Source of the DNA: Acetomicrobium hydrogeniformans
GTDB lineage: Bacteria > Synergistota > Synergistia > Synergistales > JAFGMB01
NCBI GenBank assembly: GCA_016841745.1
Contig: JAENYO010000007.1
Coordinates: 73,408-137,407, forward strand
DNA length: 64,000 nucleotides
Direction of reading: 5' to 3'
Each line of letters starts with the position of its first letter. Positions within the stretch are counted from its first letter, which is position 1. The notes beneath the pieces were generated by a model. That model was not told the DNA's origin, did no database searches, and saw nothing but the letters and a program-made list of their open reading frames with translations. A program made the translations under genes and the position numbers. Of this stretch, positions 1 to 64,000 are shown in pieces.

Positions 1-1101
1 TCCAGACCGGAACTGGATTTTGATCTTTGGGAAACAGCTGATACTATCGAAAGAGTTCTGGCTTCTCTCGGATTATCATCTGAACGTTTTGCCGGGACGG
101 GTGTCGTTTCGCTCCTGGAAGGGAATTGTTCAGGAGGGACTGTTGCCATAAGGGCAGACATGGATGCCCTGCCCATCAATGAAGAGAATCTTTTATCCTT
201 TAAGTCAGAGATAGAAGGTAAAATGCATGCCTGTGGGCATGATGCTCATATAGCCATAGCTCTGGGAGCTGCGATGATCCTTTCATGTTTTCAGGACGAT
301 CTGCATGGAAATGTCAAATTCATATTTCAGCCTGCGGAAGAAACTTCCGGGGGAGCTCTCCCAATGATAAAGGAAGGGGTCCTGGAAAGCCCGGCAGTGG
401 AAAATATCTTTTCGCTTCACGTAATGCCTGAACTTGAGAGAGGTGAGGTGGGTATCCGTTCAGGGAAGATGAGGGCGGCCTCAGACATGTTTGATATTAC
501 TGTAAAGGGAAGATCCTGCCATGGTGCAGAACCGGAAATGGGAATAGATCCAATAATCATTGCTTCAAAAATAGTTGATATTCTGCAGACACTTATAAGC
601 AGAAATGTATCTCCCCTTGATTCTGCTGTTATTACGGTAGGCCAGATCCAGGGTGGTATGGCTCGAAATATTGTAGCCCCATCTGTAACATTATCTGGAG
701 TGATAAGGACCGTTGATCCTTCCACACGACGGAACCTTCTGTCCGGTGTCAGACAGGTGGTGGATTCTATCTGTACCTCCATGGGAGGGGAGGGAGAAGT
801 CCTTTTTACAGAGGGATATCCCTGTCTTAACAATGACCGTGAAATGACTGATATTGTAGAAAAGGCGTCTTTGGAAATCATTGGAAGAAAAAGTGTTCAG
901 CATCTAGAACATCCAAGTATGGGTGTTGATGATTTCGCATATTTTCTTGAGAGAATACCAGGGTGCTATTTTATGCTTGGAGTTGGTGATCCAGAACGGC
1001 AAGTCAACTATCCCCTTCATAATCCCTTCTTTCAGATTGATGAAAGATCCCTTGCTCCTGCTTCAGCCCTCCTTGCCCGGATATGCCTGTTATGTCTATA
1101 G
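1..1101 (+). CDS. M20 family amidohydrolase (N-acyl amino acid / hippurate hydrolase type), 5' end missing
   Basis: The frame is open from base 1, so the gene starts upstream of the window; only a few N-terminal residues are lost, since the first visible residues (RPEL) belong to the family's HRxPEL motif. Metal-site motifs follow: RADMDALP near codon 51 and HACGHDAH at codons 76-83, then the catalytic EE pair at about 113-114 (FQPAEE), a lid/dimerisation domain around the SCHGAEPE segment, and a C-terminal GVDDFAYF and LHNPFF region. Members are cytosolic, bind two divalent metal ions, and hydrolyse N-acyl amino acids or small amide conjugates. The substrate cannot be read from sequence. Fermenters of amino acids often carry many copies. 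The stop at 1099-1101 is where the family normally ends. Confidence 0.9.
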   Translation, partial: SRPELDFDLWETADTIERVLASLGLSSERFAGTGVVSLLEGNCSGGTVAIRADMDALPINEENLLSFKSEIEGKMHACGHDAHIAIALGAAMILSCFQDDLHGNVKFIFQPAEETSGGALPMIKEGVLESPAVENIFSLHVMPELERGEVGIRSGKMRAASDMFDITVKGRSCHGAEPEMGIDPIIIASKIVDILQTLISRNVSPLDSAVITVGQIQGGMARNIVAPSVTLSGVIRTVDPSTRRNLLSGVRQVVDSICTSMGGEGEVLFTEGYPCLNNDREMTDIVEKASLEIIGRKSVQHLEHPSMGVDDFAYFLERIPGCYFMLGVGDPERQVNYPLHNPFFQIDERSLAPASALLARICLLCL

Positions 1102-1561
1102 AGTAAAACCTGATTCTGGTTCAATTTTACGTAAAGGGGTGAAAAGCCAAATTACAACCTCCATCTACAGGGCATATTCAGTTTTTGAAGAATTCAGGTC
1201 CATCAAAAATGCGAAAATATTCTGGATTCCCCTGAGAGCAGAAAGAATAAGGGTTGCTCCCTACCATATACTAATCGAAAATATGACAAGTCTGGATGTC
1301 GTTGGAAGTTCCCTTGCAAAAGGTTACTGTGACGAATTTTTCGCCCTCGCCGAATTAAATCTTTTCAGGGATTATATGCATGGGAGGATAAAAATAGAAG
1401 TTCTGGCAAAAGAATATCCCATTCCCATAAAATGTATGGATGATGGGGGAAACTCCCTGTTCCCATTCAGGTGCCTTAACCTGGATAAACCTGAAGGTGT
1501 TTTTAGTATCAGGCAGGGCAAAATACCCAGCCTTCCCTTTGACATAGCCGGGTTTCTTTAA
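1102..1561 (+). other. Open frame of unknown nature, possibly a decayed gene
   Basis: One frame stays open without a stop from inside the M20 gene to a TAA at 1559-1561, giving about 153 codons past the M20 stop. Codon choice (AGG, ATA, CTT, GAA) matches the neighbours and the translation looks protein-like, for example EFFALAELNLFRDYMHG and KCMDDGGNSLFPF. The only nearby start, GTG at 1139, has its purine-rich stretch directly abutting it, too close to serve as an SD site. I recognise no family. It may be the 3' remnant of a lost gene, or chance. Confidence 0.25.
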
Positions 1562-1568
1562 TGGCCTG

Positions 1569-2045
1569 TCAAAAAGCGTGAAACCCGGCTATATCAGCCT
1601 TAAGGTCAAGGTATCGTCTCTTGGTTTCTTCCAGGTGTTGTTTTTCTACCTGTAACAGTTTTTCGAACATCAGCCTGGCTTCACATTTTCCCATCTGGTT
1701 TATCATGTTTTTGTAGTATTCAGAAGCCCTCATTTCAGCGGCGTAAGAGGAGGTTGCAATCCTGATCCTGGATGTAACATCGTGAAAATCTGTGGTCTGG
1801 ATCTTGAGTTCCGGGGCGATGGTAAGATCCGGGTCTCTTGCGAATTCCTCGTCATAAAGTTCCTTATAGTATTTTTCAAGTTGTTCTTCGTGACCCCTTT
1901 CCATTTCTGAATGGGCTACAAACTCCATTTTTTCAGCTTCATCTTCCACATTTTCAGCCTATTTCATGTAAAATTCTTTTGCTTCAGTTTTTGCCTGGAT
2001 GCCGTATCTCAGAACCTGTTTCATATCAGGGCAGTTTTTTGCCAT
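1569..2045 (-). pseudogene. Rubrerythrin-like (ferritin superfamily) gene with in-frame TAG
   Basis: From ATG at 2043-2045, behind a good SD (AAGAGGTG, 7 bases away), the frame reads 158 residues to the stop at 1569 except for one TAG at 1959-1961. The paralogue at 3840-4310 has a tryptophan (TGG) at the aligned place (EFYKMWADN versus EFYMK-TAG-AEN), so a single G-to-A change explains it. Alignment continues on both sides without a gap, through a diiron-type EMRASEYYKN helix and a VEKQHLEETKRRY helix. As it stands translation would give a 28-residue stub, or reinitiate at GTG 1947-1949 without an SD and lose the first helix. Either a recent nonsense mutation, a readthrough codon, or a sequencing error. 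Confidence 0.75.
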
Positions 2046-2093
2046 AATATACACCTCTTATCAATCAATATAACTCGTTATTTTTCTAATAAG

Positions 2094-2112
2094 TTATACT
2101 ATTCGAGTATAA
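2094..2112. promoter_or_regulatory. 7-5-7 inverted repeat upstream of the rubrerythrin-like gene
   Basis: TTATACT and AGTATAA flank a five-base spacer, about 50 bases upstream of the ATG at 2045. Peroxide-responsive rubrerythrin genes are often controlled by PerR, whose box (TTATAAT-n-ATTATAA) resembles these arms, but here the spacer is 5 rather than 1. It may be an operator for an unknown regulator or a promoter element. The remainder of 2046-2282 shows no clear signal beyond the SD for the next gene. Confidence 0.25.
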
Positions 2113-2282
2113 AGGAAATGCAGAAAAATCGATAAATTTGCCCTAATGTGCCTATTGGCGACGAAATGAGTGATAAGGTAACTAGAGAGTTCAGTTCCTG
2201 TAATTTGTTCCAGGAGGTCCTTTGTAATAAAATGTTTCTTCTGAACTATCATGTTGGAGTTATTCTTTAAGGGGGAATAAGA

Positions 2283-3764
2283 GTGAAAGAAAGACTTGAA
2301 AAGCTATTACTTAAAGATTTTGGTCTCAACCCATCCCGCCGGATTATCTGGTGGAAAGGGGATTGGTGGCATGCCGGAGATCTTGATTCACTTGTTGTCA
2401 GTTGTCGAGAAAACCTTGAGAGATCAGGGTTCAAGGAAGGTTACAGGCTTGCAGTGTTACTACCTAATTCTCCAATGGTCCTGGCTCTGTCGATAGCAGT
2501 ATGGAGCCTGGGAGGTACCATTTCTACCCTCAATGCAAGAGCCGGTTTCACATCCCTGTCCAGAACTCTAGACCTGATCGATGCTTTTGGAGTAGTAATT
2601 TCAGAGGAAATAGCAGACCTTGGGGAACAGCTCCAGAAGTCTGGTTTTCCTGTTGTTCAGGTTGATCCTGATAAGGCCCTTCAGCCTTTCGTGGGAAGAC
2701 AATGCGAAGCCGGGGATCCTGATCTGGCTATTATTTTCGCAACCTCAGGTACTACAGGACTACCGAAGGCAGTTCCCCTAAGCCATGGAAACCTTATAGA
2801 CAATTCGTTAAAAGTCTTTGATCATGTTGATGAATTACAGGAAGGGGATGTGATGATAAATGTCCTGCCCAATTTCCATTCCTTCGGGTACACTGTATCC
2901 GGCATTCTACCTTTACTTTGCGGCATGTCCCAGACTATCCTTCCTTCCTTTATGCCTCCCAGGACTACACTTGAAGCTATGAACACCTCAGGGGTAACTG
3001 ATCTTGTCATGGTCCCGGCCATGCTATCTTTTCTTCTGGTTACGATGAAAAATACCGGAATAAAGACTCCTTCCGGATTGAAAGTAATTATTACAGGTGG
3101 AGATAAACTCAATGTTCAGATAGACCAGAAGGTTAAGGATACAATGGGAATAGGTGTACTGGAAGGATATGGCCTTACAGAGTGTTCTCCTGTCGTAGCA
3201 GTGAATGCATCGTATTCCGGGAGAAAACTGGGTACGGTGGGTACCTTTATTCCTGGTTACGATTGGCAGTTAAGAAGCTCCGAGGGTAAAATTCTTCAAA
3301 AGGACAAAGAGGGTATCCTATGGGTCAGGGGTCCTTCTGTAGGCGGTTCCTATTTCAAGGCTCAAGATCTAAGTTCCGAACGATTTGTTGATGGCTGGTT
3401 CAATACCGGTGATGTTGTAAAAGTTGGCAAGGAGGGTTATCTTACGATCCTTGACCGAGCCACTGACATTATTATAGTTGGTGGTTTTAATGTCTATCCC
3501 CAGGAAGTTGAAGGGATCCTTAACGAGCATCCGGATATTAATGCAGCAATTGCAGTCGGGATGCCGCATCCGGTAAACGGCGAGGTAGTCAAGGTGTTTG
3601 TAATGAGGGAAGAGGGATCAAGCCTGTCACAAAGAGATATAATCGACTACTGTAAAAAGGAACTTGCCCATTTCAAGGTTCCCAGAAAAGTTGAATTTCT
3701 TGATAGTTTTCCCCTTTCACCTACGGGTAAAATATTGAGACGCAAGCTGAGGGAACTGAAGTAA
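2283..3764 (+). CDS. AMP-forming acyl-CoA synthetase (fatty acid-CoA ligase family)
   Basis: A 493-residue ANL-superfamily enzyme that activates a carboxylic acid through an acyl-adenylate to the CoA thioester. Visible motifs in order: the P-loop-like TSGTTGLPKAVPLSHGN (about 158-174), GYGLTECSPV (about 300), the hinge region GWFNTGDVVKVGKEGYLTILDR, GGFNVYPQEVE, and the C-terminal catalytic lysine in SPTGKILRRKLRE. Start is GTG 2283 behind AGGGGGAATAAGA. It stands alone, ending at a long hairpin shared with the convergent rubrerythrin gene. The length is slightly shorter than typical long-chain ligases (about 550), so medium-chain or other carboxylates are possible. A FadL-type porin at 48.2 kb would fit fatty acid use, but this is inference. 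Confidence 0.9.
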   Translation: MKERLEKLLLKDFGLNPSRRIIWWKGDWWHAGDLDSLVVSCRENLERSGFKEGYRLAVLLPNSPMVLALSIAVWSLGGTISTLNARAGFTSLSRTLDLIDAFGVVISEEIADLGEQLQKSGFPVVQVDPDKALQPFVGRQCEAGDPDLAIIFATSGTTGLPKAVPLSHGNLIDNSLKVFDHVDELQEGDVMINVLPNFHSFGYTVSGILPLLCGMSQTILPSFMPPRTTLEAMNTSGVTDLVMVPAMLSFLLVTMKNTGIKTPSGLKVIITGGDKLNVQIDQKVKDTMGIGVLEGYGLTECSPVVAVNASYSGRKLGTVGTFIPGYDWQLRSSEGKILQKDKEGILWVRGPSVGGSYFKAQDLSSERFVDGWFNTGDVVKVGKEGYLTILDRATDIIIVGGFNVYPQEVEGILNEHPDINAAIAVGMPHPVNGEVVKVFVMREEGSSLSQRDIIDYCKKELAHFKVPRKVEFLDSFPLSPTGKILRRKLRELK

Positions 3765-3772
3765 AGGAGTCT

Positions 3773-3822
3773 GATTAAACATGAGGAGAGAGGGCATACG
3801 CCCTCTCTCCTCATGTTTAATC
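3773..3822. terminator. Perfect 23-bp hairpin between convergent genes
   Basis: Arms 3773-3795 and 3800-3822 pair without mismatch around a four-base loop (ATAC); the inner part is GC-rich (GAGAGAGGGC / GCCCTCTCTC), the outer part AT-rich (GATTAAAC / GTTTAATC). It lies 8 bases after the acyl-CoA synthetase stop and 17 bases before the end of the minus-strand rubrerythrin gene, so it can serve both. There is no T run on either side, which is unusual for an intrinsic terminator. Confidence 0.7.
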
Positions 3823-3839
3823 AAGCAACATTCCCTTTC

Positions 3840-4310
3840 CTAGAAAGCGTGGAAGCCCACCACGTCTTCCCGGATCTTCATGTAACGTTTCTTTGTGGTA
3901 TCCATATGCCCTTTTTCCATTTCTGCAAGCTTTTCGAACATTATTCCCGCTTCTCCTCCTGCTTCTTTGGCCAGTTTTGTATAGAATTCAGAGGCTCTCA
4001 TTTCCGACAAATAAGCAGCAGCTGCAATTCTGAGAATGGAAGTGCTGTCCTGAAAGTCTTTTGTCTGAACTTTGAGTTCTGGTGCCACCACAAGATCCGG
4101 ATCTATAGCAGGTTCCTCATTGTAAAGTTCCATGTAATAATCTTTCAGACCCTTCTCATGTTCCTTTTCCCATTCGGAGAGTTCCATGAGTTCCTTTTTG
4201 TAGTGCTCTTCATCGACGTTGTCGGCCCACATTTTGTAGAATTCCTTTGCCTCGATCTCTGCCTTGATCCCATAAGAAAGTGCTTTTTGCATTTCAAAAC
4301 ACTCTGACAT
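3840..4310 (-). CDS. Rubrerythrin/ferritin-superfamily protein
   Basis: A 156-residue four-helix-bundle protein with helices carrying spaced Glu/His ligands: EIEAKEFYKMW (about 18-28), EWEKEHEKG (46-54), EMRASEFYTKL and AEMEKGHMDTTKKRY. Diiron proteins of this type usually reduce peroxide in the cytosol of anaerobes. There is no C-terminal rubredoxin domain (no CxxC pair), so it needs an external electron donor. It starts at ATG 4310 behind AAAGGAGG. It is the intact paralogue of the TAG-interrupted gene at 1569-2045, with about half of the residues shared and the same C-terminal GFHAF. Exact activity is not certain. Confidence 0.8.
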   Translation of the reverse strand: MSECFEMQKALSYGIKAEIEAKEFYKMWADNVDEEHYKKELMELSEWEKEHEKGLKDYYMELYNEEPAIDPDLVVAPELKVQTKDFQDSTSILRIAAAAYLSEMRASEFYTKLAKEAGGEAGIMFEKLAEMEKGHMDTTKKRYMKIREDVVGFHAF

Positions 4311-4352
4311 GTTAAAGGCCTCCTTTATTAATGAGTCATTTCATGTGTATTT

Positions 4353-4382
4353 ATTATATGCACAAGTCTGTTATTTATGCAA
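4353..4382 (-). promoter_or_regulatory. Sigma70-type promoter for the rubrerythrin gene
   Basis: Read on the minus strand: TTGCAT at 4382-4377, an 18-base spacer, then a perfect TATAAT at 4358-4353, about 43 bases before the ATG at 4310. Spacing and -10 match the consensus well. Confidence 0.5.
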
Positions 4383-4445
4383 CACTCTATTAAAAGGCCT
4401 CTTTACTCTAAAGCATAAAGACTTAGGGGTATATCGGATGGAGGG

Positions 4446-5147
4446 TTATTTCAAGGGAAGTTCCTTTTTTATCCGCTTGCCGGTAGACATGTAAAAGGAT
4501 CTTTCTGAGATATTTGCAGCGTGATCTCCCATCCGTTCCAGATGTCTCGCCACAATCTGCAGGAGAATGGCTCTTCTGGATCTGTTGCTGTCATCGGAGT
4601 TTTCCTTTCCCATAATAATGAAAAGTTCATCCATGATCTGTTTAAACAGCCCATCTATCTCATCGTCCTGCAGAAAGACTTTTTTTGCTAGTTCCGGGTT
4701 ATTATCGTTAAAGGATTTCAATGCATCCTTTAACATCTCTACACATATGGAGGCCATGCGGGGAATGTCTATCAGAGGTTTCAACAAAGGTTCCTGGTTA
4801 AGCTGCAAGGCATGTCTGGCTATATTGCACGCTTCATCTCCAACTCTTTCAAGGTCCGTAATTATCTTCAAAACTGAAAAGAAAAATCGTAGTTCTTCCC
4901 TGACTGGCTGTCTTACTGCGATTATTCGAAGGCATTCCTGCTCTATCTCGATCTCATGTTCGTCAACTATCTCATCATTGTTGATCACCTGTTGAGCGAG
5001 AGAATCACTTCTTGCTTCAAGAGCACTTATGGACATAACGATCATGTTTTCAACTGCCTGGCCCATCTGATCAAGCATTTCCATAATGATTTCTCTGTCC
5101 TTGCCAAGAAGAAAACTTTTTGTGTCTTCATTTCTTCTAAGTATCAT
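4446..5147 (-). CDS. phoU: PhoU-family phosphate regulator
   Basis: A 233-residue all-helical protein with two PhoU repeats; metal-binding signatures DLERVGDEACNIA (about 98-110) and HLERMGDHAANIS (about 205-217) are clear. PhoU proteins modulate phosphate transporters. The start is ATG 5145-5147, chosen because AAAAGGAGGAAGGGCAAT precedes it; a longer in-frame reading upstream overlaps the transporter gene and has no SD. It overlaps the 3' end of the Na/Pi cotransporter gene by 11 bases, so the two are co-translated. No pst ABC genes are in the window, so it probably works with the sodium cotransporter rather than with Pst. Confidence 0.88.
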   Translation of the reverse strand: MILRRNEDTKSFLLGKDREIIMEMLDQMGQAVENMIVMSISALEARSDSLAQQVINNDEIVDEHEIEIEQECLRIIAVRQPVREELRFFFSVLKIITDLERVGDEACNIARHALQLNQEPLLKPLIDIPRMASICVEMLKDALKSFNDNNPELAKKVFLQDDEIDGLFKQIMDELFIIMGKENSDDSNRSRRAILLQIVARHLERMGDHAANISERSFYMSTGKRIKKELPLK

Positions 5148-6816
5148 ATTGCCCTTCCTCCTTTTCTGTTTCTGAATTTCCATGAAGGCCGTTTTGAACT
5201 TCAAAAGGATCAACATTATCAGCACAGCTTTCAAAAAGTGATCCTCTTGCCAGCTCAAAGGAAGCCCGGGCTATTTTGTTGCCTACTGACAAATATTCCC
5301 AAAGGGATAATTCTTCTCCGGGACGAAAAGAATAATTCCTTCCTAATAGAGCTCTTCTGATTTCCTTATCTTTGTCAAGATATTTTCCCCATGTTTTTTT
5401 AGCCGTTTTTGACATTTCTTTTCCGCCAAGGGCGAATGATCCCACAGATTGGGTTATTAGTCTCGAAAGCAGGTTTATCAGAGCTATAAATTCATGTTCC
5501 TTATCCATAGCACCCAGAATTTCATTTTCTTTTTCTTCAAGAAGAAAATACATATTTTCTGAAATAGTCTTTGTCATATCTTTCAGAGCAGCAAGAGAAT
5601 ATGAAATACAGCTGTATTCATGTTTCCAGTATTCGTCTGTACCGGGGGGTTGTATTCCAGAAAGGAAGTCTATGCATGATGACAGAAGTCTGTCTGTTCC
5701 CTCCCTTAATGGTGGTATCCTTTCCTGGAATTGTGTTCTATCCATAATAATGTAGAAGAGTTCCTCGCAGAGATTTCCCAGCCTTACCATCTCTTTCGCC
5801 AGGAGATTTAATCCCATTATGGGGAATTCCTGCATGGAGTTATTGAGAAAAACCGGTTCTCCGATGGCCTCGTCAGCAGAAGGATGAAACAGAAACTGTA
5901 CTGTTCGTGCTAATATCGAAGAAAATGGAGCAAATACAAGGACATTAAAACCTGCAACTGCAATATGGATCAGCGCTACCTGTGTAGACATGGAGGGGGT
6001 CAGATAAGATGTGAATGTTGTCAGATATCCAGATAGAGGAAGAATTATCAGAGCTCCGGCAATCCTGAAAATAAAGTTGCTCCATGCGAGTCTTCTTGCG
6101 TTGACTCTCGATCCCAAACCTGCAAGAAGAACTATGCTGGAACTTCCGACATGACTTCCCAGGACAACTGCTACGATTGAAGGCAGGGTAAGAATACCGG
6201 CTGAAGCCAGGGCAATTGCAATGGCCATTACAGCTGGGCTGCTTTGAATTATAGATACAAAAGCAAAGGATGCCATACCAAGGTAAAGGGGGTTTCCTGA
6301 TGCCGTGACCATAAAGTCCTTTATATAACCTTCCGAAACAAGAGGATCTATGCCGATTTTAAGTATTAGCATTCCTGTCAGGAGTAGTGATAATCCTTGT
6401 AATAAAAGGCCTGTCTTCATAGTATTTCCCTTACCTAGTCTTGCCATGATAGTACTGAAAACAAGAAGGAGGGGAGCCCAGATTATCAGGTCCATACTTA
6501 TGAGCAGGGTAACAAAGGTTGTTCCGATACTTGCTCCCATGGTAACTAAAATTGCACTCTCCAGAGGAAGCATCCCAACATCTACAAGGCCGACGGCGAA
6601 GGAGCTGGCGGCAGTACTGCTCTGAGAAATGGCGGAGAGACTGATACCGAAAAAAAAGGATAGTTTTTTACTGTGGCTCAGTTTATACATAAGGTGGCTC
6701 AGTCGCTCTCCCAGAGCCTTTCTGAATGCTTTTGTGCTTAGATCAAGTCCGATCAGGAAAATGCATATACCACCTGAAACCAGCATAAGCGGAAGAGTCT
6801 GTACATCTTCGAACAA
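5137..6816 (-). CDS. Na+/phosphate cotransporter, NptA type, with C-terminal PhoU-like domain
   Basis: A 559-residue inner-membrane protein. The N-terminal half has the two inverted repeats of the Na/Pi cotransporter family with their QSS signatures, ISQSSTAASSF (about 62-72) and IIQSSPAVMAI (about 190-200), and roughly eight hydrophobic segments. The C-terminal 230 residues are hydrophilic and helical, as in family members that carry a PhoU-like domain. Start is TTG 6816 behind CCGGGGGT, 7 bases away. It is followed directly by phoU, an arrangement expected for a low-affinity sodium-driven phosphate uptake unit. Confidence 0.87.
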   Translation of the reverse strand: MFEDVQTLPLMLVSGGICIFLIGLDLSTKAFRKALGERLSHLMYKLSHSKKLSFFFGISLSAISQSSTAASSFAVGLVDVGMLPLESAILVTMGASIGTTFVTLLISMDLIIWAPLLLVFSTIMARLGKGNTMKTGLLLQGLSLLLTGMLILKIGIDPLVSEGYIKDFMVTASGNPLYLGMASFAFVSIIQSSPAVMAIAIALASAGILTLPSIVAVVLGSHVGSSSIVLLAGLGSRVNARRLAWSNFIFRIAGALIILPLSGYLTTFTSYLTPSMSTQVALIHIAVAGFNVLVFAPFSSILARTVQFLFHPSADEAIGEPVFLNNSMQEFPIMGLNLLAKEMVRLGNLCEELFYIIMDRTQFQERIPPLREGTDRLLSSCIDFLSGIQPPGTDEYWKHEYSCISYSLAALKDMTKTISENMYFLLEEKENEILGAMDKEHEFIALINLLSRLITQSVGSFALGGKEMSKTAKKTWGKYLDKDKEIRRALLGRNYSFRPGEELSLWEYLSVGNKIARASFELARGSLFESCADNVDPFEVQNGLHGNSETEKEEGQYDT

Positions 6817-6940
6817 TTTTATACCCCCGGATAATTCCTTTTTTTCTTAAAACCTTTTACAATCATTATATGCCTCCCTATCATACTAGATTCAGTACAG
6901 TTTACAGAGGGCAAAATATTTCAAAGGAGACGAAAGATTT

Positions 6941-7933
6941 ATGAAGGGAAAATCGGTTGTAGTATCAGCTTCTATGTCTGAGGAGTCAAAAATGAAAATC
7001 CGTTCCATTTTATCAACCGCGGCTCGTGTGTCTTTTCTTGCAGACCAGGAAGAAGATGTCAGAAAGGAACTTCTTATCAATGCAGATGCAGTAGTCTCCT
7101 TCTTCTTCAATCGGGAAGTAAGTAAGGATGAATATCCCTTACTTGACCGGCTTCAGCTTCTCCAGACCATATCTACAGGCGTAGACTATCTTCCCTTTTC
7201 CGAGATACCTGAAAATGTGATTATTGCATGTAATGCAGGAGGTTGGTCATACCAGATAGCAGAGCATACAGTAGCCATGATAATGGCGCTTTATAGAAGG
7301 TTCATCCCTCAGCATAATAAGTTGTCAAGGGGAGATTTTGCACGAAATGGGTATATGCTCAGGAATCTCAGGGGTAAAACTGTTGGTGTTATAGGTTATG
7401 GAAGTATAGGAAAAGATATTGTCCAATTGCTTAAACCATTTGATGTCAAGGTTATGGCAATAAATACTTCTGGCAGAACTCCCGATGATGTTGATTTTAT
7501 CGGTACCCTTGATGATCTTGGTCACGTACTTGAAAATGCTGATATTATTGTTCTTACCCTTCCTCTTACCCGGAGTACCAGAGGGCTTATTGGCATGAAG
7601 GAACTTGAGAGAATGAAGAAAGATGCAACTATTATTAATGTTGCAAGAGCGCCTCTCCTGAATGAGAAAGCCCTTTATGATCATCTGAATAGCCACCCGG
7701 ACTTTCTTGCCGGAATTGATGTATGGTGGGAAGAACCATCATGGAGTGATAGTGATTTCCGACTTAACTATCCCTTCTTTGATCTGTCTAACTTTCTTGG
7801 TTCGCCCCATAATTCCAATTATGTCAAGGATGCTTTTGTCAATGCAGCGACATCTGCAGTTGTAAATGTAAAAGCTTTCTTTGAAGGTGACCAGGTTCGA
7901 GGTATTATTGAAAGAAAGGATTATCTGGGGTAG
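6941..7933 (+). CDS. D-isomer-specific 2-hydroxyacid dehydrogenase
   Basis: A 330-residue NAD(P)-dependent oxidoreductase of the D-2-hydroxyacid dehydrogenase family, interconverting a 2-oxo acid and its D-2-hydroxy acid in the cytosol. The Rossmann fold shows GYGSIG at 152-157. The catalytic Arg lies in INVARAPLLNE, the Glu near DVWWEEP, and the His in GSPHNSNY. The start is ATG 6941 behind AAAGGAGACG. It is divergent from the Na/Pi cotransporter and stands as a single gene. The DVWWEEP and SPHNSN variants are not those of serine-pathway SerA, so I would not call it phosphoglycerate dehydrogenase. The physiological substrate is unknown. Confidence 0.85.
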   Translation: MKGKSVVVSASMSEESKMKIRSILSTAARVSFLADQEEDVRKELLINADAVVSFFFNREVSKDEYPLLDRLQLLQTISTGVDYLPFSEIPENVIIACNAGGWSYQIAEHTVAMIMALYRRFIPQHNKLSRGDFARNGYMLRNLRGKTVGVIGYGSIGKDIVQLLKPFDVKVMAINTSGRTPDDVDFIGTLDDLGHVLENADIIVLTLPLTRSTRGLIGMKELERMKKDATIINVARAPLLNEKALYDHLNSHPDFLAGIDVWWEEPSWSDSDFRLNYPFFDLSNFLGSPHNSNYVKDAFVNAATSAVVNVKAFFEGDQVRGIIERKDYLG

Positions 7934-8009
7934 ACAAACAGTGTTAACTCCTGGTAAGTTTCAGCCTGAACTCATCATCAGCCAAATATTCAGGGGTGGC
8001 CGATGTGTT

Positions 8010-9041
8010 TTACGGGGCCTGGGTTCCGATGGTATCAGTGCAGGTTATACAGGAGACATCCTTTCTGAGCTTGGCTATCTGACGCCTTTGACCAAAAATG
8101 ATGAGCTGGTCGTTCTTTTCTAATCTCAGGCCGCCATCAGGATTATGAATGATTTTCCCATCTGCTCGGATAATTGCAATTACCGTAGCTTCGTAAATGG
8201 CACGTATGGGGGCTTCACTAAGAGTCTGGCCAACCATGTAACTTTGGGGCAGAATGGTCACGGTTCCAAAATCCAGATCGAGTTTTTTTGATATTCCAAC
8301 TAATTCAAGAAAGTCTGCTACTGTAGGTTCTAAAGAGGCTCTTACTATTGAAGAAGCACCTGCTATCACGGGGTTAATTACCTTGTTAGCTCCGCCTCGA
8401 TACATGAGGTTTTCTGACTGGGCATTATTTGCCTTGCTGACTATCCTGATATCTGAATTAAGAGATCTTGCTGTAAGAGTGGTGTAGACAGCATCGGCTT
8501 CATCTTCCATTGATATAATTATTCCTTTTGCCCTGTCTATGCCGGCCTCTATCAGTATTTCGTCATGTTTAGCGTCTCCCTGGATTACCATCATGTCCTT
8601 TATCCTGGCTTCTGAGACTATATCTGTATCCTTTTCTATTGAGACAAAAGGTGCTTCTTCTGCAATCAGAAGAGACGCTATTTCCATTCCGAATGTCCCA
8701 AGGCCGCACAATATCCAGTGACCCTTCATATCCTTCACTTTTCTGTCCCTGCCTTTCCCAAGATAGATAAGCAATTTTTCTCCCATGAACAGGTGGCCTA
8801 GAGATCTTATGGCATATCCTGCAATACCGATGCCTGAAATGATAAGGATGATTATAAATGCTTTTCCAGCATCGGTCAGTTCTGGCGGAGCTTCATACCC
8901 TACTGTGGAAAGAGTTGTTATGGTGTAATACAAAGAATCGATCCAAGGAAGGCCTATTATCAGATGCATGCCAATAAATCCTGCTGATAGTACGGCTATG
9001 ATTATTGATAATGTTAAGAAATTGTGGATCCTTTTTTTCAA
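8010..9041 (-). CDS. Two-helix potassium channel with RCK (TrkA-N and TrkA-C) domains
   Basis: A 343-residue MthK/Kch-like channel subunit in the inner membrane. Residues 8-30 and 62-82 are membrane helices flanking a pore loop with selectivity filter TVGYE (46-50). The cytosolic part has an RCK Rossmann domain with CGLGTFG (112-118) and an acidic IEKD at the end of the second strand, then a TrkA-C domain near the C terminus. I chose TTG 9041 because AAAGGAAGG lies 8 bases upstream; the longer GTG start at 9077 has its purine run overlapping the codon. The gene is monocistronic. RCK domains gate such channels by ions or nucleotides; the ligand is not visible. Confidence 0.88.
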   Translation of the reverse strand: MKKRIHNFLTLSIIIAVLSAGFIGMHLIIGLPWIDSLYYTITTLSTVGYEAPPELTDAGKAFIIILIISGIGIAGYAIRSLGHLFMGEKLLIYLGKGRDRKVKDMKGHWILCGLGTFGMEIASLLIAEEAPFVSIEKDTDIVSEARIKDMMVIQGDAKHDEILIEAGIDRAKGIIISMEDEADAVYTTLTARSLNSDIRIVSKANNAQSENLMYRGGANKVINPVIAGASSIVRASLEPTVADFLELVGISKKLDLDFGTVTILPQSYMVGQTLSEAPIRAIYEATVIAIIRADGKIIHNPDGGLRLEKNDQLIIFGQRRQIAKLRKDVSCITCTDTIGTQAP

Positions 9042-9136
9042 AGGCTTACACCTTCCTTTGTTATATTCCCTTTTCACCCCTAATATTTTACAATAGAAAT
9101 GAGAAAAAACTTATATGGATCAGGAAGGTGAAAAAT

Positions 9137-9922
9137 TTGGGAGAGATAAAAATTGCGACTTTCAATGTGAATTCGGTTAGAAGCAGGATCCCTGTTCTTG
9201 AAAAGTGGATACAAAGTTCCAGGGTGAATGTTCTCTGCCTTCAGGAAACCAAAACTGTTGATGAAACCTTTCCTGCCGGTTTTTTCGAGTCCCTGGGCTA
9301 CAATGTTGTTTACAGGGGGGAAAAAGCCTATAACGGAGTAGCCATAGCAAGCAACTATCCCATAGAGGATGTCCATTTCGGTTTTGAAGACGGAGAAGAA
9401 CCTCTGGCTGAAACAAGACTGATAAGAGCCACCATTAAGGGTATCAATGTGGTAAACACTTATATCCCACAGGGAAAATCCATAGACCATGAGGACTATC
9501 AGTACAAGTTGAGATTCTTTAAGAGGATGGGGATGCTTTTTGACAGGAATTTCAGAAAGGAGGATCATCTGATCTGGGTTGGAGATATGAATGTGGCACC
9601 AACAGATATAGATGTTACAAGTCCTGAGAGAAAAAGGGATCATGTGTGTTTTCACAAGGATCTCAAGGTTCTCTTCGAAGAGGTAAAGGGTTGGGGTTTT
9701 ATCGATATTTTCAGAAAACACCGGCCAGGAGAAGGAGAATTTTCCTTCTGGGATTACAGGGTTAAAAATGCATTGGAGAGAAATATCGGATGGAGGATCG
9801 ACCATATACTGGCCACATCTTCCCTGGGATCATTATCTATAGACTGTTACGTTGACCGGGACCCCAGAAGCTGGGAAAAACCATCTGATCATACTCCCGT
9901 AGTATCGATCTTTAAGGAGTAG
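9137..9922 (+). CDS. xth: Exodeoxyribonuclease III (AP endonuclease)
   Basis: A 261-residue protein of the exonuclease/endonuclease/phosphatase fold that repairs abasic sites and degrades duplex DNA 3'-5'. Motifs: IATFNVNSVRSR (about 5-16), LQETK (37-41), the NGVAI segment, GDMNVAPTDIDV (about 155-166), WRIDHILAT, and the terminal catalytic SDHTPV. The length equals the family norm (250-270). Start TTG 9137 is preferred as AGGAAGGTG sits 7 bases upstream; GTG 9128 is in frame but inside that SD. It stands alone between divergent and convergent neighbours. Confidence 0.93.
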   Translation: MGEIKIATFNVNSVRSRIPVLEKWIQSSRVNVLCLQETKTVDETFPAGFFESLGYNVVYRGEKAYNGVAIASNYPIEDVHFGFEDGEEPLAETRLIRATIKGINVVNTYIPQGKSIDHEDYQYKLRFFKRMGMLFDRNFRKEDHLIWVGDMNVAPTDIDVTSPERKRDHVCFHKDLKVLFEEVKGWGFIDIFRKHRPGEGEFSFWDYRVKNALERNIGWRIDHILATSSLGSLSIDCYVDRDPRSWEKPSDHTPVVSIFKE

Positions 9923-9953
9923 CTTTTGTTAGAATATCCCCAGTACAGGGGTC

Positions 9954-10005
9954 GTTTAAAAAGGGGAGGGGAGCTTTAGCCCTTTCTCCCCTTTTTAGAT
10001 TTAAA
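9954..10005. terminator. Bidirectional terminator hairpin
   Basis: Nested inverted repeat between convergent exonuclease III and ortB: outer arms GTTTAAA / TTTAAAC, inner arms AAAAAGGGGAG and CTCCCCTTTTT, with AGCTTTAG near the loop. The T run after the GC stem serves the plus strand and the A run serves the minus strand. Confidence 0.75.
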
Positions 10006-10009
10006 CTCT

Positions 10010-11422
10010 TTATTTGATTTCCTGAAGAATATTCCTTACAAATGTATCGGGTTTGTTGATCTCCTCAGCCAGGAATTCGATTTCTTCTTTTGAAAGTTCA
10101 TCTGCAGTGATGTTATAGTGTTTGAGAGAGTTCCTGATATATGACTTTCTGAGGTTATCCATATCCATCTCTGTTGTGGAAATGAGCCCGGGATTTTCTG
10201 GGATTATGATGTTTTTGCCGGGTACCTGATCACTTGGGTTTCCTCTTCTTATTTCTATCCCGTTCTCCCTGGCGAAAGTGAGCTGTGCAGTCACATGTTT
10301 ACCGGCTCCTGTATATTCGGTTTCCTGAACAACTATCACCTGGTCTTCATTCATCTCCTGGGCAATGGCGAAGGCTGCCGTAAGGGAGGTATTGCCTGCC
10401 GGACCGCGTTCAAGGCCTTCCAGCTGAGCAAGGGCTTCCGTGATGTAGAAAACCTCTCCCTGGGATATGGTTACATATCTATCCATGTAACGAAGGGATC
10501 GGGCTGCATTTCTGGGCACATCCGCTCTGTCTGGCCAGGTCGTAAAGGGAACACCGAAACCGGTATGACCGGTTGTAAAGGACTTGCGGTTGAAATCGCT
10601 GTCACTGGCCATATGAAGTCCGCTTAGATCAACGCTGGCTCCAATTATTCTCGTATCTGAACTTCCAGCTTTTATCAATCCTCTGGCCGTACCTGTAAGG
10701 TTGCCGCCGCCGGCATGGGTTATTACTACAGCGTCAGGATCTCTGCTGCAGCGGGTGCGTACTTCTTCAACTATTTCATATCCAAGGGTCTCTATTCCGG
10801 CAATTCCAAAGGGAGTATACAAAGATGCGTTGAAAAATCCCGTTTCTTCCAAAACAAGAAGGAAGGTGTAGAAAAGTTCGGGGCCAACAGTCAGTTGAAG
10901 GACTTCAGCTCCGTATGCTTCGCACTTCCGTCCCTTTTCCAGAATTTCAGGTTGTCCAACACCATGGCTGTCATAAAGTTCCTGTACAATGATAGATTTC
11001 AGATTCCTCATGTTAGCCTGGGATGCTACAGCAGCACCATAATTACCACTTGTTGCAGCGACAACTCCATTATAGCCATTTTTTTTGGCGTAGTAACATG
11101 ATACGGATGCTCTCCTGGCCTTGAAACTACCAGAGGGGTTCGAAGCTTCATCTTTAATGAATATTCTGGCTCCCTTTCCCGGCTCTGCAAGAGCCCTTGC
11201 GGCAGATGTAAGGTTCTTAAGTTCAATAAGCGGAGTATTGCCAACGTTAGTTTCTGACTGTATCTCCATTATTTCTTCAAGACTGTATCCTGCTTTGGTC
11301 ATCATATCTTCATAGCTGAAACTGATACCTTTACCTTCAAATTCGGAATAATCTAATCCAAGAGCCTGTTTCATTATTTCGTTTCTGCGAGACATTACAT
11401 CCGTATAACTTTTGCTTTTCAT
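10010..11422 (-). CDS. ortB: 2-amino-4-oxopentanoate thiolase, beta (PLP) subunit
   Basis: A 470-residue fold-type II PLP enzyme resembling threonine synthase. The PLP lysine is in NPSGSFKARRASV (about 92-104) and a phosphate-binding glycine loop reads HAGGGNLTG (about 233-241). OrtB with OrtA cleaves 2-amino-4-oxopentanoate with CoA to D-alanine and acetyl-CoA, the last step of clostridial ornithine oxidation. Its assignment rests on size, family look and the adjacent ortA-like gene, which overlaps its start by 4 bases. The start is ATG 11422 with GGGAGGACT upstream. The other ornithine-pathway genes (ord, oraS, oraE) are not next to it, so a related 2-amino-4-oxo acid could be the real substrate. 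Confidence 0.8.
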   Translation of the reverse strand: MKSKSYTDVMSRRNEIMKQALGLDYSEFEGKGISFSYEDMMTKAGYSLEEIMEIQSETNVGNTPLIELKNLTSAARALAEPGKGARIFIKDEASNPSGSFKARRASVSCYYAKKNGYNGVVAATSGNYGAAVASQANMRNLKSIIVQELYDSHGVGQPEILEKGRKCEAYGAEVLQLTVGPELFYTFLLVLEETGFFNASLYTPFGIAGIETLGYEIVEEVRTRCSRDPDAVVITHAGGGNLTGTARGLIKAGSSDTRIIGASVDLSGLHMASDSDFNRKSFTTGHTGFGVPFTTWPDRADVPRNAARSLRYMDRYVTISQGEVFYITEALAQLEGLERGPAGNTSLTAAFAIAQEMNEDQVIVVQETEYTGAGKHVTAQLTFARENGIEIRRGNPSDQVPGKNIIIPENPGLISTTEMDMDNLRKSYIRNSLKHYNITADELSKEEIEFLAEEINKPDTFVRNILQEIK

Positions 11423-11733
11423 GATTTCAGTCCTCCCGAAATCATATCGCGCAGTTCCTGTCCCACTGTGAGAAGTTCTGGAATAGGACGGCCAAAGGTA
11501 TGTAAATAGGCAGGATTGACTGCTACTAGTTTACCCTTGATATCTCTGCCAATTATTGTCGTTACTGTAACTTCTTCTCCCAGAGAAGAAGCTTTTTTCA
11601 AGTAGCCCTTTGTCAGGAGCATTAGAGGGCATTTCTTGGTTTCTTCCGGTAGATGATCTGCTCTTTCTGCAGGGGCCAGGATGGTCGCTTCGATCTGAAC
11701 CCAGGACCCGGCCGGAATTATCTTGTTGTTCAA
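11419..11733 (-). CDS. ortA: 2-amino-4-oxopentanoate thiolase, alpha subunit
   Basis: A 104-residue protein with the OrtA-type features: an early conserved ILAPAERADHLPEET stretch, a CPLMLLTKG segment, and a C-terminal region LVAVNPAYLHTFGRPIPELL. OrtA is the small partner needed by the PLP subunit OrtB. The start is TTG 11733, behind AAAGGAGGTAG. The stop overlaps the ortB start (ATGA), which implies translational coupling and a one-to-one complex. The 56-base gap to the aminotransferase gene suggests all three are one transcript. Confidence 0.8.
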   Translation of the reverse strand: MNNKIIPAGSWVQIEATILAPAERADHLPEETKKCPLMLLTKGYLKKASSLGEEVTVTTIIGRDIKGKLVAVNPAYLHTFGRPIPELLTVGQELRDMISGGLKS

Positions 11734-11790
11734 GGTTAATCTACCTCCTTTGGTGATTTTATTATTTTTGGATTTAATTCAATAAGAGCA

Positions 11791-13149
11791 TTACCATCCC
11801 TTGATTGTTTCTAGAACAGAATCGGGAATATCTCCTTTAAGGTATTCGGTGATGGATTCCTCTATTGCATCCAGAGCACTTTTCAGTTCTTCCTGTCTTA
11901 TTACCAGCGGGGGCTGTATTCTCAGTACGGAACCGCTGAAGAATGACAGAAGGACACCTTTTTCCCATGTTCGGTAACAGATCTTGGCTGCAGCTTCGCA
12001 ATTCCGTTCCCTGCTTTCCCGGTCTTTTACGAGATCTACACCTATGGAAAGGCCCATGCCTCTGACGTCACCGATGAGTTCGTACTTCTCCTGCATTTTT
12101 CTGAAACGTTTCATGGTGTAATCGCCCATTGCAAGCGTATGTTCAAGGACTTTCTCTTCCCTGATCACTTCTATCGTGGCTATTGAAGCCGCACAGCAGA
12201 CAGGATTACCGGCTGCCGTGAAAAGGTGGGCCGGTGCCTGCCAGTCGTCCATCAGGTCTGCTCGTGCAACAACTCCGCCGAGGGGCAGCCCTGAAGCCAT
12301 GGCCTTACCCATAATGATGCCGTCAGGAACAACATCAAAATTCTCGATGCCGAACCATTTACCCGTGCGTCCGAATCCTTGCTGGACCTCCTCTGAGAAG
12401 AAAAGGATCCCGTGTTTCTCGCAGAGTTTTTTCAGGTCTTTAACAAACTTTATCGGTGGAATTATAAGACCGGCATCTCCCTGGATGGGTTCCATTATGA
12501 ATGCTGCAACTTCATCAGCGGGGATGTAGGTCTCAAGGGCTTCTCTTATGACCTTAAGGGTGTATTCTGCAACTTCATCCTCATTCATCCCAGGGAAGGG
12601 CGTCCGATAAGTGTCAGGGTAAGGAACGTGGTATATATCAGGAAGAAGAGGGCCTATACCTCTTCTCATTGGAAGACTTATTGCACTGAGGGAAATAGCA
12701 CCGTAAGTGCTTCCATGATAGGAACGTATGAAAGAGACAATCTTTGTGCGTCCCGTAGCCCATCGTGCAAGTTTGATAGCTCCATCATTTGCATCTGATC
12801 CGCAAAGGCCGTAGAAAACTCTTTTTCTATAATCACCGGGAGATATGCTGATAAGCTCTTTGGTAAGGTTAACAAGTGGTTCATGATACATGTAAACATG
12901 AGTATAAAGAATAAGATCCGCGGCCTGCTTCTGTATTGCGTCAACAACCTTGGGATGACAGTGACCTGTGTTGATAGCACCTGCACTGGAAAGCATGTCG
13001 ATGTAGGTGTTTCCATCCAGATCCTCCAGAATGGACCCTTTTGCCTTTTTTACAACAAGGGGATAATAGGGCATTTTTGCTGCTGGAGAAGTAATGGCCT
13101 TGTCCTCTTCTACAAGTTTTAGACATTTTTCAAGATTTCTGTGGGGCAT
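11791..13149 (-). CDS. Class III (omega-type) PLP aminotransferase
   Basis: A 452-residue fold-type I aminotransferase of the GABA/ornithine aminotransferase class. It shows GSDANDGAIKLAR (PLP phosphate region), FIRSYHGSTYG, EPIQGDAGL, FSEEVQQGFGRTG with the pyridine-nitrogen contact region, and the Schiff-base lysine in IIMGKAMASGLPLG. The usual DEV is SEEV here. These enzymes move a distal amino group to 2-oxoglutarate or pyruvate. Next to ortAB it could make a 4-oxo group on a 2,4-diamino acid, supplying the thiolase; this is inference. I start at ATG 13149 (AAGGGAG 9 bases upstream); TTG 13158 is too close to that SD. Confidence 0.85.
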   Translation of the reverse strand: MPHRNLEKCLKLVEEDKAITSPAAKMPYYPLVVKKAKGSILEDLDGNTYIDMLSSAGAINTGHCHPKVVDAIQKQAADLILYTHVYMYHEPLVNLTKELISISPGDYRKRVFYGLCGSDANDGAIKLARWATGRTKIVSFIRSYHGSTYGAISLSAISLPMRRGIGPLLPDIYHVPYPDTYRTPFPGMNEDEVAEYTLKVIREALETYIPADEVAAFIMEPIQGDAGLIIPPIKFVKDLKKLCEKHGILFFSEEVQQGFGRTGKWFGIENFDVVPDGIIMGKAMASGLPLGGVVARADLMDDWQAPAHLFTAAGNPVCCAASIATIEVIREEKVLEHTLAMGDYTMKRFRKMQEKYELIGDVRGMGLSIGVDLVKDRESRERNCEAAAKICYRTWEKGVLLSFFSGSVLRIQPPLVIRQEELKSALDAIEESITEYLKGDIPDSVLETIKGW

Positions 13150-13205
13150 CTTTCCCAACTCCCTTCATGAGTTGTTACAAAAGCATTTATGATCATGTAT
13201 AAAAG

Positions 13206-13238
13206 AGGCCTGGTCTTTTTCAGAAACGATCCAGGCCT
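13206..13238. terminator. Hairpin between dctP and aminotransferase
   Basis: AGGCCTGG (13206-13213) pairs with CCAGGCCT (13231-13238) over a 17-base loop; a T run follows on the plus strand at 13242-13247. It lies between the TRAP receptor gene and the aminotransferase gene and could attenuate read-through on the minus strand. Confidence 0.4.
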
Positions 13239-13287
13239 TCATTTTTTCAATCCAGGTTTTTAAATCTGATATCTGAATATCATAGAA

Positions 13288-13313
13288 CAGGGCGGGAATG
13301 TACACCCGCCCTG
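13288..13313 (-). terminator. GC-rich hairpin just after dctP
   Basis: CAGGGCGGG (13288-13296) and CCCGCCCTG (13305-13313) pair perfectly around eight bases, 25 bases past the dctP stop on the minus strand. The T tract is weak. It may stabilise the dctP message 3' end or partly terminate before the catabolic genes. Confidence 0.5.
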
Positions 13314-13337
13314 CTATAAACAAAAAAATAACTAGTG

Positions 13338-14357
13338 CTACTGGGCGAGTCCAACACCCTTCATAGCCTTGTTGAAGAGTTCTTCTCCAAGCATTTCCTT
13401 AAGTTCCGGCCATACATCCTTGCGGACTGCGTCGGCGCATGCGGCAAGTTCTTCATCGGTAAGAGTTACGATGGTCCAGTTATTTTCTTCCTTGAGGACT
13501 TTGATGTAATCCTCATCTTCGGTTTCAACCTGGGCCCAGCGAAGAGCTGAAGCTTCGTTTGCAGCTTCCTGAAGGCCCTTCTGGACGTCTGCCGGGAGCT
13601 TGTCCCAAATATCCATATTGATTACTATAAAATGGTTCTCGAAGTAGTCATTGTATCTTACCCACACATTATTGACGTCTCTGAATGACCATGCCTGGAA
13701 AGAACCTCCGCCCATCTGGCCGTCAGCTATACCGGTCTGGATAGCACTGTAGCACTCGGCATAAGGAATGGGGGTAGGAATGTATCCGAGCCTCTTGTAG
13801 GTGAGTTCGCAGGCTTTAAGAGGCATAACACGTATCTTCATCTTCTTTTCAACATTGGGGTCGCCAGGTGCGGGGGGCATTTCTCTAAGGGAAACGCCGG
13901 CTACTCCCACGGGGAATACAGCGAGAGCCTTTATTCCGTGCTCTGCCCAGAGTTCTGTACAGATATCCAGCGCCCATCCACCTTCACCGTAGGCCTGTCT
14001 TGCTTCGGCAACATTTCTCACAACGTAGGGCATGTAGTAGGCAAAGTTCAGTTTGGGATCGTAGGCAGCATTGGCGATCTGGAATCCCATCTCAACATCA
14101 CCGCGCATAATAAGCTCGAAAGTCTCTGTCCAGTCACCAAGCTGGTTATTGGGGAAAATATTGACCAGTACCTGACCGTTCGTTTTTTCACCAGCCAGTT
14201 CGGCAAATTTCTTTGTAGTTACGTCGTATGGCGTATCTACTGGGTTGGCATGTCCCATCTTGAACTTATATTTAGGGGCTGCACAAACTGCAGTGGCCAT
14301 TGTAGCAACTAATGCAACAACGAGGAAAACGAGCAAACACTTTTTCATAACTTTCAA
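13338..14357 (-). CDS. dctP: TRAP transporter solute-binding protein (DctP family)
   Basis: A 339-residue periplasmic receptor. Residues 1-26 are a signal peptide (KK, hydrophobic core, cleavage near VCAAP). The mature part begins KYKFKMGHANP, and the ligand-binding arginine region KIRVMPLKAC and the AIQTGIADGQMGG hinge are typical. It would deliver an organic anion, probably an amino-acid-derived carboxylate, to the DctQM permease encoded upstream. Start TTG 14357 lies 4 bases after AAGGAGG; ATG 14348 is an alternative. The order on the strand is Q-M-P, with P last and followed by hairpins, before the aminotransferase-ortAB genes. Confidence 0.9.
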   Translation of the reverse strand: MKVMKKCLLVFLVVALVATMATAVCAAPKYKFKMGHANPVDTPYDVTTKKFAELAGEKTNGQVLVNIFPNNQLGDWTETFELIMRGDVEMGFQIANAAYDPKLNFAYYMPYVVRNVAEARQAYGEGGWALDICTELWAEHGIKALAVFPVGVAGVSLREMPPAPGDPNVEKKMKIRVMPLKACELTYKRLGYIPTPIPYAECYSAIQTGIADGQMGGGSFQAWSFRDVNNVWVRYNDYFENHFIVINMDIWDKLPADVQKGLQEAANEASALRWAQVETEDEDYIKVLKEENNWTIVTLTDEELAACADAVRKDVWPELKEMLGEELFNKAMKGVGLAQ

Positions 14358-14508
14358 TACACCTCCTTGGATTTGTAAAACCAGTTTCTCTCCTGGAACC
14401 TTCTTTCAGTTTCAACCAGCTTCCTTAAGGCGTTGTATTCCTGAGGCATCACCATCCTTTGATTGTTATCTGTTAATACCTGACACTCTTTTGATCTCGA
14501 TTAAAAAG

Positions 14509-15810
14509 CTATTTAATATGCATGATCAGCTTCGGAAGGAAAAGTGAAAGCTGAGGTACATATGTAGTTATAAGCACTACCGGCAACTGGACTATAAGCA
14601 TGATCTTCAATGCCGGTTTAACGTATTCATCGAAGGATGCCCCTCCTATTCGGCCACCCAGGTAAAGGATGGGAGCACATGGAGGAGTAACGTTTCCAAG
14701 CCCGAGGTTTGTTCCCATAATGGCGGCGAAATGGATCGGATGAACACCTATCTTGAGCATCAGCGGAAGGAGTAGTGGTGCTGCTAGCATGGTGCCGCTG
14801 AAATCGTCCATCATCATTCCAATAAGTATGAGGAACAGGTTGACTAGAAGAAGGATGACTATCTTGTTTTCAGAGAGGCTCAGAAGGAAATCTGCCAGCT
14901 GCTGAGGGATCTGCTGCATGGTGTATATCTTTGCCAGTATGGACACAAAGAAGAGCATCAAGGCACAGACTCCGCTTGTCGTTGCAGAGGATGAAAGAGA
15001 ATGACCCAGTATCTTCATATCCAGTTCCTTATGAACGAAGAATCCGATCAGTATGGCGTAGAGCACGGCAATAGCGGCGGATTCTGTTGGAGTAGTAATT
15101 CCCCCGTAAATGCCTCCGAGAATAATAACAGGCATAAGGAGGCTCCATACTCCCGTTTTGGTTGCCTTTCCTATGACCTTCATCTTTTCAGACCATGGGA
15201 TCTGGGGTTCTACTGTTACAGTGGGAATCTTTTTTACCTCGAAGTAGTTGAGTACGCACATGAGGAAGGTCATCAGGATACCGGGCAGAACCGTGGCGAG
15301 GAAACAGGCGGCCACTGACTGTTGGGTTACCCATGCATAGAGGATCATCGGAACGCTTGGGGGGATCAACTGACCAAGGACGGAAGCACAGCTGACCATG
15401 GCAACGGAATAAGGTCTTGGATAACCGAAATCCTCAAGCCTTGGGATCATGATGCCGCCTATACAGGCTACGGCCGCCGAACAGGTTCCTGAAATGGATC
15501 CGAAAATAGCACAGGCAACTATAGTCGCTGCACCCATACCGCCTCTCATTCTTCCAAGAAAGGCCTGTGCAAAGATGGTAAGTCTCTGGGCTATTCCTGA
15601 TGAGGACATGAGTGCTCCCGCCATGATGAAGAAAGGCATCGAGAGAAGGGTCAGGGAGTTCAGCGCGTAATATCCTGCGGGGAGCAGGAATCCGAAGCTG
15701 AATCCGTAAACCATACCCATGTAGATCGCAGCTGACATGAAGCAGAGAGGAACCGGAAGACCTATTACGATCAGTCCGATCAGGAGCAGTAGATTGATAG
15801 CAATAACCAT
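14509..15810 (-). CDS. dctM: TRAP transporter large permease (DctM)
   Basis: A 433-residue inner-membrane protein with about twelve hydrophobic segments; hallmark stretches include GGMGAATIVACAIFGSISGTCSA and the scissor-helix glycine-rich loops SGTMLAAPLLLP and GLGNVTPPCAPILY. DctM is the ion-coupled translocator of the TRAP family. Its ATG abuts the dctQ stop, with GAGGGGGACG as the SD inside dctQ. About 150 bases separate it from dctP; these hold the dctP SD and nothing else that I can identify. Confidence 0.93.
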   Translation of the reverse strand: MVIAINLLLLIGLIVIGLPVPLCFMSAAIYMGMVYGFSFGFLLPAGYYALNSLTLLSMPFFIMAGALMSSSGIAQRLTIFAQAFLGRMRGGMGAATIVACAIFGSISGTCSAAVACIGGIMIPRLEDFGYPRPYSVAMVSCASVLGQLIPPSVPMILYAWVTQQSVAACFLATVLPGILMTFLMCVLNYFEVKKIPTVTVEPQIPWSEKMKVIGKATKTGVWSLLMPVIILGGIYGGITTPTESAAIAVLYAILIGFFVHKELDMKILGHSLSSSATTSGVCALMLFFVSILAKIYTMQQIPQQLADFLLSLSENKIVILLLVNLFLILIGMMMDDFSGTMLAAPLLLPLMLKIGVHPIHFAAIMGTNLGLGNVTPPCAPILYLGGRIGGASFDEYVKPALKIMLIVQLPVVLITTYVPQLSLFLPKLIMHIK

Positions 15811-16404
15811 TTAGGCGTCCCCCTCTCTAGAAAGTTTTTTTGCTGCGTTTGCTTCTTCAAGAAGTTCTTCCAGCTTTTCTTCTTCCTCCCGGCCTATGTC
15901 AAGAGGTATTTTGCCTATGGCCTGGAAGAAGTAATCAATAAATTCTACAGCAAAATAAAAGTCCATTAGCAATGCACAGACAAAAATACTGACCTGAGAA
16001 TAGATCATGGGTAACCTTAGAGTAGGGGACATCTGTCCTTTGTTGATTCCCCAAAGGACGTACTTCCAGCCCCAGTAGGTCATGAACAGGGAAAGAGCTA
16101 CAGAAATCAATCCTGTTAATGCCTTGACCCATACAAGTTTTTTAGGATCCTTGACAAAGGCGTTTACAAGGTCTGCCTTTATGTGAGTTCTTTCCGCAGT
16201 TCCCCAGGAAGCGCCCATGAAATAAAGCCAGAAACCCACCATGGTAGCGAGTTCCTCTACTCCCATTAGGGGCATTACAAAAACGTATCGGAGAACAACC
16301 TGTACTATGACCAGGGTAAGGATAGCCATGGATGAGATGATCATTATCAATTTCTGTGGGACTCCCATAATCCGCCATCCCTTGCTTGTCATTATTTTCA
16401 GCAT
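15811..16404 (-). CDS. dctQ: TRAP transporter small permease (DctQ)
   Basis: A 197-residue protein with four hydrophobic segments, beginning MLKIMTSKGWRIMG; the conserved region GVEELATMVGFWLYFMGASWGT is characteristic of DctQ. The C-terminal 35 residues are charged and lie in the cytosol. ATG 16404 is preferred over the upstream GTG 16416 because AGGGGTGG stands 8 bases before it. It is the first gene of the transporter set. Between it and the IclR gene lies a run of nine Cs (16502-16510). Confidence 0.88.
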   Translation of the reverse strand: MLKIMTSKGWRIMGVPQKLIMIISSMAILTLVIVQVVLRYVFVMPLMGVEELATMVGFWLYFMGASWGTAERTHIKADLVNAFVKDPKKLVWVKALTGLISVALSLFMTYWGWKYVLWGINKGQMSPTLRLPMIYSQVSIFVCALLMDFYFAVEFIDYFFQAIGKIPLDIGREEEEKLEELLEEANAAKKLSREGDA

Positions 16405-16532
16405 GTTATTTACCACCCCTTTTTCTTTACCTTTCTTTGCATCTTCAACATCCTGAAGTTCAGTGTACTTCAGTGGTCAAACTGGAATTCCTTTCTGGCT
16501 TCCCCCCCCCATAATATTTCCGGAAAATTAAC

Positions 16533-17327
16533 CTAAGTAGGAATAAAACCGGAAAAACCGAGTTCCCTTGAAAGAGAAGAAGATGTCCTCAATAAGAGGG
16601 AAAGCATGGTATCTTTCGTCAAGGGATCATTTGTATAACGATATTTAGGGAAAGTCAGACTTAAAGAAGCGATGGCTTCCCCTCTGAAACCCAATAATGG
16701 TGCAGCAAAACAGGTTAAGCCCTCAAGAGATTCTTCATCATCTACAGCATAGCCTGTATTTCGTATATTTATTAGATCCTTTTTCAGGATCTCAGAACTT
16801 TTAATCGTTTTTGAAGTAAATTTAAGAAAAGGAATCTCTTTTATGAGATTTTCCTGGACTTCATCCTTCTGAAAAGCCAGAAGAACCTTGCCAAGGGCAG
16901 AAACATGAACCGGCATCTTGCTGCCTGTTCCCCAGTCTGCTTTTATGGGGCTGGGACTTTGAACCGTATCTATATAAAGAGCATATGGGCCGGAAAGAAT
17001 TCCGAGGTTTACTGTTTCGTCGGTCTGCTTAGAAAGCTCTTCAAGATAGGGTCTGGCAGTCTTGATTATTCCCAGGCGGTCAATTTCATTCATACCCATT
17101 TCAAAGAGTTTCAAAGTGACGGAGTATTTATGATTTTCTGCATTCTGCTTTATATATCCAAGATGTCTGAGAGTTCCTACCATGCGGGAAACGGTCGTTC
17201 TTTCAAGGCCAAGGGACACACTGATACCACTGATGCCCATCTCTCCCTTCTGACTGAGGAGTTCAAGGATCATGGTGCTCCTTATTACGGATTGGACAAG
17301 GTCTTTGTTTTTTACCTTTTCCACCAA
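16533..17327 (-). CDS. IclR-family transcriptional regulator
   Basis: A 264-residue protein with an N-terminal winged helix (SVIRSTMILELLSQ ... LGLERTTVSRMVGTLRHLGYI, about 13-60) and a C-terminal GAF-like effector domain with the conserved LGILSGPYALYIDTVQS and ALGKVLLAF regions. IclR proteins respond to small aromatic or organic acids. It starts at TTG 17327 behind GGAAGGAG. It lies immediately upstream of, and co-directional with, the TRAP-aminotransferase-ortAB genes, so it is the likely local regulator of that catabolic unit. Confidence 0.88.
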   Translation of the reverse strand: MVEKVKNKDLVQSVIRSTMILELLSQKGEMGISGISVSLGLERTTVSRMVGTLRHLGYIKQNAENHKYSVTLKLFEMGMNEIDRLGIIKTARPYLEELSKQTDETVNLGILSGPYALYIDTVQSPSPIKADWGTGSKMPVHVSALGKVLLAFQKDEVQENLIKEIPFLKFTSKTIKSSEILKKDLINIRNTGYAVDDEESLEGLTCFAAPLLGFRGEAIASLSLTFPKYRYTNDPLTKDTMLSLLLRTSSSLSRELGFSGFIPT

Positions 17328-17705
17328 TCATACTCCTTCCCGAAGGTAGTGAAAATTCTAAATATAATAATTTATAATAATGACAAAACTGAAAAGTCCG
17401 CATTGCGGAAAGGTTGTGGTTATTGTGGGTATCTTATCGTAGTGTTTTTAAAGTGTCAAACAAAAAGATACATTCCCAAAATTAGTTATTATTTTAACTT
17501 TGTGTATTGAATGAAAGGGCATCAATTAATATTTGGAGGGTACGGTTAATCTGACTTAAACTATTTTCGTAGAACCTCTTGGAAGAGTTTCAGGGGCAGA
17601 TCTTCAGTGGATCTGTTATTTAATCTTTCTCACATGTATTGTTTCTTTCTATTATTATCAGGAAGGAAAGCCAGGGGAGCATAGAGTCCCCCTGAAGGAT
17701 GAAAG
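17328..17705. other. Intergenic region between IclR gene and alanine racemase gene
   Basis: 378 bases without a gene. The AT-rich right-hand side of the IclR gene (17340-17480) probably holds its promoter, though no clear -35/-10 pair stands out. Near the alr end an imperfect hairpin (CAGGGGA at 17672-17678 with TCCCCCTG at 17687-17694) may end alr transcription. Nothing else is recognisable. Confidence 0.4.
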
Positions 17706-18818
17706 TTAAATGTAAACCCTGGGAACCCTGGGGCCGATAAAGCTTAGTATCTGGGTTACGACTGTGTCAAGCTTTTTTGCTATTTCCTCGACAGAGATTT
17801 CTTCTTTTCCCTGTCGTCCGAAAATAACCACCGGATCCCCGACTTTTACGTCATTCAGACCGGTCAGATTAACCATGGTCTGATCCATGCAGATGTTTCC
17901 TACTACTGGTATCCGTTTTTCGCGGACCAGAACCTCTGCCTTACCAGAAAGCAGCCTTGTCATTCCGTCATGAAAACCGATAGGTAAGATGCCTATTTTT
18001 TCTACACCTCTGGTCATATACTTTAATCCATAACCAATTCCGGTCCTGGGAGGCAGTTCCCTTATGGCGACTACTTCCGTTTCCAGGGAGCAGGAGGGAT
18101 AGAGGTCTATGGGTCTGGCACAGTATCCACTTGGCAGTCCGTAGAGCAGGTTACCCGGCCTCACGGCACTAAGATTCATCTCGGGACAATTAACTGTCGC
18201 TGGGCTGTTGCAGACATGCTGGAAACTGATTGGCTTCCCGGCTGCCTCAAATAACTTCATTATCTTCTGGAAGCGGCTGAACTGCCACCTGGTATAATCA
18301 AGATTTTCTTCATCAGCAGTTGCAAAGTGAGTAAATGCACCAGTAACACTTATATTATTCAAATTATCAAGGTTTCTCAAAATCGAAGGTACATCTTCTT
18401 CGAAAAAACCGGTTCTCCCAAGTCCGGTGTCAAATTTGAGGTGAATCTTTCCTTTTTGTCCTGTTTGTAATGCGGCTTCATTCATTTGGTGGAGGAAGTC
18501 TGGATTGCTGCATGCTGCTGTAATATCATGCTTTACGTATTCCTGACAAGCAACTGGAACGGACGCCGCCATAACAAGGATGTTACAGTCAAGACCCGAA
18601 TGTCGAAGTTCGAGGGCTTCTTCGGGTGTTGCCACGGCGAAAAACTTGCACCCTTCTTCTGAGAAAATCTTTGCCACCTCAACAAGTCCCTGGGAGTAGG
18701 CATTTGCCTTTACTACTGCAATGATATTGCAGGAGGCAGGGATTAACTTTCTGGTGTTCCGGTAATTCAAACGTAGATTATTGGTGTTTACCTTCATTGT
18801 TGTGGGACGGAGCAACAT
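17706..18818 (-). CDS. alr: Alanine racemase (PLP)
   Basis: A 370-residue fold-type III enzyme interconverting L- and D-alanine. The PLP lysine is K37 in VVKANAYSQG (usual form VVKADAYGHG), FDTGLGRTGF follows, RPGNLLYG is the family block, and GNICMDQTMVNL is the C-terminal signature. ATG 18818 is chosen because AAGGAGG is 7 bases upstream. It could serve peptidoglycan synthesis, but it also fits the neighbouring OrtAB, whose product is D-alanine: racemisation would feed L-alanine to transaminases. It may be co-transcribed with the D-cysteine desulfhydrase-type gene 81 bases upstream. Confidence 0.9.
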   Translation of the reverse strand: MLLRPTTMKVNTNNLRLNYRNTRKLIPASCNIIAVVKANAYSQGLVEVAKIFSEEGCKFFAVATPEEALELRHSGLDCNILVMAASVPVACQEYVKHDITAACSNPDFLHQMNEAALQTGQKGKIHLKFDTGLGRTGFFEEDVPSILRNLDNLNNISVTGAFTHFATADEENLDYTRWQFSRFQKIMKLFEAAGKPISFQHVCNSPATVNCPEMNLSAVRPGNLLYGLPSGYCARPIDLYPSCSLETEVVAIRELPPRTGIGYGLKYMTRGVEKIGILPIGFHDGMTRLLSGKAEVLVREKRIPVVGNICMDQTMVNLTGLNDVKVGDPVVIFGRQGKEEISVEEIAKKLDTVVTQILSFIGPRVPRVYI

Positions 18819-18899
18819 GAAAAAACCTCCTTGAACCAAAGATATGGCAAGTTCCTAAAGGATTGTCATCCGAGGTATTCAAACAAAATTCAGAAAATA

Positions 18900-19907
18900 T
18901 TAACCGATCAGCTTATATTCTTTCTGGAGCATTTCCCGGTATGGGAATAGTCCGAAAACTCCTCCTGTGTGGAGAAAAAGTACTTTTTCTCCCTTTCTAA
19001 AGGTCCCTTTTTCTATTTCTCTGGAAAGACCGAACATTGCCTTACCTGTATAGGTAGGGTCGAGGAGGATGGCTTCCAGGCCTGCTACCTTTTTTATCAG
19101 TTCAAGTTGTTTCAGGTCAGTTTTTGTATAGCCTTCTCCCACATAGCTGTCGATAATATCAAAATCTGCAAGATCCAGAATTATCTCTGGAAAGTATTTT
19201 TCCTGGATTTCCCTGATAACCCCTTTGATCTTTGTATCCAGGGAGACCCTTTCAAAAGCTACGCTGAAACCGGTTATTTTTGAAGATAGATCAAAAAGAG
19301 CCTTACCTGCTGTCAGTCCTGACATGGTACCCCCTGAACCGGCAGCACTGATGATATGGTCAGGAATGAAGCCCATATCAGAAAACTGTTTTTTCATTTC
19401 CTTTACAGCTCTTATATAGCCGAGGGAACCGGTAGCATCGGATGCTCCCAGGGGGACCATATACGGTTTATATCCTTTATTTTTGGATGTTTCGGCTATT
19501 CGAAGGATTTCTTTTTCCAGATCCTTGAGTTCACAGTTACTTACGTAGCTTATATCTGTCTCGAACATCATATCGAGAAAATGGTTCCCTTCCGCGATTT
19601 CAGGAGGATTGCCGTTGAGGACAAGATGGCATTTCATTCCCAGTTTTGCTGCCACTGCTGCCGTAGCGCGGGCATGGTTTGACTGGATACCTCCGCATGT
19701 TATGAGGAGATCGCATCCCCTTTCTCTTGCAGCATAGGCGCAATATTCGAGTTTACGTATCTTGTTACCTGAAAATCCTATTCCGGTAAGGTCATCTCTT
19801 TTTATATATATCTCAGGACCTCCGAACAGTTCAGATAATCTTTCCAGTTTTTGAATAGGGGTTGGCAGGTTGGCGAGCTGTATCCTGTTTTCCAGTACAT
19901 TTACCAT
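18900..19907 (-). CDS. D-cysteine desulfhydrase / ACC deaminase family PLP enzyme
   Basis: A 335-residue fold-type II PLP protein. The PLP lysine is K49 in GFSGNKIRKLEY; GGIQSNHARATAA holds the carboxylate-binding motif and GSGGTMSGLTAG the phosphate cup. Members release pyruvate and ammonia (with sulfide for D-cysteine) from D-amino acids or from ACC. Sequence alone does not separate the two; D-cysteine desulfhydrase is the commoner activity. ATG 19907 follows GAGGTGAGATAT; an in-frame extension to 20003 has no SD. It lies just upstream of alanine racemase, so a small D-amino acid metabolism unit is plausible. Confidence 0.83.
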   Translation of the reverse strand: MVNVLENRIQLANLPTPIQKLERLSELFGGPEIYIKRDDLTGIGFSGNKIRKLEYCAYAARERGCDLLITCGGIQSNHARATAAVAAKLGMKCHLVLNGNPPEIAEGNHFLDMMFETDISYVSNCELKDLEKEILRIAETSKNKGYKPYMVPLGASDATGSLGYIRAVKEMKKQFSDMGFIPDHIISAAGSGGTMSGLTAGKALFDLSSKITGFSVAFERVSLDTKIKGVIREIQEKYFPEIILDLADFDIIDSYVGEGYTKTDLKQLELIKKVAGLEAILLDPTYTGKAMFGLSREIEKGTFRKGEKVLFLHTGGVFGLFPYREMLQKEYKLIG

Positions 19908-20077
19908 ATATCTCACCTCGTATGAATTTTTTGAGTTATCTGAATTCAAGATGATGATACCATAGTCACTAAGACACAAATAAGAAATATCTGGTTCAAC
20001 CAAGCCCTTGTAATTTCCGTAACATGGTAAAAGCTGTAATGATCTAAGCCAGATTCTGCGGAAAGAGATTCATTAGC

Positions 20078-20884
20078 ATGGATTCTAAAATCATTTTCAT
20101 TCCCATCGGGGATCCGGAGGGAGTTGGACCGGAGATCGTCCTCAGGTCTCTTGCAGATAGCAGGAAACGGAAGAACGGAGTTTTCCCCCCGTGGTGGTTG
20201 GTGATCTATCTGTATGGACGGGAAAGCTCAGGGAATAACCACTACACCAATCAACAAGGAAGCCATAAAGGCTGCAGGTGATCATTATATTGGTCACACT
20301 GAAATGTTCTCTGAGATGACCGGGACTGAAAAAAGTTATACCATGTTCATCGTTGACCGGTTGAAGATATTTTTTCAACCCCGCCACCTTTCCCTTCTGA
20401 AGACAATACAGGCTCTCAATGCTGAAGATGTTGCTCATTCCCTTGAAATGGCACAAAAATGCATCAGGTCAATAGGAGAAGAACCCGGCGCTATCGCCCT
20501 TGTTGCCCTGACTCCCCACGTTTCTGATGGAGGACTTTTTGGAAAAGAGGAAGAAAATATCCTGACACCGGCTATCCGGATGGCAAGGAACAGGGGGATA
20601 AAGGCAGTGGGTCCTGTTGCCGCGGACAGCGTGTTCTATTTTGCCCTTGAGGGAAAATACATGCGGTTGTTTCTCTTTATCTTGATCAGGGGCATATCGC
20701 GTCAAAAACATATGATTTTTACCGAACAGTGAGCGTGACCCTGGGATTTTCCTTTATCAAGACTTCTGTGGATCATGGTACGGCCTTTGACATAGCCTGG
20801 CAAGGGATTGCCAATCCTCTAAACATGGAAGAGGCCATTAAGGTATGCCTGGATCTTGCTCCCAGATATATAGCCTTTCATTGA
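20078..20884 (+). pseudogene. Broken pdxA-family gene (4-hydroxythreonine-4-phosphate dehydrogenase type)
   Basis: The start reads MDSKIIFIPIGDPEGVGPEIVLRS, the PdxA N terminus, then loses frame in a C6 run near 20187. Shifting frame restores VVVGDLSV, but about 60-80 expected residues are missing before ITTTPINKEAIKAAG (from about 20226). The middle part keeps GHTEMFSEMTG and PHVSDGGLFGKEE in a second frame. A one-base loss near 20660 (GGKYD-like region) moves the rest to a third frame with DQGHIASKTYDFYRTVSVTLG and TSVDHGTAFDIAWQGIANP up to TGA 20882. At least three lesions make it non-functional. PdxA2-like relatives act in four-carbon sugar acid catabolism. Confidence 0.92.
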
Positions 20885-21106
20885 ATCCTTCTTTACTATG
20901 AACTGGTTGATATACTTGCGAAATATGCTGAAATTAGTGTCATGGTTCTTTGGGCCGAGGGTCATAGCTGTGTATATTATGTGCTTTCGTTTTTTCTTGC
21001 GACATTTATATTGAGCGGGGGATACCATCTTATGCTTATCAGGAATATGGCCTTTACAATCCGCTTCCCTTTGTGAGAATATCAGAAAACAGGATATTTG
21101 TGTAAA
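20885..21106 (+). pseudogene. Possible decayed coding remnant after the pdxA pseudogene
   Basis: Two short stretches read like protein in different frames: YYELVDILAKYAEISVMVLW from about 20894, and from about 21003 DIYIERGIPSYAYQEYG followed by LYNPLPFVRISENRIFV up to TAA 21104-21106. No start or continuous frame links them. This resembles a gene that once followed pdxA and has decayed with it. I do not recognise the family. Confidence 0.3.
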
Positions 21107-21122
21107 AGGAAGTTCTATATTA

Positions 21123-21512
21123 ATGAGTAGAAAAATGTTTTACACTGCTGTATTTTTGTGTATCTTGGTTATCGGGGTGATATTCCTGGTATCATTCCTT
21201 TCCTTAGAAGAGGTCCGGATGACAGAGGATCTTCCCTTTCCTGCAAGGGAAACCGATAATGCGGTTGCCGTAGCCGGAGAAATACTCAATACAGTCAGAT
21301 GTGAGCTTGTAAATCTGGAACATGAACAGAAAGAGGAAGTTGAAGCTCTTCTCCGCAGACTGGAATTTGCGAAACAAAGAGCAGAGGATTTGCGGAAGAG
21401 ATCACAAAGAGACCCATCCCTGCTTAATTCCCGGGAATACCTTTTAGAGCTTGAAGGTCTTTTTGAGAAACTTTCATCTATTCTTGATGAAATTATACCG
21501 AAACATGATTAA
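21123..21512 (+). CDS. Unknown protein with N-terminal membrane anchor and coiled coil
   Basis: 129 residues, ATG 21123 behind AAAAGGAAG. Residues 7-27 form one hydrophobic helix (FYTAVFLCILVIGVIFLVSF), so the protein is likely anchored in the inner membrane. The remainder is charged and helical; residues 60-125 have heptad-like leucines (EEVEALLRRLEFAKQRAEDLRK), suggesting a coiled coil. No enzyme motif is visible. It is followed 23 bases later by another helical protein of unknown function, so the two probably act together. Confidence 0.65.
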   Translation: MSRKMFYTAVFLCILVIGVIFLVSFLSLEEVRMTEDLPFPARETDNAVAVAGEILNTVRCELVNLEHEQKEEVEALLRRLEFAKQRAEDLRKRSQRDPSLLNSREYLLELEGLFEKLSSILDEIIPKHD

Positions 21513-21535
21513 AGAAAAGAACAGGAGGCTGAACT

Positions 21536-22021
21536 ATGAACAGTGAAACGAGCCTGGTTGCACGGAAGGTCAATGATCTCATAAAGGAATATGTATCTAT
21601 AGAAGATGATGTTTTTAAACCCTCAATTCGTAAAAGCCTTCCTATCCCGGGAATTTTCAGACCCATACATTATTTGTCCCATGTTGAACGTCTTGCGGAA
21701 ATGGAGAATGAGGTCGATCAGGTCAAAAACCTTATTCGCTCCCTTAAACCAGAGAATGAGAGCATGGAAGGGCAGTTCCTCATTACCCTGAGAGCTTATT
21801 CTTCAGCTTTCCTGGATGCTATGACCAGCCTGAAGTTGATCTGCAGGAAACTCCATGAAAAGAGCAGAGGAGAAGTCTATCCGAGGAAGGAATATGAAAC
21901 CGATGCCAAAGAACTCAGGAAAGTCGAGATGAAATACTTCGAGATAGGGAAAAAGCTTAATGATCAATTGAAGGAAATTGGTTCACAAAAAGAGGAACAG
22001 TCTTTCACTTCCATACAATAG
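21536..22021 (+). CDS. Unknown soluble helical protein
   Basis: 161 residues starting at ATG 21536 with a strong SD (ACAGGAGGCTGA). It has no signal peptide or membrane helix. The sequence is highly charged and predicted helical, with a central basic/proline loop (SIRKSLPIPGIFRPIHYL, about 32-49) and Lys/Glu-rich coiled-coil-like ends. I recognise no family. It forms a pair with the membrane-anchored gene immediately upstream. Confidence 0.65.
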   Translation: MNSETSLVARKVNDLIKEYVSIEDDVFKPSIRKSLPIPGIFRPIHYLSHVERLAEMENEVDQVKNLIRSLKPENESMEGQFLITLRAYSSAFLDAMTSLKLICRKLHEKSRGEVYPRKEYETDAKELRKVEMKYFEIGKKLNDQLKEIGSQKEEQSFTSIQ

Positions 22022-22193
22022 TTGCCTAAGTTCCAGAGATGATATTCAGGATTTAAAGCTCTAAGTATCTGCAGGTGGGATTTTAGGTTATCTTCGATAA
22101 CATGTTTGTAATGAAGTTCTGAAACCTGGTTATTTTCTGTGGTAGAATTATGCTGTTTTTTCCGGCTAACGTGATGGGGAGGGGAGAATTACT

Positions 22194-22691
22194 TTGGAGT
22201 CCCAGTCTTTTTATGCTGTAGAAACGAATATTTCAAAAACAGTTGTGGCACGGCTGCTTCCCGGTAAGGATATTTTTGAAGGTATAAGAGAGATCTGCAA
22301 ATTAAAGGGTGTTACCGCAGGAAATATTGTAACCATGCTGGGAAGTCTCTGGTCTGTTACTCTTGTCTGCGTTACCCCCGATCCGACTTCTGAAACAGGG
22401 GCCAGGTATTTTGAACCAATAACGATAGAAGGGCCTCTTGAACTCGTGGGTGCGCAGGGAATGATAGGCCTTAAGGATGGCGAGATAAGTGTACATCTTC
22501 ATGGTACGGTAGGTACTGATGAAATGGAACCCGTTGCTGGTCACATTGTGGATAACGGATCAACACCTGTTCTGGCTACAATGGAAATAGTTATCCAGTC
22601 TTTTGCTGACCTTGCACTGGAAAGAGTTTATGATGAAAAAACCGATTTTATCCTTTTTAACATGAAAGAAGTTCGTAAATCCTCTTCATAA
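22194..22691 (+). CDS. PPC-domain (DUF296) protein, copy 1
   Basis: A 165-residue protein of the 'plants and prokaryotes conserved' (PPC/DUF296) fold. Start is TTG 22194 behind GGGGAGGGGAGAATTA. Typical features are VVARLLPGKDIFEGIREIC at the N-terminal strand-helix, HLHGTVG (about 102-108) and GHIVDNG, whose histidines form the metal site in this family, and the closing METVIQSF-like strand. Bacterial PPC proteins are trimeric and of unclear biochemical role. A second copy at 30260 sits inside the TRAP/acetoin-type operon, with conserved LLPG and HLHG motifs. It stands alone here, convergent with the UxaA-type dehydratase genes. Confidence 0.82.
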   Translation: MESQSFYAVETNISKTVVARLLPGKDIFEGIREICKLKGVTAGNIVTMLGSLWSVTLVCVTPDPTSETGARYFEPITIEGPLELVGAQGMIGLKDGEISVHLHGTVGTDEMEPVAGHIVDNGSTPVLATMEIVIQSFADLALERVYDEKTDFILFNMKEVRKSSS

Positions 22692-22731
22692 TGATGCTAC
22701 CTGAATCCCCTCCCTGTTCAAGATATCTTTT

Positions 22732-23889
22732 CTAAAGTGTAGAAGTAAGTTTGTGTATCCCGAATTCACGGTGAAGCAGGCTCTCGGATTTTGTGAGCTT
22801 CCCGTTAATGACTTCGATCATTTCAAGCCAGATCCTTTCTCCTACTTTCTGGATCGTCTCTGATCCCTCAATTATGGTTCCGGCGTTAATATCGATATTT
22901 TCCTCCATTATCCTGTAGGTTCCCGGGTTTCCAGTGATCTTGATAACAGGTGCTATGGGACATCCTGTAGGGGTACCTCTTCCAGTTGTGAACAGTACTA
23001 TTTGTGCTCCTCCCGCTACCATGCCTGTTATTGATTCTATGTCCTGTCCCGGGGTATCCATCATGTACAGACCTTTAGCAGATGGAGGTTCGGAATAATC
23101 CAGAACTCCAGAAAGGGGTTGTGTTCCACCTTTATATATGCAGCCCAGGGATTTTTCTTCTATGGTGCTCAAACCTCCAGCTATGTTTCCGGGTGTCGGC
23201 TGGCTACCCCTCAAGTCCACACCCATGCTCTTTGCCTTTCTTTCACAATTTTCAACTATCTCCATCAACCTTGTTGAGATAGTATTATTTAAAGCGCGTT
23301 TTGCAAGTAGATGTTCAGCACCTATCAATTCCGTGGTTTCAGAAAGAAGAGATGTGCCGCCATTATCTACAAGCTTATCTGACACATGACCCTGTGCGGG
23401 ATTGGCAGCAAGGCCTGAAGTTGTATCAGATCCCCCGCACTCCAGACCAAGGACTATATCTCCGAAGCTTATCTGTTCCCGTTTTGCCAGTGAAAGAGTC
23501 TGACTGAGAAGTGCCGCCGTTCTCAGGCCCTTTTCCTGGGTGGAGAGGGTGCCTCCGCAACTCTGGATCTCCAGAAACTCTACAGGTTTGCCGGATTTGC
23601 TTATTTCCCTGGCAAGTTCCTCTGCCTTCAGACTTTCACATCCCAGACCGATAACAATTACAGCTCCGACATTCGGGTTTTTCCCAAACCCGGCAAGGGT
23701 TCTGAATGTAAGATCCAGGTCTGGTCTTATCTGGGCACATCCATGTTGATTGGGAAGGGATATTGCTCCCGAAACCTGATCTGCTATCCTTGAAGAAATG
23801 GTGGAGGCACAGACAGACGAAGGTATTATGAGAAGGTGATTCCTTATGCCTGCAGTATGATTTTCTCTGATATATCCGTACAGTTTCAT
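22732..23889 (-). CDS. UxaA-type sugar-acid dehydratase, large subunit
   Basis: A 385-residue protein matching the catalytic C-terminal part of altronate/galactarate dehydratase (UxaA/GarD) or sulfolactate sulfo-lyase (SuyB). It has the typical start GYIRENHTAGIRNHLLIIPSSVCAS, a NQHGCAQ motif, GLGCES, and ECGGSDTTSGLAANPA with metal-ligand candidates. In this family Fe or another divalent metal drives water (or sulfite) elimination from a hydroxy acid. The small SAF-domain subunit gene overlaps its start by 4 bases. No dehydrogenase or kinase of the hexuronate pathway lies beside it, so I do not assign altronate specifically. Confidence 0.83.
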   Translation of the reverse strand: MKLYGYIRENHTAGIRNHLLIIPSSVCASTISSRIADQVSGAISLPNQHGCAQIRPDLDLTFRTLAGFGKNPNVGAVIVIGLGCESLKAEELAREISKSGKPVEFLEIQSCGGTLSTQEKGLRTAALLSQTLSLAKREQISFGDIVLGLECGGSDTTSGLAANPAQGHVSDKLVDNGGTSLLSETTELIGAEHLLAKRALNNTISTRLMEIVENCERKAKSMGVDLRGSQPTPGNIAGGLSTIEEKSLGCIYKGGTQPLSGVLDYSEPPSAKGLYMMDTPGQDIESITGMVAGGAQIVLFTTGRGTPTGCPIAPVIKITGNPGTYRIMEENIDINAGTIIEGSETIQKVGERIWLEMIEVINGKLTKSESLLHREFGIHKLTSTL

Positions 23890-24188
23890 TCAGTCTCTAC
23901 CTCCAGGTCGCCACGTCCCCGCAAACTTTCAAGATTATGAACATGTACATGCTTTCCCTTACTGATCTCCATAGAGGCCTTTCCGATGATCTGTCCATAT
24001 TTTATAACTTCCATTCCTTTTGAAATATCTGAAAGGCTTATCTTGTGGCCGAAGGGAATGTTTTCACTTGCCAGCACAGGAAAGTTCTTCCCCCCTAGCG
24101 AGCCAATAACCCTATCCCCTGCGGTGATATCTGTCAGGGCAGTAGCCACATTATCGTCTGTATGGATTTGTAATACTTGATGTTTCAG
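23886..24188 (-). CDS. UxaA-type dehydratase small subunit (SAF domain), apparent CTG start
   Basis: A 100-residue SAF-domain protein. The first usual start codon (GTG 24149) would remove the conserved beginning: upstream in frame is LKHQVLQIHTDDNVATALTD, matching the family's IHPxDNVA pattern. The frame runs back to a CTG at 24186-24188 that sits 7 bases after GGAAGGAGGG, with no ATG, GTG or TTG between. I therefore place the start at CTG. The SAF domain in this family partners the large subunit, usually fused to it in UxaA or separate in SuyA. The two genes overlap by 4 bases (ATGA). Confidence 0.75.
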   Translation of the reverse strand: MKHQVLQIHTDDNVATALTDITAGDRVIGSLGGKNFPVLASENIPFGHKISLSDISKGMEVIKYGQIIGKASMEISKGKHVHVHNLESLRGRGDLEVETE

Positions 24189-24485
24189 AGATACTCCCTC
24201 CTTCCAGGGATAAAAGAACCCGTTTTTTCTTTACTAAGGTAAGTTTTATTCATAGGTTGAATGATGTCAATATCTCCATTAAAGATATGCTTATTTCAAA
24301 TGTGTGAATTCATTAACTACATTATTTTTCTAACTTATTCAGTATTAAAAGCAATTTTACAACTTTAGCAACTACTTGATGGGCTACTTGACAAAAAAGA
24401 ATTGAAAGAATATTCTATTGTTGTTTTTTTAGTTGTATTCAACCTGTATGCAAGTTATGCTCGTTTTTTTTTGAGGGGGATTAAT

Positions 24486-25115
24486 TTGAAACCAAAAGAA
24501 AGCAAGAAAACTATTGCCTACCAGAAAATCAAAAGGCTGATCACAGATCAGGATTTTGCCGGAAATTACAGCATTTCCGAAAATTCCCTTTCCAAAAGGC
24601 TTGAAATGAGTCGGACCCCTATTCGAGAAGCACTCCAGCAGCTTCAGGCGGAAGGTTTTCTAAAGGTATTGCCTAATAGGGGAATAGTGGTAACTGAAAC
24701 TTCAGTTCAGGAAGTTCGTGATATTTATGATATGCGAATAGCCCTTGAAGAGTTCGTTGTCCGTGAACTCTCCGGTAACCTGAACACAGCGGATATACAG
24801 TATCTGTCCGCTGTAATAGACCAGCAGCTTTCATGTATCCTGGAAATGGATACCCCCGGGTTTCTCCGATCAGACAGGGAATTCCACGAGTTCCTCTTCA
24901 GGCGTTATGGTAATCCAATGATCATTGAGTACATGGCAAACCTCAGGGACAGGCTTTATTCTGTTAATTATAAAATGCTTGAATCTGTCGATAATATGAA
25001 GCTTTTTGTTAAAGAGCATTCACTTATTCTGACAGCGATGAAAGAGGGCGACCTTGAACGAGCTATCAGGGAGATGGATGTCCATCTGAAAGGAGCCAAG
25101 ACACGTTTACTTTGA
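24486..25115 (+). CDS. GntR/FadR-type (FCD) transcriptional regulator
   Basis: A 209-residue protein: winged helix-turn-helix at residues 8-70 (NSLSKRLEMSRTPIREALQQL, GFLKVLPNRGIVV), then an FCD effector domain with the metal-ligand pattern D-x3-H in SDREFHEFLF. Start is TTG 24486 behind GAGGGGG; a longer open reading to 24402 has no SD and a run of hydrophobic residues foreign to the family. It lies 117 bases upstream of the TRAP-acetoin-dehydrogenase-type operon on the same strand and most likely controls it, with an organic acid as effector. Confidence 0.88.
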   Translation: MKPKESKKTIAYQKIKRLITDQDFAGNYSISENSLSKRLEMSRTPIREALQQLQAEGFLKVLPNRGIVVTETSVQEVRDIYDMRIALEEFVVRELSGNLNTADIQYLSAVIDQQLSCILEMDTPGFLRSDREFHEFLFRRYGNPMIIEYMANLRDRLYSVNYKMLESVDNMKLFVKEHSLILTAMKEGDLERAIREMDVHLKGAKTRLL

Positions 25116-25232
25116 AAATAGTATCTGTCTCTGTTTCTTTTAAGGAGGTGAAGCAAGGACTATATGCTTGGCAAAGATATGGCGTGAGGATAAGAAACTT
25201 AACAGCTTTTTATCAAGAGGAGGTATGAGATA

Positions 25233-26285
25233 ATGAAAAAAGGTTTTGCTATCTTTGTAATTGCACTTCTGATGACTTTCGTTATGTTCGGTTCCGGTAC
25301 CGCTATTGCAGCAGATAAACCCATAGTGTGGGTAGGTCAGAGCTGCTTCCCCGTGACTCTTCCTGTAGGTATGTATTTCCCAATGTGGGCAGACAAAGTG
25401 GAAGCCATGAGCGGCGGAAGGCTCAAGATAGAAATGCATGGTTCCGGCGAGATCGTTCCCGGACCTGCTGTTTTTGAATCTGTTCGAGATGGTGTTCTTG
25501 ACTGCGGTCAGAATACTCCTGCCTGGCAGAAGGGCCAGTATCCTGCGGGCGACCTTTTCTATACCCTCCCAGCAGGTGTTACTGAGACCAACGACCTTCT
25601 TGTATGGATGTACGGTGATGAAGGTTCAGCCCTTGAGCAGGAAATGTATGGCGATGTCATCAAGGTCTTCCCCCTGGGTCTTACTCCTCCAGAATCAGGG
25701 ATATGGTCTACCCGGCCGGTCAAGACCCTTGGCGATATCAAAGGTCTTAAAGTCAGGTCTGCAGGTCTGAGCATGGAACTCTGGCAGAAACTTGGCGCCT
25801 CTGTTGTACTTCTTGGTGGCGGCGAGGTTGTTCCTTCTCTCCGCAGAGGAGTTATCGATGCTGCAGAATTTGCATTCCCGAGCATGGACGTTGCACTTGG
25901 ACTGCATGAAGTATGCAAATATCTCATGGGTCCCCCTATTCATATGGGATCAAACGTATTCCAGCTTATTATCAACACGGATAAGTATAATGCCCTTCCT
26001 GATGATCTCAAGGAGATCGTCAAGAACGCAGCTGTTTCGGCAAGCTTTGAAGGCTATGCAAAATTCTGGTCTGACAGCATCAAGGCCTTCGACCAGGTCA
26101 AGGCCGCCGGAGTGGAGATCAATAAGCTTTCCCCTGCTGATCAGGGGATCGCTTTAAAGATTGCCTATGAGATCCTTGATGAGAAATCAGCAAAAGATCC
26201 TATGTTCAAAAAGGTCTGGGAATCACAGAAGAAATTCCTTGCTTCCTATCAGGATCTCTATAACTTTACAAAATTTGATAAATAA
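25233..26285 (+). CDS. dctP: TRAP solute-binding protein, TakP-like
   Basis: A 350-residue periplasmic receptor with a signal peptide (residues 1-27, cleavage near AIAADK). The segment GLKVRSAGLSMELWQKLG holds the substrate arginine. The pattern GGGEVVPSLRRGVIDAAEF, with SMDVALGLHEVCKYL after it, resembles the TakP subgroup that binds 2-oxo acids and related hydroxy acids. ATG 25233 follows AAGAGGAGGTATGAGATA. It heads a long operon that includes a 2-oxoacid-dehydrogenase-type complex, which supports an oxo or hydroxy acid ligand; this is inference. A hairpin separates it from dctQ. Confidence 0.9.
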   Translation: MKKGFAIFVIALLMTFVMFGSGTAIAADKPIVWVGQSCFPVTLPVGMYFPMWADKVEAMSGGRLKIEMHGSGEIVPGPAVFESVRDGVLDCGQNTPAWQKGQYPAGDLFYTLPAGVTETNDLLVWMYGDEGSALEQEMYGDVIKVFPLGLTPPESGIWSTRPVKTLGDIKGLKVRSAGLSMELWQKLGASVVLLGGGEVVPSLRRGVIDAAEFAFPSMDVALGLHEVCKYLMGPPIHMGSNVFQLIINTDKYNALPDDLKEIVKNAAVSASFEGYAKFWSDSIKAFDQVKAAGVEINKLSPADQGIALKIAYEILDEKSAKDPMFKKVWESQKKFLASYQDLYNFTKFDK

Positions 26286-26330
26286 AGCTCAGCAGTTAAG
26301 TTAACAGAAGTTAGACATTTTGTGATCTTA

Positions 26331-26377
26331 ACTGAGGTTTCCCCAGGAGGGTGTTGTCCTCCCGGGGAAACCTCAGT
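26331..26377 (+). terminator. Long hairpin between dctP and dctQ
   Basis: ACTGAGGTTTCCCC (26331-26344) pairs with GGGGAAACCTCAGT (26364-26377), and inner GGAGG/CCTCC bases extend the stem. No T run follows. It sits after the receptor gene and before the permease genes, a place where partial termination or RNA protection often raises receptor levels over permease. Confidence 0.65.
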
Positions 26378-26395
26378 AACAATGGAGGTTGCTGT

Positions 26396-26899
26396 ATGGG
26401 ATTGTTAGACTTCATTGAGTGGGTAAATGAAAAAGGCGGAATGATTGGCGCCTGGCTGGTAATTCCCCTTAATGCCGTAGTTGTTTATGAAGTATTGATA
26501 AGGTACGTTTTCAATAACCCTACCGACTGGGTTTATGATACGGCCTGGATGCTTTTCAGCGCCATGTTCCTTCTTGGCGGAGGTTATACCATGCTCCATA
26601 AAAGACATGTGAGAATAGACATAATCTTCTCGTATCTTCCTAAGAGAGTACAGGCTTGGTATGACGCGTTTTTTTACGCAGTCCTTTTCTGTCCCATTAT
26701 GGGTGTCCTTACATGGAAGGGTGTTCAGTTCGCGGCTCGGGCATGGACGACAAATGAGTATCTTTCCACAACTCTCTGGCATTTCCCGGCGGGTCCTGTT
26801 AAAACCATGATCCCCATCGGTTTTCTGATGCTGGGTATGCAGGGACTGGTGGAGCTTGTCAGGAATCTTCGTATGGCGGTTAAAGGAGAAGAAGCATAA
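26396..26899 (+). CDS. dctQ: TRAP transporter small permease (DctQ)
   Basis: A 167-residue protein with four hydrophobic segments; WVNEKGGMIGAWLVIPLNAVVVYEV starts the first helix, and the YDTAWMLFSAMFLLGGGYTML region is DctQ-like. ATG 26396 follows ATGGAGGTTGCTGT; an upstream in-frame start at 26351 lies inside the hairpin and is rejected. Its stop overlaps the dctM start by one base (TAATG). Confidence 0.88.
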   Translation: MGLLDFIEWVNEKGGMIGAWLVIPLNAVVVYEVLIRYVFNNPTDWVYDTAWMLFSAMFLLGGGYTMLHKRHVRIDIIFSYLPKRVQAWYDAFFYAVLFCPIMGVLTWKGVQFAARAWTTNEYLSTTLWHFPAGPVKTMIPIGFLMLGMQGLVELVRNLRMAVKGEEA

Positions 26900-28215
26900 T
26901 GAGTCCTGAAATTCTTGCAGTTTCAATGTTAGTTATTCTTATTTTGATGGTAATGACGGGAGTCCGTCTCGCTTTTGCCATGATGTTCCTTGGAATTGCC
27001 TTTGGTGTCTGGTACAGGGGGCCGGTAATGCTGAACCTCTTTATGCAGAATACCTTTGGTACTATGCAGAACGAAGTTTTGATAGCTGTACCACTCTTTG
27101 TTTTTATGGGATGTATCCTTGAAAAGAGCGGAGCGGCGGAGAAACTCTTTGATACCATGTATCTCTTTCTTGGCCCCATACGGGGAGGTCTTGCTCTTAC
27201 TACAATAATAATAAGCACCCTTTTTGCAGCCTGTACAGGTGTTATCGCTGCTTCCGTAACCACCATGACCCTTATGGCCATGCCTGCCATGCTGGAAAAG
27301 AACTATGATCATGGCCTTTCGACGGGAGTAGTATGTGCGGGAGGTACTCTGGGAATCCTCATACCTCCAAGCATAATGCTGGTAGTACTTGGCCCCATGA
27401 CCAACCTTTCTGTAGCAAAACTTTTTGCCGGAGCACTTGTACCGGGACTTCTTCTTTCCACCCTGTACATTACCTACATAATTGTTCGATGCTGGCTCCA
27501 GCCTTCAGTTGCACCAGCCATTTCTACAGTGGAAAGAGATGCAGTCAAGGGAAAATTGATTATCAATACGATAAAGTACATGTTCCCTATTCTGGCGCTG
27601 CTTATTGCTGTTCTGGGTTCTATCCTTTTCGGAGTAGCCTCCCCCACAGAGGCTTCAGCCCTTGGTGCATTGGGCGCGGTGATAATAGCCGCTGCTTATA
27701 GTAATCTTAACTGGACTACCTTAAGGAATGCTGTAGTAGAAACTATCAAGGTCACTTCAATGGTGTTCTTTGTTATTGTTGGTGCTTCCATGTTCACTTC
27801 CGTGTTCCTCTTCATGAGGGGCGGAGCCCTTATCGAATCAATGCTTCTCGGATTGGGTCTCGGGAAGTGGGGAATTATATTTGTAATGATGTTTACTGTA
27901 TTTATCCTTGGAATGTTCCTTGACTGGATAGGGATAGTCTACATTGTTGTTCCCATATTCCTTCCCATTGCTATACATATTGGTCTCGACCCCCTCTACT
28001 TTGTACTTCTTATCAGTATCAATCTTCAGATGTCATTCCTGACCCCGCCCTTTGCATATGCAATTTTCTTCGTCAAGGGAGTAGCGCCACCTCAAGTAAC
28101 GACTCAGGAGATTTACTGGGGAGTTGCTCCATTCGTGACTCTTCAGGCATTGGGCCTTACCCTGTGTATTATCTGGCCCCAGATTGTTATGTGGCTGCCA
28201 TCAGTAGCAAGCTGA
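26899..28215 (+). CDS. dctM: TRAP transporter large permease (DctM)
   Basis: A 438-residue membrane protein with about twelve hydrophobic segments. Typical motifs are GPIRGGLALTTIIISTLFAACTGV, GGTLGILIPPSIMLV (glycine-rich loop) and FLTPPFAYAIFF near the C terminus, as in DctM subunits of the TakP group, which are longer than average. It starts at ATG 26899, coupled to dctQ. Confidence 0.92.
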   Translation: MSPEILAVSMLVILILMVMTGVRLAFAMMFLGIAFGVWYRGPVMLNLFMQNTFGTMQNEVLIAVPLFVFMGCILEKSGAAEKLFDTMYLFLGPIRGGLALTTIIISTLFAACTGVIAASVTTMTLMAMPAMLEKNYDHGLSTGVVCAGGTLGILIPPSIMLVVLGPMTNLSVAKLFAGALVPGLLLSTLYITYIIVRCWLQPSVAPAISTVERDAVKGKLIINTIKYMFPILALLIAVLGSILFGVASPTEASALGALGAVIIAAAYSNLNWTTLRNAVVETIKVTSMVFFVIVGASMFTSVFLFMRGGALIESMLLGLGLGKWGIIFVMMFTVFILGMFLDWIGIVYIVVPIFLPIAIHIGLDPLYFVLLISINLQMSFLTPPFAYAIFFVKGVAPPQVTTQEIYWGVAPFVTLQALGLTLCIIWPQIVMWLPSVAS

Positions 28216-28256
28216 TAATCGATTCTTCAAGGGAAGAATGTTAAGGAGGTAATTGT

Positions 28257-29261
28257 ATGTGCGCTAAACCTGTAACAAAGAAGACTCCGTCCTCCATCAA
28301 AAAATATGATAAGGAACTTCTTAATCATTTTTATGACGTTATGTCCAAGATACGTTTTTTTGAACAGAATATCCAGGAGAAATTCCTGGCTGGTGTGATC
28401 CCCGGATTTGTTCATGTCTATATCGGGGAAGAGGCGACGGGAACCGGAATCATGTCCAACCTTACGAAAAAGGACTATATCCAGACTACTCACAGGGGAC
28501 ATGGTCACACCATAGCCAAGGGTGCCGATCCTAAAAGGATGATGGCAGAGATCTTTGGCAAAAAGGCCGGATTCTGCAAAGGGAAAGGCGGTTCCATGCA
28601 TATCGCTGATTTTAGCGTAGGAATGCTTGGTGCAAATGGAATAGTTGGTGGAGGATACACTCTGGCCACAGGTTCTGCCCTTGCGAACAAGATGATGGGA
28701 AAAAAAGAGATCGCAGTGGTGTTCTTCGGAGATGGTGCTTCCAACCGTGGTACCTTCCATGAAGCCGCGAACATGGCTGCTGCCTGGAAACTTCCGGTCC
28801 TTTTCGTATGTGAGAACAACCAGTGGGCTTCTACCACTCCTTACAGAACGACGACCTCTGTAGAAGATATTGCTGACCGAGCCCAGGGTTATGGTATGCC
28901 TGGTGTCATCGTTGACGGAAATGACGTTTTTGCAGTATACGAGGCGGCAAAGGGCCTGATTGAGAATATAAGAAAAGGAGAAGGCCCCGCCCTTCTTGAA
29001 TGCAAGACCTACCGTATCGGAGGTCATTTTGTCGGTGACCCTGAAATGTACAGGACCAAGGAAGAAGTGCAGAAGGTCTTCACAGAGAATGATCCTATCA
29101 CTCGTTTTGAAACAAGGGTTCTGGCAGAAAAAGTGATGTCCCAGGCTGAACTCGACGAGATAAAGAGCAATGCCAGGAAAATTATCGAAGAAGCGGTGGA
29201 TTTTGCCATGCAGGCTCCGGAACCAGACCCCGCTGAACTTTACCAGGATCTTTATGTATAG
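28257..29261 (+). CDS. acoA: Acetoin/pyruvate-type dehydrogenase E1 alpha (TPP)
   Basis: A 334-residue E1 alpha subunit. Thiamine diphosphate motif GDGASNRG at about 160-167 continues to CENNQWASTT (about 185), and the HRGHGHTIAKGADP loop at 80-93 binds substrate-side groups. The first step would be TPP-dependent decarboxylation or cleavage with transfer to lipoate. The AcoA-like length and the gene order with a lipoyl-bearing E3 favour acetoin dehydrogenase over pyruvate dehydrogenase, but other 2-oxo acids are possible. ATG or GTG choice is simple: start 28257 lies behind TAAGGAGGTAATTGT. Confidence 0.87.
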   Translation: MCAKPVTKKTPSSIKKYDKELLNHFYDVMSKIRFFEQNIQEKFLAGVIPGFVHVYIGEEATGTGIMSNLTKKDYIQTTHRGHGHTIAKGADPKRMMAEIFGKKAGFCKGKGGSMHIADFSVGMLGANGIVGGGYTLATGSALANKMMGKKEIAVVFFGDGASNRGTFHEAANMAAAWKLPVLFVCENNQWASTTPYRTTTSVEDIADRAQGYGMPGVIVDGNDVFAVYEAAKGLIENIRKGEGPALLECKTYRIGGHFVGDPEMYRTKEEVQKVFTENDPITRFETRVLAEKVMSQAELDEIKSNARKIIEEAVDFAMQAPEPDPAELYQDLYV

Positions 29262-29275
29262 GGACGGTGATTGAA

Positions 29276-30247
29276 ATGAGAGAAATTACTTTTTCCCAGG
29301 CCACTCTTGAGGCAATGGATGAGGAAATGACCCGTGATGAAACAGTTTTTGTCATGGGAGAAGATATAGCAAGACAGGGCGGTATTTTTGGCCAGTTTAA
29401 AGGTCTTCCTGCAAAATTCGGTTCCGACAGGGTCAAAGATACTCCTATTACGGAAACTGCTATTGTCGGGGCCTGCGTTGGAGCAGCCCTTGCTGGGATG
29501 AGGCCCATCGCTGACATGCATTTTGCTGATTTTGTGGGAGTATGCATGGATGAAATATTCAACCAGATGGCCAAGATCCATTACATGTTTGGTGGACAGA
29601 AGACCGTACCCATGGTTCTTCGTGCTCCTGATGGATTGATCAATCAGGCTGCAGCCCAGCATTCCCAGAGTCTCGAATCCTGGTTTATGCATGTTCCCGG
29701 TCTTAAAGTCGTTATCCCTTCTAATCCGGCAGATGCTAAAGGTCTTCTGAAATCGGCTATCCGGGATGATAATCCTGTTATTTATTTTGAACATAAAAGT
29801 CTTTTCAGCCGTAAGGGACCGGTTCCTGAAGAAGAATATTTTACACCCATCGGCAAGGCCAAGGTTGTCACGGAAGGTTCTGATGTTACCCTTGTTTCCT
29901 ATTCCCTGTGTTTCAACCATGCCCTTGAGGCAGCACAGATGCTGGGAAAAGAGGGCATCAGTGTTGAGTGCGTGGACCTGAGGACCATTTCCCCCATCGA
30001 TAAGGATACCATTCTTGAATCTGTAGCCAAGACCAGCAGGCTGGTCATAGCCCATGAGGCGGTCAAGCAGGGTGGAGTTGGAGCAGAGATCTCAGCAATA
30101 GTGGCAGAGGAAGGTATCGATTACCTTGATGCTCCGATCGTGAGGGTCGGTGCACCCTTTACTCCCGTACCGTTTGCCAAGCCTCTGGAGATGGCTTATA
30201 GGGTAACGCCCCAGAAGATAGCTGATGCTATCAGAAAAATGTTCTGA
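29276..30247 (+). CDS. acoB: Acetoin/pyruvate-type dehydrogenase E1 beta
   Basis: A 323-residue E1 beta subunit (transketolase central and C-terminal folds): REITFSQATLEAMDEEM, MGEDIARQGGIFGQFKGL, the TPP-activating Glu region TPITETAIVG, and the C-terminal DLRTISPIDKDTI and FTPVPFAKPLE. It forms the alpha2beta2 E1 with the preceding gene, 14 bases upstream. ATG 29276 is used; the GTG 9 bases earlier has no properly spaced SD. Confidence 0.88.
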   Translation: MREITFSQATLEAMDEEMTRDETVFVMGEDIARQGGIFGQFKGLPAKFGSDRVKDTPITETAIVGACVGAALAGMRPIADMHFADFVGVCMDEIFNQMAKIHYMFGGQKTVPMVLRAPDGLINQAAAQHSQSLESWFMHVPGLKVVIPSNPADAKGLLKSAIRDDNPVIYFEHKSLFSRKGPVPEEEYFTPIGKAKVVTEGSDVTLVSYSLCFNHALEAAQMLGKEGISVECVDLRTISPIDKDTILESVAKTSRLVIAHEAVKQGGVGAEISAIVAEEGIDYLDAPIVRVGAPFTPVPFAKPLEMAYRVTPQKIADAIRKMF

Positions 30248-30259
30248 TAGAAGGGACTT

Positions 30260-30751
30260 ATGATGGACAATATCCGTTTTTCCTCACGAGAAGTAAAGGC
30301 AAGGCAGATCGCCGTAAGACTTTTACCCGGAACTGACCTTTTAACGGGACTGGTCGCGGTCTGTAAGGAGCATGGTGTTACAGCCGGTTGCATTACAGCC
30401 ATGCATGGTAGCCTTTCCAGAGCCCGTTTTGTGTGGGCCCTGCCTGATCCCAAGACGAAAATGAATGCGAAATATGGTGATCCTGTTGACGTTGAAGGGC
30501 CCCTGGAATTCATTTGCGGAAGCGGTATGATCGGTGTTTATGAAGATAGCGGAGAGACCGTTGTTCATCTTCATGGTGTTCTCTCCGATCCGGACCAGGG
30601 GTTCCATGGGGCTCATTTTGTGGAAGGTGGCAATCCTGTTATGAGCACAATGGAAATAATGATCCAGGCCTTTGATGATGTGACGATTACCAGGGCTTTT
30701 GATGACGAAACGGAATTTCCCCTTTTTAACATTTACGGAAAGGATGAATAG
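30260..30751 (+). CDS. PPC-domain (DUF296) protein, copy 2
   Basis: 163 residues, starting at ATG 30260 (AAGGGACTT upstream). Aligns along its length with the PPC protein at 22194: VRLLPGTDLLTGLVAVC, GVTAGCITAMHGSL, VVHLHGVLSDPDQ with GAHFVEGG, and the closing METMIQAF-like strand. The histidines HLH and GAH are candidate metal ligands. It lies in the operon 12 bases after E1 beta and 2 bases before an SDR gene, so it is translated together with catabolic enzymes. A local enzymatic or regulatory role is likely; the family's biochemical function is unsettled. Confidence 0.82.
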   Translation: MMDNIRFSSREVKARQIAVRLLPGTDLLTGLVAVCKEHGVTAGCITAMHGSLSRARFVWALPDPKTKMNAKYGDPVDVEGPLEFICGSGMIGVYEDSGETVVHLHGVLSDPDQGFHGAHFVEGGNPVMSTMEIMIQAFDDVTITRAFDDETEFPLFNIYGKDE

Positions 30752-30753
30752 CA

Positions 30754-31518
30754 ATGGCTTCACTGGGTATGGATTTTTCAGGAAAGGTCATAGTAGTGAC
30801 CGGAGGCAGTCGAGGGATAGGAAGAGGTATTGTTGAAGCCTTTGCCGAGTCCAATGGAACTGTTGTCATCCTTGATCTGGACGAATCATCGGCCCGGCAG
30901 ACCACTAATGAGCTTACATTAACGGGGCGGAAGGTTTCCTTCCTTCCCCTTGATATCTCTCTGTATCATGATGTTCAGCTGTGTATTGAAAAGATCATTG
31001 ATAAATTTGGTCACATTGATGTTCTGGTAAATGATGCGGGAGTTTCAAGTGGTAAGCCCTTTGCCGAATGCAACGAAAAGGATTGGGATTTTATTGTGGG
31101 AATAAATTTAAAGGGTACCTTTAATACCTGCAACGCCGTATTTCCCCACATGATCCGGAATGGCAGCGGGAAGATAGTCAATATCGCTTCAATTGCAGGG
31201 AAGCTTGGAGGCGGATTCAGGGGAACAGCTATCTATGCTGCTTCCAAGGCCGGAGTAATAGGACTTACAAAGGGGCTGGCCCGGGAGGGTGGTCCCCATA
31301 GCATCAATGCCAATGCCATATGTCCTGGTGTTATAAAGACTACCATGAGTGATCCTATCCCGGAAGAGCATAAGAAAGCCATCATAGCAGGTACTCCACT
31401 TGCCAGATTTGGTGAGCCACGGGAGGTCGGTGATGTGGTCATGTTCCTTGCGTCGGATATGGCCAGTCATGTTACTGGCGAGATCTTTGATGTTGATGGC
31501 GGGATCATGCGCGATTGA
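30754..31518 (+). CDS. SDR-family oxidoreductase, copy 1
   Basis: A 254-residue classical short-chain dehydrogenase. Cofactor motif TGGSRGIGRGI (about 16-26), acidic DLDE after the second strand suggesting NAD(H), NDAGVS, catalytic Ser in NIASIAG and YAASK (Tyr/Lys), and C-terminal DVDGGIMRD. ATG 30754 is 2 bases after the PPC stop. A nearly tandem paralogue follows 44 bases later, about 50-55 percent alike by eye. Substrate unknown; a secondary alcohol of the imported acid's pathway is a reasonable guess. Confidence 0.9.
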   Translation: MASLGMDFSGKVIVVTGGSRGIGRGIVEAFAESNGTVVILDLDESSARQTTNELTLTGRKVSFLPLDISLYHDVQLCIEKIIDKFGHIDVLVNDAGVSSGKPFAECNEKDWDFIVGINLKGTFNTCNAVFPHMIRNGSGKIVNIASIAGKLGGGFRGTAIYAASKAGVIGLTKGLAREGGPHSINANAICPGVIKTTMSDPIPEEHKKAIIAGTPLARFGEPREVGDVVMFLASDMASHVTGEIFDVDGGIMRD

Positions 31519-31562
31519 TCTTCAAAGATTCTGGATATGTCATTTTACCTGGAGGTTTGACA

Positions 31563-32321
31563 ATGGAATTTAATTTCTCCGAGAAAGTTGCAGTGATTAC
31601 CGGGGCAGCAAGAGGCATAGGACAGGCTATTGCCATTTCCCTTGCCGAATGTGGTGCCAGGGTGGTTATTCTAGATATGAACGAAGAAGGTGCAAATTCA
31701 ACAAAGAATGCCATCCTTGAAAAGGGTGGAGAAGCCTGGGTATATCAAGCAGATGTAACAGATATGGGACGGATCAAAGGCATTATTGATGATATACACA
31801 GCAAACTTGGCAGTGTAGATATACTTGTGAACAATGCAGGAATAGTTTCACCCAAGCCCTTTCTGGAAACTTCCGAAAAAGACTGGGACCTTATCATGGC
31901 GGTAAATCTCAAAGGTGTTTACAGCACCTGTTTTGCCGTATTGCCTGTAATGATAGAACAGAAATATGGAAAGATAGTTAATATCGCTTCCATAGCTGGT
32001 AAAAAAGGCGGAGGTTTCTTCGGGAATACTCTTTACGGAACTTCAAAGGCTGGGGTAATTGCCCTTACCAAGGGGCTTGCCAGAGAAGCCGGAAAATTCG
32101 GTATCAATGTTAACGCAATCTGCCCTGGTCCCATTGAAACCTCAATGCTCAATGGCCTTGATGAAGAGAACAGAAAACGTATCTTGAGTGGTGTGCCCCT
32201 GGGTAAATTTGGGAAACCCCAGGATATTGCCAATATGGTGGTCTTTCTAGCCTCTGATCTTGCCAGCCACGTAACTGGTGAAATAACTGATGTTGACGGA
32301 GGAATAATGCGGGATAACTGA
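31563..32321 (+). CDS. SDR-family oxidoreductase, copy 2
   Basis: A 252-residue classical SDR: TGAARGIGQAI at the cofactor site, DMNEEG acidic turn (NAD-type), NNAGIVS, NIASIAGKKGGG with the catalytic Ser and YGTSK with Tyr/Lys, ending DVDGGIMRDN, the same C-terminal block as the preceding SDR. It starts at ATG 31563 behind CTGGAGGTTTGACA; the upstream in-frame extension overlaps the first SDR and has no SD. The tandem pair may act on opposite stereoisomers. Confidence 0.9.
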   Translation: MEFNFSEKVAVITGAARGIGQAIAISLAECGARVVILDMNEEGANSTKNAILEKGGEAWVYQADVTDMGRIKGIIDDIHSKLGSVDILVNNAGIVSPKPFLETSEKDWDLIMAVNLKGVYSTCFAVLPVMIEQKYGKIVNIASIAGKKGGGFFGNTLYGTSKAGVIALTKGLAREAGKFGINVNAICPGPIETSMLNGLDEENRKRILSGVPLGKFGKPQDIANMVVFLASDLASHVTGEITDVDGGIMRDN

Positions 32322-32341
32322 TAGAAAGGGGTAATTTCTTC

Positions 32342-33394
32342 ATGGGTAAAATGAAAGCAGTCGTAAAGGCGACTGCAGAACCAGGGGCTGTGCTTCAAAA
32401 TATGGATATCCCCGAACCAGGACCAAAAGAAGTATTGGTGAAAGTCAAAGCGACAGCCATCTGTGGTACTGATGTCCATATCTATGAATGGAATGAATGG
32501 GCGCAGAAAGCAGTAAGAGCCCTTCCCCAGGTAATGGGGCATGAATTCAGCGGTGAAGTTGTGAAAACAGGATCTGGAGTAGAAAGTCTTTTCCCTGGAG
32601 ATCGAGTTTCGGGAGAAACACATGCCCCTTGCGGCAAATGCTATCAGTGCAAGAACGGGGAACAGCATATCTGTGCCAACATGATCCTTTTCGGTGTCCA
32701 CTGTAATGGATGTTTTGCGCAATATGCAATTCTCCCGGAAATATGTGCCAGAAGGATCCCTGAAGAGATACCATGGGAGTTCGGGGCAATGATGGAGCCT
32801 CTGGGTACAAGTGTAAGGGCGGCCCAGGAAGTGGTCTGTTCTGGTTCCAACGTAGCCGTGATAGGGTGCGGCCCCATTGGACTCGGAGTGGTCACTGCTC
32901 TTAAGACTATGGGGGCTTACAGGATCATCGTTACTGATGTTTCCGAAGATAGACTGGCTATAGCCAAAGAACTGGGCGCAACCAGTATATTGAATCCCAT
33001 GAATTGTGATGTTGTTTCTGCTGTTATGGAAATAACGGATGGAGTGGGAGTGGACTCTTTTATAGATGCATCTGGCAATGTCAAGGCCATCTCCGATGGT
33101 TTTAAATTTCTCCGCAAGGGAGGAAGGGTAGCCCTTATCGGACTCCCGTCGAGACCCCTTGAAATCGATCTTGTTTCTGAAGTGATTTTCAAGGAAGCCA
33201 AAATAGTCGGAATCCATGGCAGAAAAATGTTTGAAACATGGACAGTTATGGAGAATCTCATGGCAGGAGATCTGCTTGATCTTAAACCTATAGTTACACA
33301 TGTTCTACCCCTTGAACAATACGGTAAGGGTTTTGAGTTGTTAAAGCAGGGAAAGGCATGTAAGGTCATACTCGATCCCTGGCTTGAGGAATAA
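32342..33394 (+). CDS. Zinc-dependent dehydrogenase of the threonine 3-dehydrogenase family
   Basis: A 350-residue medium-chain dehydrogenase. The catalytic zinc site is seen as ICGTDVHIYEWNEWAQ (Cys about 41) and GHEFSGEV (about 67), close to L-threonine 3-dehydrogenase. The structural zinc region is HAPCGKCYQCKNGEQHIC (about 97-114), and the NAD site is GCGPIGLG. Members include threonine, sorbitol and 2,3-butanediol dehydrogenases. In an operon with an acetoin-dehydrogenase-type complex, oxidation of a vicinal diol or hydroxy acid to a ketone is plausible. Start ATG 32342 is 20 bases past the SDR stop, behind AAGGGGTAATTTC. Confidence 0.85.
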   Translation: MGKMKAVVKATAEPGAVLQNMDIPEPGPKEVLVKVKATAICGTDVHIYEWNEWAQKAVRALPQVMGHEFSGEVVKTGSGVESLFPGDRVSGETHAPCGKCYQCKNGEQHICANMILFGVHCNGCFAQYAILPEICARRIPEEIPWEFGAMMEPLGTSVRAAQEVVCSGSNVAVIGCGPIGLGVVTALKTMGAYRIIVTDVSEDRLAIAKELGATSILNPMNCDVVSAVMEITDGVGVDSFIDASGNVKAISDGFKFLRKGGRVALIGLPSRPLEIDLVSEVIFKEAKIVGIHGRKMFETWTVMENLMAGDLLDLKPIVTHVLPLEQYGKGFELLKQGKACKVILDPWLEE

Positions 33395-33535
33395 GGGATT
33401 ATCCTGAATACTTCCTGTATTGTAATAATTACATGTTAAAGATTCCTGATGGATTGATAAAGTATTTTGTATAAGAAATGGCCGGTTGTGCCGGAATATG
33501 CATCAGATGAAGAAACGCTATAAGGAGGACTAAGC

Positions 33536-35041
33536 ATGGCTACACTTGTAACTATGCCCAAACTGGGTTTGACCATGACTGAAGGAACAGTCTCATCCTG
33601 GTCAAGGAGTAAAGGGGATGAGGTTAAGAAAGGCGAGATCATCCTTGTTGTGGCCACCGATAAGTTGACCTATGAGATAGAAGCTCCGGAAGATGGTATA
33701 TTACTTGAAATCTTTGTTTCAGAAGGTGAGACTGTTCCTGTAGGGGATAATATTGCAGTAATAGGAAAACAGGGCGAAGTGATCGAAACAGCTCAGGCTG
33801 AAGAGGTTGTGAAAACCGGGCAAACCGATGAAGTTGCCATAATGCAAGTGCCAGTTGCAGAATTAGCAGAACAAAGGCCTGAACCCCTTCCTGTTTCATC
33901 CGGACCGATTAAGGCTTCTCCCCTTGCCAGAAAATGGGCACGTATATTCAATCTTGATCTCTCCGTTATCTATGGTACCGGTCCTGAAGGCAGAGTAGTG
34001 AAAGACGATGTTATGAAGGTCGCGCAAAAGTTCAAGGCATCTCCTCTTGCGAAGAGAACAGCCAGGGATGGCGGGCTTGATATAACGGATATTCCAGGTA
34101 CCGGACCTGACGGGAGAACAGTGAACCAGGATGTTCTCCTTTACCTGGAAGCACAGAAAGGCCGTATCGCAAAGGCAACTCCCGTTGCCTCCAGAATGGC
34201 TGAAGATCTTGGTGTTGATCTTGCTTCCATAGGTAAGGATGGAAGAGTCATGAAAGAAGATGTACTGCAGGCTGCGGGGATTGGAACTATTGCTGAAAAA
34301 TCAAGCAGTAAAATTCAACCAGGAAAATCACCAGTTCTTTCCGTATCAGGAGAAAAAAGGGTCCCTCTTTCTCCAATGCGAAAGATCATTGCGGAGCGTA
34401 TGACTCACAGTGCCTCAACAATTCCCTCGGTTGTCTTTAACATTGAAGTGGATTTTTCCGAATTCATATCCTTCCGGAGCAAGATCAAAAAAGAAGTCTC
34501 GGACAGAGGCGCCAAGGTTTCTTTTAACGATATGCTCATGAAGGTCTGTGCAAAGGCTCTTATGGAGAATCCCATGGCAAATGCCAGTTATGATCAAGGG
34601 ACCCAGGAGTATATCCTTCATGATGAAGTTAATATAGGACTTGCTGTAGCCGTTCCGGGTGGTCTCCTTGTTCCCAATGTTAAAAGTGTGCAGTCCAAAA
34701 GCATTTACGAGATCGCTTCTGTAACCGATGCTCTTGTTGATAAAGCAAGGAATAACAAATTGGGTATGGATGATATGCAGGGTGGCACTTTCACTATCTC
34801 TAACCTCGGAATGTTCGGAATGCATGATTTTACGCCCATTATCAACCCGCCCGAGGCCTGTATTCTGGCAGTAAATGCTATTGTCGAAAAACCTGTAGCT
34901 ATTGATGGTGCTGTCGAGATCCGGCCCATTTCAATGATCGGTCTTACTGCTGATCATCGTATTCTTGATGGTGCAGATGCAGCAAAGTTCCTTGCCAGGA
35001 TCAAGGAACTTATCGAGAATCCCTATCTGCTCATGGTCTAG
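33536..35041 (+). CDS. acoC: Dihydrolipoamide acyltransferase E2 with three apparent E3-binding domains
   Basis: 501 residues. The lipoyl domain (1-78) carries the modified lysine at K43 in VATDKLTYE. Then come three PSBD-like blocks, 126-161, 168-203 and 213-246; each has the PSBD pattern ASPLA or TPVA, a middle GTGP(E/D)GR or GKDGR turn, and a conserved D-V end. The catalytic CoA-acyltransferase domain (about 275-501) ends with ADHRILDGADAAKF, with catalytic His 474 and Asp 478. Most E2 proteins have one PSBD. It would move the acyl group from lipoate to CoA. The start at ATG 33536 lies behind AAGGAGGACTAAGC after a 141-base gap that could hold a secondary promoter. Confidence 0.88.
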   Translation: MATLVTMPKLGLTMTEGTVSSWSRSKGDEVKKGEIILVVATDKLTYEIEAPEDGILLEIFVSEGETVPVGDNIAVIGKQGEVIETAQAEEVVKTGQTDEVAIMQVPVAELAEQRPEPLPVSSGPIKASPLARKWARIFNLDLSVIYGTGPEGRVVKDDVMKVAQKFKASPLAKRTARDGGLDITDIPGTGPDGRTVNQDVLLYLEAQKGRIAKATPVASRMAEDLGVDLASIGKDGRVMKEDVLQAAGIGTIAEKSSSKIQPGKSPVLSVSGEKRVPLSPMRKIIAERMTHSASTIPSVVFNIEVDFSEFISFRSKIKKEVSDRGAKVSFNDMLMKVCAKALMENPMANASYDQGTQEYILHDEVNIGLAVAVPGGLLVPNVKSVQSKSIYEIASVTDALVDKARNNKLGMDDMQGGTFTISNLGMFGMHDFTPIINPPEACILAVNAIVEKPVAIDGAVEIRPISMIGLTADHRILDGADAAKFLARIKELIENPYLLMV

Positions 35042-35046
35042 ATATC

Positions 35047-35095
35047 CCTTCCCTGGTCAGGGCCGTATATACCGGAGATCCCGGACCAGGGAAGG
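35047..35095 (+). terminator. Hairpin between E2 and E3 genes
   Basis: CCTTCCCTGGTC (35047-35058) pairs with GACCAGGGAAGG (35084-35095) around 25 bases that can pair further (GGG/CCC). Only a short T-rich stretch (TCTTATTC) follows. As the next gene is in the same pathway, partial termination or mRNA processing is likelier than full termination. Confidence 0.5.
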
Positions 35096-35154
35096 TCTTA
35101 TTCTAATCCGGAAACGATTTGCTTCCAATTTTATCAAGGAGGATCATTTATAAA

Positions 35155-36918
35155 ATGGCAACAACTATAACCATGCCCAAATTAGGTCTCACAATGACTG
35201 AGGGCACTATTTCGGAGTGGAGAAAGAATGAAGGAGATTCCGTTGAAAAAGGCGAGATCCTTTTAGTAGTAGCAACAGATAAACTGTCCTACGAGGTTGA
35301 AGCTCAGGAAAGCGGAATATTAGCAAGGATAGTGATCTCTGAAGGTGGTTCAGCAGCAGTTGCAGAATCGCTTGCTATCATATCCGAGCCTGGAGAGGTT
35401 CTGGGAGATGAAATACCTGAGGAACCTGTGCAGGATCAGGTCCAGGCGCCTCAGCAGAAAACGGCTGATGAGGAATCCTCTCTTTCTGAAGAAGTTGAAA
35501 AAAAGCCCCTTAAAGAAATCACTGACAGGAAGAAGATTGTTGTTATAGGAGCAGGACCTGGCGGTTATGTCGCTGCCATCCGGGCTTCCCGCCTTGGTGC
35601 TGATGTTACCATTGTAGACAGAAAATATCTTGGCGGTACATGTCTTAACGTGGGATGCATTCCCACCAAGGTACTTCTCCATACAGTAGAGTTGTACAAC
35701 GCAGTAAAAGAGGGATCTATGATCGGACTGATGGCAGATAATATCCGAGTAGACTGGACCTCTCTAATGAAAAGAAAAGACAGCATAGTCGGTCAGCTTG
35801 TTGGCGGTGTAAAAACCCTTCTTACCAAAAACAATGTGAAGATAATTGAAGGAGAAGCATCCTTCATATCTGAAAATGAGATACGGGTAAGCTCAGTTGC
35901 AGGAGAACAGTCCATTGTTGCCGATAATTTCATCATAGCTACTGGGTCCGAACCATCCATGCCTCCAATCCCTGGTATAGAAAACGATGGTGTTATCTCC
36001 AGCAATGAGGCCCTCTCCCTTAAGGAAGTACCATCTTCCATGACCATAATCGGCGGTGGAGTGATCGGTGTGGAATTTGCTTCCATCTTTGCCAGTCTGG
36101 GAACAAGAGTGACCATAGTAGAGATGCTTCCGGAGATATTACCCAATATTGATGAAGATATAATCAAGGTAATTAAAGCTTCCCTTTCCCGTAAGGGTGT
36201 GAAATTCCATACCGGATCAAAAGTAACAGGATTCAGTAAACATGGTGAATCAGTGGTTGTTTCAGTAAGTACTTCTGATGGAGATATCAGCATAACTTCA
36301 GACAAGGCACTGGTTGCAATTGGCAGAAGGCCGGTGACCGATGGACTTGGCCTTGATAATATCGGTATCAGAATGAATCGTGGCCGCATCGTGGTAGATG
36401 AATATCTCTGCACGAACAAACCAGGCATATATTCCATAGGAGACTGTTCCAGCCCTGTCATGCTCGCCCATGTGGCTTCTCATGAAGGAGAAGTTGCAGC
36501 AGAAAATATCATGGGTCATAAAACAAAAATGGATTACAGGACCAATCCAGGGTGTATCTACACGTCTCCTGAAATTGCCGGTGTCGGTCTGACTGAAAAA
36601 GAAGCAAGAGAGAAAGGCTATGATGTCAAAATAGGGAAGTTCCCCCTTGTTGCGAATGGAAAAAGCCTGATCATGAACGAAACAGAGGGTATGATCAAGT
36701 TCGTTGTAGATGGGAAATATGATGAAATACTTGGTGTTCATATTGTCGGGCCAAGGGCGACCGACCTTATTGTTGAGGGAGCACTGGCTCTGCGACTGGA
36801 AGCCACAGTGGAAGAGATAGTATCTACCATTCATGCTCATCCCACAGTAGGGGAAGCTCTCGGCGAAGCAGCCCTTGATGTCAATGGCGGAGCCATCCAT
36901 ATTCCTCCCCGAAAATAG
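35155..36918 (+). CDS. acoL: Dihydrolipoamide dehydrogenase E3 with N-terminal lipoyl domain
   Basis: 587 residues. Residues 1-78 are a lipoyl domain nearly the same as the one on E2 (MPKLGLTMTEGT, VATDKLSYE with K43). A linker rich in Pro/Gln/Glu leads to the flavoprotein: GAGPGG at 132-137 for FAD, redox pair C163/C168 in GGTCLNVGCIPTK, GGGVIGVEF for NAD, and the C-terminal HAHPTVGEALGEAA with the catalytic His. It re-oxidises dihydrolipoyl groups to NADH. Lipoyl-bearing E3 is known from acetoin and some pyruvate complexes. ATG 35155 follows AAGGAGGATCATTTATAAA. Confidence 0.92.
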   Translation: MATTITMPKLGLTMTEGTISEWRKNEGDSVEKGEILLVVATDKLSYEVEAQESGILARIVISEGGSAAVAESLAIISEPGEVLGDEIPEEPVQDQVQAPQQKTADEESSLSEEVEKKPLKEITDRKKIVVIGAGPGGYVAAIRASRLGADVTIVDRKYLGGTCLNVGCIPTKVLLHTVELYNAVKEGSMIGLMADNIRVDWTSLMKRKDSIVGQLVGGVKTLLTKNNVKIIEGEASFISENEIRVSSVAGEQSIVADNFIIATGSEPSMPPIPGIENDGVISSNEALSLKEVPSSMTIIGGGVIGVEFASIFASLGTRVTIVEMLPEILPNIDEDIIKVIKASLSRKGVKFHTGSKVTGFSKHGESVVVSVSTSDGDISITSDKALVAIGRRPVTDGLGLDNIGIRMNRGRIVVDEYLCTNKPGIYSIGDCSSPVMLAHVASHEGEVAAENIMGHKTKMDYRTNPGCIYTSPEIAGVGLTEKEAREKGYDVKIGKFPLVANGKSLIMNETEGMIKFVVDGKYDEILGVHIVGPRATDLIVEGALALRLEATVEEIVSTIHAHPTVGEALGEAALDVNGGAIHIPPRK

Positions 36919-36943
36919 TTCATATCCTTTTTACCATAACCCC

Positions 36944-36982
36944 ATAACAGAAGGGGCCGCCTCAGGTGGCCCCTTCTGTTAT
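36944..36982. terminator. Bidirectional terminator after the E3 gene
   Basis: ATAACAGAAGGGGCC (36944-36958) pairs with GGCCCCTTCTGTTAT (36968-36982) around nine bases, midway between the convergent E3 and lipoate ligase genes. It touches the stop codon of the ligase gene on the minus strand. Confidence 0.75.
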
Positions 36983-37975
36983 CTACGGTGCCATAAATTC
37001 AATAAAGTCAGGCTTCTGTACTCCCCTGAAATAATGCCCCAGATGAACGTGCTCCAGCGCCTTTGTCATGTCGTCTTTATTATAGGGTTTTCCAGTAATC
37101 AGGGTTTCAATATCTTCCAGATCACCATTTCCGAAAAAATCTCCATAAAATCTACAGCTAAGGATTATTCCTTTTTCAACTTTTATGAGGGCTTCGATTT
37201 TGCCACTGTCAAAGCGTTGGATCTTTCTTTCCGTAAATTCAGGAGATTTACCATAATTCCAATTCCAGGTCCTGTATTTGTTTTCTGCAAGATCTCTGAT
37301 ATCTTTAATAACCTCTAGGGGCAGGACAGTTTCAACAATATCCTCATTGTCATGGGTAATATTTTCCAGTATCACTTTCTTGAAAGACGAAATATCCATA
37401 TCATCGGAAAGATGGGGGAGTATGTTGGTTACCCTGCTTCGAATTGATTTAATTCCCTTCGAAAGAAACTTGTCTTCTGAAACATTGAGGGCCTGTGTCA
37501 GGACATCCAGATCTGAATTAAAAAGAAGTGTTCCATGGTGCAGAAGCCTTCCTTTTCTCATATACTGGGCATTTCCGGAAAACTTTTTTCCGTCTATGGT
37601 CAGATCGTTACGGCTTGTAAATTCTGCATTTACTCCAAGTGTATTGAGAATATCAACTATGGGTTTTGTGTAGAAGGCAAAGTCAAAGGGAGTATCTGCT
37701 TTGGAATGGACGATGAAGGTATAGTTCAGGTTTCCATGGTCGTGATAGACAGCACCTCCTCCAGAAATCCGTCTGACCACATTTACTTTTCTTGATCTTA
37801 CAAAATTTACATTTATTTCTTCCAGGGTGTTCTGGAACCGGCCAACCACGATAGTCGGTTCATTTTGCCATAGAAGAAAATAACCATCATCTTCAGGTTC
37901 CAGGTTGTTAAAAAGATATTCCTCCATAGCGAGGTTGAAGCATGGATCTTTTGAAATATTTTCTATGTATTTCAA
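36983..37975 (-). CDS. lplA: Lipoate-protein ligase A
   Basis: A 330-residue enzyme that activates lipoate with ATP and attaches it to lipoyl-domain lysines. Motifs: RRISGGGAVYHD (68-79) for lipoyl-AMP, GNLNYTF, and the catalytic lysine in DGKKFSGNAQ (about 128-137), followed by a C-terminal accessory domain. It converges on the operon encoding two lipoyl-domain proteins, so it probably modifies E2 and E3 there. No lipA or lipB is visible, so lipoate may be scavenged. Confidence 0.9.
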   Translation of the reverse strand: MKYIENISKDPCFNLAMEEYLFNNLEPEDDGYFLLWQNEPTIVVGRFQNTLEEINVNFVRSRKVNVVRRISGGGAVYHDHGNLNYTFIVHSKADTPFDFAFYTKPIVDILNTLGVNAEFTSRNDLTIDGKKFSGNAQYMRKGRLLHHGTLLFNSDLDVLTQALNVSEDKFLSKGIKSIRSRVTNILPHLSDDMDISSFKKVILENITHDNEDIVETVLPLEVIKDIRDLAENKYRTWNWNYGKSPEFTERKIQRFDSGKIEALIKVEKGIILSCRFYGDFFGNGDLEDIETLITGKPYNKDDMTKALEHVHLGHYFRGVQKPDFIEFMAP

Positions 37976-38662
37976 AAAAATACCTCCTCTCCCTGATCTT
38001 TTTCATGTACTGGCAGTTAAATATATTATCATTTCCAGTCCACGATATTTTATATCCCGGCTATTCATTTTTCCTGTTTCAAAGAGAAATATACCACCTC
38101 AAACGCACATTGCGGGTTCACGTAGCAGCATGTTCCTTTATAAAAAGTTCTTTTTCTGGTATTCTTGTTAATAGTTCTATTTAATCTACTATCTCTGCGT
38201 AATACTGATTTCAGTCCAGCATTACTTAAATAAAAGATTATGAATTATTATCCTCCCAATTATCAAGAGATCAATTTTTGTTTACGAATAGAAGGATATC
38301 CTGATTACCGTTCTTAAGATCAAGTAAGGTAATTACTTCTCTGGTCCTTAAGCAATGTGCAAATGCAAATCTGAAATTGAACTGGGTCCAAAAAAACTAT
38401 TATTACATATAACTAACCGTTTCAATAGTTTCAGAGTTCAGAGGGGATGCCTGAGGATCACCTGAATGCATATCCACAAGGCAAAATACGAAAAGATGGT
38501 GACTTTCCTTTTCCAGTTTGTACGAGAAAATCTTCTTACCAATCCCTACGGCAAAAATCCTTTTTTATTGAGGCGTTTTGTTATCTCGGGGAATAATGGA
38601 AATTCCAAGGCACATATTTTAATAAAGGATCTTTACATGCTGTAAAAAGAGAGGTGGAATAA
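37976..38662. other. Gene-free region upstream of otsA and lplA
   Basis: 687 bases, AT-rich, between the divergent starts of lplA (minus) and otsA (plus). I find no open frame with an SD and no recognisable RNA. A short inverted repeat, AAGTAA-GGTAA-TTACTT at 38322-38338, is the only ordered feature. The region presumably contains both promoters. Confidence 0.4.
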
Positions 38663-40162
38663 TTGAAGGACGGAATGCGGCTTGTAGTTATATCTAATCG
38701 CCTACCGGTTTCTTTATTTAAAGAAGAAGAAGAAGAAGAATGGAAAACCAGGCAGAGTTCTGGCGGTCTTGTGACGGCTTTGAGTCCTGTAATAAAAGAC
38801 AGGGGTGGTTTCTGGATAGGATGGACAGGCACAGCCAGAGAAGACCTCGATCTTAAGGTTTTAAAAACTATTCTGGGCCCTTCTTCAAAAGAAATAGGAT
38901 ATCGTCTCATACCTGTCTTGTTAAACCAGGACGAAGTGGATAACTATTATCACGGTTTTTCCAATGAAATAATATGGCCTCTGTTTCACGATCTGCAAAA
39001 TAATTGCTATTTTTATCCCCGCTACTGGAACGCCTATAACTATGTCAATAATATTTTTGCGGATGTTGTGATAGGCCATAGTAACCAAAATGATTTTCTT
39101 TGGGTTAACGATTACCACCTCATACCCTTGGCTCGTAGCCTGAAGGAAAAGAAAGTGGAGCGGAACTGCTTTTTCTTCCTCCATATAACATTTCCATCAA
39201 GGGATATCTTTCTGAAACTCCCATGGAGGCAGGAACTGGTAAAGGATCTTATGGAATACAGGCTTGTGTGTTTTCAGACCTGGAGAGACCGTAGAAACTT
39301 TATAGATTGCCTGAGGATATTTGATCCTCATATGAAAGTACAGGGTCGGGGACCAGTCGTTACGGTAGAGGCCTTAGGAAGATCTACCAGAGTAGCAAGT
39401 CTCCCCATAAGTATTGATTTCAGGACCTTTGCCGATATTGCCTCATCCAATGCGGTCGAGGCAAAAATGAACGAGCTTAAGACAAGTATGTTGGGAAGCA
39501 AGCTTCTTCTGGGTGTGGACAGGTTGGATTATACAAAGGGTATACCCCAGAAGCTTCAGGCTTACAGAACTGCCTTGGAGACATATCCGCATCTGAGGGA
39601 AAAACTTACTCTTTTTCAACTGCTTGTTCCAAGCAGGGAGGATGTTCCAGCTTACCGGGATCTGAAAAGGGATATCGAACAGATTATAAGTCAGATAAAC
39701 GGAGAATTTTCCACTTCCGGCTGGGTGCCGATCAGGCATGCTTACAAATCGGTTCCAAGGGAGGAACTCATAACCATGTATCGAACGGCAGATATTGCCA
39801 TGGTAACCTCGTTAAAGGACGGGATGAATCTTGTATCCAAGGAATACTGTGCGTGCCGCATAAATAATGATGGAGTTCTTATCTTGAGCGAGTTTGCCGG
39901 TTCTGCTTCGCAGCTTAAGAAAAATGCACTATTGGTGAATCCCTACGACAGAGAGACCACTGCAGAGGCCATAGACCGGGCCTTCTCCATGTCTGAAAAA
40001 GAACAATACAACAGGATGTCTTCCATGAGACGTTCCATTCGAAGAAGGGATGTATTCTGGTGGGTGAATAATTTTCTGAGGGTTTCAATGAACAGGGAAC
40101 TGCATGATTTCCCAGAACGTGAGATGGCTCCTCTTCTCCCGCAGAGCAGGGTGCGAGTTTAA
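38663..40162 (+). CDS. otsA: Trehalose-6-phosphate synthase (GT20 family)
   Basis: A 499-residue retaining glycosyltransferase with VVISNRLPVS (about 8-17), SSGGLVTAL, the GFWIGWTG acceptor loop, WVNDYHLIPLA (catalytic His region), VDRLDYTKGIPQKL with the Arg/Lys pair that binds UDP-glucose phosphates, and SLKDGMNLVSKEY. It would make trehalose-6-phosphate, a stress solute precursor. No trehalose-phosphate phosphatase lies beside it. Close GT20 relatives make other glucosyl phosphates (for example glucosylglycerol-phosphate), so donor and acceptor need testing. Start TTG 38663 follows GAGGTGGAATAA. Confidence 0.87.
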   Translation: MKDGMRLVVISNRLPVSLFKEEEEEEWKTRQSSGGLVTALSPVIKDRGGFWIGWTGTAREDLDLKVLKTILGPSSKEIGYRLIPVLLNQDEVDNYYHGFSNEIIWPLFHDLQNNCYFYPRYWNAYNYVNNIFADVVIGHSNQNDFLWVNDYHLIPLARSLKEKKVERNCFFFLHITFPSRDIFLKLPWRQELVKDLMEYRLVCFQTWRDRRNFIDCLRIFDPHMKVQGRGPVVTVEALGRSTRVASLPISIDFRTFADIASSNAVEAKMNELKTSMLGSKLLLGVDRLDYTKGIPQKLQAYRTALETYPHLREKLTLFQLLVPSREDVPAYRDLKRDIEQIISQINGEFSTSGWVPIRHAYKSVPREELITMYRTADIAMVTSLKDGMNLVSKEYCACRINNDGVLILSEFAGSASQLKKNALLVNPYDRETTAEAIDRAFSMSEKEQYNRMSSMRRSIRRRDVFWWVNNFLRVSMNRELHDFPEREMAPLLPQSRVRV

Positions 40163-40932
40163 CCCAGGGGGAATAGCTTCTCCAGAGACCTGAGGATCTT
40201 TTGTTCTTTCTTTTCCAGACCGGCCTGCCGGGCTAGCTCAAGACTCAACTGCAGGGCTGACCATATGTATCTGTCGGGTTCACAATGGTTCTCCCATTCA
40301 TATTGTTCCCATTTAGCCTGAATGAACATATCCTTGATGAAAATAAATTTTGCAAGATCTGGTCTGTTTTTCCATATCCTTATAAAGATAGAGTAAAGGT
40401 CCAGGCAATCGCTTAGAGAGTTATGACATATGTGACTGGATATGGCCCTTTCAGTCCTGATAATATTTTCATCAGCACTGAAGGTATTCATGGTGATTCT
40501 TTTTGCCTCTTCGAGTTTAGGCCATTTATATTGTCCCTTTTTGCCCTGTATTTTACAGAAGTCAGTAAGTCCGAGCATGGAACACCACCACTTCCAATTC
40601 CTTTTTGCAGAGTCTGGAATAAAAGAGGTGTCAAAGCCAAGGTTGTGCACTGTTATCCCTTCAACATGGTTATGTTCCCAGAAGAGGCTGAGGCTGTCCC
40701 AGTCATCAGCAAAATGTTTTGGGTAGGAGTATTCCCTTCTCAACCAGTTAATCCTTGACGGATCAAGGCCATGGACCCTTATGGCCCCTTCATCAGGCCT
40801 TTCGGTGGGGTAGTAATACCTGTTGAAAAAGTCCAGGATCATTCCGTGGTCACTAAAGACAATGGACGAAGCCGAAACAACTGACTTGCCTTTAAAACCG
40901 TTTGTTTCAAGATCTAGAACAGCAAAGTTCAT
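40159..40932 (-). CDS. DnaQ-like 3'-5' exonuclease domain protein
   Basis: A 257-residue protein with the DEDDh exonuclease motifs: Exo I in FAVLDLETNGFKG (3-15, D7 and E9), Exo II in TVHNLGFDTSFI (about 93-104), and Exo III in ICHNSLSDCLDLY (about 166-178, H and D). The middle is unusually rich in Trp and aromatic residues (KRNWKWWCSM, IRIWKNRP). It has no polymerase or BRCT part. It may trim DNA or RNA ends; the target is unknown. Its 3' end overlaps that of otsA by 4 bases in convergent orientation, so no terminator separates them. Confidence 0.75.
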   Translation of the reverse strand: MNFAVLDLETNGFKGKSVVSASSIVFSDHGMILDFFNRYYYPTERPDEGAIRVHGLDPSRINWLRREYSYPKHFADDWDSLSLFWEHNHVEGITVHNLGFDTSFIPDSAKRNWKWWCSMLGLTDFCKIQGKKGQYKWPKLEEAKRITMNTFSADENIIRTERAISSHICHNSLSDCLDLYSIFIRIWKNRPDLAKFIFIKDMFIQAKWEQYEWENHCEPDRYIWSALQLSLELARQAGLEKKEQKILRSLEKLFPLG

Positions 40933-41000
40933 ATTAAGCTACCCTCCGGAAGATACATCTGAAAAATTTAAATCCCTTTGTTTTACCAGAAATGGATAAA

Positions 41001-41034
41001 GATACGGACCGATCTATTCAGATCGGTCCGTATC
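41001..41034 (-). terminator. Terminator after the nrd operon
   Basis: GATACGGACCGATCT (41001-41015) and AGATCGGTCCGTATC (41020-41034) form a perfect 15-bp stem with a four-base loop, 24 bases past the last stop of the nrdD-nrdG-small gene set on the minus strand. A moderate T-rich stretch follows on that strand. Confidence 0.7.
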
Positions 41035-41057
41035 TGAAGCAGATAATACGATTGAAA

Positions 41058-41210
41058 TTATTTCTTTTTGCCATCTAAAATACTGTCAAAGGTTTTCCTG
41101 TCTCTGAATTCAGCCTTTTTTCCCTTGTTCCATTGTGATACCGGGGTTAGATAGCCTACTACCCTGGAGTATACCTCACACCTGGTCCTTTTCAGTTCCT
41201 TTTGTTCCAT
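41058..41210 (-). CDS. Stand-alone glycyl-radical peptide of class III ribonucleotide reductase
   Basis: A 50-residue gene, ATG 41208-41210 with GAAGGAG 10 bases upstream, stop TAA 41058-41060. Its product contains TRCEVYSRVVGYLTPVSQWN followed by KGKKAEFRDRKTF, the region that normally closes a full-length NrdD: the RVVGY glycine (residue 19) is where the activase makes the glycyl radical. The NrdD encoded upstream ends just before this region. I infer that the peptide docks on NrdD and supplies the radical glycine in trans, much as the spare part GrcA (YfiD) does for pyruvate formate-lyase. It lies 36 bases after nrdG and before the terminator. Confidence 0.85.
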   Translation of the reverse strand: MEQKELKRTRCEVYSRVVGYLTPVSQWNKGKKAEFRDRKTFDSILDGKKK

Positions 41211-41246
41211 GGCAAGCACTCTCCTTCGGAGCTCGATTATTAAGGG

Positions 41247-41942
41247 TTAGTCCCTTATGTAAACATGTTTGACATATTTGACGAGGATATCCCTGAATTT
41301 TTCAAGCATTGCTTTTGGAAATCCGCTAAGTTCCTCCATGTAGGGTTGAAGATGTTTACTGGGTCTGAAATTCTGTATGAAGAACAGATCCGTTTCTTTG
41401 ACCAGACCGCCTATGATATCCATATCTTCACATGAGTGGATTCCGGGAACGACAGTAGTCCTGAACTCATGGGCGATGTTTGAATTTTCCAGTATGTCTA
41501 TGCTTTCCCCTATGCATGAGGGGTCTTCGTGAAAATCCATAACAGTTTTATATCTGGTCAGCGGTACTTTGATATCCATGGCTACATAATCCAGAAGGTT
41601 TTTCTTGAGAAGTTTTTCCAAAACCTCCGGTTTAGACCCATTGGTGTCCAATTTAATTTTAAACCCCATTGATCGTATTTTTGCAGTAAAGTCCTCAATG
41701 TCTTTCTGGAGAGTGGGTTCCCCCCCCGTAATGCAGACTCCGTCGAGAAACCTCTTTCTGTTTTCGAGAAACTGCCAGAAAATGGAAACAGGCATATCCT
41801 CATCAGGATACCTGTCGGGATCCACGAGCTCTGGGTTATGACAATAGGGACACCGGAGGTTACATCCCCGTGTAAAGATCACGCAAGCAATATGTTCAGG
41901 ATAATCGATGAGACTAAGTTTTTGCATTCCAGTTATAATCAA
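41247..41942 (-). CDS. nrdG: Anaerobic ribonucleotide reductase-activating protein (radical SAM)
   Basis: A 231-residue radical SAM enzyme with the cluster motif FTRGCNLRCPYCHNPEL (CxxxCxxC at about 27-34) and the SAM-binding GGEPTLQ. Such activases abstract hydrogen from the conserved glycine of their partner. The 4-base overlap (ATGA) with the upstream nrdD stop shows the pair is translated together. At 231 residues it is longer than E. coli NrdG (about 154) and resembles the Thermotoga/Clostridium type. Its true target here would be the glycine on the separate 50-residue peptide. Confidence 0.92.
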   Translation of the reverse strand: MIITGMQKLSLIDYPEHIACVIFTRGCNLRCPYCHNPELVDPDRYPDEDMPVSIFWQFLENRKRFLDGVCITGGEPTLQKDIEDFTAKIRSMGFKIKLDTNGSKPEVLEKLLKKNLLDYVAMDIKVPLTRYKTVMDFHEDPSCIGESIDILENSNIAHEFRTTVVPGIHSCEDMDIIGGLVKETDLFFIQNFRPSKHLQPYMEELSGFPKAMLEKFRDILVKYVKHVYIRD

Positions 41943-43978
41943 GAAATGATCTCCTTTGCCGAATATCCGATTTCCTGATCACAGTAAGGGCAGAATTCGT
42001 GCTCTCCCTGAATATATCCATGAATAGGACAAATACTGAAAGTGGGAGTAATAGTGTAGTAGGGAAGTCTGAAATTTTCAGCGATCCGCCGTACAAGCAG
42101 TTTCGTGCTTTTACCGGAGGGCATGCTTTCCCCAAGGAATCCATGAAAAACAGTCCCTCCGGTATATAAAGTCTGCAGATCATCCTGTAGCGAAAGAGCT
42201 TCAAAGATATCATCCGTATAGCCGACCGGTAACTGGGATGAGTTCGTATAATAGGGATCTGCTCCATACTCCCTGTAGTTCTTTTCGTTGGCGCAGATGA
42301 TGCTGTTTCCGAACCTTTCCTTATCTGTCTTTGCAAATCTGTAGGTTGCTCCTTCTGCAGGGGTTGCCTCCAGATTATAAAGATTGCCTGTTTCTTCCTG
42401 GAACTGGACCATTCTTTCCTTCATGGCCTCCATGACCCTTGTGCAGAAAGCAATTGCTTCGGTGGATGAAAGGTCTTTCCCCATGAAATTAATGGCTGCT
42501 TCGTTCATTCCATTAAGGCCGATGGTGTTGAAGTGGTTGTTCCAGTATTTCCCGGAAGATTCTTTAATGTTACGGAGATAGAACTTGGAGTAAGGATACA
42601 GATTATGTGTTGTAAATCTTTCAAGGATCTTGCGTTTGATCTCCAGGCTTTCCCTGGCAATATCCATGAGGTCGAAGGTTCTTTGAAGAAAATCATTTTC
42701 ATTCCCTGCAAGATAACCAATTCGGGGCATGTTAAGGGTCACTACTCCTATGGAGCCAGTCATGGGATTGGATCCGAAAAGACCGCCGCCACGTTTCCTC
42801 AATTCCCGGTTATCCAGCCTGAGTCTGCAGCACATACTTCTTGCATCATCCGGATCCATATCGGAGTTCACAAAGTTGGAGAAATAGGGAATACCGTATT
42901 TTGATGTCATTTCCCATACTGGTTCCAGTATCTCGTTATCCCAGCAGAAATCTGAGGTAATATTATAAGTGGGTATAGGAAAAGGAAAGACTTTGTTCGA
43001 AGCATCTCCCTCAAGCATTATCTCGGCAAAAGCCCGGTTCAGCATGTCCATTTCCGTCTGGAATTCCCCAAGGTACTTTTCCTGGAACTTGCCGCCTATT
43101 ATGGCCGGAAGTGATTTAATGGAAGATGGCGGAATCAAATCCATTGTTATATTGGTAAATGGGGTCTGAAAACCTACTCTGGTGGGTACATTCAGATTGA
43201 AAACAAATTCCTGCATAGCCTGTTTGACTTCCCTGTAGTTCAATTCATCATAATAGACAAAAGGGGCCAGATAAGTGTCAAAATTTGAGAAAGCCTGGGC
43301 TCCTGCAGATTCTCCCTGCATGGTATAAAAGAAATTCACGATCTGTCCAAGGGCAGTCCTGAAATGTTTTGCCGGTTTGCTGCCGATTTTGGTATGTACA
43401 CCCGTAAATCCACTTAGAAGGAGATCCTGAAGATCCCAGCCGCAACAGTATACGGACAGGTTATTCAAGTCATGAATATGAAAATCTCCACCAATATGAT
43501 TCTCCCTTATCTGAGGAGGATATATTTCACCCAGCCAGTATTGGGCAGTTACTTCTGACGCTATGTAGTTATTCAGTCCCTGCAGGGAGTAACTCATGTT
43601 GCTGTTCTCATTGACCTTCCAGTCTATCTTCTCAAGGTATTTATTAACCATCTGGGCTGCGTTACCCAGAAGTTCCCGGGTATCCCTGAGTTTTGCGTGT
43701 TGTTCTCGATAGAGGATGTATGCTTTGGCTATATCTGCATAACCTTTTTCGATAAGTATTTTTTCCACAAGGTCCTGAACCTGTTCGACTGTGGGTATTC
43801 CTTCCTTGTTAAAAAAAATATTAAGATAGGACACCACTTCGAGAGTGATCTCGTCAGCGATAGTGTCAGGCTCCGTTCTTTCAACTGCCTTCGTTGCCTT
43901 GATAACGGCATACCTGATCTTTTTACTGTCGAATATATCTTTTGATCCGTCACGTTTCTCTATATATCGAATAGACAT
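41939..43978 (-). CDS. nrdD: Anaerobic ribonucleoside-triphosphate reductase, lacking the glycyl-radical tail
   Basis: A 679-residue class III ribonucleotide reductase, making deoxynucleotides without oxygen. An N-terminal ATP-cone (RYIEKRDGSKDIFDSKKIRYA, split here as RYIEKRDGSKDIF and DSKKIRYAVIKA) covers about 1-90. The barrel has the catalytic-Cys block NNLSVYCCGWDLQDLLLSGF, GESAGAQAFSNFDTY, and GLNGMNEAA. It ends with the zinc-site stretch CPIHGYIQGEHEFCPYC and stops 13 residues after it. The usual next block, with RVxGY, is missing and is encoded separately at 41058-41210. ATG 43978 follows CAGGGAGGAACACC. Confidence 0.92.
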   Translation of the reverse strand: MSIRYIEKRDGSKDIFDSKKIRYAVIKATKAVERTEPDTIADEITLEVVSYLNIFFNKEGIPTVEQVQDLVEKILIEKGYADIAKAYILYREQHAKLRDTRELLGNAAQMVNKYLEKIDWKVNENSNMSYSLQGLNNYIASEVTAQYWLGEIYPPQIRENHIGGDFHIHDLNNLSVYCCGWDLQDLLLSGFTGVHTKIGSKPAKHFRTALGQIVNFFYTMQGESAGAQAFSNFDTYLAPFVYYDELNYREVKQAMQEFVFNLNVPTRVGFQTPFTNITMDLIPPSSIKSLPAIIGGKFQEKYLGEFQTEMDMLNRAFAEIMLEGDASNKVFPFPIPTYNITSDFCWDNEILEPVWEMTSKYGIPYFSNFVNSDMDPDDARSMCCRLRLDNRELRKRGGGLFGSNPMTGSIGVVTLNMPRIGYLAGNENDFLQRTFDLMDIARESLEIKRKILERFTTHNLYPYSKFYLRNIKESSGKYWNNHFNTIGLNGMNEAAINFMGKDLSSTEAIAFCTRVMEAMKERMVQFQEETGNLYNLEATPAEGATYRFAKTDKERFGNSIICANEKNYREYGADPYYTNSSQLPVGYTDDIFEALSLQDDLQTLYTGGTVFHGFLGESMPSGKSTKLLVRRIAENFRLPYYTITPTFSICPIHGYIQGEHEFCPYCDQEIGYSAKEIIS

Positions 43979-44058
43979 GGTGTTCCTCCCTGTACATATT
44001 CTTTCGTTGTTCTGTTCTTTGAAGTTGATGTATTTACGGATACCAAACTATTTTACCA

Positions 44059-44103
44059 CTACATATAGCATAAATATGATCTCTAGTACGCTACATGTAA
44101 AAA
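44059..44103 (-). promoter_or_regulatory. Possible pair of NrdR boxes upstream of nrdD
   Basis: Two similar elements share CTACATATA (44059-44067) and CTACATGTA (44091-44099), starting 32 bases apart. Their extended forms resemble the 16-base NrdR box (ACACTATATATAGTGT-like), and the spacing fits the three-turn separation seen for NrdR operators. They lie 81-121 bases upstream of the nrdD start. Match quality is only moderate, and no nrdR gene is in the window. Confidence 0.4.
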
Positions 44104-44173
44104 TACAAAGATGTCATAATAGTTCTTCATATAGTGAAGTTTCACTTTTTTACAGAAAATCTTTGGAATGGAT

Positions 44174-44214
44174 AAAAAAATAGGTGTTGGAGTTATTTCC
44201 ATGCTCCAACACCT
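44174..44214 (-). terminator. Intrinsic terminator after the aminotransferase operon
   Basis: AGGTGTTGGAG (44182-44192) pairs with CTCCAACACCT (44204-44214) over an 11-base loop. Read on the minus strand the stem is followed by a T run (complement of 44174-44180), 20 bases after the aminotransferase stop. This ends the transketolase/aminotransferase operon. Confidence 0.85.
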
Positions 44215-44233
44215 ATTTTATGGTGCGGGGTAT

Positions 44234-45451
44234 CTAGAGGGCTTTGCAGGGCGATGAAGATTCTATCAATTCCTTCATCATACCAAGGCCTTCAAGAATG
44301 TTTTCTTTTGAGATCCCTGAATAGGCAAGTCTTATATATTTCTGGGTTTCTGAGGGAAAGGGAGTGCCAAAATGGTCCCTCGTGGTAAAAGAAACGCCTG
44401 TTTTGTCGAGGATGACCTTTCTGAATTCCTCTACCCCCTTGATGTCCAGTTTTTTCATTGCAGAGGTCACGTTCGGGAAAAGGTAAAAAGTGCTGTTTGG
44501 CCTGTGAACTCTTATTCCCTCCATTGAGTTCAGAAGATCCACCGCGACGTCTCTCCGTTCCCGGAGGATATCCATCATCTCCTGGTAGTTGTCACTTGGG
44601 GTCCTAATGGCTTCCACTGCTGCCCACTGTACAAAATGATTGGAACAGGATTCGTCGTTGATATTCAGCTTTGAAATTATGGATATGATCTCTTTGGGTC
44701 CTATTGCGGCACCGAGACGCCAGCCTGTCATGGCAAATCTCTTCGAAAAAGTGTAAAGAATAACAGTTCGATCGAACATCCCCGGAAGGCTCGCAATGCT
44801 TTTACCCTGTCCTTCATAAAGGATATCGAAATATGCCTCATCACTCAGAACGTAAAGATTATGCCTGATGCAAAATTCTGCCAGTCTTTGCATTTCAGCT
44901 GGATCTGATTCAGCGCTTGTCGGGTTATGATAGTTGTTATAAATAAAGATCTTTGTTTTAGGGGTTATCTGACTTTCGATACTGTCAAAATCCAGAGCAA
45001 ATCCAAGGTCATTCTCGATAAAACCATAGGGCTTTGCTACTCCACCGTGAAACCTGATCAAAGATTCATAGATGGGATATCCCGGATTAGGATAAAGAAC
45101 CTCATCTCCCGGGTTCATGAGAGACATGATGAATTTTCCTATTACAGGTTTTCCCCCGGTCTGTATACTTATGTTTTCCATGTCTAGCGTTAGGTCTCTT
45201 GCTGTACCTATATCCTCTGCCAGTGCTTCTCTGAGGGGAGCAATACCTTGAGTTGCGCAGTATCCTGTCTTGCCATCCTTCATAGCTTTAACAGCAGCTT
45301 CCACTACATATTCCGGAGTTGGAATATCGAGGTCTCCCAGATGGAAAGGATAAACTTTGAATCCCCTGTCGGTAAGTTTTTTTGCCTCCGCTCCGACTGC
45401 AAAAGCTGTCTCAGTTCCTAAAAGGCTGATCCTGTCAGCAAAGTTTACCAT
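44234..45451 (-). CDS. Class I/II aminotransferase
   Basis: A 405-residue fold-type I PLP enzyme: GKTGYCATQGIAPLREALAE, the NPGYPIY loop, YNNYHNPTSA, DEAYFDI, and the Schiff-base lysine in YTFSKRFAMTGWRLG. The family covers aspartate, aromatic and methionine aminotransferases; specificity is not clear. ATG 45451 follows GCAGGTGAATAAA; GTG 45460 is in frame but lacks an SD. It starts 5 bases after the transketolase C-terminal gene, so the three genes form an operon. This is an unusual partner for transketolase and may hint at an aromatic or sugar-derived amino acid pathway. Confidence 0.85.
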   Translation of the reverse strand: MVNFADRISLLGTETAFAVGAEAKKLTDRGFKVYPFHLGDLDIPTPEYVVEAAVKAMKDGKTGYCATQGIAPLREALAEDIGTARDLTLDMENISIQTGGKPVIGKFIMSLMNPGDEVLYPNPGYPIYESLIRFHGGVAKPYGFIENDLGFALDFDSIESQITPKTKIFIYNNYHNPTSAESDPAEMQRLAEFCIRHNLYVLSDEAYFDILYEGQGKSIASLPGMFDRTVILYTFSKRFAMTGWRLGAAIGPKEIISIISKLNINDESCSNHFVQWAAVEAIRTPSDNYQEMMDILRERRDVAVDLLNSMEGIRVHRPNSTFYLFPNVTSAMKKLDIKGVEEFRKVILDKTGVSFTTRDHFGTPFPSETQKYIRLAYSGISKENILEGLGMMKELIESSSPCKAL

Positions 45452-45456
45452 TTTAT

Positions 45457-46437
45457 TCACCTGCTTTTCATTTTCAGGACTTCTCTGACAGCCTGTATGA
45501 TATCCGTATCGAGAAGGTGAAATTTCCTCATCAGGTCATCGGGTTGTCCGGATTCTCCAAAACTGTCCTGTATACCAACCATTTTCATCGGTACCGGGCA
45601 GTTCTGGCATAAAACTTCGGCCACTGCACTTCCGAAACCGCCCATTACCTGGTGTTCTTCTGCTGTAACAACAGCACCTGTCAGAGCAGCAGCCCCGATA
45701 ATGGTTTGTATATCTATGGGTTTAACTGTGTGACAATTGATTACCTGTACAGATATTCCCTCATTGGCCAGTTTCTCCGCTGCTACAAGGGCCTGATAGA
45801 CCATCACGCCGCAAGCTATTACTGAGACATCACTGCCATCCCGGTAGATATCGGCTTTCCCGATCTCGAAGGGCGTTTCCGAAGTAGTTATTACAGGCAC
45901 TTTTTCTCTTCCAAAGCGTATCATCACAGGCCCGTCCATATTGGCTGCAGCGATGGTGGCTTTAAAAGTTTCATGATAGTCAGCGGGAACGATAACTGTC
46001 ATATTGGGTATCGTTCTTGTGATGGCTATATCCTCTAGAGCCTGGTGTGTTGCTCCGTCAGGACCGACGGATATGCCTCCATGTCCGGATCCGATCTTTA
46101 CGTTGAGCTTTGCATATGCCACTGTGGTTCGTAACTGATCCCATGCTCTCCCGGTGCAGAAAACTCCATAGGTGCTTACAAAGGGAATCTTGCCGACGAT
46201 GGAGAGACCCGATGCAACTCCCATCATATCCTGTTCAGCGATTCCGATCTGAATGAATCTCTCAGGAAAGGCTTTCTGGAATCTGTCTGCACAAAGGGAT
46301 GACGTAAGGTCTGCTCCAAGAACAACAACCTCAGAATTTTCATTGCCGAGAGCTACCAATCCATCACCGTAACCAAACCTGGTGGGTATCATTTCTACAT
46401 CACCCAGAATATTCTTTGAAAGTTTCAAGTCTTTCAT
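45457..46437 (-). CDS. Transketolase, C-terminal subunit
   Basis: A 326-residue protein covering the pyrimidine-binding and C-terminal domains: GADLTSSLCADRF, FIQIGIAEQDMMGVASG with the TPP-activating glutamate (about 68), GSGHGGISVGPDGATHQALEDIA, and EEHQVMGGFGSAVAE. With the N-terminal subunit it forms a split transketolase, moving two-carbon units between sugar phosphates. It starts at ATG 46437, immediately following the N-terminal subunit gene stop. DXS-like features are absent, so transketolase is preferred. Confidence 0.9.
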   Translation of the reverse strand: MKDLKLSKNILGDVEMIPTRFGYGDGLVALGNENSEVVVLGADLTSSLCADRFQKAFPERFIQIGIAEQDMMGVASGLSIVGKIPFVSTYGVFCTGRAWDQLRTTVAYAKLNVKIGSGHGGISVGPDGATHQALEDIAITRTIPNMTVIVPADYHETFKATIAAANMDGPVMIRFGREKVPVITTSETPFEIGKADIYRDGSDVSVIACGVMVYQALVAAEKLANEGISVQVINCHTVKPIDIQTIIGAAALTGAVVTAEEHQVMGGFGSAVAEVLCQNCPVPMKMVGIQDSFGESGQPDDLMRKFHLLDTDIIQAVREVLKMKSR

Positions 46438-47268
46438 CTACATCACCTCTGTGGAAAGTTCATTAAGGGCATGTTCCGCCTGTTCGGAACTGGGAGCTTT
46501 GCCATGCCAGCCGGCCTGGTCGGCCATGAAGGAGACCCCCTTGCCTTTTACCGTATGTGCAATTATCACAGTTGGTCTGAAGTGGGTATGGTTGAAACGG
46601 TTAAGACTTTTGACAATATCTTCGATATCATGACCGTCCACTTCCAGCACATTCCAGCCGAAAGCCTTCCATTTTTCAGCCAGGGGTTCGATATCTTTTA
46701 CTTCCGAAGTACATCCGTCTATCTGAAGGCCATTTCTATCAACAATACCGCAGAGATTGTCAAGCTTGTAATGTGAGGCAGTCATAGCAGCTTCCCATAT
46801 CTGGCCTTCATCCAGTTCACCATCTCCCATAAGGCAGTAAACTCTGTTGGTTTTACCGTCCATTTTGAGACCCAGTGCCATCCCTGCGGCTATTGAAAGT
46901 CCCTGTCCCAGGCTGCCGGTAGATGCCTCAAATCCGGGAAGTTTACATTTGTCAGGATGTCCCTGTAGTCTTGATCCTATCTTTCTGAGTGTCATCAGCT
47001 CCTCTTTGGGAAAATAGCCAGCTTCTGCCAGGGCTGCATAAATAACTGGACATGCGTGTCCTTTTGAGAGGATGAATCTGTCTCTTCCATCCCAGCAGGG
47101 GTTTGAAGGATCGTGTTTCATGACCTTGAAGTAAAGGGCAGTTACGATATCTGCTGCCGATAAAGACCCTCCGGGATGGCCTGATCGTGCTTCTGTTATC
47201 ATCCTTATTATGTCCTGGCGAATATTGTTTGCGATACTTTCGAGATCTTTTTCTTTGCCTCCCTGCAT
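46438..47268 (-). CDS. Transketolase, N-terminal subunit
   Basis: A 276-residue protein with the TPP pyrophosphate domain: SGHPGGSLSAADIVTALYF (about 31-49), LSKGHACPVIYAALAE, GSLGQGLSIAAGMALG, and the GDGELDEGQIWEAAM motif with DRNGLQIDG (metal and diphosphate binding). ATG 47268 lies behind GAGGAGGGCAACTCA. The 3' end abuts the C-terminal subunit. Split transketolases are common in thermophilic and anaerobic bacteria. Confidence 0.92.
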   Translation of the reverse strand: MQGGKEKDLESIANNIRQDIIRMITEARSGHPGGSLSAADIVTALYFKVMKHDPSNPCWDGRDRFILSKGHACPVIYAALAEAGYFPKEELMTLRKIGSRLQGHPDKCKLPGFEASTGSLGQGLSIAAGMALGLKMDGKTNRVYCLMGDGELDEGQIWEAAMTASHYKLDNLCGIVDRNGLQIDGCTSEVKDIEPLAEKWKAFGWNVLEVDGHDIEDIVKSLNRFNHTHFRPTVIIAHTVKGKGVSFMADQAGWHGKAPSSEQAEHALNELSTEVM

Positions 47269-47490
47269 TGAGTTGCCCTCCTCCTGAAATAACGAAATCT
47301 GTACGTAGTATGGTTCGATCTTTGAACAAATAACAATATAATTTATCCCATTCCTTTGAAAAATGGAAATAAACTGATACTAATAATTAAAAGAAGAAAA
47401 TTCTGACAACGTTGAGAAAATTCCTCCCATGGAACTGCAAAATATATTAACATGTAAATGTATTGTTTTCATGTTAAGGGAAAATTATTC

Positions 47491-47545
47491 TTGACATGTC
47501 ACTCCTGAGTGACTTAAAGTGGGTAAGTTGTCACTTCAGGGTGAC
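47491..47545 (+). promoter_or_regulatory. TetR gene promoter with two palindromic operators
   Basis: TTGACA (47491-47496) is a perfect -35. Directly after lies the palindrome GTCACTCCTGAGTGAC (47499-47514), and 31 bases on a second, GTCACTTCAGGGTGAC (47530-47545), with the same GTCAC/GTGAC arms. The first covers the -35/-10 spacer, the second the start of transcription. Two matching dyads in front of a TetR gene indicate autoregulation. Confidence 0.65.
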
Positions 47546-47552
47546 GGAGGTG

Positions 47553-48182
47553 TTGAAAATTCGAGATAGGGAAGAGACTAAAAAACGAATTCTTGAGGCA
47601 GTTGGTTCAATACTGGAAAAGAGGGGTTTTAACAATATCGGGATCAATAATATTGCCAGAGAAGCAGGTATAGACAAGGTCCTGATCTATCGGTATTTCG
47701 GAGGATTGCCCGAATTGCTCCATAAATTTGCCGAACAGGGAAATTTCTGGCCATCCCTTGCAGATATCGCTCCCGGTGAACTGGAACTTTCTGAAGGATC
47801 TATGGCAGATTCTTCCCTGGCTCTTCTTAATGGATATTTCAGGGAGTTGAAAAAACGGGATATGGCCCAGGAACTGCTAAGGGGCGAACTGGCAGGTAAA
47901 AATGACCTCTCTGCTGAAACAGCGGAAATAAGGGAAAAACAGGGCAAACAGCTTATTGAGATGTTGAGCCTTGGCACTGATTTTTCCAGAGACCTTGATA
48001 TTCCAGCTGTTGCTTCAATCCTTTCTGCTGGTTTTACTTATCTTCTACTGAGGGCTAAAACTTCAGGTACCTACCTTGGAATAGATCTGAATTCAGATGA
48101 AGACTGGAAACGTATCGAGAAGGCTCTGGAGCTTCTGGTCAGAAGCTTTTTCAGTCTTCATAAAGATGAAGATAGTCAATAA
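47553..48182 (+). CDS. TetR-family transcriptional regulator
   Basis: About 209 residues. N-terminal helix-turn-helix: ETKKRILEAVGSILEKRGF, then NIAREAGIDKVLIYRYFGGLPEL; the rest is an all-helical ligand domain. The start is uncertain: TTG 47553 gives a normal TetR N terminus but GGAGG is only 2 bases upstream; GTG 47541 is an alternative lying inside the operator. The longest reading (ATG 47496) begins within the -35 and is rejected. The FadL-type porin gene follows after 60 bases, so control of a hydrophobic-compound uptake gene is likely. Confidence 0.8.
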   Translation: MKIRDREETKKRILEAVGSILEKRGFNNIGINNIAREAGIDKVLIYRYFGGLPELLHKFAEQGNFWPSLADIAPGELELSEGSMADSSLALLNGYFRELKKRDMAQELLRGELAGKNDLSAETAEIREKQGKQLIEMLSLGTDFSRDLDIPAVASILSAGFTYLLLRAKTSGTYLGIDLNSDEDWKRIEKALELLVRSFFSLHKDEDSQ

Positions 48183-48242
48183 AGGAGTCTATAGTTTTGT
48201 TCTTTACATCATATTCTATTTTTACCTGGGAGGTCTTATGAT

Positions 48243-49493
48243 TTGAAAGAGTTTGTTCGTGGTGCTTTTCTTTCGATATTTTTGAGTCTTTGCGTTGTAG
48301 GTTCTTCATTTGCGGCAGGTTTTGCCCTTTATGAATTCAGTTCCAGGGGAAACGCCCTCGGCGGAACCCTTGTGGGAAGGGCAGATGATCCATCTGCCCT
48401 GGCGTATAACCCTGCAGGTATCACCCAGCTTGAGGGCGATAATGTGATGTTCGGTCTTACCGCTATTATGCCTAGTCTGGATGTAGAGCTTAGTGATTTT
48501 GGACAGAGTTTTTCCAATGTGGATAAAATCTGGATCCCTCCTCATTTCTACTATACAAAACAGCTCAATGAGAAATACTGGTTCGGTATATCTGCTACAT
48601 CACGTTTTGGCCTGGGTTCCGAGTTCGATCCTGACTGGCCAGGGACATACAACAATTACTATGCCTGTATTCAGAGTTTCTCCCTTACCCCTACCCTTGC
48701 CGCCAAACTGTCCGATAAATTGTCAGTCGCAGTAGGTGTAGAGGCCATGTGGTTCGAGTTCGAGCAGAAAAAAAAGATCCCTGGAGCACCCTTTTCTCTC
48801 CCTTCGGATATCGATGCCCAACTTAAGGGAGATGATATAGGATGGGGTTGGAATTTTGCCATGCACTTTAAACCTGCTGATCGCATCAGGATGGGTTTCT
48901 TCTACAGGAGCGAGATTGAACAGAACATAGAGGGTGACGCAGATTTTACCGTTCCTGCAGATGCGCCGGCATATCTTTTCCCGGATACTACCGGGGCAGG
49001 GAAAGTGACTCTTCCCGAATCTTTCAGCGTCGGAATAGCTTTTCAGGCAACTGAAAAAACATCGGTGGAAGCTGATGCCATATACACAAGATGGAGTACC
49101 TACGATAAATTGACCATCAATTACGGTATGGATCTCTATGGTCCGGATTCAGACGTTAGTTCAACTCCCAAAAATTGGTATGATGTCTGGCGCTACCAGC
49201 TTGGAATAGAGCATGCCCTTACCGACCATTCCTGGCTCAGGTTCGGTTATGTATATGACGAAAGCCCTGTTCCTGATGAGACGGTAGACTATGTAGTCCC
49301 TGCCAATGGGAGGCAGATCTACAGCCTGGGTTATGGATTCACCAGGGGCAAGTGGGTATATGACCTTTCCTATGCCTATCTCGATATCAAGGAGAGAGGC
49401 ATAGAAGGCCGTCCAGGTGAAGGGGTTTTCAATTCTGATATTACGAATGCCGATACCCACATGTTGGGTATTTCAGTTAGTTACCGGTTCTAA
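48243..49493 (+). CDS. FadL/OmpP1-family outer-membrane transporter
   Basis: A 416-residue protein with a signal peptide (residues 1-24, cleavage near SSFAAG). The mature part starts GFALYEFSSRGNALGG and has the RADDPSALAYNPAGITQL block characteristic of the FadL hatch, then alternating beta-strand patterns, ending in ISVSYRF with the terminal Phe required for outer-membrane insertion. It would admit fatty acids or other hydrophobic compounds, and it shows the cell has an outer membrane. TTG 48243 follows GGGAGGTCTTATGAT. Confidence 0.9.
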   Translation: MKEFVRGAFLSIFLSLCVVGSSFAAGFALYEFSSRGNALGGTLVGRADDPSALAYNPAGITQLEGDNVMFGLTAIMPSLDVELSDFGQSFSNVDKIWIPPHFYYTKQLNEKYWFGISATSRFGLGSEFDPDWPGTYNNYYACIQSFSLTPTLAAKLSDKLSVAVGVEAMWFEFEQKKKIPGAPFSLPSDIDAQLKGDDIGWGWNFAMHFKPADRIRMGFFYRSEIEQNIEGDADFTVPADAPAYLFPDTTGAGKVTLPESFSVGIAFQATEKTSVEADAIYTRWSTYDKLTINYGMDLYGPDSDVSSTPKNWYDVWRYQLGIEHALTDHSWLRFGYVYDESPVPDETVDYVVPANGRQIYSLGYGFTRGKWVYDLSYAYLDIKERGIEGRPGEGVFNSDITNADTHMLGISVSYRF

Positions 49494-49500
49494 ATACTTA

Positions 49501-49528
49501 AGGAGCCCGCAGGTAAAAGCGGGCTCCT
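49501..49528. terminator. Bidirectional terminator after the FadL gene
   Basis: AGGAGCCCGC (49501-49510) pairs with GCGGGCTCCT (49519-49528) around AGGTAAAA, between the convergent FadL-type and DJ-1-type genes and 1 base from the latter's stop. Confidence 0.75.
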
Positions 49529-49529
49529 C

Positions 49530-50042
49530 TCATTTCCGGATCTCTTCCAGAAGGGCTTTTATGAAAAATGGCAGATCGGTTGGACGCCTGCTTGTCACTA
49601 TCCTGTCGCATACGACTACCTCTTCATCTACCCATTCAGCACCTGCAATTACCATATCGTCCCTGACACTCGAGCAGGAGGTTACCAGTTTGCCTCTGAT
49701 TATACCGGCAGAAACAAGCAGACTGCCTGCGTGGCATATCCCTGCGACAATGCCTCCCTTGTTATAGACATCTCTTACGAACTGCACTATCTCAGGGGAG
49801 ATTCTGAGTCTGTCAGGAGCCCATCCCCCAGGGATCACAACTCCTGAAATGTTATCCATTTCCAGAGTGGCAGGAGTGTAGTTGGCTTCTATCTGGGTTC
49901 CATATTTCCCGGTGTAGGCTCTTGGTGCCACGGGGGCTACTACTACCGGATCAAGGCCCTCTTCGATAAGGCGCAGGTAGGGGTACCAGAACTCCAGATC
50001 GTGAAAATCCTTTTCAACCAGAACCGCTATGTTTGTTGACAT
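49530..50042 (-). CDS. DJ-1/PfpI family protein
   Basis: A 170-residue class I glutamine amidotransferase-like protein. It has FHDLEFWYP with the conserved Glu17, VVIPGGWAPDRLR, and the nucleophile elbow AGICHAGSLLVSAG (C103 followed by His104). Members act as cysteine proteases, glyoxalase III/deglycases or chaperones; which applies here is not visible. ATG 50042 follows AAGGAGGTGGGATC. It is a single gene, divergent from the DUF364 gene. Confidence 0.88.
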   Translation of the reverse strand: MSTNIAVLVEKDFHDLEFWYPYLRLIEEGLDPVVVAPVAPRAYTGKYGTQIEANYTPATLEMDNISGVVIPGGWAPDRLRISPEIVQFVRDVYNKGGIVAGICHAGSLLVSAGIIRGKLVTSCSSVRDDMVIAGAEWVDEEVVVCDRIVTSRRPTDLPFFIKALLEEIRK

Positions 50043-50138
50043 GATCCCACCTCCTTCATTTTGTTATTTATCTAATATAATAGTGTTAGACTGAAAAGAA
50101 AAGACTTTTCTTTATATGAAGGGAGATTGAGATAGTAA

Positions 50139-50852
50139 ATGGAAGAAAGATTATTGGATTTAGCAGGGGAAAAAGCCTCGGGCAGGTCTTTAGTGAAATT
50201 TGTGAGAGGGATAAGATATTCTCTAGCCGTTCTTGATGACAATTCTGCCGGACTTGCCTTTTCCTTTCCGGAAAGGGTCAGCAAAAATGAAAAACTTTTT
50301 AGTTTACTCTCCGAGCTTCCCCTTCCATCGAATATATTTCTAGACCTTGCCCTTTCTCCCCATTTAGGAGATCGTGCCGCTGCCTTGGCAGTATCTAATG
50401 CTATCCTTGGTGTCCAGGGGAACGTATCAGGAACGATTCCTTCCCTTAAGGGCTTTACAAGTGTTTTCATGGTGGGCTTTATCGAACCCCTTTATATAAA
50501 GTTGGTGAGAGAAGGAATATCTTCGCTTGTAATGGATGATCATTATGATAAAAGTGTTCCCCTTGACATGGGATGCAGAATTGCCTCGAAGAGTGATCTC
50601 CTTATTCTCAGCGCAAGTTCAGTTGTCAATGGAACCTGGCAGCGTCTTGCTGATTCAGCACGTAGATGTTGGCTGGTTGGGCCTTCCGCTCCTCTTTCTG
50701 CTCCTGTCTATAAGGGTTCTTCCATTGAATATGTATTGGGGAGATCAATTGATAATGTCCAGGAGCTTCTCAAAATAGTCTCGAGGGGTGGAGGAACTCG
50801 GGACATGAGTAAATGTACGAGCAAGATCAGTCTTCACGTGAATAATCTTTAG
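50139..50852 (+). CDS. DUF364-type (Rossmann-like) protein
   Basis: 237 residues, ATG 50139 after GGGAGATTGAGATAGTAA. The N-terminal half has the DUF4213-like SLAVLDDNSAGLAFSF and DLALSPHLGDRAAALAVSNA stretches; the C-terminal half has VFMVGFIEPLYIKL, SASSVVNGTWQRLAD and WLVGPSAPLSAP, seen in DUF364 proteins linked to metal chelation or molybdenum use. I cannot assign a reaction. A link to the tungsten-type AOR at 56.9 kb is possible but unproven. Confidence 0.7.
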   Translation: MEERLLDLAGEKASGRSLVKFVRGIRYSLAVLDDNSAGLAFSFPERVSKNEKLFSLLSELPLPSNIFLDLALSPHLGDRAAALAVSNAILGVQGNVSGTIPSLKGFTSVFMVGFIEPLYIKLVREGISSLVMDDHYDKSVPLDMGCRIASKSDLLILSASSVVNGTWQRLADSARRCWLVGPSAPLSAPVYKGSSIEYVLGRSIDNVQELLKIVSRGGGTRDMSKCTSKISLHVNNL

Positions 50853-51213
50853 TGGTTTTACGATATGTAAAGAAGGGAAAGGATAGTTTCTATATTAATC
50901 ATAAGTTAATAAACATTTGACAAATTATTACTCGTGGGTTATTTTGAAGCTTAGGTTCTAAATATTTGTTTATTTTTCTCTAGGTCTGTATTCCTGCCAA
51001 AATATCGTAAGTCGTAATTTGTGTATATTCAGTTTATGAAAAGGGTATGTTTGCCCCACAGTATCAGTGGGGAGAGAATCTGTGTTTCCCTCAACTATAT
51101 AAACAAATATATTCCCATTTAAGTATCTTTTGGATATCAGATCTGCCCTTTCTTCATTTATCTGAAGCTGTTTTTTTATGTGGAAAATATTATAAATCAG
51201 GGATGGTGATTGG
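50853..51213 (+). promoter_or_regulatory. Leader region of the TPP decarboxylase operon
   Basis: 361 gene-free bases. A good promoter is TTGACA (50917-50922) with TATTTT (50940-50945) at 17 bases. About 110 bases downstream is a hairpin, CCCCAC-AGTATCA-GTGGGG (51055-51073). This gives a leader of roughly 260 bases, long enough for an attenuator or riboswitch, but I recognise no known class. Confidence 0.45.
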
Positions 51214-52830
51214 ATGAAATTAAAAACAGGAGGAGAACTGGTAATTCATGCTTTGGAAAAACTTGGTGTTGAGCATCTATTCGGGATTCCTGGTATTCAT
51301 AATCTCGATATCTATGAATACCTTATGGGAAGTTCCATAACAGATATAGGAGCGAGGCATGAACAGGGTGCCGGATTTATGGCTGACGGATATGCAAGAA
51401 TATCCGGCAAACCCGGGGTGGCTCTTGTAATTACAGGTCCTGGATTAACTAACATTATAACCCCCATGGGACAGGCTTATCATGATTCAATCCCCATGCT
51501 TGTCATATCAAGCCAGATAGAAACATCAGCATTACATTATCGATCAGGTTATCTTCATGAATTAAGGAATTCCACTCAGCTTGTGTCATCTGTTTCTAAG
51601 GAAAGTCGTCGAATAGAGAGTCATTCTGCCATCGAGAGGGCTATCTTTGAAGCCTATCACCTATCCCTTTCCGGAAGGCCAGGTCCTGTGCACGTGGAGA
51701 TTCCCCTGGATATACTTACTACAAAACAGCCTGTATGCAATGAGAATGTTCTTTTTTGCTCTGATAAGCTGCTTTTCAGCAGCGACCTTACCAGATCTGC
51801 CATGAACAAGATCTCAGGTTCAGCTGATCCTGTAATATTGGTTGGAGGGGGAGCCGTTAAATGCGGTAAAGAAGTTACCCTTCTGGCTGAAATGATTTCA
51901 GCACCTGTACTTTCTACCTGTGCCGGTAAAGGCATTGTCAGTGAAGACCATCCGCTGTCTCTTGGAACCCGGATCCATTTCCCCGCTGTTCAGAATTACC
52001 TTGAAAATAGTGACCTGGTGATAGCTCTGGGCACGGAATTCTCTCCTACGGATTTCTGGAAAAGGTCCATTGATCTTGGAAAGGAACTTATATGTGTAAA
52101 TATAGATCCCGGATCTTTTTACAACCAGCGTACCTGTAACATAGGTATAGAGGGTGACGTAAAAAGTGTTGTCCAAATGTTTCTGGACAACGATCTTAAT
52201 CGTAATGCCGATCGCCAGAGAAAGACGGAAGAAGTTCACAATCTCAAGGAGATCTGCTCTGCATCCCTGGGCGAAGTTACCGGTATGGGTGAGGAACTCC
52301 CCGCAATGATCTTTTTAATGAATATCATAAGGAAATGCCTGCCTGAAGATGGCACTCTCTGGGCTGATATGACTTCTCCTGCCTATGTAGGGATCAGTGA
52401 GTTTGTTTCTCTCAGGGCCAGATCTTTTCTTCACCCGGTGGGGTTCGGTACCCTTGGGGTAGCACTCCCTGCAGCTATAGGGAGTAAAATAGCTTCCCCT
52501 GACAAAGAAATATGTGTCCTTGCTGGAGATGGCGGGTTTCAGTTTACCCTTCCTGAACTCGCAGTGGCATCAGAACTAAGGTTAACCATTCCAATTATTA
52601 TTTGGAATGACTGTGGCTACGGTGAGATAAGACGAAATCAGACTGTTCGTCATCCGGGTAAGACCATTGCTGTTGACCACAAGGGTCTTGACTATGCAGC
52701 CCTTGCAAAGGTCTATGGAATAAAGGGGAGAATAGTTACTTGCCTTGAAGAGCTTTCTAGTGTCCTGACAGAGGCCTTTAAAGAAAAGGGACCTACCCTT
52801 ATTGAGATAAAAGTGAAGGAGTGTTTCTGA
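51214..52830 (+). CDS. TPP-dependent decarboxylase of the acetolactate-synthase superfamily
   Basis: 538 residues: N-terminal pyrimidine domain with catalytic glutamate in IGARHEQGAGFMADG (about 48-62) and GPGLTN, a central Rossmann-like domain, and the C-terminal TPP motif GDGGFQFTLPELA continuing to NDCGYGEI. It looks like the 5-guanidino-2-oxopentanoate decarboxylase/benzoylformate decarboxylase side of the family rather than a biosynthetic synthase: no small regulatory subunit gene is present. With the next gene, an aminotransferase, it would turn an amino acid's 2-oxo acid into an aldehyde. Confidence 0.83.
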   Translation: MKLKTGGELVIHALEKLGVEHLFGIPGIHNLDIYEYLMGSSITDIGARHEQGAGFMADGYARISGKPGVALVITGPGLTNIITPMGQAYHDSIPMLVISSQIETSALHYRSGYLHELRNSTQLVSSVSKESRRIESHSAIERAIFEAYHLSLSGRPGPVHVEIPLDILTTKQPVCNENVLFCSDKLLFSSDLTRSAMNKISGSADPVILVGGGAVKCGKEVTLLAEMISAPVLSTCAGKGIVSEDHPLSLGTRIHFPAVQNYLENSDLVIALGTEFSPTDFWKRSIDLGKELICVNIDPGSFYNQRTCNIGIEGDVKSVVQMFLDNDLNRNADRQRKTEEVHNLKEICSASLGEVTGMGEELPAMIFLMNIIRKCLPEDGTLWADMTSPAYVGISEFVSLRARSFLHPVGFGTLGVALPAAIGSKIASPDKEICVLAGDGGFQFTLPELAVASELRLTIPIIIWNDCGYGEIRRNQTVRHPGKTIAVDHKGLDYAALAKVYGIKGRIVTCLEELSSVLTEAFKEKGPTLIEIKVKECF

Positions 52831-52833
52831 AAT

Positions 52834-53949
52834 ATGTCTCTGGACGGAATCAGAAAAGCAGTTCTTAATGTGAAGCCCTATGTTCCCGGTAAGACTACAG
52901 AAGAAGTGATATGCGAAAAAGGTCTCAGCCATGTTATTAAACTTGGTTCGAATGAGAATCCCTATGGTCCATTTCCTGCTGCCCTGGAATCCATGAAAAA
53001 GGAACTTGTAAAACTTAATACCTATCCCGATGTTTCTTTCAGGGAGATAAAGGTTGTCATCTCAGATATCTATGGCCTGAAAGCTAAAAATGTCTGTATA
53101 TCACATGGAGCTGAAGGAATGCTCCAGACCCTGGGTAAAGTTTTTATCGAATCGGGTGATGAAGTTTTAATACCTTCTGCTACTTATCCTCTTTACACAG
53201 AGATATCCAGCCTTATGGGAGCAGATATTTTAACAGTTCCAATGAAAGATGATTTCTATCTTGATATGGATTCCATCAGAAAAGCAGTTTCTCCAAGGAC
53301 CAAACTTATCTGGCTGAATAACCCGAATAATCCAACCGGGACCATGTTCAGGAAAGAAAATCTGGATAAACTTCTCGAAGAAATTCCGTCAACCTGCTGG
53401 GTTGTTCTGGATGAAGCCTATGCTGAATTTGCGGACCAGGAGAAACTGCCCGACATCTCGGCGTATATAGAAAAGGGAAAGAACATTGTATCGATCAGAA
53501 CTTTTTCCAAGGCCTATGCACTTGCTGGAGCAAGGATCGGATATGCCCTATGCCGAGAGGAAATTGCAGTCATCATAGATACCGTATCTGAGCCTTTTAA
53601 TGCTAACCGGGTTGGTATAGCAGGAGCACTGGCTACATTGCAGAAGGATATGAAACAATGTGCAGAGGCTATTTCGAAGATCAGGGATGAGAGAACAAAA
53701 CTCTTCAGATCATTTACGGAAGTGGGTCTCGATCCCGTGCAATCTCAATCCAACTTTATTTTCGTAACAACCCCCTTTGACGCTCAAGTTGTTTCAGAGA
53801 GACTGCTTGATCGCGGGATAATAATTCGCCCATGTTCCGGCTGGGGTTACTCAAGATCTATTCGAGTGACAGTTGGTACCCCCGATGAAAATTCACTTTT
53901 TCTTCAAGAGCTTGCTTTTGTTCTGGATTCATTGAGGAAGGATGATTAA
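52834..53949 (+). CDS. Histidinol-phosphate aminotransferase-like PLP enzyme
   Basis: 371 residues: KLGSNENPYGPFPAAL (about 33-48), SHGAEGM, IWLNNPNNPTGTMF, LDEAYAEFAD, and the Schiff-base lysine in RTFSKAYALAGARIGYA. This is HisC-type fold. No other his genes are nearby; the decarboxylase gene ends 3 bases before it and a transporter follows 2 bases after it, so a catabolic broad-specificity transaminase is more likely than histidine biosynthesis. Confidence 0.85.
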   Translation: MSLDGIRKAVLNVKPYVPGKTTEEVICEKGLSHVIKLGSNENPYGPFPAALESMKKELVKLNTYPDVSFREIKVVISDIYGLKAKNVCISHGAEGMLQTLGKVFIESGDEVLIPSATYPLYTEISSLMGADILTVPMKDDFYLDMDSIRKAVSPRTKLIWLNNPNNPTGTMFRKENLDKLLEEIPSTCWVVLDEAYAEFADQEKLPDISAYIEKGKNIVSIRTFSKAYALAGARIGYALCREEIAVIIDTVSEPFNANRVGIAGALATLQKDMKQCAEAISKIRDERTKLFRSFTEVGLDPVQSQSNFIFVTTPFDAQVVSERLLDRGIIIRPCSGWGYSRSIRVTVGTPDENSLFLQELAFVLDSLRKDD

Positions 53950-53951
53950 CC

Positions 53952-55139
53952 TTGACACAGATAGTCTCACCTGAAAATGAATCAGACCTGGATAAAGGTA
54001 TGGTCATTTTTCAGGACGTAAGAAAAGTCTATGATGATTCAATCGTAGCAGTAGAAAACCTGAACCTTATTATCAACAAGGGTGAACTGGTAAGCCTGAT
54101 AGGACCAAGCGGATGTGGTAAAACGACTACTCTCAAAATTGTTAACAGGCTTGAGGAATGTACTTCTGGAAAGATCCTTATCGGAGGAATGGATATTATG
54201 TCCCTCGATCCAGTACGTTTGAGAAGGGGCATTGGCTACGTAGTTCAGGAAATTGCACTGATGCCTCATATGTCCGTAGCAGAGAATATTGGAATAGTCC
54301 CCAGGTTACATAACTGGCCCCGTAAAAAGATCATGAAAAGAGTGGATGAACTTCTTGAGATGTCTGGTCTGGAGCCTGCAAAGTATCGTTACAGACTGCC
54401 TGATCAACTGAGCGGAGGGCAGAAGCAGAGAATCGGCGTACTCAGAGCCCTTGCTGCGGAGCCGGAAGTTATCCTTATGGATGAGCCCTTTGGAGCTCTG
54501 GATCCAATCAGCAGGGAGGTACTCCAGAACGAACTTCTTTCAATCCAGCAAAAACTTCACAAGACCATCATTTTCGTTACCCATGATATGGATGAGGCGC
54601 TGAAGATCTCCGACCGTGTTGTTATAATGAGATCAGGAAAGATCGAACAGATGGGTTCTCCTGCAGAGATCCAGGAAAACCCTGCCACTGAGTTTGTACG
54701 TAATTTCATTGGAGAAGACAGGCTGTCCCAGATATCTCCGGAAGATTCTGTTTCAGTCCTGGTAGAGGATCCATGGGGAAAAGCCTACCCGGATCAATCT
54801 GCATCTGATGTGTTGTCAATGATGGAAGATGAGGATATGGAATCTATCCAGGTGGTAGAGAAACGGGCCAACCGATGGGCAGGAATGGCCTATTTAAGGG
54901 ATGTCAAAAGAATATCCAGGACTGGCGGTTCCGTAAGGGATGCTGCCAGGAGAGACCGTAAACTATATCTGGAAGAGGCTACCATGAGGGATGCCGCCGA
55001 AATGCTTGCAGACAAAGCCTATCCAATCCCGGTCATTGACGAACAGGGAGAGTTCCTTGGTGTTATTACCGAAGCCGGAATAGCCAGGCTGACCATTGGA
55101 AGACTGAAACGACGCGTGACAGGAGGTGCTTCCCAATGA
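53952..55139 (+). CDS. opuCA: Osmoprotectant/quaternary-amine ABC transporter ATPase with CBS domains
   Basis: 395 residues: Walker A GPSGCGKTTT (about 49-58), Q-loop VQEIALMPHM, signature LSGGQKQRIGVLRAL, Walker B VILMDEPFGALD, and the switch His in VTHDMDEAL. After about residue 270 come two CBS-like repeats (SVSVLVEDP..., YPIPVIDEQGEFLGVITE). CBS domains in this family sense ionic strength. TTG 53952 follows GAGGAAGGATGATTAACC. The neighbouring decarboxylase and aminotransferase suggest that the cargo here may be a catabolic amino acid or amine rather than only an osmolyte. Confidence 0.88.
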   Translation: MTQIVSPENESDLDKGMVIFQDVRKVYDDSIVAVENLNLIINKGELVSLIGPSGCGKTTTLKIVNRLEECTSGKILIGGMDIMSLDPVRLRRGIGYVVQEIALMPHMSVAENIGIVPRLHNWPRKKIMKRVDELLEMSGLEPAKYRYRLPDQLSGGQKQRIGVLRALAAEPEVILMDEPFGALDPISREVLQNELLSIQQKLHKTIIFVTHDMDEALKISDRVVIMRSGKIEQMGSPAEIQENPATEFVRNFIGEDRLSQISPEDSVSVLVEDPWGKAYPDQSASDVLSMMEDEDMESIQVVEKRANRWAGMAYLRDVKRISRTGGSVRDAARRDRKLYLEEATMRDAAEMLADKAYPIPVIDEQGEFLGVITEAGIARLTIGRLKRRVTGGASQ

Positions 55140-55840
55140 TCCAGCAGAGTAGCCTTCTGGTGCTATTTATTAAATACGTAGCAAGATATTATCCAAGGAT
55201 ATTGAGATTGACATTCCAGCATTTGACCATTTCGGCCATAGCCCTGGCTCTGACCCTTGTTGTCTGTGTTCCCCTGGGGATATATATCACCAGAAAAGAG
55301 AAACTTGCACCTTATGTTATTGGCCTGGCTAACGTTTTTCAGACAATTCCAAGCCTTGCCCTTCTGGGGTTCCTGATATTGATCTTCGGAATTGGTAATG
55401 ATAATGCCATATGTGCCCTTTTCATGTATGCCATGCTACCGGTACTTCAGAATACTTATACTGGCATCAGGAGTGTTCCCAGTCACCTGGTTCAGGCTGC
55501 GAAGGGGATGGGAATGACCGATTTTCAGATCCTCCTCAAAGTACAGCTTCCCATAGCTCGTCCTGTTCTCCTTGCAGGGGTAAGGGTTGCTACAGTATGG
55601 ATAATTGGAACGGCCACACTCGCATCAGCTATAGGAGGAGGTGGACTGGGTAAACTGATCTTTTCAGGCCTTGCATCCATAAGGTACGAAATAATACTGG
55701 CAGGGGCTATCCCGGCCACCATAATAGCTTTGCTTGCGGACCAGTGCCTGAAATTCCTTCAGGATTATTACAGTCCCCGAAACAGAGCTAAAAGAATGGC
55801 GAAAAAAGCGGAGAAACTGGGTGTTGATCTGTCAGAATAA
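55136..55840 (+). CDS. opuCB: Osmoprotectant-type ABC transporter permease
   Basis: 234 residues with about five or six membrane helices; the permease signature region YTGIRSVPSHLVQAAKGMGM and the MTDFQILLKVQLPIARP EAA-like loop are clear. It overlaps the ATPase gene by 4 bases (ATGA). Only one permease gene is present, so it likely works as a homodimer. Confidence 0.9.
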   Translation: MIQQSSLLVLFIKYVARYYPRILRLTFQHLTISAIALALTLVVCVPLGIYITRKEKLAPYVIGLANVFQTIPSLALLGFLILIFGIGNDNAICALFMYAMLPVLQNTYTGIRSVPSHLVQAAKGMGMTDFQILLKVQLPIARPVLLAGVRVATVWIIGTATLASAIGGGGLGKLIFSGLASIRYEIILAGAIPATIIALLADQCLKFLQDYYSPRNRAKRMAKKAEKLGVDLSE

Positions 55841-55857
55841 GAAAGGGGAAGATATAC

Positions 55858-56787
55858 ATGTTAAACATAAAGTATACAAAGATAGTATCATTGGTAGTAA
55901 TTGCTCTCTGTGCAATTACGCTTTTTGCAGGTTTTGCAGTAGCTGCAGAGGATAATCCCATGAATTATAAGGGAAAACTGAAGGTGGGGGCCCAGACAGT
56001 TAATGAACCCATAACTCTGGCGTGGATGGCCAAGTTGCTTCTGGACGAATATACCGGTCTGAAAACGGAAACCAGTACGGAGTTCGCTGCTTCTTCAGTA
56101 CTTCATCAGGCAATGGTTGGAAAAGAACTTGATATATACGTTACCTGGACTGGTACTCAGTTAACAGGAATCCTTCGTTATGAAGGTCCTAATTTATCCA
56201 AAGAAGAAACTTTCAGAAGAGTCAAGGAAGGTTTTGAAGAGAACTTCAAATTTACCTGGATCGATCCCTTTGGATTTAATAACACATATGTGATGGCAGT
56301 TAGAAGAGAGACCGCTGAAAAATTTGGACTTAAAAAGGCTTCTGACCTCAAGGCCCATGCAAAGGACTGGAAAATCGGAGGGGATGAGAACTTCGATACT
56401 CGCCCCGATGCTTACCCAGGCTGGTCCGAGGCCTATGGCATCGAATTCAAGGAGGTTCTTCCCATGCAGTATTCAATGATGTATATGGCTATAGACAAGA
56501 AAGAAGTTGATGTTATAGCTGCCTACAGCACTGATTCCAGGATCAAGAAGCTTGATCTGGTAATGCTTGAAGATGACCTTGAATATTTCCCCGCCTACAG
56601 TGCAGCTTATGTTGTAAGAATGGAAGTCCTTGATAAATATCCTCAAGTTAAGGAGATCTTGAGCATGCTCAGCGGTAAGATCGATGAGGAAACCATGTCC
56701 TCACTTAATTACAGGTTTGATGAGGGCGAAGATCCCGAGGATATAGCCAGGGGATATCTCCTCTCGGAGGGGTTAATTAAAAAATAA
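55858..56787 (+). CDS. opuCC: Osmoprotectant-type ABC transporter substrate-binding protein
   Basis: 309 residues with a signal peptide (hydrophobic residues 8-27, cleavage near AVAAED); no lipobox Cys. The fold shows KLKVGAQTVNEPITLAWMAKLL, ELDIYVTWTGTQLTGIL, and the C-terminal VIAAYSTDSRIKKLDLVML; Trp/Tyr residues could form the aromatic cage that holds a cationic ligand. The start ATG 55858 follows AAAGGGGAAGATATAC. It closes the transporter set before a strong terminator. Confidence 0.88.
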   Translation: MLNIKYTKIVSLVVIALCAITLFAGFAVAAEDNPMNYKGKLKVGAQTVNEPITLAWMAKLLLDEYTGLKTETSTEFAASSVLHQAMVGKELDIYVTWTGTQLTGILRYEGPNLSKEETFRRVKEGFEENFKFTWIDPFGFNNTYVMAVRRETAEKFGLKKASDLKAHAKDWKIGGDENFDTRPDAYPGWSEAYGIEFKEVLPMQYSMMYMAIDKKEVDVIAAYSTDSRIKKLDLVMLEDDLEYFPAYSAAYVVRMEVLDKYPQVKEILSMLSGKIDEETMSSLNYRFDEGEDPEDIARGYLLSEGLIKK

Positions 56788-56796
56788 GTTAATCTG

Positions 56797-56823
56797 ACAA
56801 GGGGGGGCCAGGCCCCCCCTTGT
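56797..56823 (+). terminator. GC-rich terminator after the ABC transporter
   Basis: ACAAGGGGGGGCC (56797-56809) pairs with GGCCCCCCCTTGT (56811-56823), directly followed by TTATAAT. The real loop must open the inner CC/GG pairs. It separates the transporter genes from the aldehyde:ferredoxin oxidoreductase gene. Confidence 0.8.
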
Positions 56824-56874
56824 TTATAATATTACCTATAATTATGATATCTGAGAATACAGGAGTAGACTGAA

Positions 56875-58743
56875 ATGAAAGCGAAATTGTTTGGATACGC
56901 AGGAAGCCTCTTGAGAATTGACCTTACTGAAAGAATTTACTCCGTCGAAGATGTTGAAGAGAACCTGCTCAGGCAATATCTTGGTGGAGTAGGTATTGGT
57001 GCCAGATTCCTTTATGATGAGATCCCTTCAGGAACAGATCCACTCTCTTCAGGTAATAAAATCTTTATAGCTACTGGGCCTCTTACTCTGCCACAGGTTC
57101 CGGGGGGTGGCAGCATTGAAATATGTTTCAAATCGCCCCTTACGGGAGCCTGGGGTGAAGCCCGGCTGGGTTCGAATTATGGTTTTGCCATGAAGAAGTC
57201 AGGATATGACTATATCCTTATAGAGGGAGTATCCTCCTCACCTGTATACCTTGTTATCGATAATGGGGCAGTTTCATTTCGTGACGGGACTTCTCTACAG
57301 GGTCTGGTTGTGCTTGAAAAGGAGTCAAGGATCAGAGAAGAACTGAAAGAAACTGGTTTTGAGATCATCACCATCGGCCCGGCAGGGGAAAAACTTGTCT
57401 CCTTCGCTACCGTGATGAATGGCCACAGGGCTGCCGGGAGATGCGGTGGTGGAGCTGTTATGGGAAGCAAAAACCTTCTTGCGGTAGCTGTAAGGGGAAC
57501 TGAATCAGTCCCCTTGTTTGATAGAGAAGCATTCATGGAAAATATCCGGAAGGCTCATGGGATAGTGCAAAGTAATCCCTCAACGCCATTCTTTACCTCC
57601 CAGGGAACCATGGGAGGATTGGAACACAGTGACAGGTCCGGTGATTTCCCTACGAGGAACTGGGCATCAAATTCCTGGGGTAATGGTGTGGATATTTCGA
57701 AACATTTTTTTGCACGGAATCAGATAAAGGAGCAGGGATGTTACACTGGCTGCCCTGCGAGATGCGGACGCAGGGTTCATGTTCCTGACGGACCCTTCAG
57801 TACTCCTGAGCATGATGGCGGAGAGTATGAGTCAATAGCAGCGTTTACAGCATTCATAATGAACAGTGATGTTGATGCGGCTGTTCATTCTTCCTACTTA
57901 TGCAATGAATATGGCCTTGATACCATATCTACTGGTGCTGTTATAGGATTTTTCATGGAGTGCCATGAAAAGGGTCTTTTGAAGAATATTCCTGAAGAAG
58001 AGTCTGACTTGAACTGGGGCGAAAAGGAAATTCTTCCTGTTATGATCAGGAAAATCGCTCTCAGGGAGGGCATTGGAGATCTTATGGCTAAGGGAGTCAG
58101 GGCTGCTTCGGATGTGATAGGAGATGTTTCCCGTTCCTTTGCGATTCACTGTAAAGGCCTGGAGGGTCCTGCCCATGATCCCAGATCTGGTAAATGTCTT
58201 GCCCTCGCCTATGGAACAGGTAATAGGGGAATGTGTCACATCCACCCGGTTGAGGCAAAAGCCTATGACAGTGAAAAGATCGATTTTGGTCTTCAGTCCA
58301 TGGGACTTCCGGATCCCCTTCTTGTGGACAGATGGGAGGAGAAAGGCAAAGGTTCGATTGTCAAGATCCTGCAGGATGGATGCGTAATACCAGATGTGAT
58401 TGGAACATGCAAGTTCTATATGTATATGGGAATAGACCTCGATATATATGCTGACCTGATTTCATCAGTTACGGGTTGGGAGATTTCAGGCAGGGACCTG
58501 CTTATTACAGGCGAAAGAGTGAATAATCTGCAGAGGCTTTTTAATATAAGGGAAGGTTTTACTCGTAAAGACGATTATCTGCCCTCAAGAGTGCTCCAGA
58601 GGCCGTTCTTCGGGAAATATAGCGAAGAAGATGATTGTGCCATTAAGGATTATGAATCAATGCTTGATGAATATTACATTGCCCGGGGGTGGGATGAAAA
58701 CGGTATCCCTGAAGCGTCGACAATAAAGAAACTGGGGCTCTGA
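56875..58743 (+). CDS. Aldehyde:ferredoxin oxidoreductase (tungstopterin type)
   Basis: 622 residues. AOR N-terminal domain: LRIDLTERIYSVEDV, QYLGGVGIGARFLYDE, ATGPLTLPQVPGGG. The 4Fe-4S ligands are GCYTGCPARCGRRV (about 284-297) plus a distal Cys in IGTCKFYMYMGID. The family uses a bis-pterin tungsten cofactor to oxidise aldehydes to acids, reducing ferredoxin. Placed after a 2-oxo acid decarboxylase and an aminotransferase, it would drain amino-acid-derived aldehydes and yield low-potential electrons. ATG 56875 follows AGGAGTAGACTGAA. Confidence 0.92.
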   Translation: MKAKLFGYAGSLLRIDLTERIYSVEDVEENLLRQYLGGVGIGARFLYDEIPSGTDPLSSGNKIFIATGPLTLPQVPGGGSIEICFKSPLTGAWGEARLGSNYGFAMKKSGYDYILIEGVSSSPVYLVIDNGAVSFRDGTSLQGLVVLEKESRIREELKETGFEIITIGPAGEKLVSFATVMNGHRAAGRCGGGAVMGSKNLLAVAVRGTESVPLFDREAFMENIRKAHGIVQSNPSTPFFTSQGTMGGLEHSDRSGDFPTRNWASNSWGNGVDISKHFFARNQIKEQGCYTGCPARCGRRVHVPDGPFSTPEHDGGEYESIAAFTAFIMNSDVDAAVHSSYLCNEYGLDTISTGAVIGFFMECHEKGLLKNIPEEESDLNWGEKEILPVMIRKIALREGIGDLMAKGVRAASDVIGDVSRSFAIHCKGLEGPAHDPRSGKCLALAYGTGNRGMCHIHPVEAKAYDSEKIDFGLQSMGLPDPLLVDRWEEKGKGSIVKILQDGCVIPDVIGTCKFYMYMGIDLDIYADLISSVTGWEISGRDLLITGERVNNLQRLFNIREGFTRKDDYLPSRVLQRPFFGKYSEEDDCAIKDYESMLDEYYIARGWDENGIPEASTIKKLGL

Positions 58744-58865
58744 GAGATATAGATGAATTTCAGGATCTTTCCTCGAAGGTTTTTACGATTAAAGATCAGG
58801 ATTGCCAGATAAGTGAGAAAATCTCTCGCCGTCATGGTAAAATATATCGGTTCAAAGAAAATTGG

Positions 58866-58891
58866 AGCGGCAGAATCTCTGCCGCTTTTTT
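58866..58891 (+). terminator. Intrinsic terminator after AOR
   Basis: AGCGGCAGA (58866-58874), loop ATC, TCTGCCGCT (58878-58886) and a run of six Ts. Classic intrinsic terminator, 30 bases before the gyrA start. Confidence 0.88.
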
Positions 58892-58920
58892 GAGTAATGT
58901 TTCTTGGAGGTCGGAAATAA

Positions 58921-61374
58921 ATGGAAGAACAAAAGGGAGAGTTTCTCTTTGGCAAAGTAGTACCCCTTCCTCTTCTGGAAGAGATTAAGCACAGCTACCT
59001 TGATTATGCCATGAGCGTAATAGTAGGACGGGCTCTTCCCGATGCCCGTGATGGTCTGAAGCCTGTTCAGCGACGGATCCTTTACGCCATGCTGGGTCTG
59101 GGGCTTAAACATAATACGGCCTATAAAAAATCGGCCAGGGTTGTGGGAGAAACAATGGGTAAATATCATCCCCATGGTGATTCTGCAATATATGAAACCA
59201 TGGTAAGGATGGCCCAGAATTTTAGCATGCGCTACCGACTTGTTGATGGACAGGGAAACTACGGTTCTATTGACGGAGATTCAGCAGCTGCAATGCGTTA
59301 CACTGAAGCCAAGCTCTTTGATATAGGAGAGTATATGCTTGCCGATATAGATGAAGACACAGTAGACTGGGGACCCAACTTCGATGAATCCCTTACTGAA
59401 CCTCAGTATCTACCGTCCATGATACCGAATCTCCTTGTTAACGGGAGTTCCGGCATAGCAGTAGGTATGGCTACCAATATACCTCCACATAACCTCTGTG
59501 AAGTTATGGATGCCCTATGTTATATCATTGATACAGAGACTGAGAATATCGAATTTGGCGAACTCCTTTCCCGCCTTCCTGGTCCTGATTTCCCGACAGG
59601 CGGACTTATCCTGGGAAGGGAAGGCATTATCGATGCATACAGAACCGGTCGTGGTAAGGTCATTATGCGTGGCCGGACCCATGTTGAAGAAAGCAATAGG
59701 GGAAGGGACCGGATCGTAATTACAGAGATCCCTTACATGGTCAACAAGACTCTTCTTATAGACAACATCGTCAAGGGTGTTCAGAATAAGAACATCGATG
59801 GTATTTCAGACATAAGAGATGAATCTGATAGAGATGGGTTACGAGTAGTTCTTGAATTGACAAGGGAGGCTGATCCGAACCTTGTCATGAGACAGCTCTA
59901 TTCCAGAACACAGCTGCAATCCACCTTTGGTGTGATAAACCTTGCCCTTGTGGATAACCAGCCCAAGGAGCTGCCCATACAGGATATGCTGACTATTTTC
60001 CTTGATCACCGAAGATCGGTGGTTCGGAGAAGGACGACCTTCCGTCTGAAAAAGGCACAGGCCAGGGCTCATATCGTTGAGGGTCTTGTAAAGGCCCTTG
60101 ACATAATTGAAGAAGTGATCTCTATAATCAGAGGTTCCAGAACTGCTGGCGAAGCCAAATCAGGCCTGATGCAGAAACTGGGATTTACAGGTATACAGTC
60201 ACAGGCTATCCTCGATATGAGACTTCAGAGGCTTACAGGACTGGAAAGATCGAGACTGGAAGACGAACTTGCCCAGCTTCTTTCTGATATCGAAAAATAT
60301 CAGACAATTCTAGGGAATCCAAAAGTGCTTGATTCTGTCATCCGCGAAGAACTCCTTGATGTGAAGAAAAGATTTGGGGATGACAGGAGAACCGAAATAA
60401 TTAATGCAGCAGCAGAGGTCTCTTTGGAAGAACTTATACCAGAAAGCGAGATTGTAGTGCTTCTCTCCAATGATGGGTATCTTCGAAGGAAACCCCTTGA
60501 GGACTATGCCGTCCAATGTCGTGGCGGGAAGGGTCGTAAGGGTGCTTCCCTGAAGGGCGAAGATGAAATATCTCTGATGGCAGTCACAAATACCCATAAG
60601 GATATTTATCTTTTTACATCCAAGGGAAGGGTGCTGGCGATTAAGGGATATGTTATCCCGGAGACCAGAAGCGGGAAGGGGAAGCCCATAACTCGCTTTA
60701 TTTCCCTTGAAAGCGAAGAGACTGTGGTAGCCATAAAGGGTTCGGCTATAGAGGGAAAGAAATTTGTCTTTTTCCTTACCCGAAAGGGTGTGGCCAAACG
60801 TCTTCCCATATCCGAGCTCCAGAACCTTACACGTGCAGGCAGGAGAGTCCTTTCCCTTGATGAGGGTGATGACATAGCCATGGTCCATGCTACTACGGGT
60901 GAAGATCATCTTCTCTTCATAACATCAAAGGGACAGGCCTTGAGGGTTTCGGAAATTGAATTTCGTCCTATGGGTAGAAATGCCCGCGGAGTAAGGGGAA
61001 TGAGACTTGCAGAAGATGACCTGATAATAAGTTTTGATGTGGTCAACGAAGATATGTATTCCCTTATCATAAGCGAAAAAGGTGTAGGTAAAAGGACCTG
61101 TTACAGTGAGTTCACCCCGCATCACCGGGGTGGGAGCGGGGTGAAGGCAATGAACCTTGGTCCGAAGACTGGACGCCTTGTATCCAGTTCTGGTGTAGTC
61201 GATTCGGATGAGATCGTTGTTATTTCCGCCAAGGGGCGTCTGATAAGGGTTGCATCCAGGCAGATACCTATCCTGAGCAGGACTGCTATGGGTTCTATAG
61301 TGGTAAGACTCAATGAAGGAGACAGCGTGGCAGGTACCAGTATTGTGTCGGCTACTGTCTGCGAAGGGCAATAA
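58921..61374 (+). CDS. gyrA: DNA gyrase subunit A
   Basis: 817 residues. The winged-helix and tower domains contain [21 protein letters not shown] (split as RALPDARDG and [12 protein letters not shown]), the [21 protein letters not shown] with Ser88 and Glu92 (quinolone-sensitive-type residues), and catalytic Tyr127 in AMRYTEA. The C-terminal pinwheel begins near residue 500, and a GyrA box [10 protein letters not shown] at about 531 confirms gyrase rather than topoisomerase IV ParC. No gyrB lies next to it. ATG 58921 follows TTGGAGGTCGGAAATAA. It is followed by psd and pssA, so it may share a transcript with phospholipid genes. Confidence 0.97.
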
Positions 61375-61381
61375 CATTAAT

Positions 61382-62002
61382 ATGAAGATAGCTCATGACG
61401 GTTGGCCAATGATAGCATTTTCAGGATTTATGACCCTGGCAGGATACAGGATATCACCGTTCATCTCTTTTTTTCTGGCAGTACTGACAATCTTTCTGGT
61501 CTGGTTTTTTCGTGATCCGGAGAGGATTATTTCCCATGAAGGGAATATATGGGTCAGCCCTGCCGATGGCAAAGTAGTTGAGATAGAACCAGCCTTTCAC
61601 CCCTTTACGGGGAAGTCTGTTAAGATAGGAATATTCATGTCTCCTTTCAATGTACATATAAATCGGATACCTTTTCCGGGTAGAGTGGACTATCTGGAAT
61701 ATGTACCGGGAAAAAAATGGATGGCCTTTTCTCCCAAGGCTTCGGAAGAGAACGAAAGAATGTATACGGGACTTGAAACCAGTAAAGGAAGAGCCATGAT
61801 GGTTCAAATAGCAGGTTTTCTGGCCCGAAGGATCGTATGTAGAGTGGAGAAAGGGATGGAGCTTAACCGGGGAGATAAATTCGGTATGATAAAATTAGGA
61901 TCTAAAGTAGACCTGTATTTACCCGTGGAAGTAGGCCCATCTGTAAAACTGGGGCAGAGGGTGAAAGCAGGAGTTACTGTGATTGGAGTGTCCGGCAAAT
62001 GA
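61382..62002 (+). CDS. psd: Phosphatidylserine decarboxylase (short form)
   Basis: 206 residues. Two N-terminal hydrophobic segments (about 10-40) anchor it in the inner membrane. WVSPADGKVVEIE and NVHINRIPFPG are family blocks; self-cleavage to the pyruvoyl prosthetic group would take place at the Gly-Ser of KLGSKVDLYLP (Ser174). It converts phosphatidylserine to phosphatidylethanolamine. ATG 61382 is 8 bases past gyrA's stop, with a weak SD (GAAGGG) inside gyrA. It overlaps pssA by 4 bases. Confidence 0.92.
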   Translation: MKIAHDGWPMIAFSGFMTLAGYRISPFISFFLAVLTIFLVWFFRDPERIISHEGNIWVSPADGKVVEIEPAFHPFTGKSVKIGIFMSPFNVHINRIPFPGRVDYLEYVPGKKWMAFSPKASEENERMYTGLETSKGRAMMVQIAGFLARRIVCRVEKGMELNRGDKFGMIKLGSKVDLYLPVEVGPSVKLGQRVKAGVTVIGVSGK

Positions 62003-62733
62003 GATCACCTAGACAGAGATACAGGAGCATTCCCTTCAAGGATATTGCTCCTAATATGATAACGAGCGGAAACCTGATGTGTGGTATGTTTTCCCTTATC
62101 CTCACACTTCGAGGCCAGTATGTTCCTGCTGGATGGCTGATAGCCATGGCTGTCTTTTTTGATTTTATGGATGGCAAAGTGGCACGCAGTCTCGGAGGGG
62201 GAAGCAAATTTGGTCTCGAATATGACAGCATAGCTGATGTTATCAGTTTTGGAGTAGCGCCTGCTATTCTTATGTATTCGGTTTATCTCAATGGCTTTTT
62301 TGGAGTCGCAGGAGCTCTGGTTGCTTCCTTCTTTGCTCTCTGCGGAGCTCTGCGTCTGGCCAGATTCAATATTGTACACGTTCCCGGTCCCTTCCAGGGG
62401 CTTCCCATCCCTGCAGGTGGACTCTTCCTTGCATCTTTTGTAATAGGAGGACTGTCTCTTCCTTCCTGGATAGCGGCATTTATGGTTACCTTTTCAGGAA
62501 TTCTTATGATCTCCAGCATGCCCTATGGAAATCTTAAGGGAGTCAAAAAAACCAACCGTAAAAAGGTTGCCCTTTTTTATATTACATGCATTATCCTTAT
62601 CCTTGGACTTCATTCGCGATCTGTCCTTGCAGCCATGGCTATATACATTACCAGTGGTTTTATCCATATAGACTGGAGCAGGTTCTTCTCACAGCATGAG
62701 GAAGATGATGTGAATCTGAAAGAAGAGCTTTAG
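61999..62733 (+). CDS. pssA: CDP-diacylglycerol-serine O-phosphatidyltransferase
   Basis: 244 residues with six to eight membrane helices. The CDP-alcohol phosphotransferase signature DGx2ARx8Gx3Dx3D is present as DGKVARSLGGGSKFGLEYDS plus IAD (about 55-75). It makes phosphatidylserine, the substrate of the adjacent decarboxylase. The start ATG 61999 overlaps the psd stop (ATGA). Together they supply phosphatidylethanolamine. Confidence 0.94.
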   Translation: MRSPRQRYRSIPFKDIAPNMITSGNLMCGMFSLILTLRGQYVPAGWLIAMAVFFDFMDGKVARSLGGGSKFGLEYDSIADVISFGVAPAILMYSVYLNGFFGVAGALVASFFALCGALRLARFNIVHVPGPFQGLPIPAGGLFLASFVIGGLSLPSWIAAFMVTFSGILMISSMPYGNLKGVKKTNRKKVALFYITCIILILGLHSRSVLAAMAIYITSGFIHIDWSRFFSQHEEDDVNLKEEL

Positions 62734-62768
62734 GTCACGATTGGGCAATAATATAATTTAATATAGAG

Positions 62769-62794
62769 AGGGGAGCTCCGCAGTGAGCTCCCCT
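62769..62794 (+). terminator. Terminator after pssA
   Basis: AGGGGAGCTC (62769-62778) pairs with GAGCTCCCCT (62785-62794) around CGCAGT, 35 bases after the pssA stop; no strong T run. Confidence 0.7.
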
Positions 62795-62900
62795 AGTGCA
62801 TGATATTGGTTGGATATTGTTCAGATTAAACTGTTAATGCTTTGATTTTCAGCTCCATAGCTGGTAAAGCTGTTCCTGTACGGTCTTCTTCACCCTTGTA

Positions 62901-63398
62901 TCAGATCTTATGGAGCCTGGGCCAGATAAGGTAGGTCAGGATAAAGGCAATTATAAGGTTAGGAAGCATATAACTGCCATTGTATATGGTGGAGTAAAGC
63001 CATACGTTAGTTCCCTCCGGAGCATAGCTTCCGAAAAAGACCACCCCGGAAAGGACGTGACACCCGAATCTCAGGAAAGAACCGATGCTCAGTCCAACCC
63101 AAATGGGGCGACGGACTGAACCAGCCAACCCAAGGGCTCCAAAGGCCAGGGGGTAATCAAGCAGAGCCTGGAGTGGATGCACGACATAGCCTCCCAGCAT
63201 AAGCTGGACAAGACCTGCTACAACACCAGCTCCCATCCCGGCTTTCATGCCCCATCTCAGGGAGAAAATGAGAAGGGGTATATTCTCGAGGGTAATAGAG
63301 CCACCCTGGGGCATCCTCCATAATTTGAGATATGAGAGGGCAATGGCAAGGGCTGCTGCTAGTCCTCCTTCAACTAACATACGGGTTTTTGTGTTCAT
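62901..63398 (-). CDS. thiT: ECF-type thiamine transporter S component
   Basis: 165 residues with about six hydrophobic helices; the start TKTRMLVEGGLAAALAIALSY, LWRMPQGGSITLENIPLL and the Trp/Tyr-rich end YSTIYNGSYMLPNLIIAF match ThiT, the thiamine-binding S component that pairs with a shared ECF energising module. ATG 63398 follows AAGGAGGAAATCCC; the longer frame upstream runs through the riboswitch and is not translated. Control by the TPP riboswitch supports thiamine as substrate. Confidence 0.9.
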   Translation of the reverse strand: MNTKTRMLVEGGLAAALAIALSYLKLWRMPQGGSITLENIPLLIFSLRWGMKAGMGAGVVAGLVQLMLGGYVVHPLQALLDYPLAFGALGLAGSVRRPIWVGLSIGSFLRFGCHVLSGVVFFGSYAPEGTNVWLYSTIYNGSYMLPNLIIAFILTYLIWPRLHKI

Positions 63399-63469
63399 GG
63401 GATTTCCTCCTTCAAGTATGTTCATGTTGCCGGAGGAAGGAAGGGTTTTTGTGAGAACAAGAGCAACCG

Positions 63470-63563
63470 ACTTCCCTTCGCCGGCATTACCCGGATCAGG
63501 TTCAAGGGGTCGAGGCAAGAAGCCTCCTCTCAGCCGATTCTTATCGACTCCCCCAGGTGCACC
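63470..63563 (-). ncRNA. TPP riboswitch (THI box)
   Basis: Read on the minus strand: GGTGCACCTGGGGGAGTC, a short variable hairpin, the conserved GGCTGAGAGG, a P3 stem (AGGCTTCTTGCCT), then ACCTGATCCGGGTAATGCC and GGCGAAGGGAAGTC. These are the defining pyrimidine- and pyrophosphate-sensing blocks. It ends about 70 bases before the thiT start, so TPP binding would shut off thiT. The TPP enzymes in this window (E1, transketolase, decarboxylase) depend on this cofactor. Confidence 0.96.
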
Positions 63564-63726
63564 AGATATTTTTACTCTGATTGTCTTTTTTGTCAACTAT
63601 AAGTGTAACCAGAACCAACTTCCAGGGTCCGAACAATCTTTGGAATTTGTCGTTCTTGTGTTACCCGGTTAACGGAAAACCTTTGAAAGATCAGTCCATA
63701 ATCAGATTACACGGGGAGTTGTTTTC

Positions 63727-64000
63727 GTGGACTTCACAAAGTATGAATTAGAAGGGATATTTGGTGACAGAAAAGTCATTGTTGATCATCTGCATGTAAA
63801 CGGTGCGGATGACCTTATAGTGCTTTTTCATGGTGTTCATGGATGTTCATCCTTTACGGAAGGGAACAAGTATGCATCCCTTGCAGGGATGCTTCTGCCC
63901 CTTGGTTTTAATGTATGCCTGGTTGAGACGAGTCGTATCAGAAGGGATAGGGAATCCTTCGGGGATGACAGGGCTGAATGGGCCTGGCAGTCCTTTAAGG
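63727..64000 (+). CDS. Alpha/beta-hydrolase-like protein, 3' end beyond the window
   Basis: GTG 63727 behind ACGGGGAGTTGTTTTC opens a frame that runs to the window end (91 codons visible). The part DDLIVLFHGVHGCSSFTEGN, followed by a helix and GFNVCLVETSR, looks like the first strands and oxyanion-hole region of an alpha/beta hydrolase. Too little is present to name a family. It is divergent from thiT. Confidence 0.6.
   Translation, partial: MDFTKYELEGIFGDRKVIVDHLHVNGADDLIVLFHGVHGCSSFTEGNKYASLAGMLLPLGFNVCLVETSRIRRDRESFGDDRAEWAWQSFK

Follow-up and report, generated by a model that had tools for sequence, protein, structure and literature searches.

A conserved gene cluster of anaerobic Synergistota predicted to oxidise a cation-bearing amino acid by Ehrlich-type chemistry

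In the Ehrlich pathway of yeasts, an amino acid is processed by a transaminase and a 2-oxo acid decarboxylase, followed by oxidation or reduction of the resulting aldehyde, and in the AruH/AruI arginine transaminase pathway of Pseudomonas an aminotransferase acts together with a ThDP-dependent decarboxylase of the PRK07524 family that converts a cationic 2-oxo acid to an aldehyde. In anaerobes that ferment amino acids, the usual fate of 2-oxo acids is oxidation to acyl-CoA. ORF calling and family profile matches in the window (the whole 64,000-nucleotide stretch of Acetomicrobium hydrogeniformans DNA analysed here) identified six genes on the + strand (51214-58743) and bore out the initial annotation of a decarboxylase, a HisC-like aminotransferase, an OpuC-type porter and an aldehyde:ferredoxin oxidoreductase (AOR) on a single strand. 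The predicted order of chemistry matches that of the yeast pathway, whereas the cluster is bacterial and anaerobic and carries a putatively ferredoxin-linked AOR of its own; relative to the AruH/AruI pathway, it has a HisC-like aminotransferase, an AOR for the oxidation step and an OpuC-type porter. We consider it somewhat probable that these genes act together as a single conserved catabolic unit, which oxidises a cation-bearing amino acid anaerobically by an Ehrlich-type route. The porter would import an amino acid with a cationic side-chain end, the aminotransferase would convert it to the 2-oxo acid, the ThDP enzyme would release the aldehyde, and the dedicated AOR would yield the one-carbon-shorter acid and reduced ferredoxin; this order, proposed at the outset, was supported and is retained as a prediction.

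The first gene encodes an AruI-like, ThDP-dependent 2-oxo acid decarboxylase (51214..52830, 538 amino acids) with TPP_enzyme N, M and C domains by profile search, catalytic Glu50, LHE at 114-116, Lys129 and Glu471, and is followed by the HisC-like PLP aminotransferase (52834..53949, 371 amino acids; Lys226, Arg344). The porter genes encode an OpuCA/ProV-type ATPase with a C-terminal CBS domain (54000..55139), which scored 367.3 against proV TIGR01186 (cut-off 326.6), an OpuCB-type permease with a BPD_transp_1 domain (55136..55840, 234 amino acids), and an OpuCC/ProX-type receptor of the OpuAC family (55858..56787, 309 amino acids). The ATPase ORF opens at 53952 (395 amino acids), but its alignment with relatives begins only at residue 17, and an ATG start at 54000 is therefore likelier. 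The AOR gene completes the set (56875..58743, 622 amino acids).

The gene set is common to several families of anaerobic Synergistota. Among 21 decarboxylase loci examined in this phylum, the decarboxylase is adjoined by the porter in 17 and by the aminotransferase in 16, and a cluster-type AOR lies within 1 kb on the same strand in 11. Start and stop codons mostly overlap between the decarboxylase, aminotransferase, ATPase and permease genes. Raw counts across 185 Synergistota genomes, uncorrected for ancestry, were 23 for the decarboxylase, 15 for the AOR (14 shared) and 19 for the receptor (18 shared). Variant loci include three with no AOR near the cluster (L105, L106 and L107), one with the AOR reduced to a C-terminal stub (L117) and one with the AOR approximately 10 kb away (G179); one genome retains the decarboxylase, porter and AOR with no aminotransferase match at 1e-70 (G020), and another the decarboxylase and AOR alone (G029). 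Outside Synergistota, the 80 loci listed contained neither a homologue of >40% identity nor a complete neighbourhood of aminotransferase, OpuC porter and AOR. A Pfam scan of 20 proteins flanking the cluster in relatives found no recurrent additional partner pointing to the substrate, and no paper describing the cluster was found in the open-licence literature. The grouping is not due to chance, as further Synergistota families show the same arrangement.

The AOR has AFOR_N and AFOR_C domains and the four Fe-S cysteines of its family (C289, C293, C297 and C512), with E317 and H455 at the Glu and His positions of the Pyrococcus-type enzyme (1aor); it differs from 1aor in having one extra residue between the first and second Fe-S cysteines and in its fixed operon with a decarboxylase. 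By family, ferredoxin would be its electron acceptor and W or Mo its cofactor. Cluster AORs form one clade (100/100) that excludes the three other AORs of the genome, which, together with the recurring synteny and the co-occurrence, supports the AOR as a true partner of the cluster and rejects adjacency by chance. The initial annotation had also placed the AOR beyond a terminator, with a transcript of its own. The strong hairpin between the receptor and AOR genes is real (about 56797..56824, + strand, GC-rich, folding z -2.8) and may be a weak terminator, an attenuator or an mRNA-stabilising stem, but a separate transcript is weakened by comparable hairpins in the same place in two other families (L113/L122 and L108) and by a receptor-AOR gap of just 11 bp in one relative (L124), both of which speak for counting the AOR as part of the unit; read-through appears no less likely. 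An Rfam riboswitch search of 49000-59500 gave no match near the gathering score, none exceeded it in the cluster vicinity of seven related loci, and a promoter scan returned 17 hits against 16.9 expected.

The substrate could tentatively be an onium compound (quaternary or sulfonium, above all N6-trimethyllysine) or, with the same probability, another amino acid (histidine, aromatic or branched), with arginine or another guanidino compound ranking below these; N6-trimethyllysine appears at least as good a candidate as arginine. The cationic substrate suggested by the initial annotation stands as a possibility to which the receptor cage and Glu471 point.

Oxidation of an onium amino acid, of N6-trimethyllysine to delta-valerobetaine or of S-methylmethionine to DMSP, with ferredoxin reduced, is possible but, taken as a complete reading, unlikely. 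All 17 cluster receptors aligned to OpuBC/OpuCC chains have a complete trimethylammonium cage (W97, Y144, Y223 and Y247) with an Asn base (N142), and a structure model of the receptor confirmed the fold and its relatives, with low confidence at residues 181-187. The cage matches the pocket set out for EgtUC in PMC9732360. In the same 17 receptors, Asn178 replaces the Glu of EgtU/ProX-type receptors (E375 in EgtUC, a position mapped through sensor alignments and PMC9732360 rather than through the EgtUC sequence), a residue required for the ligand. The cluster receptor thus shares fold and aromatic cage with the OpuC/ProX/EgtU quaternary-ammonium ABC porters, and differs in the Trp at the first cage position, in Asn178 and in its catabolic operon. 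The predicted chemistry requires a free alpha-amino group, which trimethyllysine has in addition to its quaternary nitrogen, and by established chemistry its 2-oxo acid, unlike those of lysine and ornithine, cannot cyclise. The bacterial enzymes known to convert trimethyllysine to delta-valerobetaine, as outlined in PMC11773067, are the monooxygenase DavB and the amidase DavA; the cluster may share this substrate and product, but with a transaminase, a decarboxylase and an AOR. This reading draws its support solely from the receptor family and residue patterns, and against it, the Thr/Arg pair that binds the carboxylate in betaine receptors lies near the cage, whereas the carboxylate of trimethyllysine is far from its quaternary nitrogen.

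An anaerobic route of the arginine transaminase type, from arginine through 5-guanidino-2-oxopentanoate and 4-guanidinobutanal to 4-guanidinobutanoate (by the AOR), is likewise possible yet improbable; a ureohydrolase encoded elsewhere could then yield GABA and urea. The best NCBIfam model for the decarboxylase is PRK07524 ('5-guanidino-2-oxopentanoate decarboxylase'), but the score of 499.7 bits lies at the cut-off of 500, compared with 775-873 for three Pseudomonas proteins. The five cluster decarboxylases scored ranged over 439-532 bits, with L105 (506.2) and L111 (531.5) above the cut-off and L116 (439.3) and L122 (461.3) below it, and cluster decarboxylases form a clade separate from AruI (93/100). 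Glu471, which could hold a guanidinium group, is kept in all 17 cluster decarboxylases, while four Pseudomonas copies (L015, L025, L026 and L034, which we read as AruI type) have Gln in its place and Ala for Lys129. The position is Met in the acetolactate synthase of the same genome, by a comparison drawing on the roles of Met582, Trp586 and Lys251 in acetolactate synthase, and Ile in three of three orphan decarboxylases, which are nested in the clade, are adjoined by no porter, aminotransferase or AOR, and have lost Glu471 in what counts as one evolutionary event. The genome has three PF00491 genes, all above the TIGR01230 agmatinase cut-off, but each is on a contig other than that of the cluster, and the scan of 20 flanking proteins in relatives turned up no ureohydrolase. 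Another route for arginine is offered by a gene resembling arginine deiminase, although it scored 447.7 bits against a cut-off of 489.1, and the receptor is of quaternary-ammonium type. Arginine, first named as a candidate, was thus not borne out as the substrate, though it is possible.

Somewhat less probable still is that the porter serves ordinary compatible-solute uptake and merely happens to share an operon with enzymes that oxidise common amino acids (aromatic, histidine or branched-chain). The receptor is approximately 30-37% identical to glycine betaine, carnitine and choline receptors and retains Thr100 and Arg182, equivalents of their carboxylate-binding residues, which would suit an ordinary betaine. 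The aminotransferase scored 311.5 against hisC TIGR01141 (cut-off 276.55), which tells its family and not its substrate. No hisC match was found on the contig of histidinol dehydrogenase (hisD, contig 13, with the aminotransferase on contig 10 and so unlinked to his genes), and a second role in histidine synthesis is therefore possible. However, the decarboxylase keeps the porter as its neighbour in 17 of the 21 loci, and the genome encodes five further receptors of the OpuAC family that differ in type, one with an adjoining ATPase and permease. These betaine-type receptors weaken plain betaine uptake as the sole purpose of the porter, as a separate acetolactate synthase weakens the other plain alternative. 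That the genes are a biosynthetic acetolactate synthase and histidinol-phosphate aminotransferase is very improbable, and the acetolactate synthase reading was rejected: the ThDP enzyme does score 320 bits on acolac_lg and, of the 23 matches to the hisC family in this genome, the aminotransferase alone exceeds the hisC cut-off, but 320 bits is far under the acolac_lg cut-off of 538.35, the true acetolactate synthase (728.2 bits) is encoded elsewhere beside a gene read from its sequence as KARI-like, and an importer and an AOR make no sense there.

The catabolic unit favoured here, which would proceed through a free aldehyde and a dedicated AOR, would account for the use of amino acids with an awkward acyl-CoA or 2-oxo acid, such as arginine and trimethyllysine, and would provide one AOR clade with a substrate and a purpose. 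Oxygen-free import of N6-trimethyllysine and its conversion to delta-valerobetaine, with two electrons captured on ferredoxin, is a rather unlikely specific outcome, but if trimethyllysine is the substrate, the cluster would be an oxygen-free source of delta-valerobetaine and an anaerobic counterpart of the monooxygenase route reported for the formation of this host-active compound by intestinal microbes.

A cluster of six genes on the forward strand (51214-58743) of this 3.04 Mb genome encodes, in order, a ThDP-dependent decarboxylase (51214-52830), a HisC-like aminotransferase (52834-53949), the ATPase (54000-55139), permease (55136-55840) and receptor (55858-56787) of an OpuC-type porter, and an aldehyde:ferredoxin oxidoreductase (AOR; 56875-58743). 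The gene order is common to a Thermovirga contig, the nearest named relative, and in most relatives the decarboxylase, aminotransferase, ATPase and permease genes overlap or almost abut at their ends. When 185 Synergistota genomes were searched with the decarboxylase protein, 56 had a match at E 1e-60 or better. Orthologues were counted in 23 of these (own genome included, three in two pieces), at 43-61% identity; the remaining matches share 28-35%. Comparison of 21 loci (the window and stretches around 20 of the 22 other orthologues) showed that OpuC genes adjoin the decarboxylase gene in 17, the aminotransferase gene does so in 16, and in 11 a cluster-type AOR gene is found no more than 1 kb away with the same orientation. 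Locus L108 has the porter and AOR without the aminotransferase, L118 has the AOR as sole partner of the decarboxylase, L119-L121 have no cluster partners, and L110 and L114 are short contigs terminating at or within the porter genes. At a threshold of E 1e-90 the receptor was found in 19/185 genomes, 18 of them also with the decarboxylase (Fisher p 1e-19), and at E 1e-150 the cluster-type AOR in 15/185, 14 with the decarboxylase (Fisher p 3e-14), both values ignoring shared ancestry; in the two exceptions (genomes G028 and G175) the contig stops close to the gene. The six genes form one unit, limited to these six since the flanking neighbours vary from family to family. A DUF4213/DUF364 gene 5′ of the cluster (50139-50852) recurs among the 20 other loci only in L105, a relative of family f1. 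A TPP riboswitch aptamer (63456-63564, reverse strand; 76.3 bits, gathering threshold 54.3) precedes a ThiT-type thiamine transporter gene (62901-63596) in the window, and L105 likewise has a TPP riboswitch (1972-2079).

The window decarboxylase scored 499.7 on the NCBIfam model PRK07524 (5-guanidino-2-oxopentanoate decarboxylase, AruI; cut-off 500), with four other cluster copies at 439-532 and three Pseudomonas copies at 775-873. Catalytic Glu50 and the LHE motif are present, and the position of Glu116 is occupied by Gln in the genome's own acetolactate synthase. Position 471, which aligns with the acetolactate synthase Met close to the substrate, is Glu in 17/17 cluster decarboxylases, Met in the own acetolactate synthase and Gln in the four Pseudomonas copies compared; it varies in other homologues, some of which have Glu. 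In a 38-sequence tree, the cluster copies formed one group (93/100) with the three partnerless copies, or orphans (L119 in genome G016, L120 in G015 and L121 in G013), which were nested as sister to the copies of family f5 (99/99). All three orphans have Ile/Asn/Asn/Asn at positions 471/474/255/488, versus Glu/Arg/His/Asp in 17/17 cluster copies. Exit from the cluster and loss of Glu471 coincided in one event, with a likely change of substrate in the orphans. Glu471 is kept in L118, which retained the AOR with no porter or aminotransferase adjoining. The L120 orphan adjoins isochorismatase-family and TusA/DsrE-type genes.

The aminotransferase is of the HisC family (311.5 bits) and retains both the lysine that binds PLP and the arginine that binds the substrate. 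An additional role in histidine synthesis is possible, because hisD is on a different contig and a search of the genome found no better HisC. Another class I/II aminotransferase gene follows a split transketolase pair on the reverse strand (44234-47268).

The window AOR contains the two domains typical of AORs as well as the cysteines expected. The first two Fe-S cysteines are spaced C-x3-C in 11/11 cluster AORs (window 57739-57765, residues 289-297), whereas Pyrococcus AOR has C-x2-C; the L113 AOR has one more residue inserted ahead of the third Cys. In a tree of 15 AORs, the 11 cluster AORs formed a single group (100/100) that excluded the AOR adjacent to the L111 cluster as well as three paralogues from the genome of the window. 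The gene is 3′ of the receptor gene in the window, L108, L113, L122, L123 and L124, and 5′ of the decarboxylase gene in L109, L112, L115, L116 and L118. Among the 21 loci, no cluster-type AOR was found at L105, L106, L107 and L119-L121. The AOR adjoining the cluster in L111 is on the opposite strand and from another clade, with a cluster-type AOR (51%) approximately 10 kb upstream, and a 58-residue C-terminal stub (query 565-622) 3′ of the L117 receptor gene (13104-13277) is possibly a recent loss. The initial annotation placed a terminator ahead of the AOR gene. The 87-base gap between the receptor and AOR genes does contain a strong GC-rich hairpin (z -2.8 against shuffles, 0/200 equally stable), and L113/L122 and L108 have hairpins of like composition at the same location (z -1.2 and -2.4). 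The T tract is poor, and in L124 the gap is 11 bp. The hairpin may equally be an mRNA stabiliser or partial attenuator 3′ of the receptor gene.

The solved chains nearest to the receptor are OpuC/OpuB, ProX and EgtU receptors, and sensors built from such proteins. An aromatic cage (W97, Y144, Y223, Y247) with an Asn base (N142) is invariant in 17/17 cluster receptors. PMC9732360 describes an EgtUC pocket of F293, Y341, Y419, Y443 and N339, carboxylate contacts by K242, T296 and R379, and a critical E375. Against the residues described there, cluster receptors match T296 with Thr100 (16/17) and R379 with Arg182 (16/17), whereas Gln46 (16/17) replaces K242 and Asn178 (17/17) replaces E375. With the cage kept and these two residues replaced, the receptor is expected to take a ligand with a methylated onium group, or perhaps one with a guanidinium, and would hardly bind in an ergothioneine-like or ProX-betaine-like mode. 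Since the genome has five further OpuAC-family receptors of another type, one with ATPase and permease genes adjoining, betaine uptake is probably independent of the cluster porter. Tandem receptor genes in L108 (65 and 60% identity to that of the window) and L113 (70 and 65%) suggest more than one ligand.

In the proposed pathway, the substrate would be imported by the porter, transaminated by the aminotransferase, decarboxylated by the ThDP enzyme and oxidised by the AOR, an aldehyde/free-acid route that would bypass a CoA step for side chains prone to cyclise or yielding a poor acyl-CoA. Arginine and trimethyllysine both fit such a route. Arginine agrees with the name of the family to which the decarboxylase belongs and with ureohydrolase genes in the genome; trimethyllysine agrees with the cage of the receptor and has a quaternary nitrogen unable to cyclise. 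S-methylmethionine, which leads to DMSP via transamination, is a third choice. PMC9135737 places 4-dimethylsulfonio-2-oxobutyrate among the DMSP-synthesis intermediates. Elsewhere in the genome (L141, contig C2:5000-24000), two agmatinase-family genes lie either side of TRAP transporter genes, with a gene reading as glutamate formiminotransferase adjoining, the TRAP and formiminotransferase assignments being read from sequence. A search of open-licence papers found no account of these genes in a set arrangement with both an AOR and an OpuC porter. The component parts are of known kinds, and the cluster is classed here as a variant of the transaminase-decarboxylase (Ehrlich/AruHI) kind.
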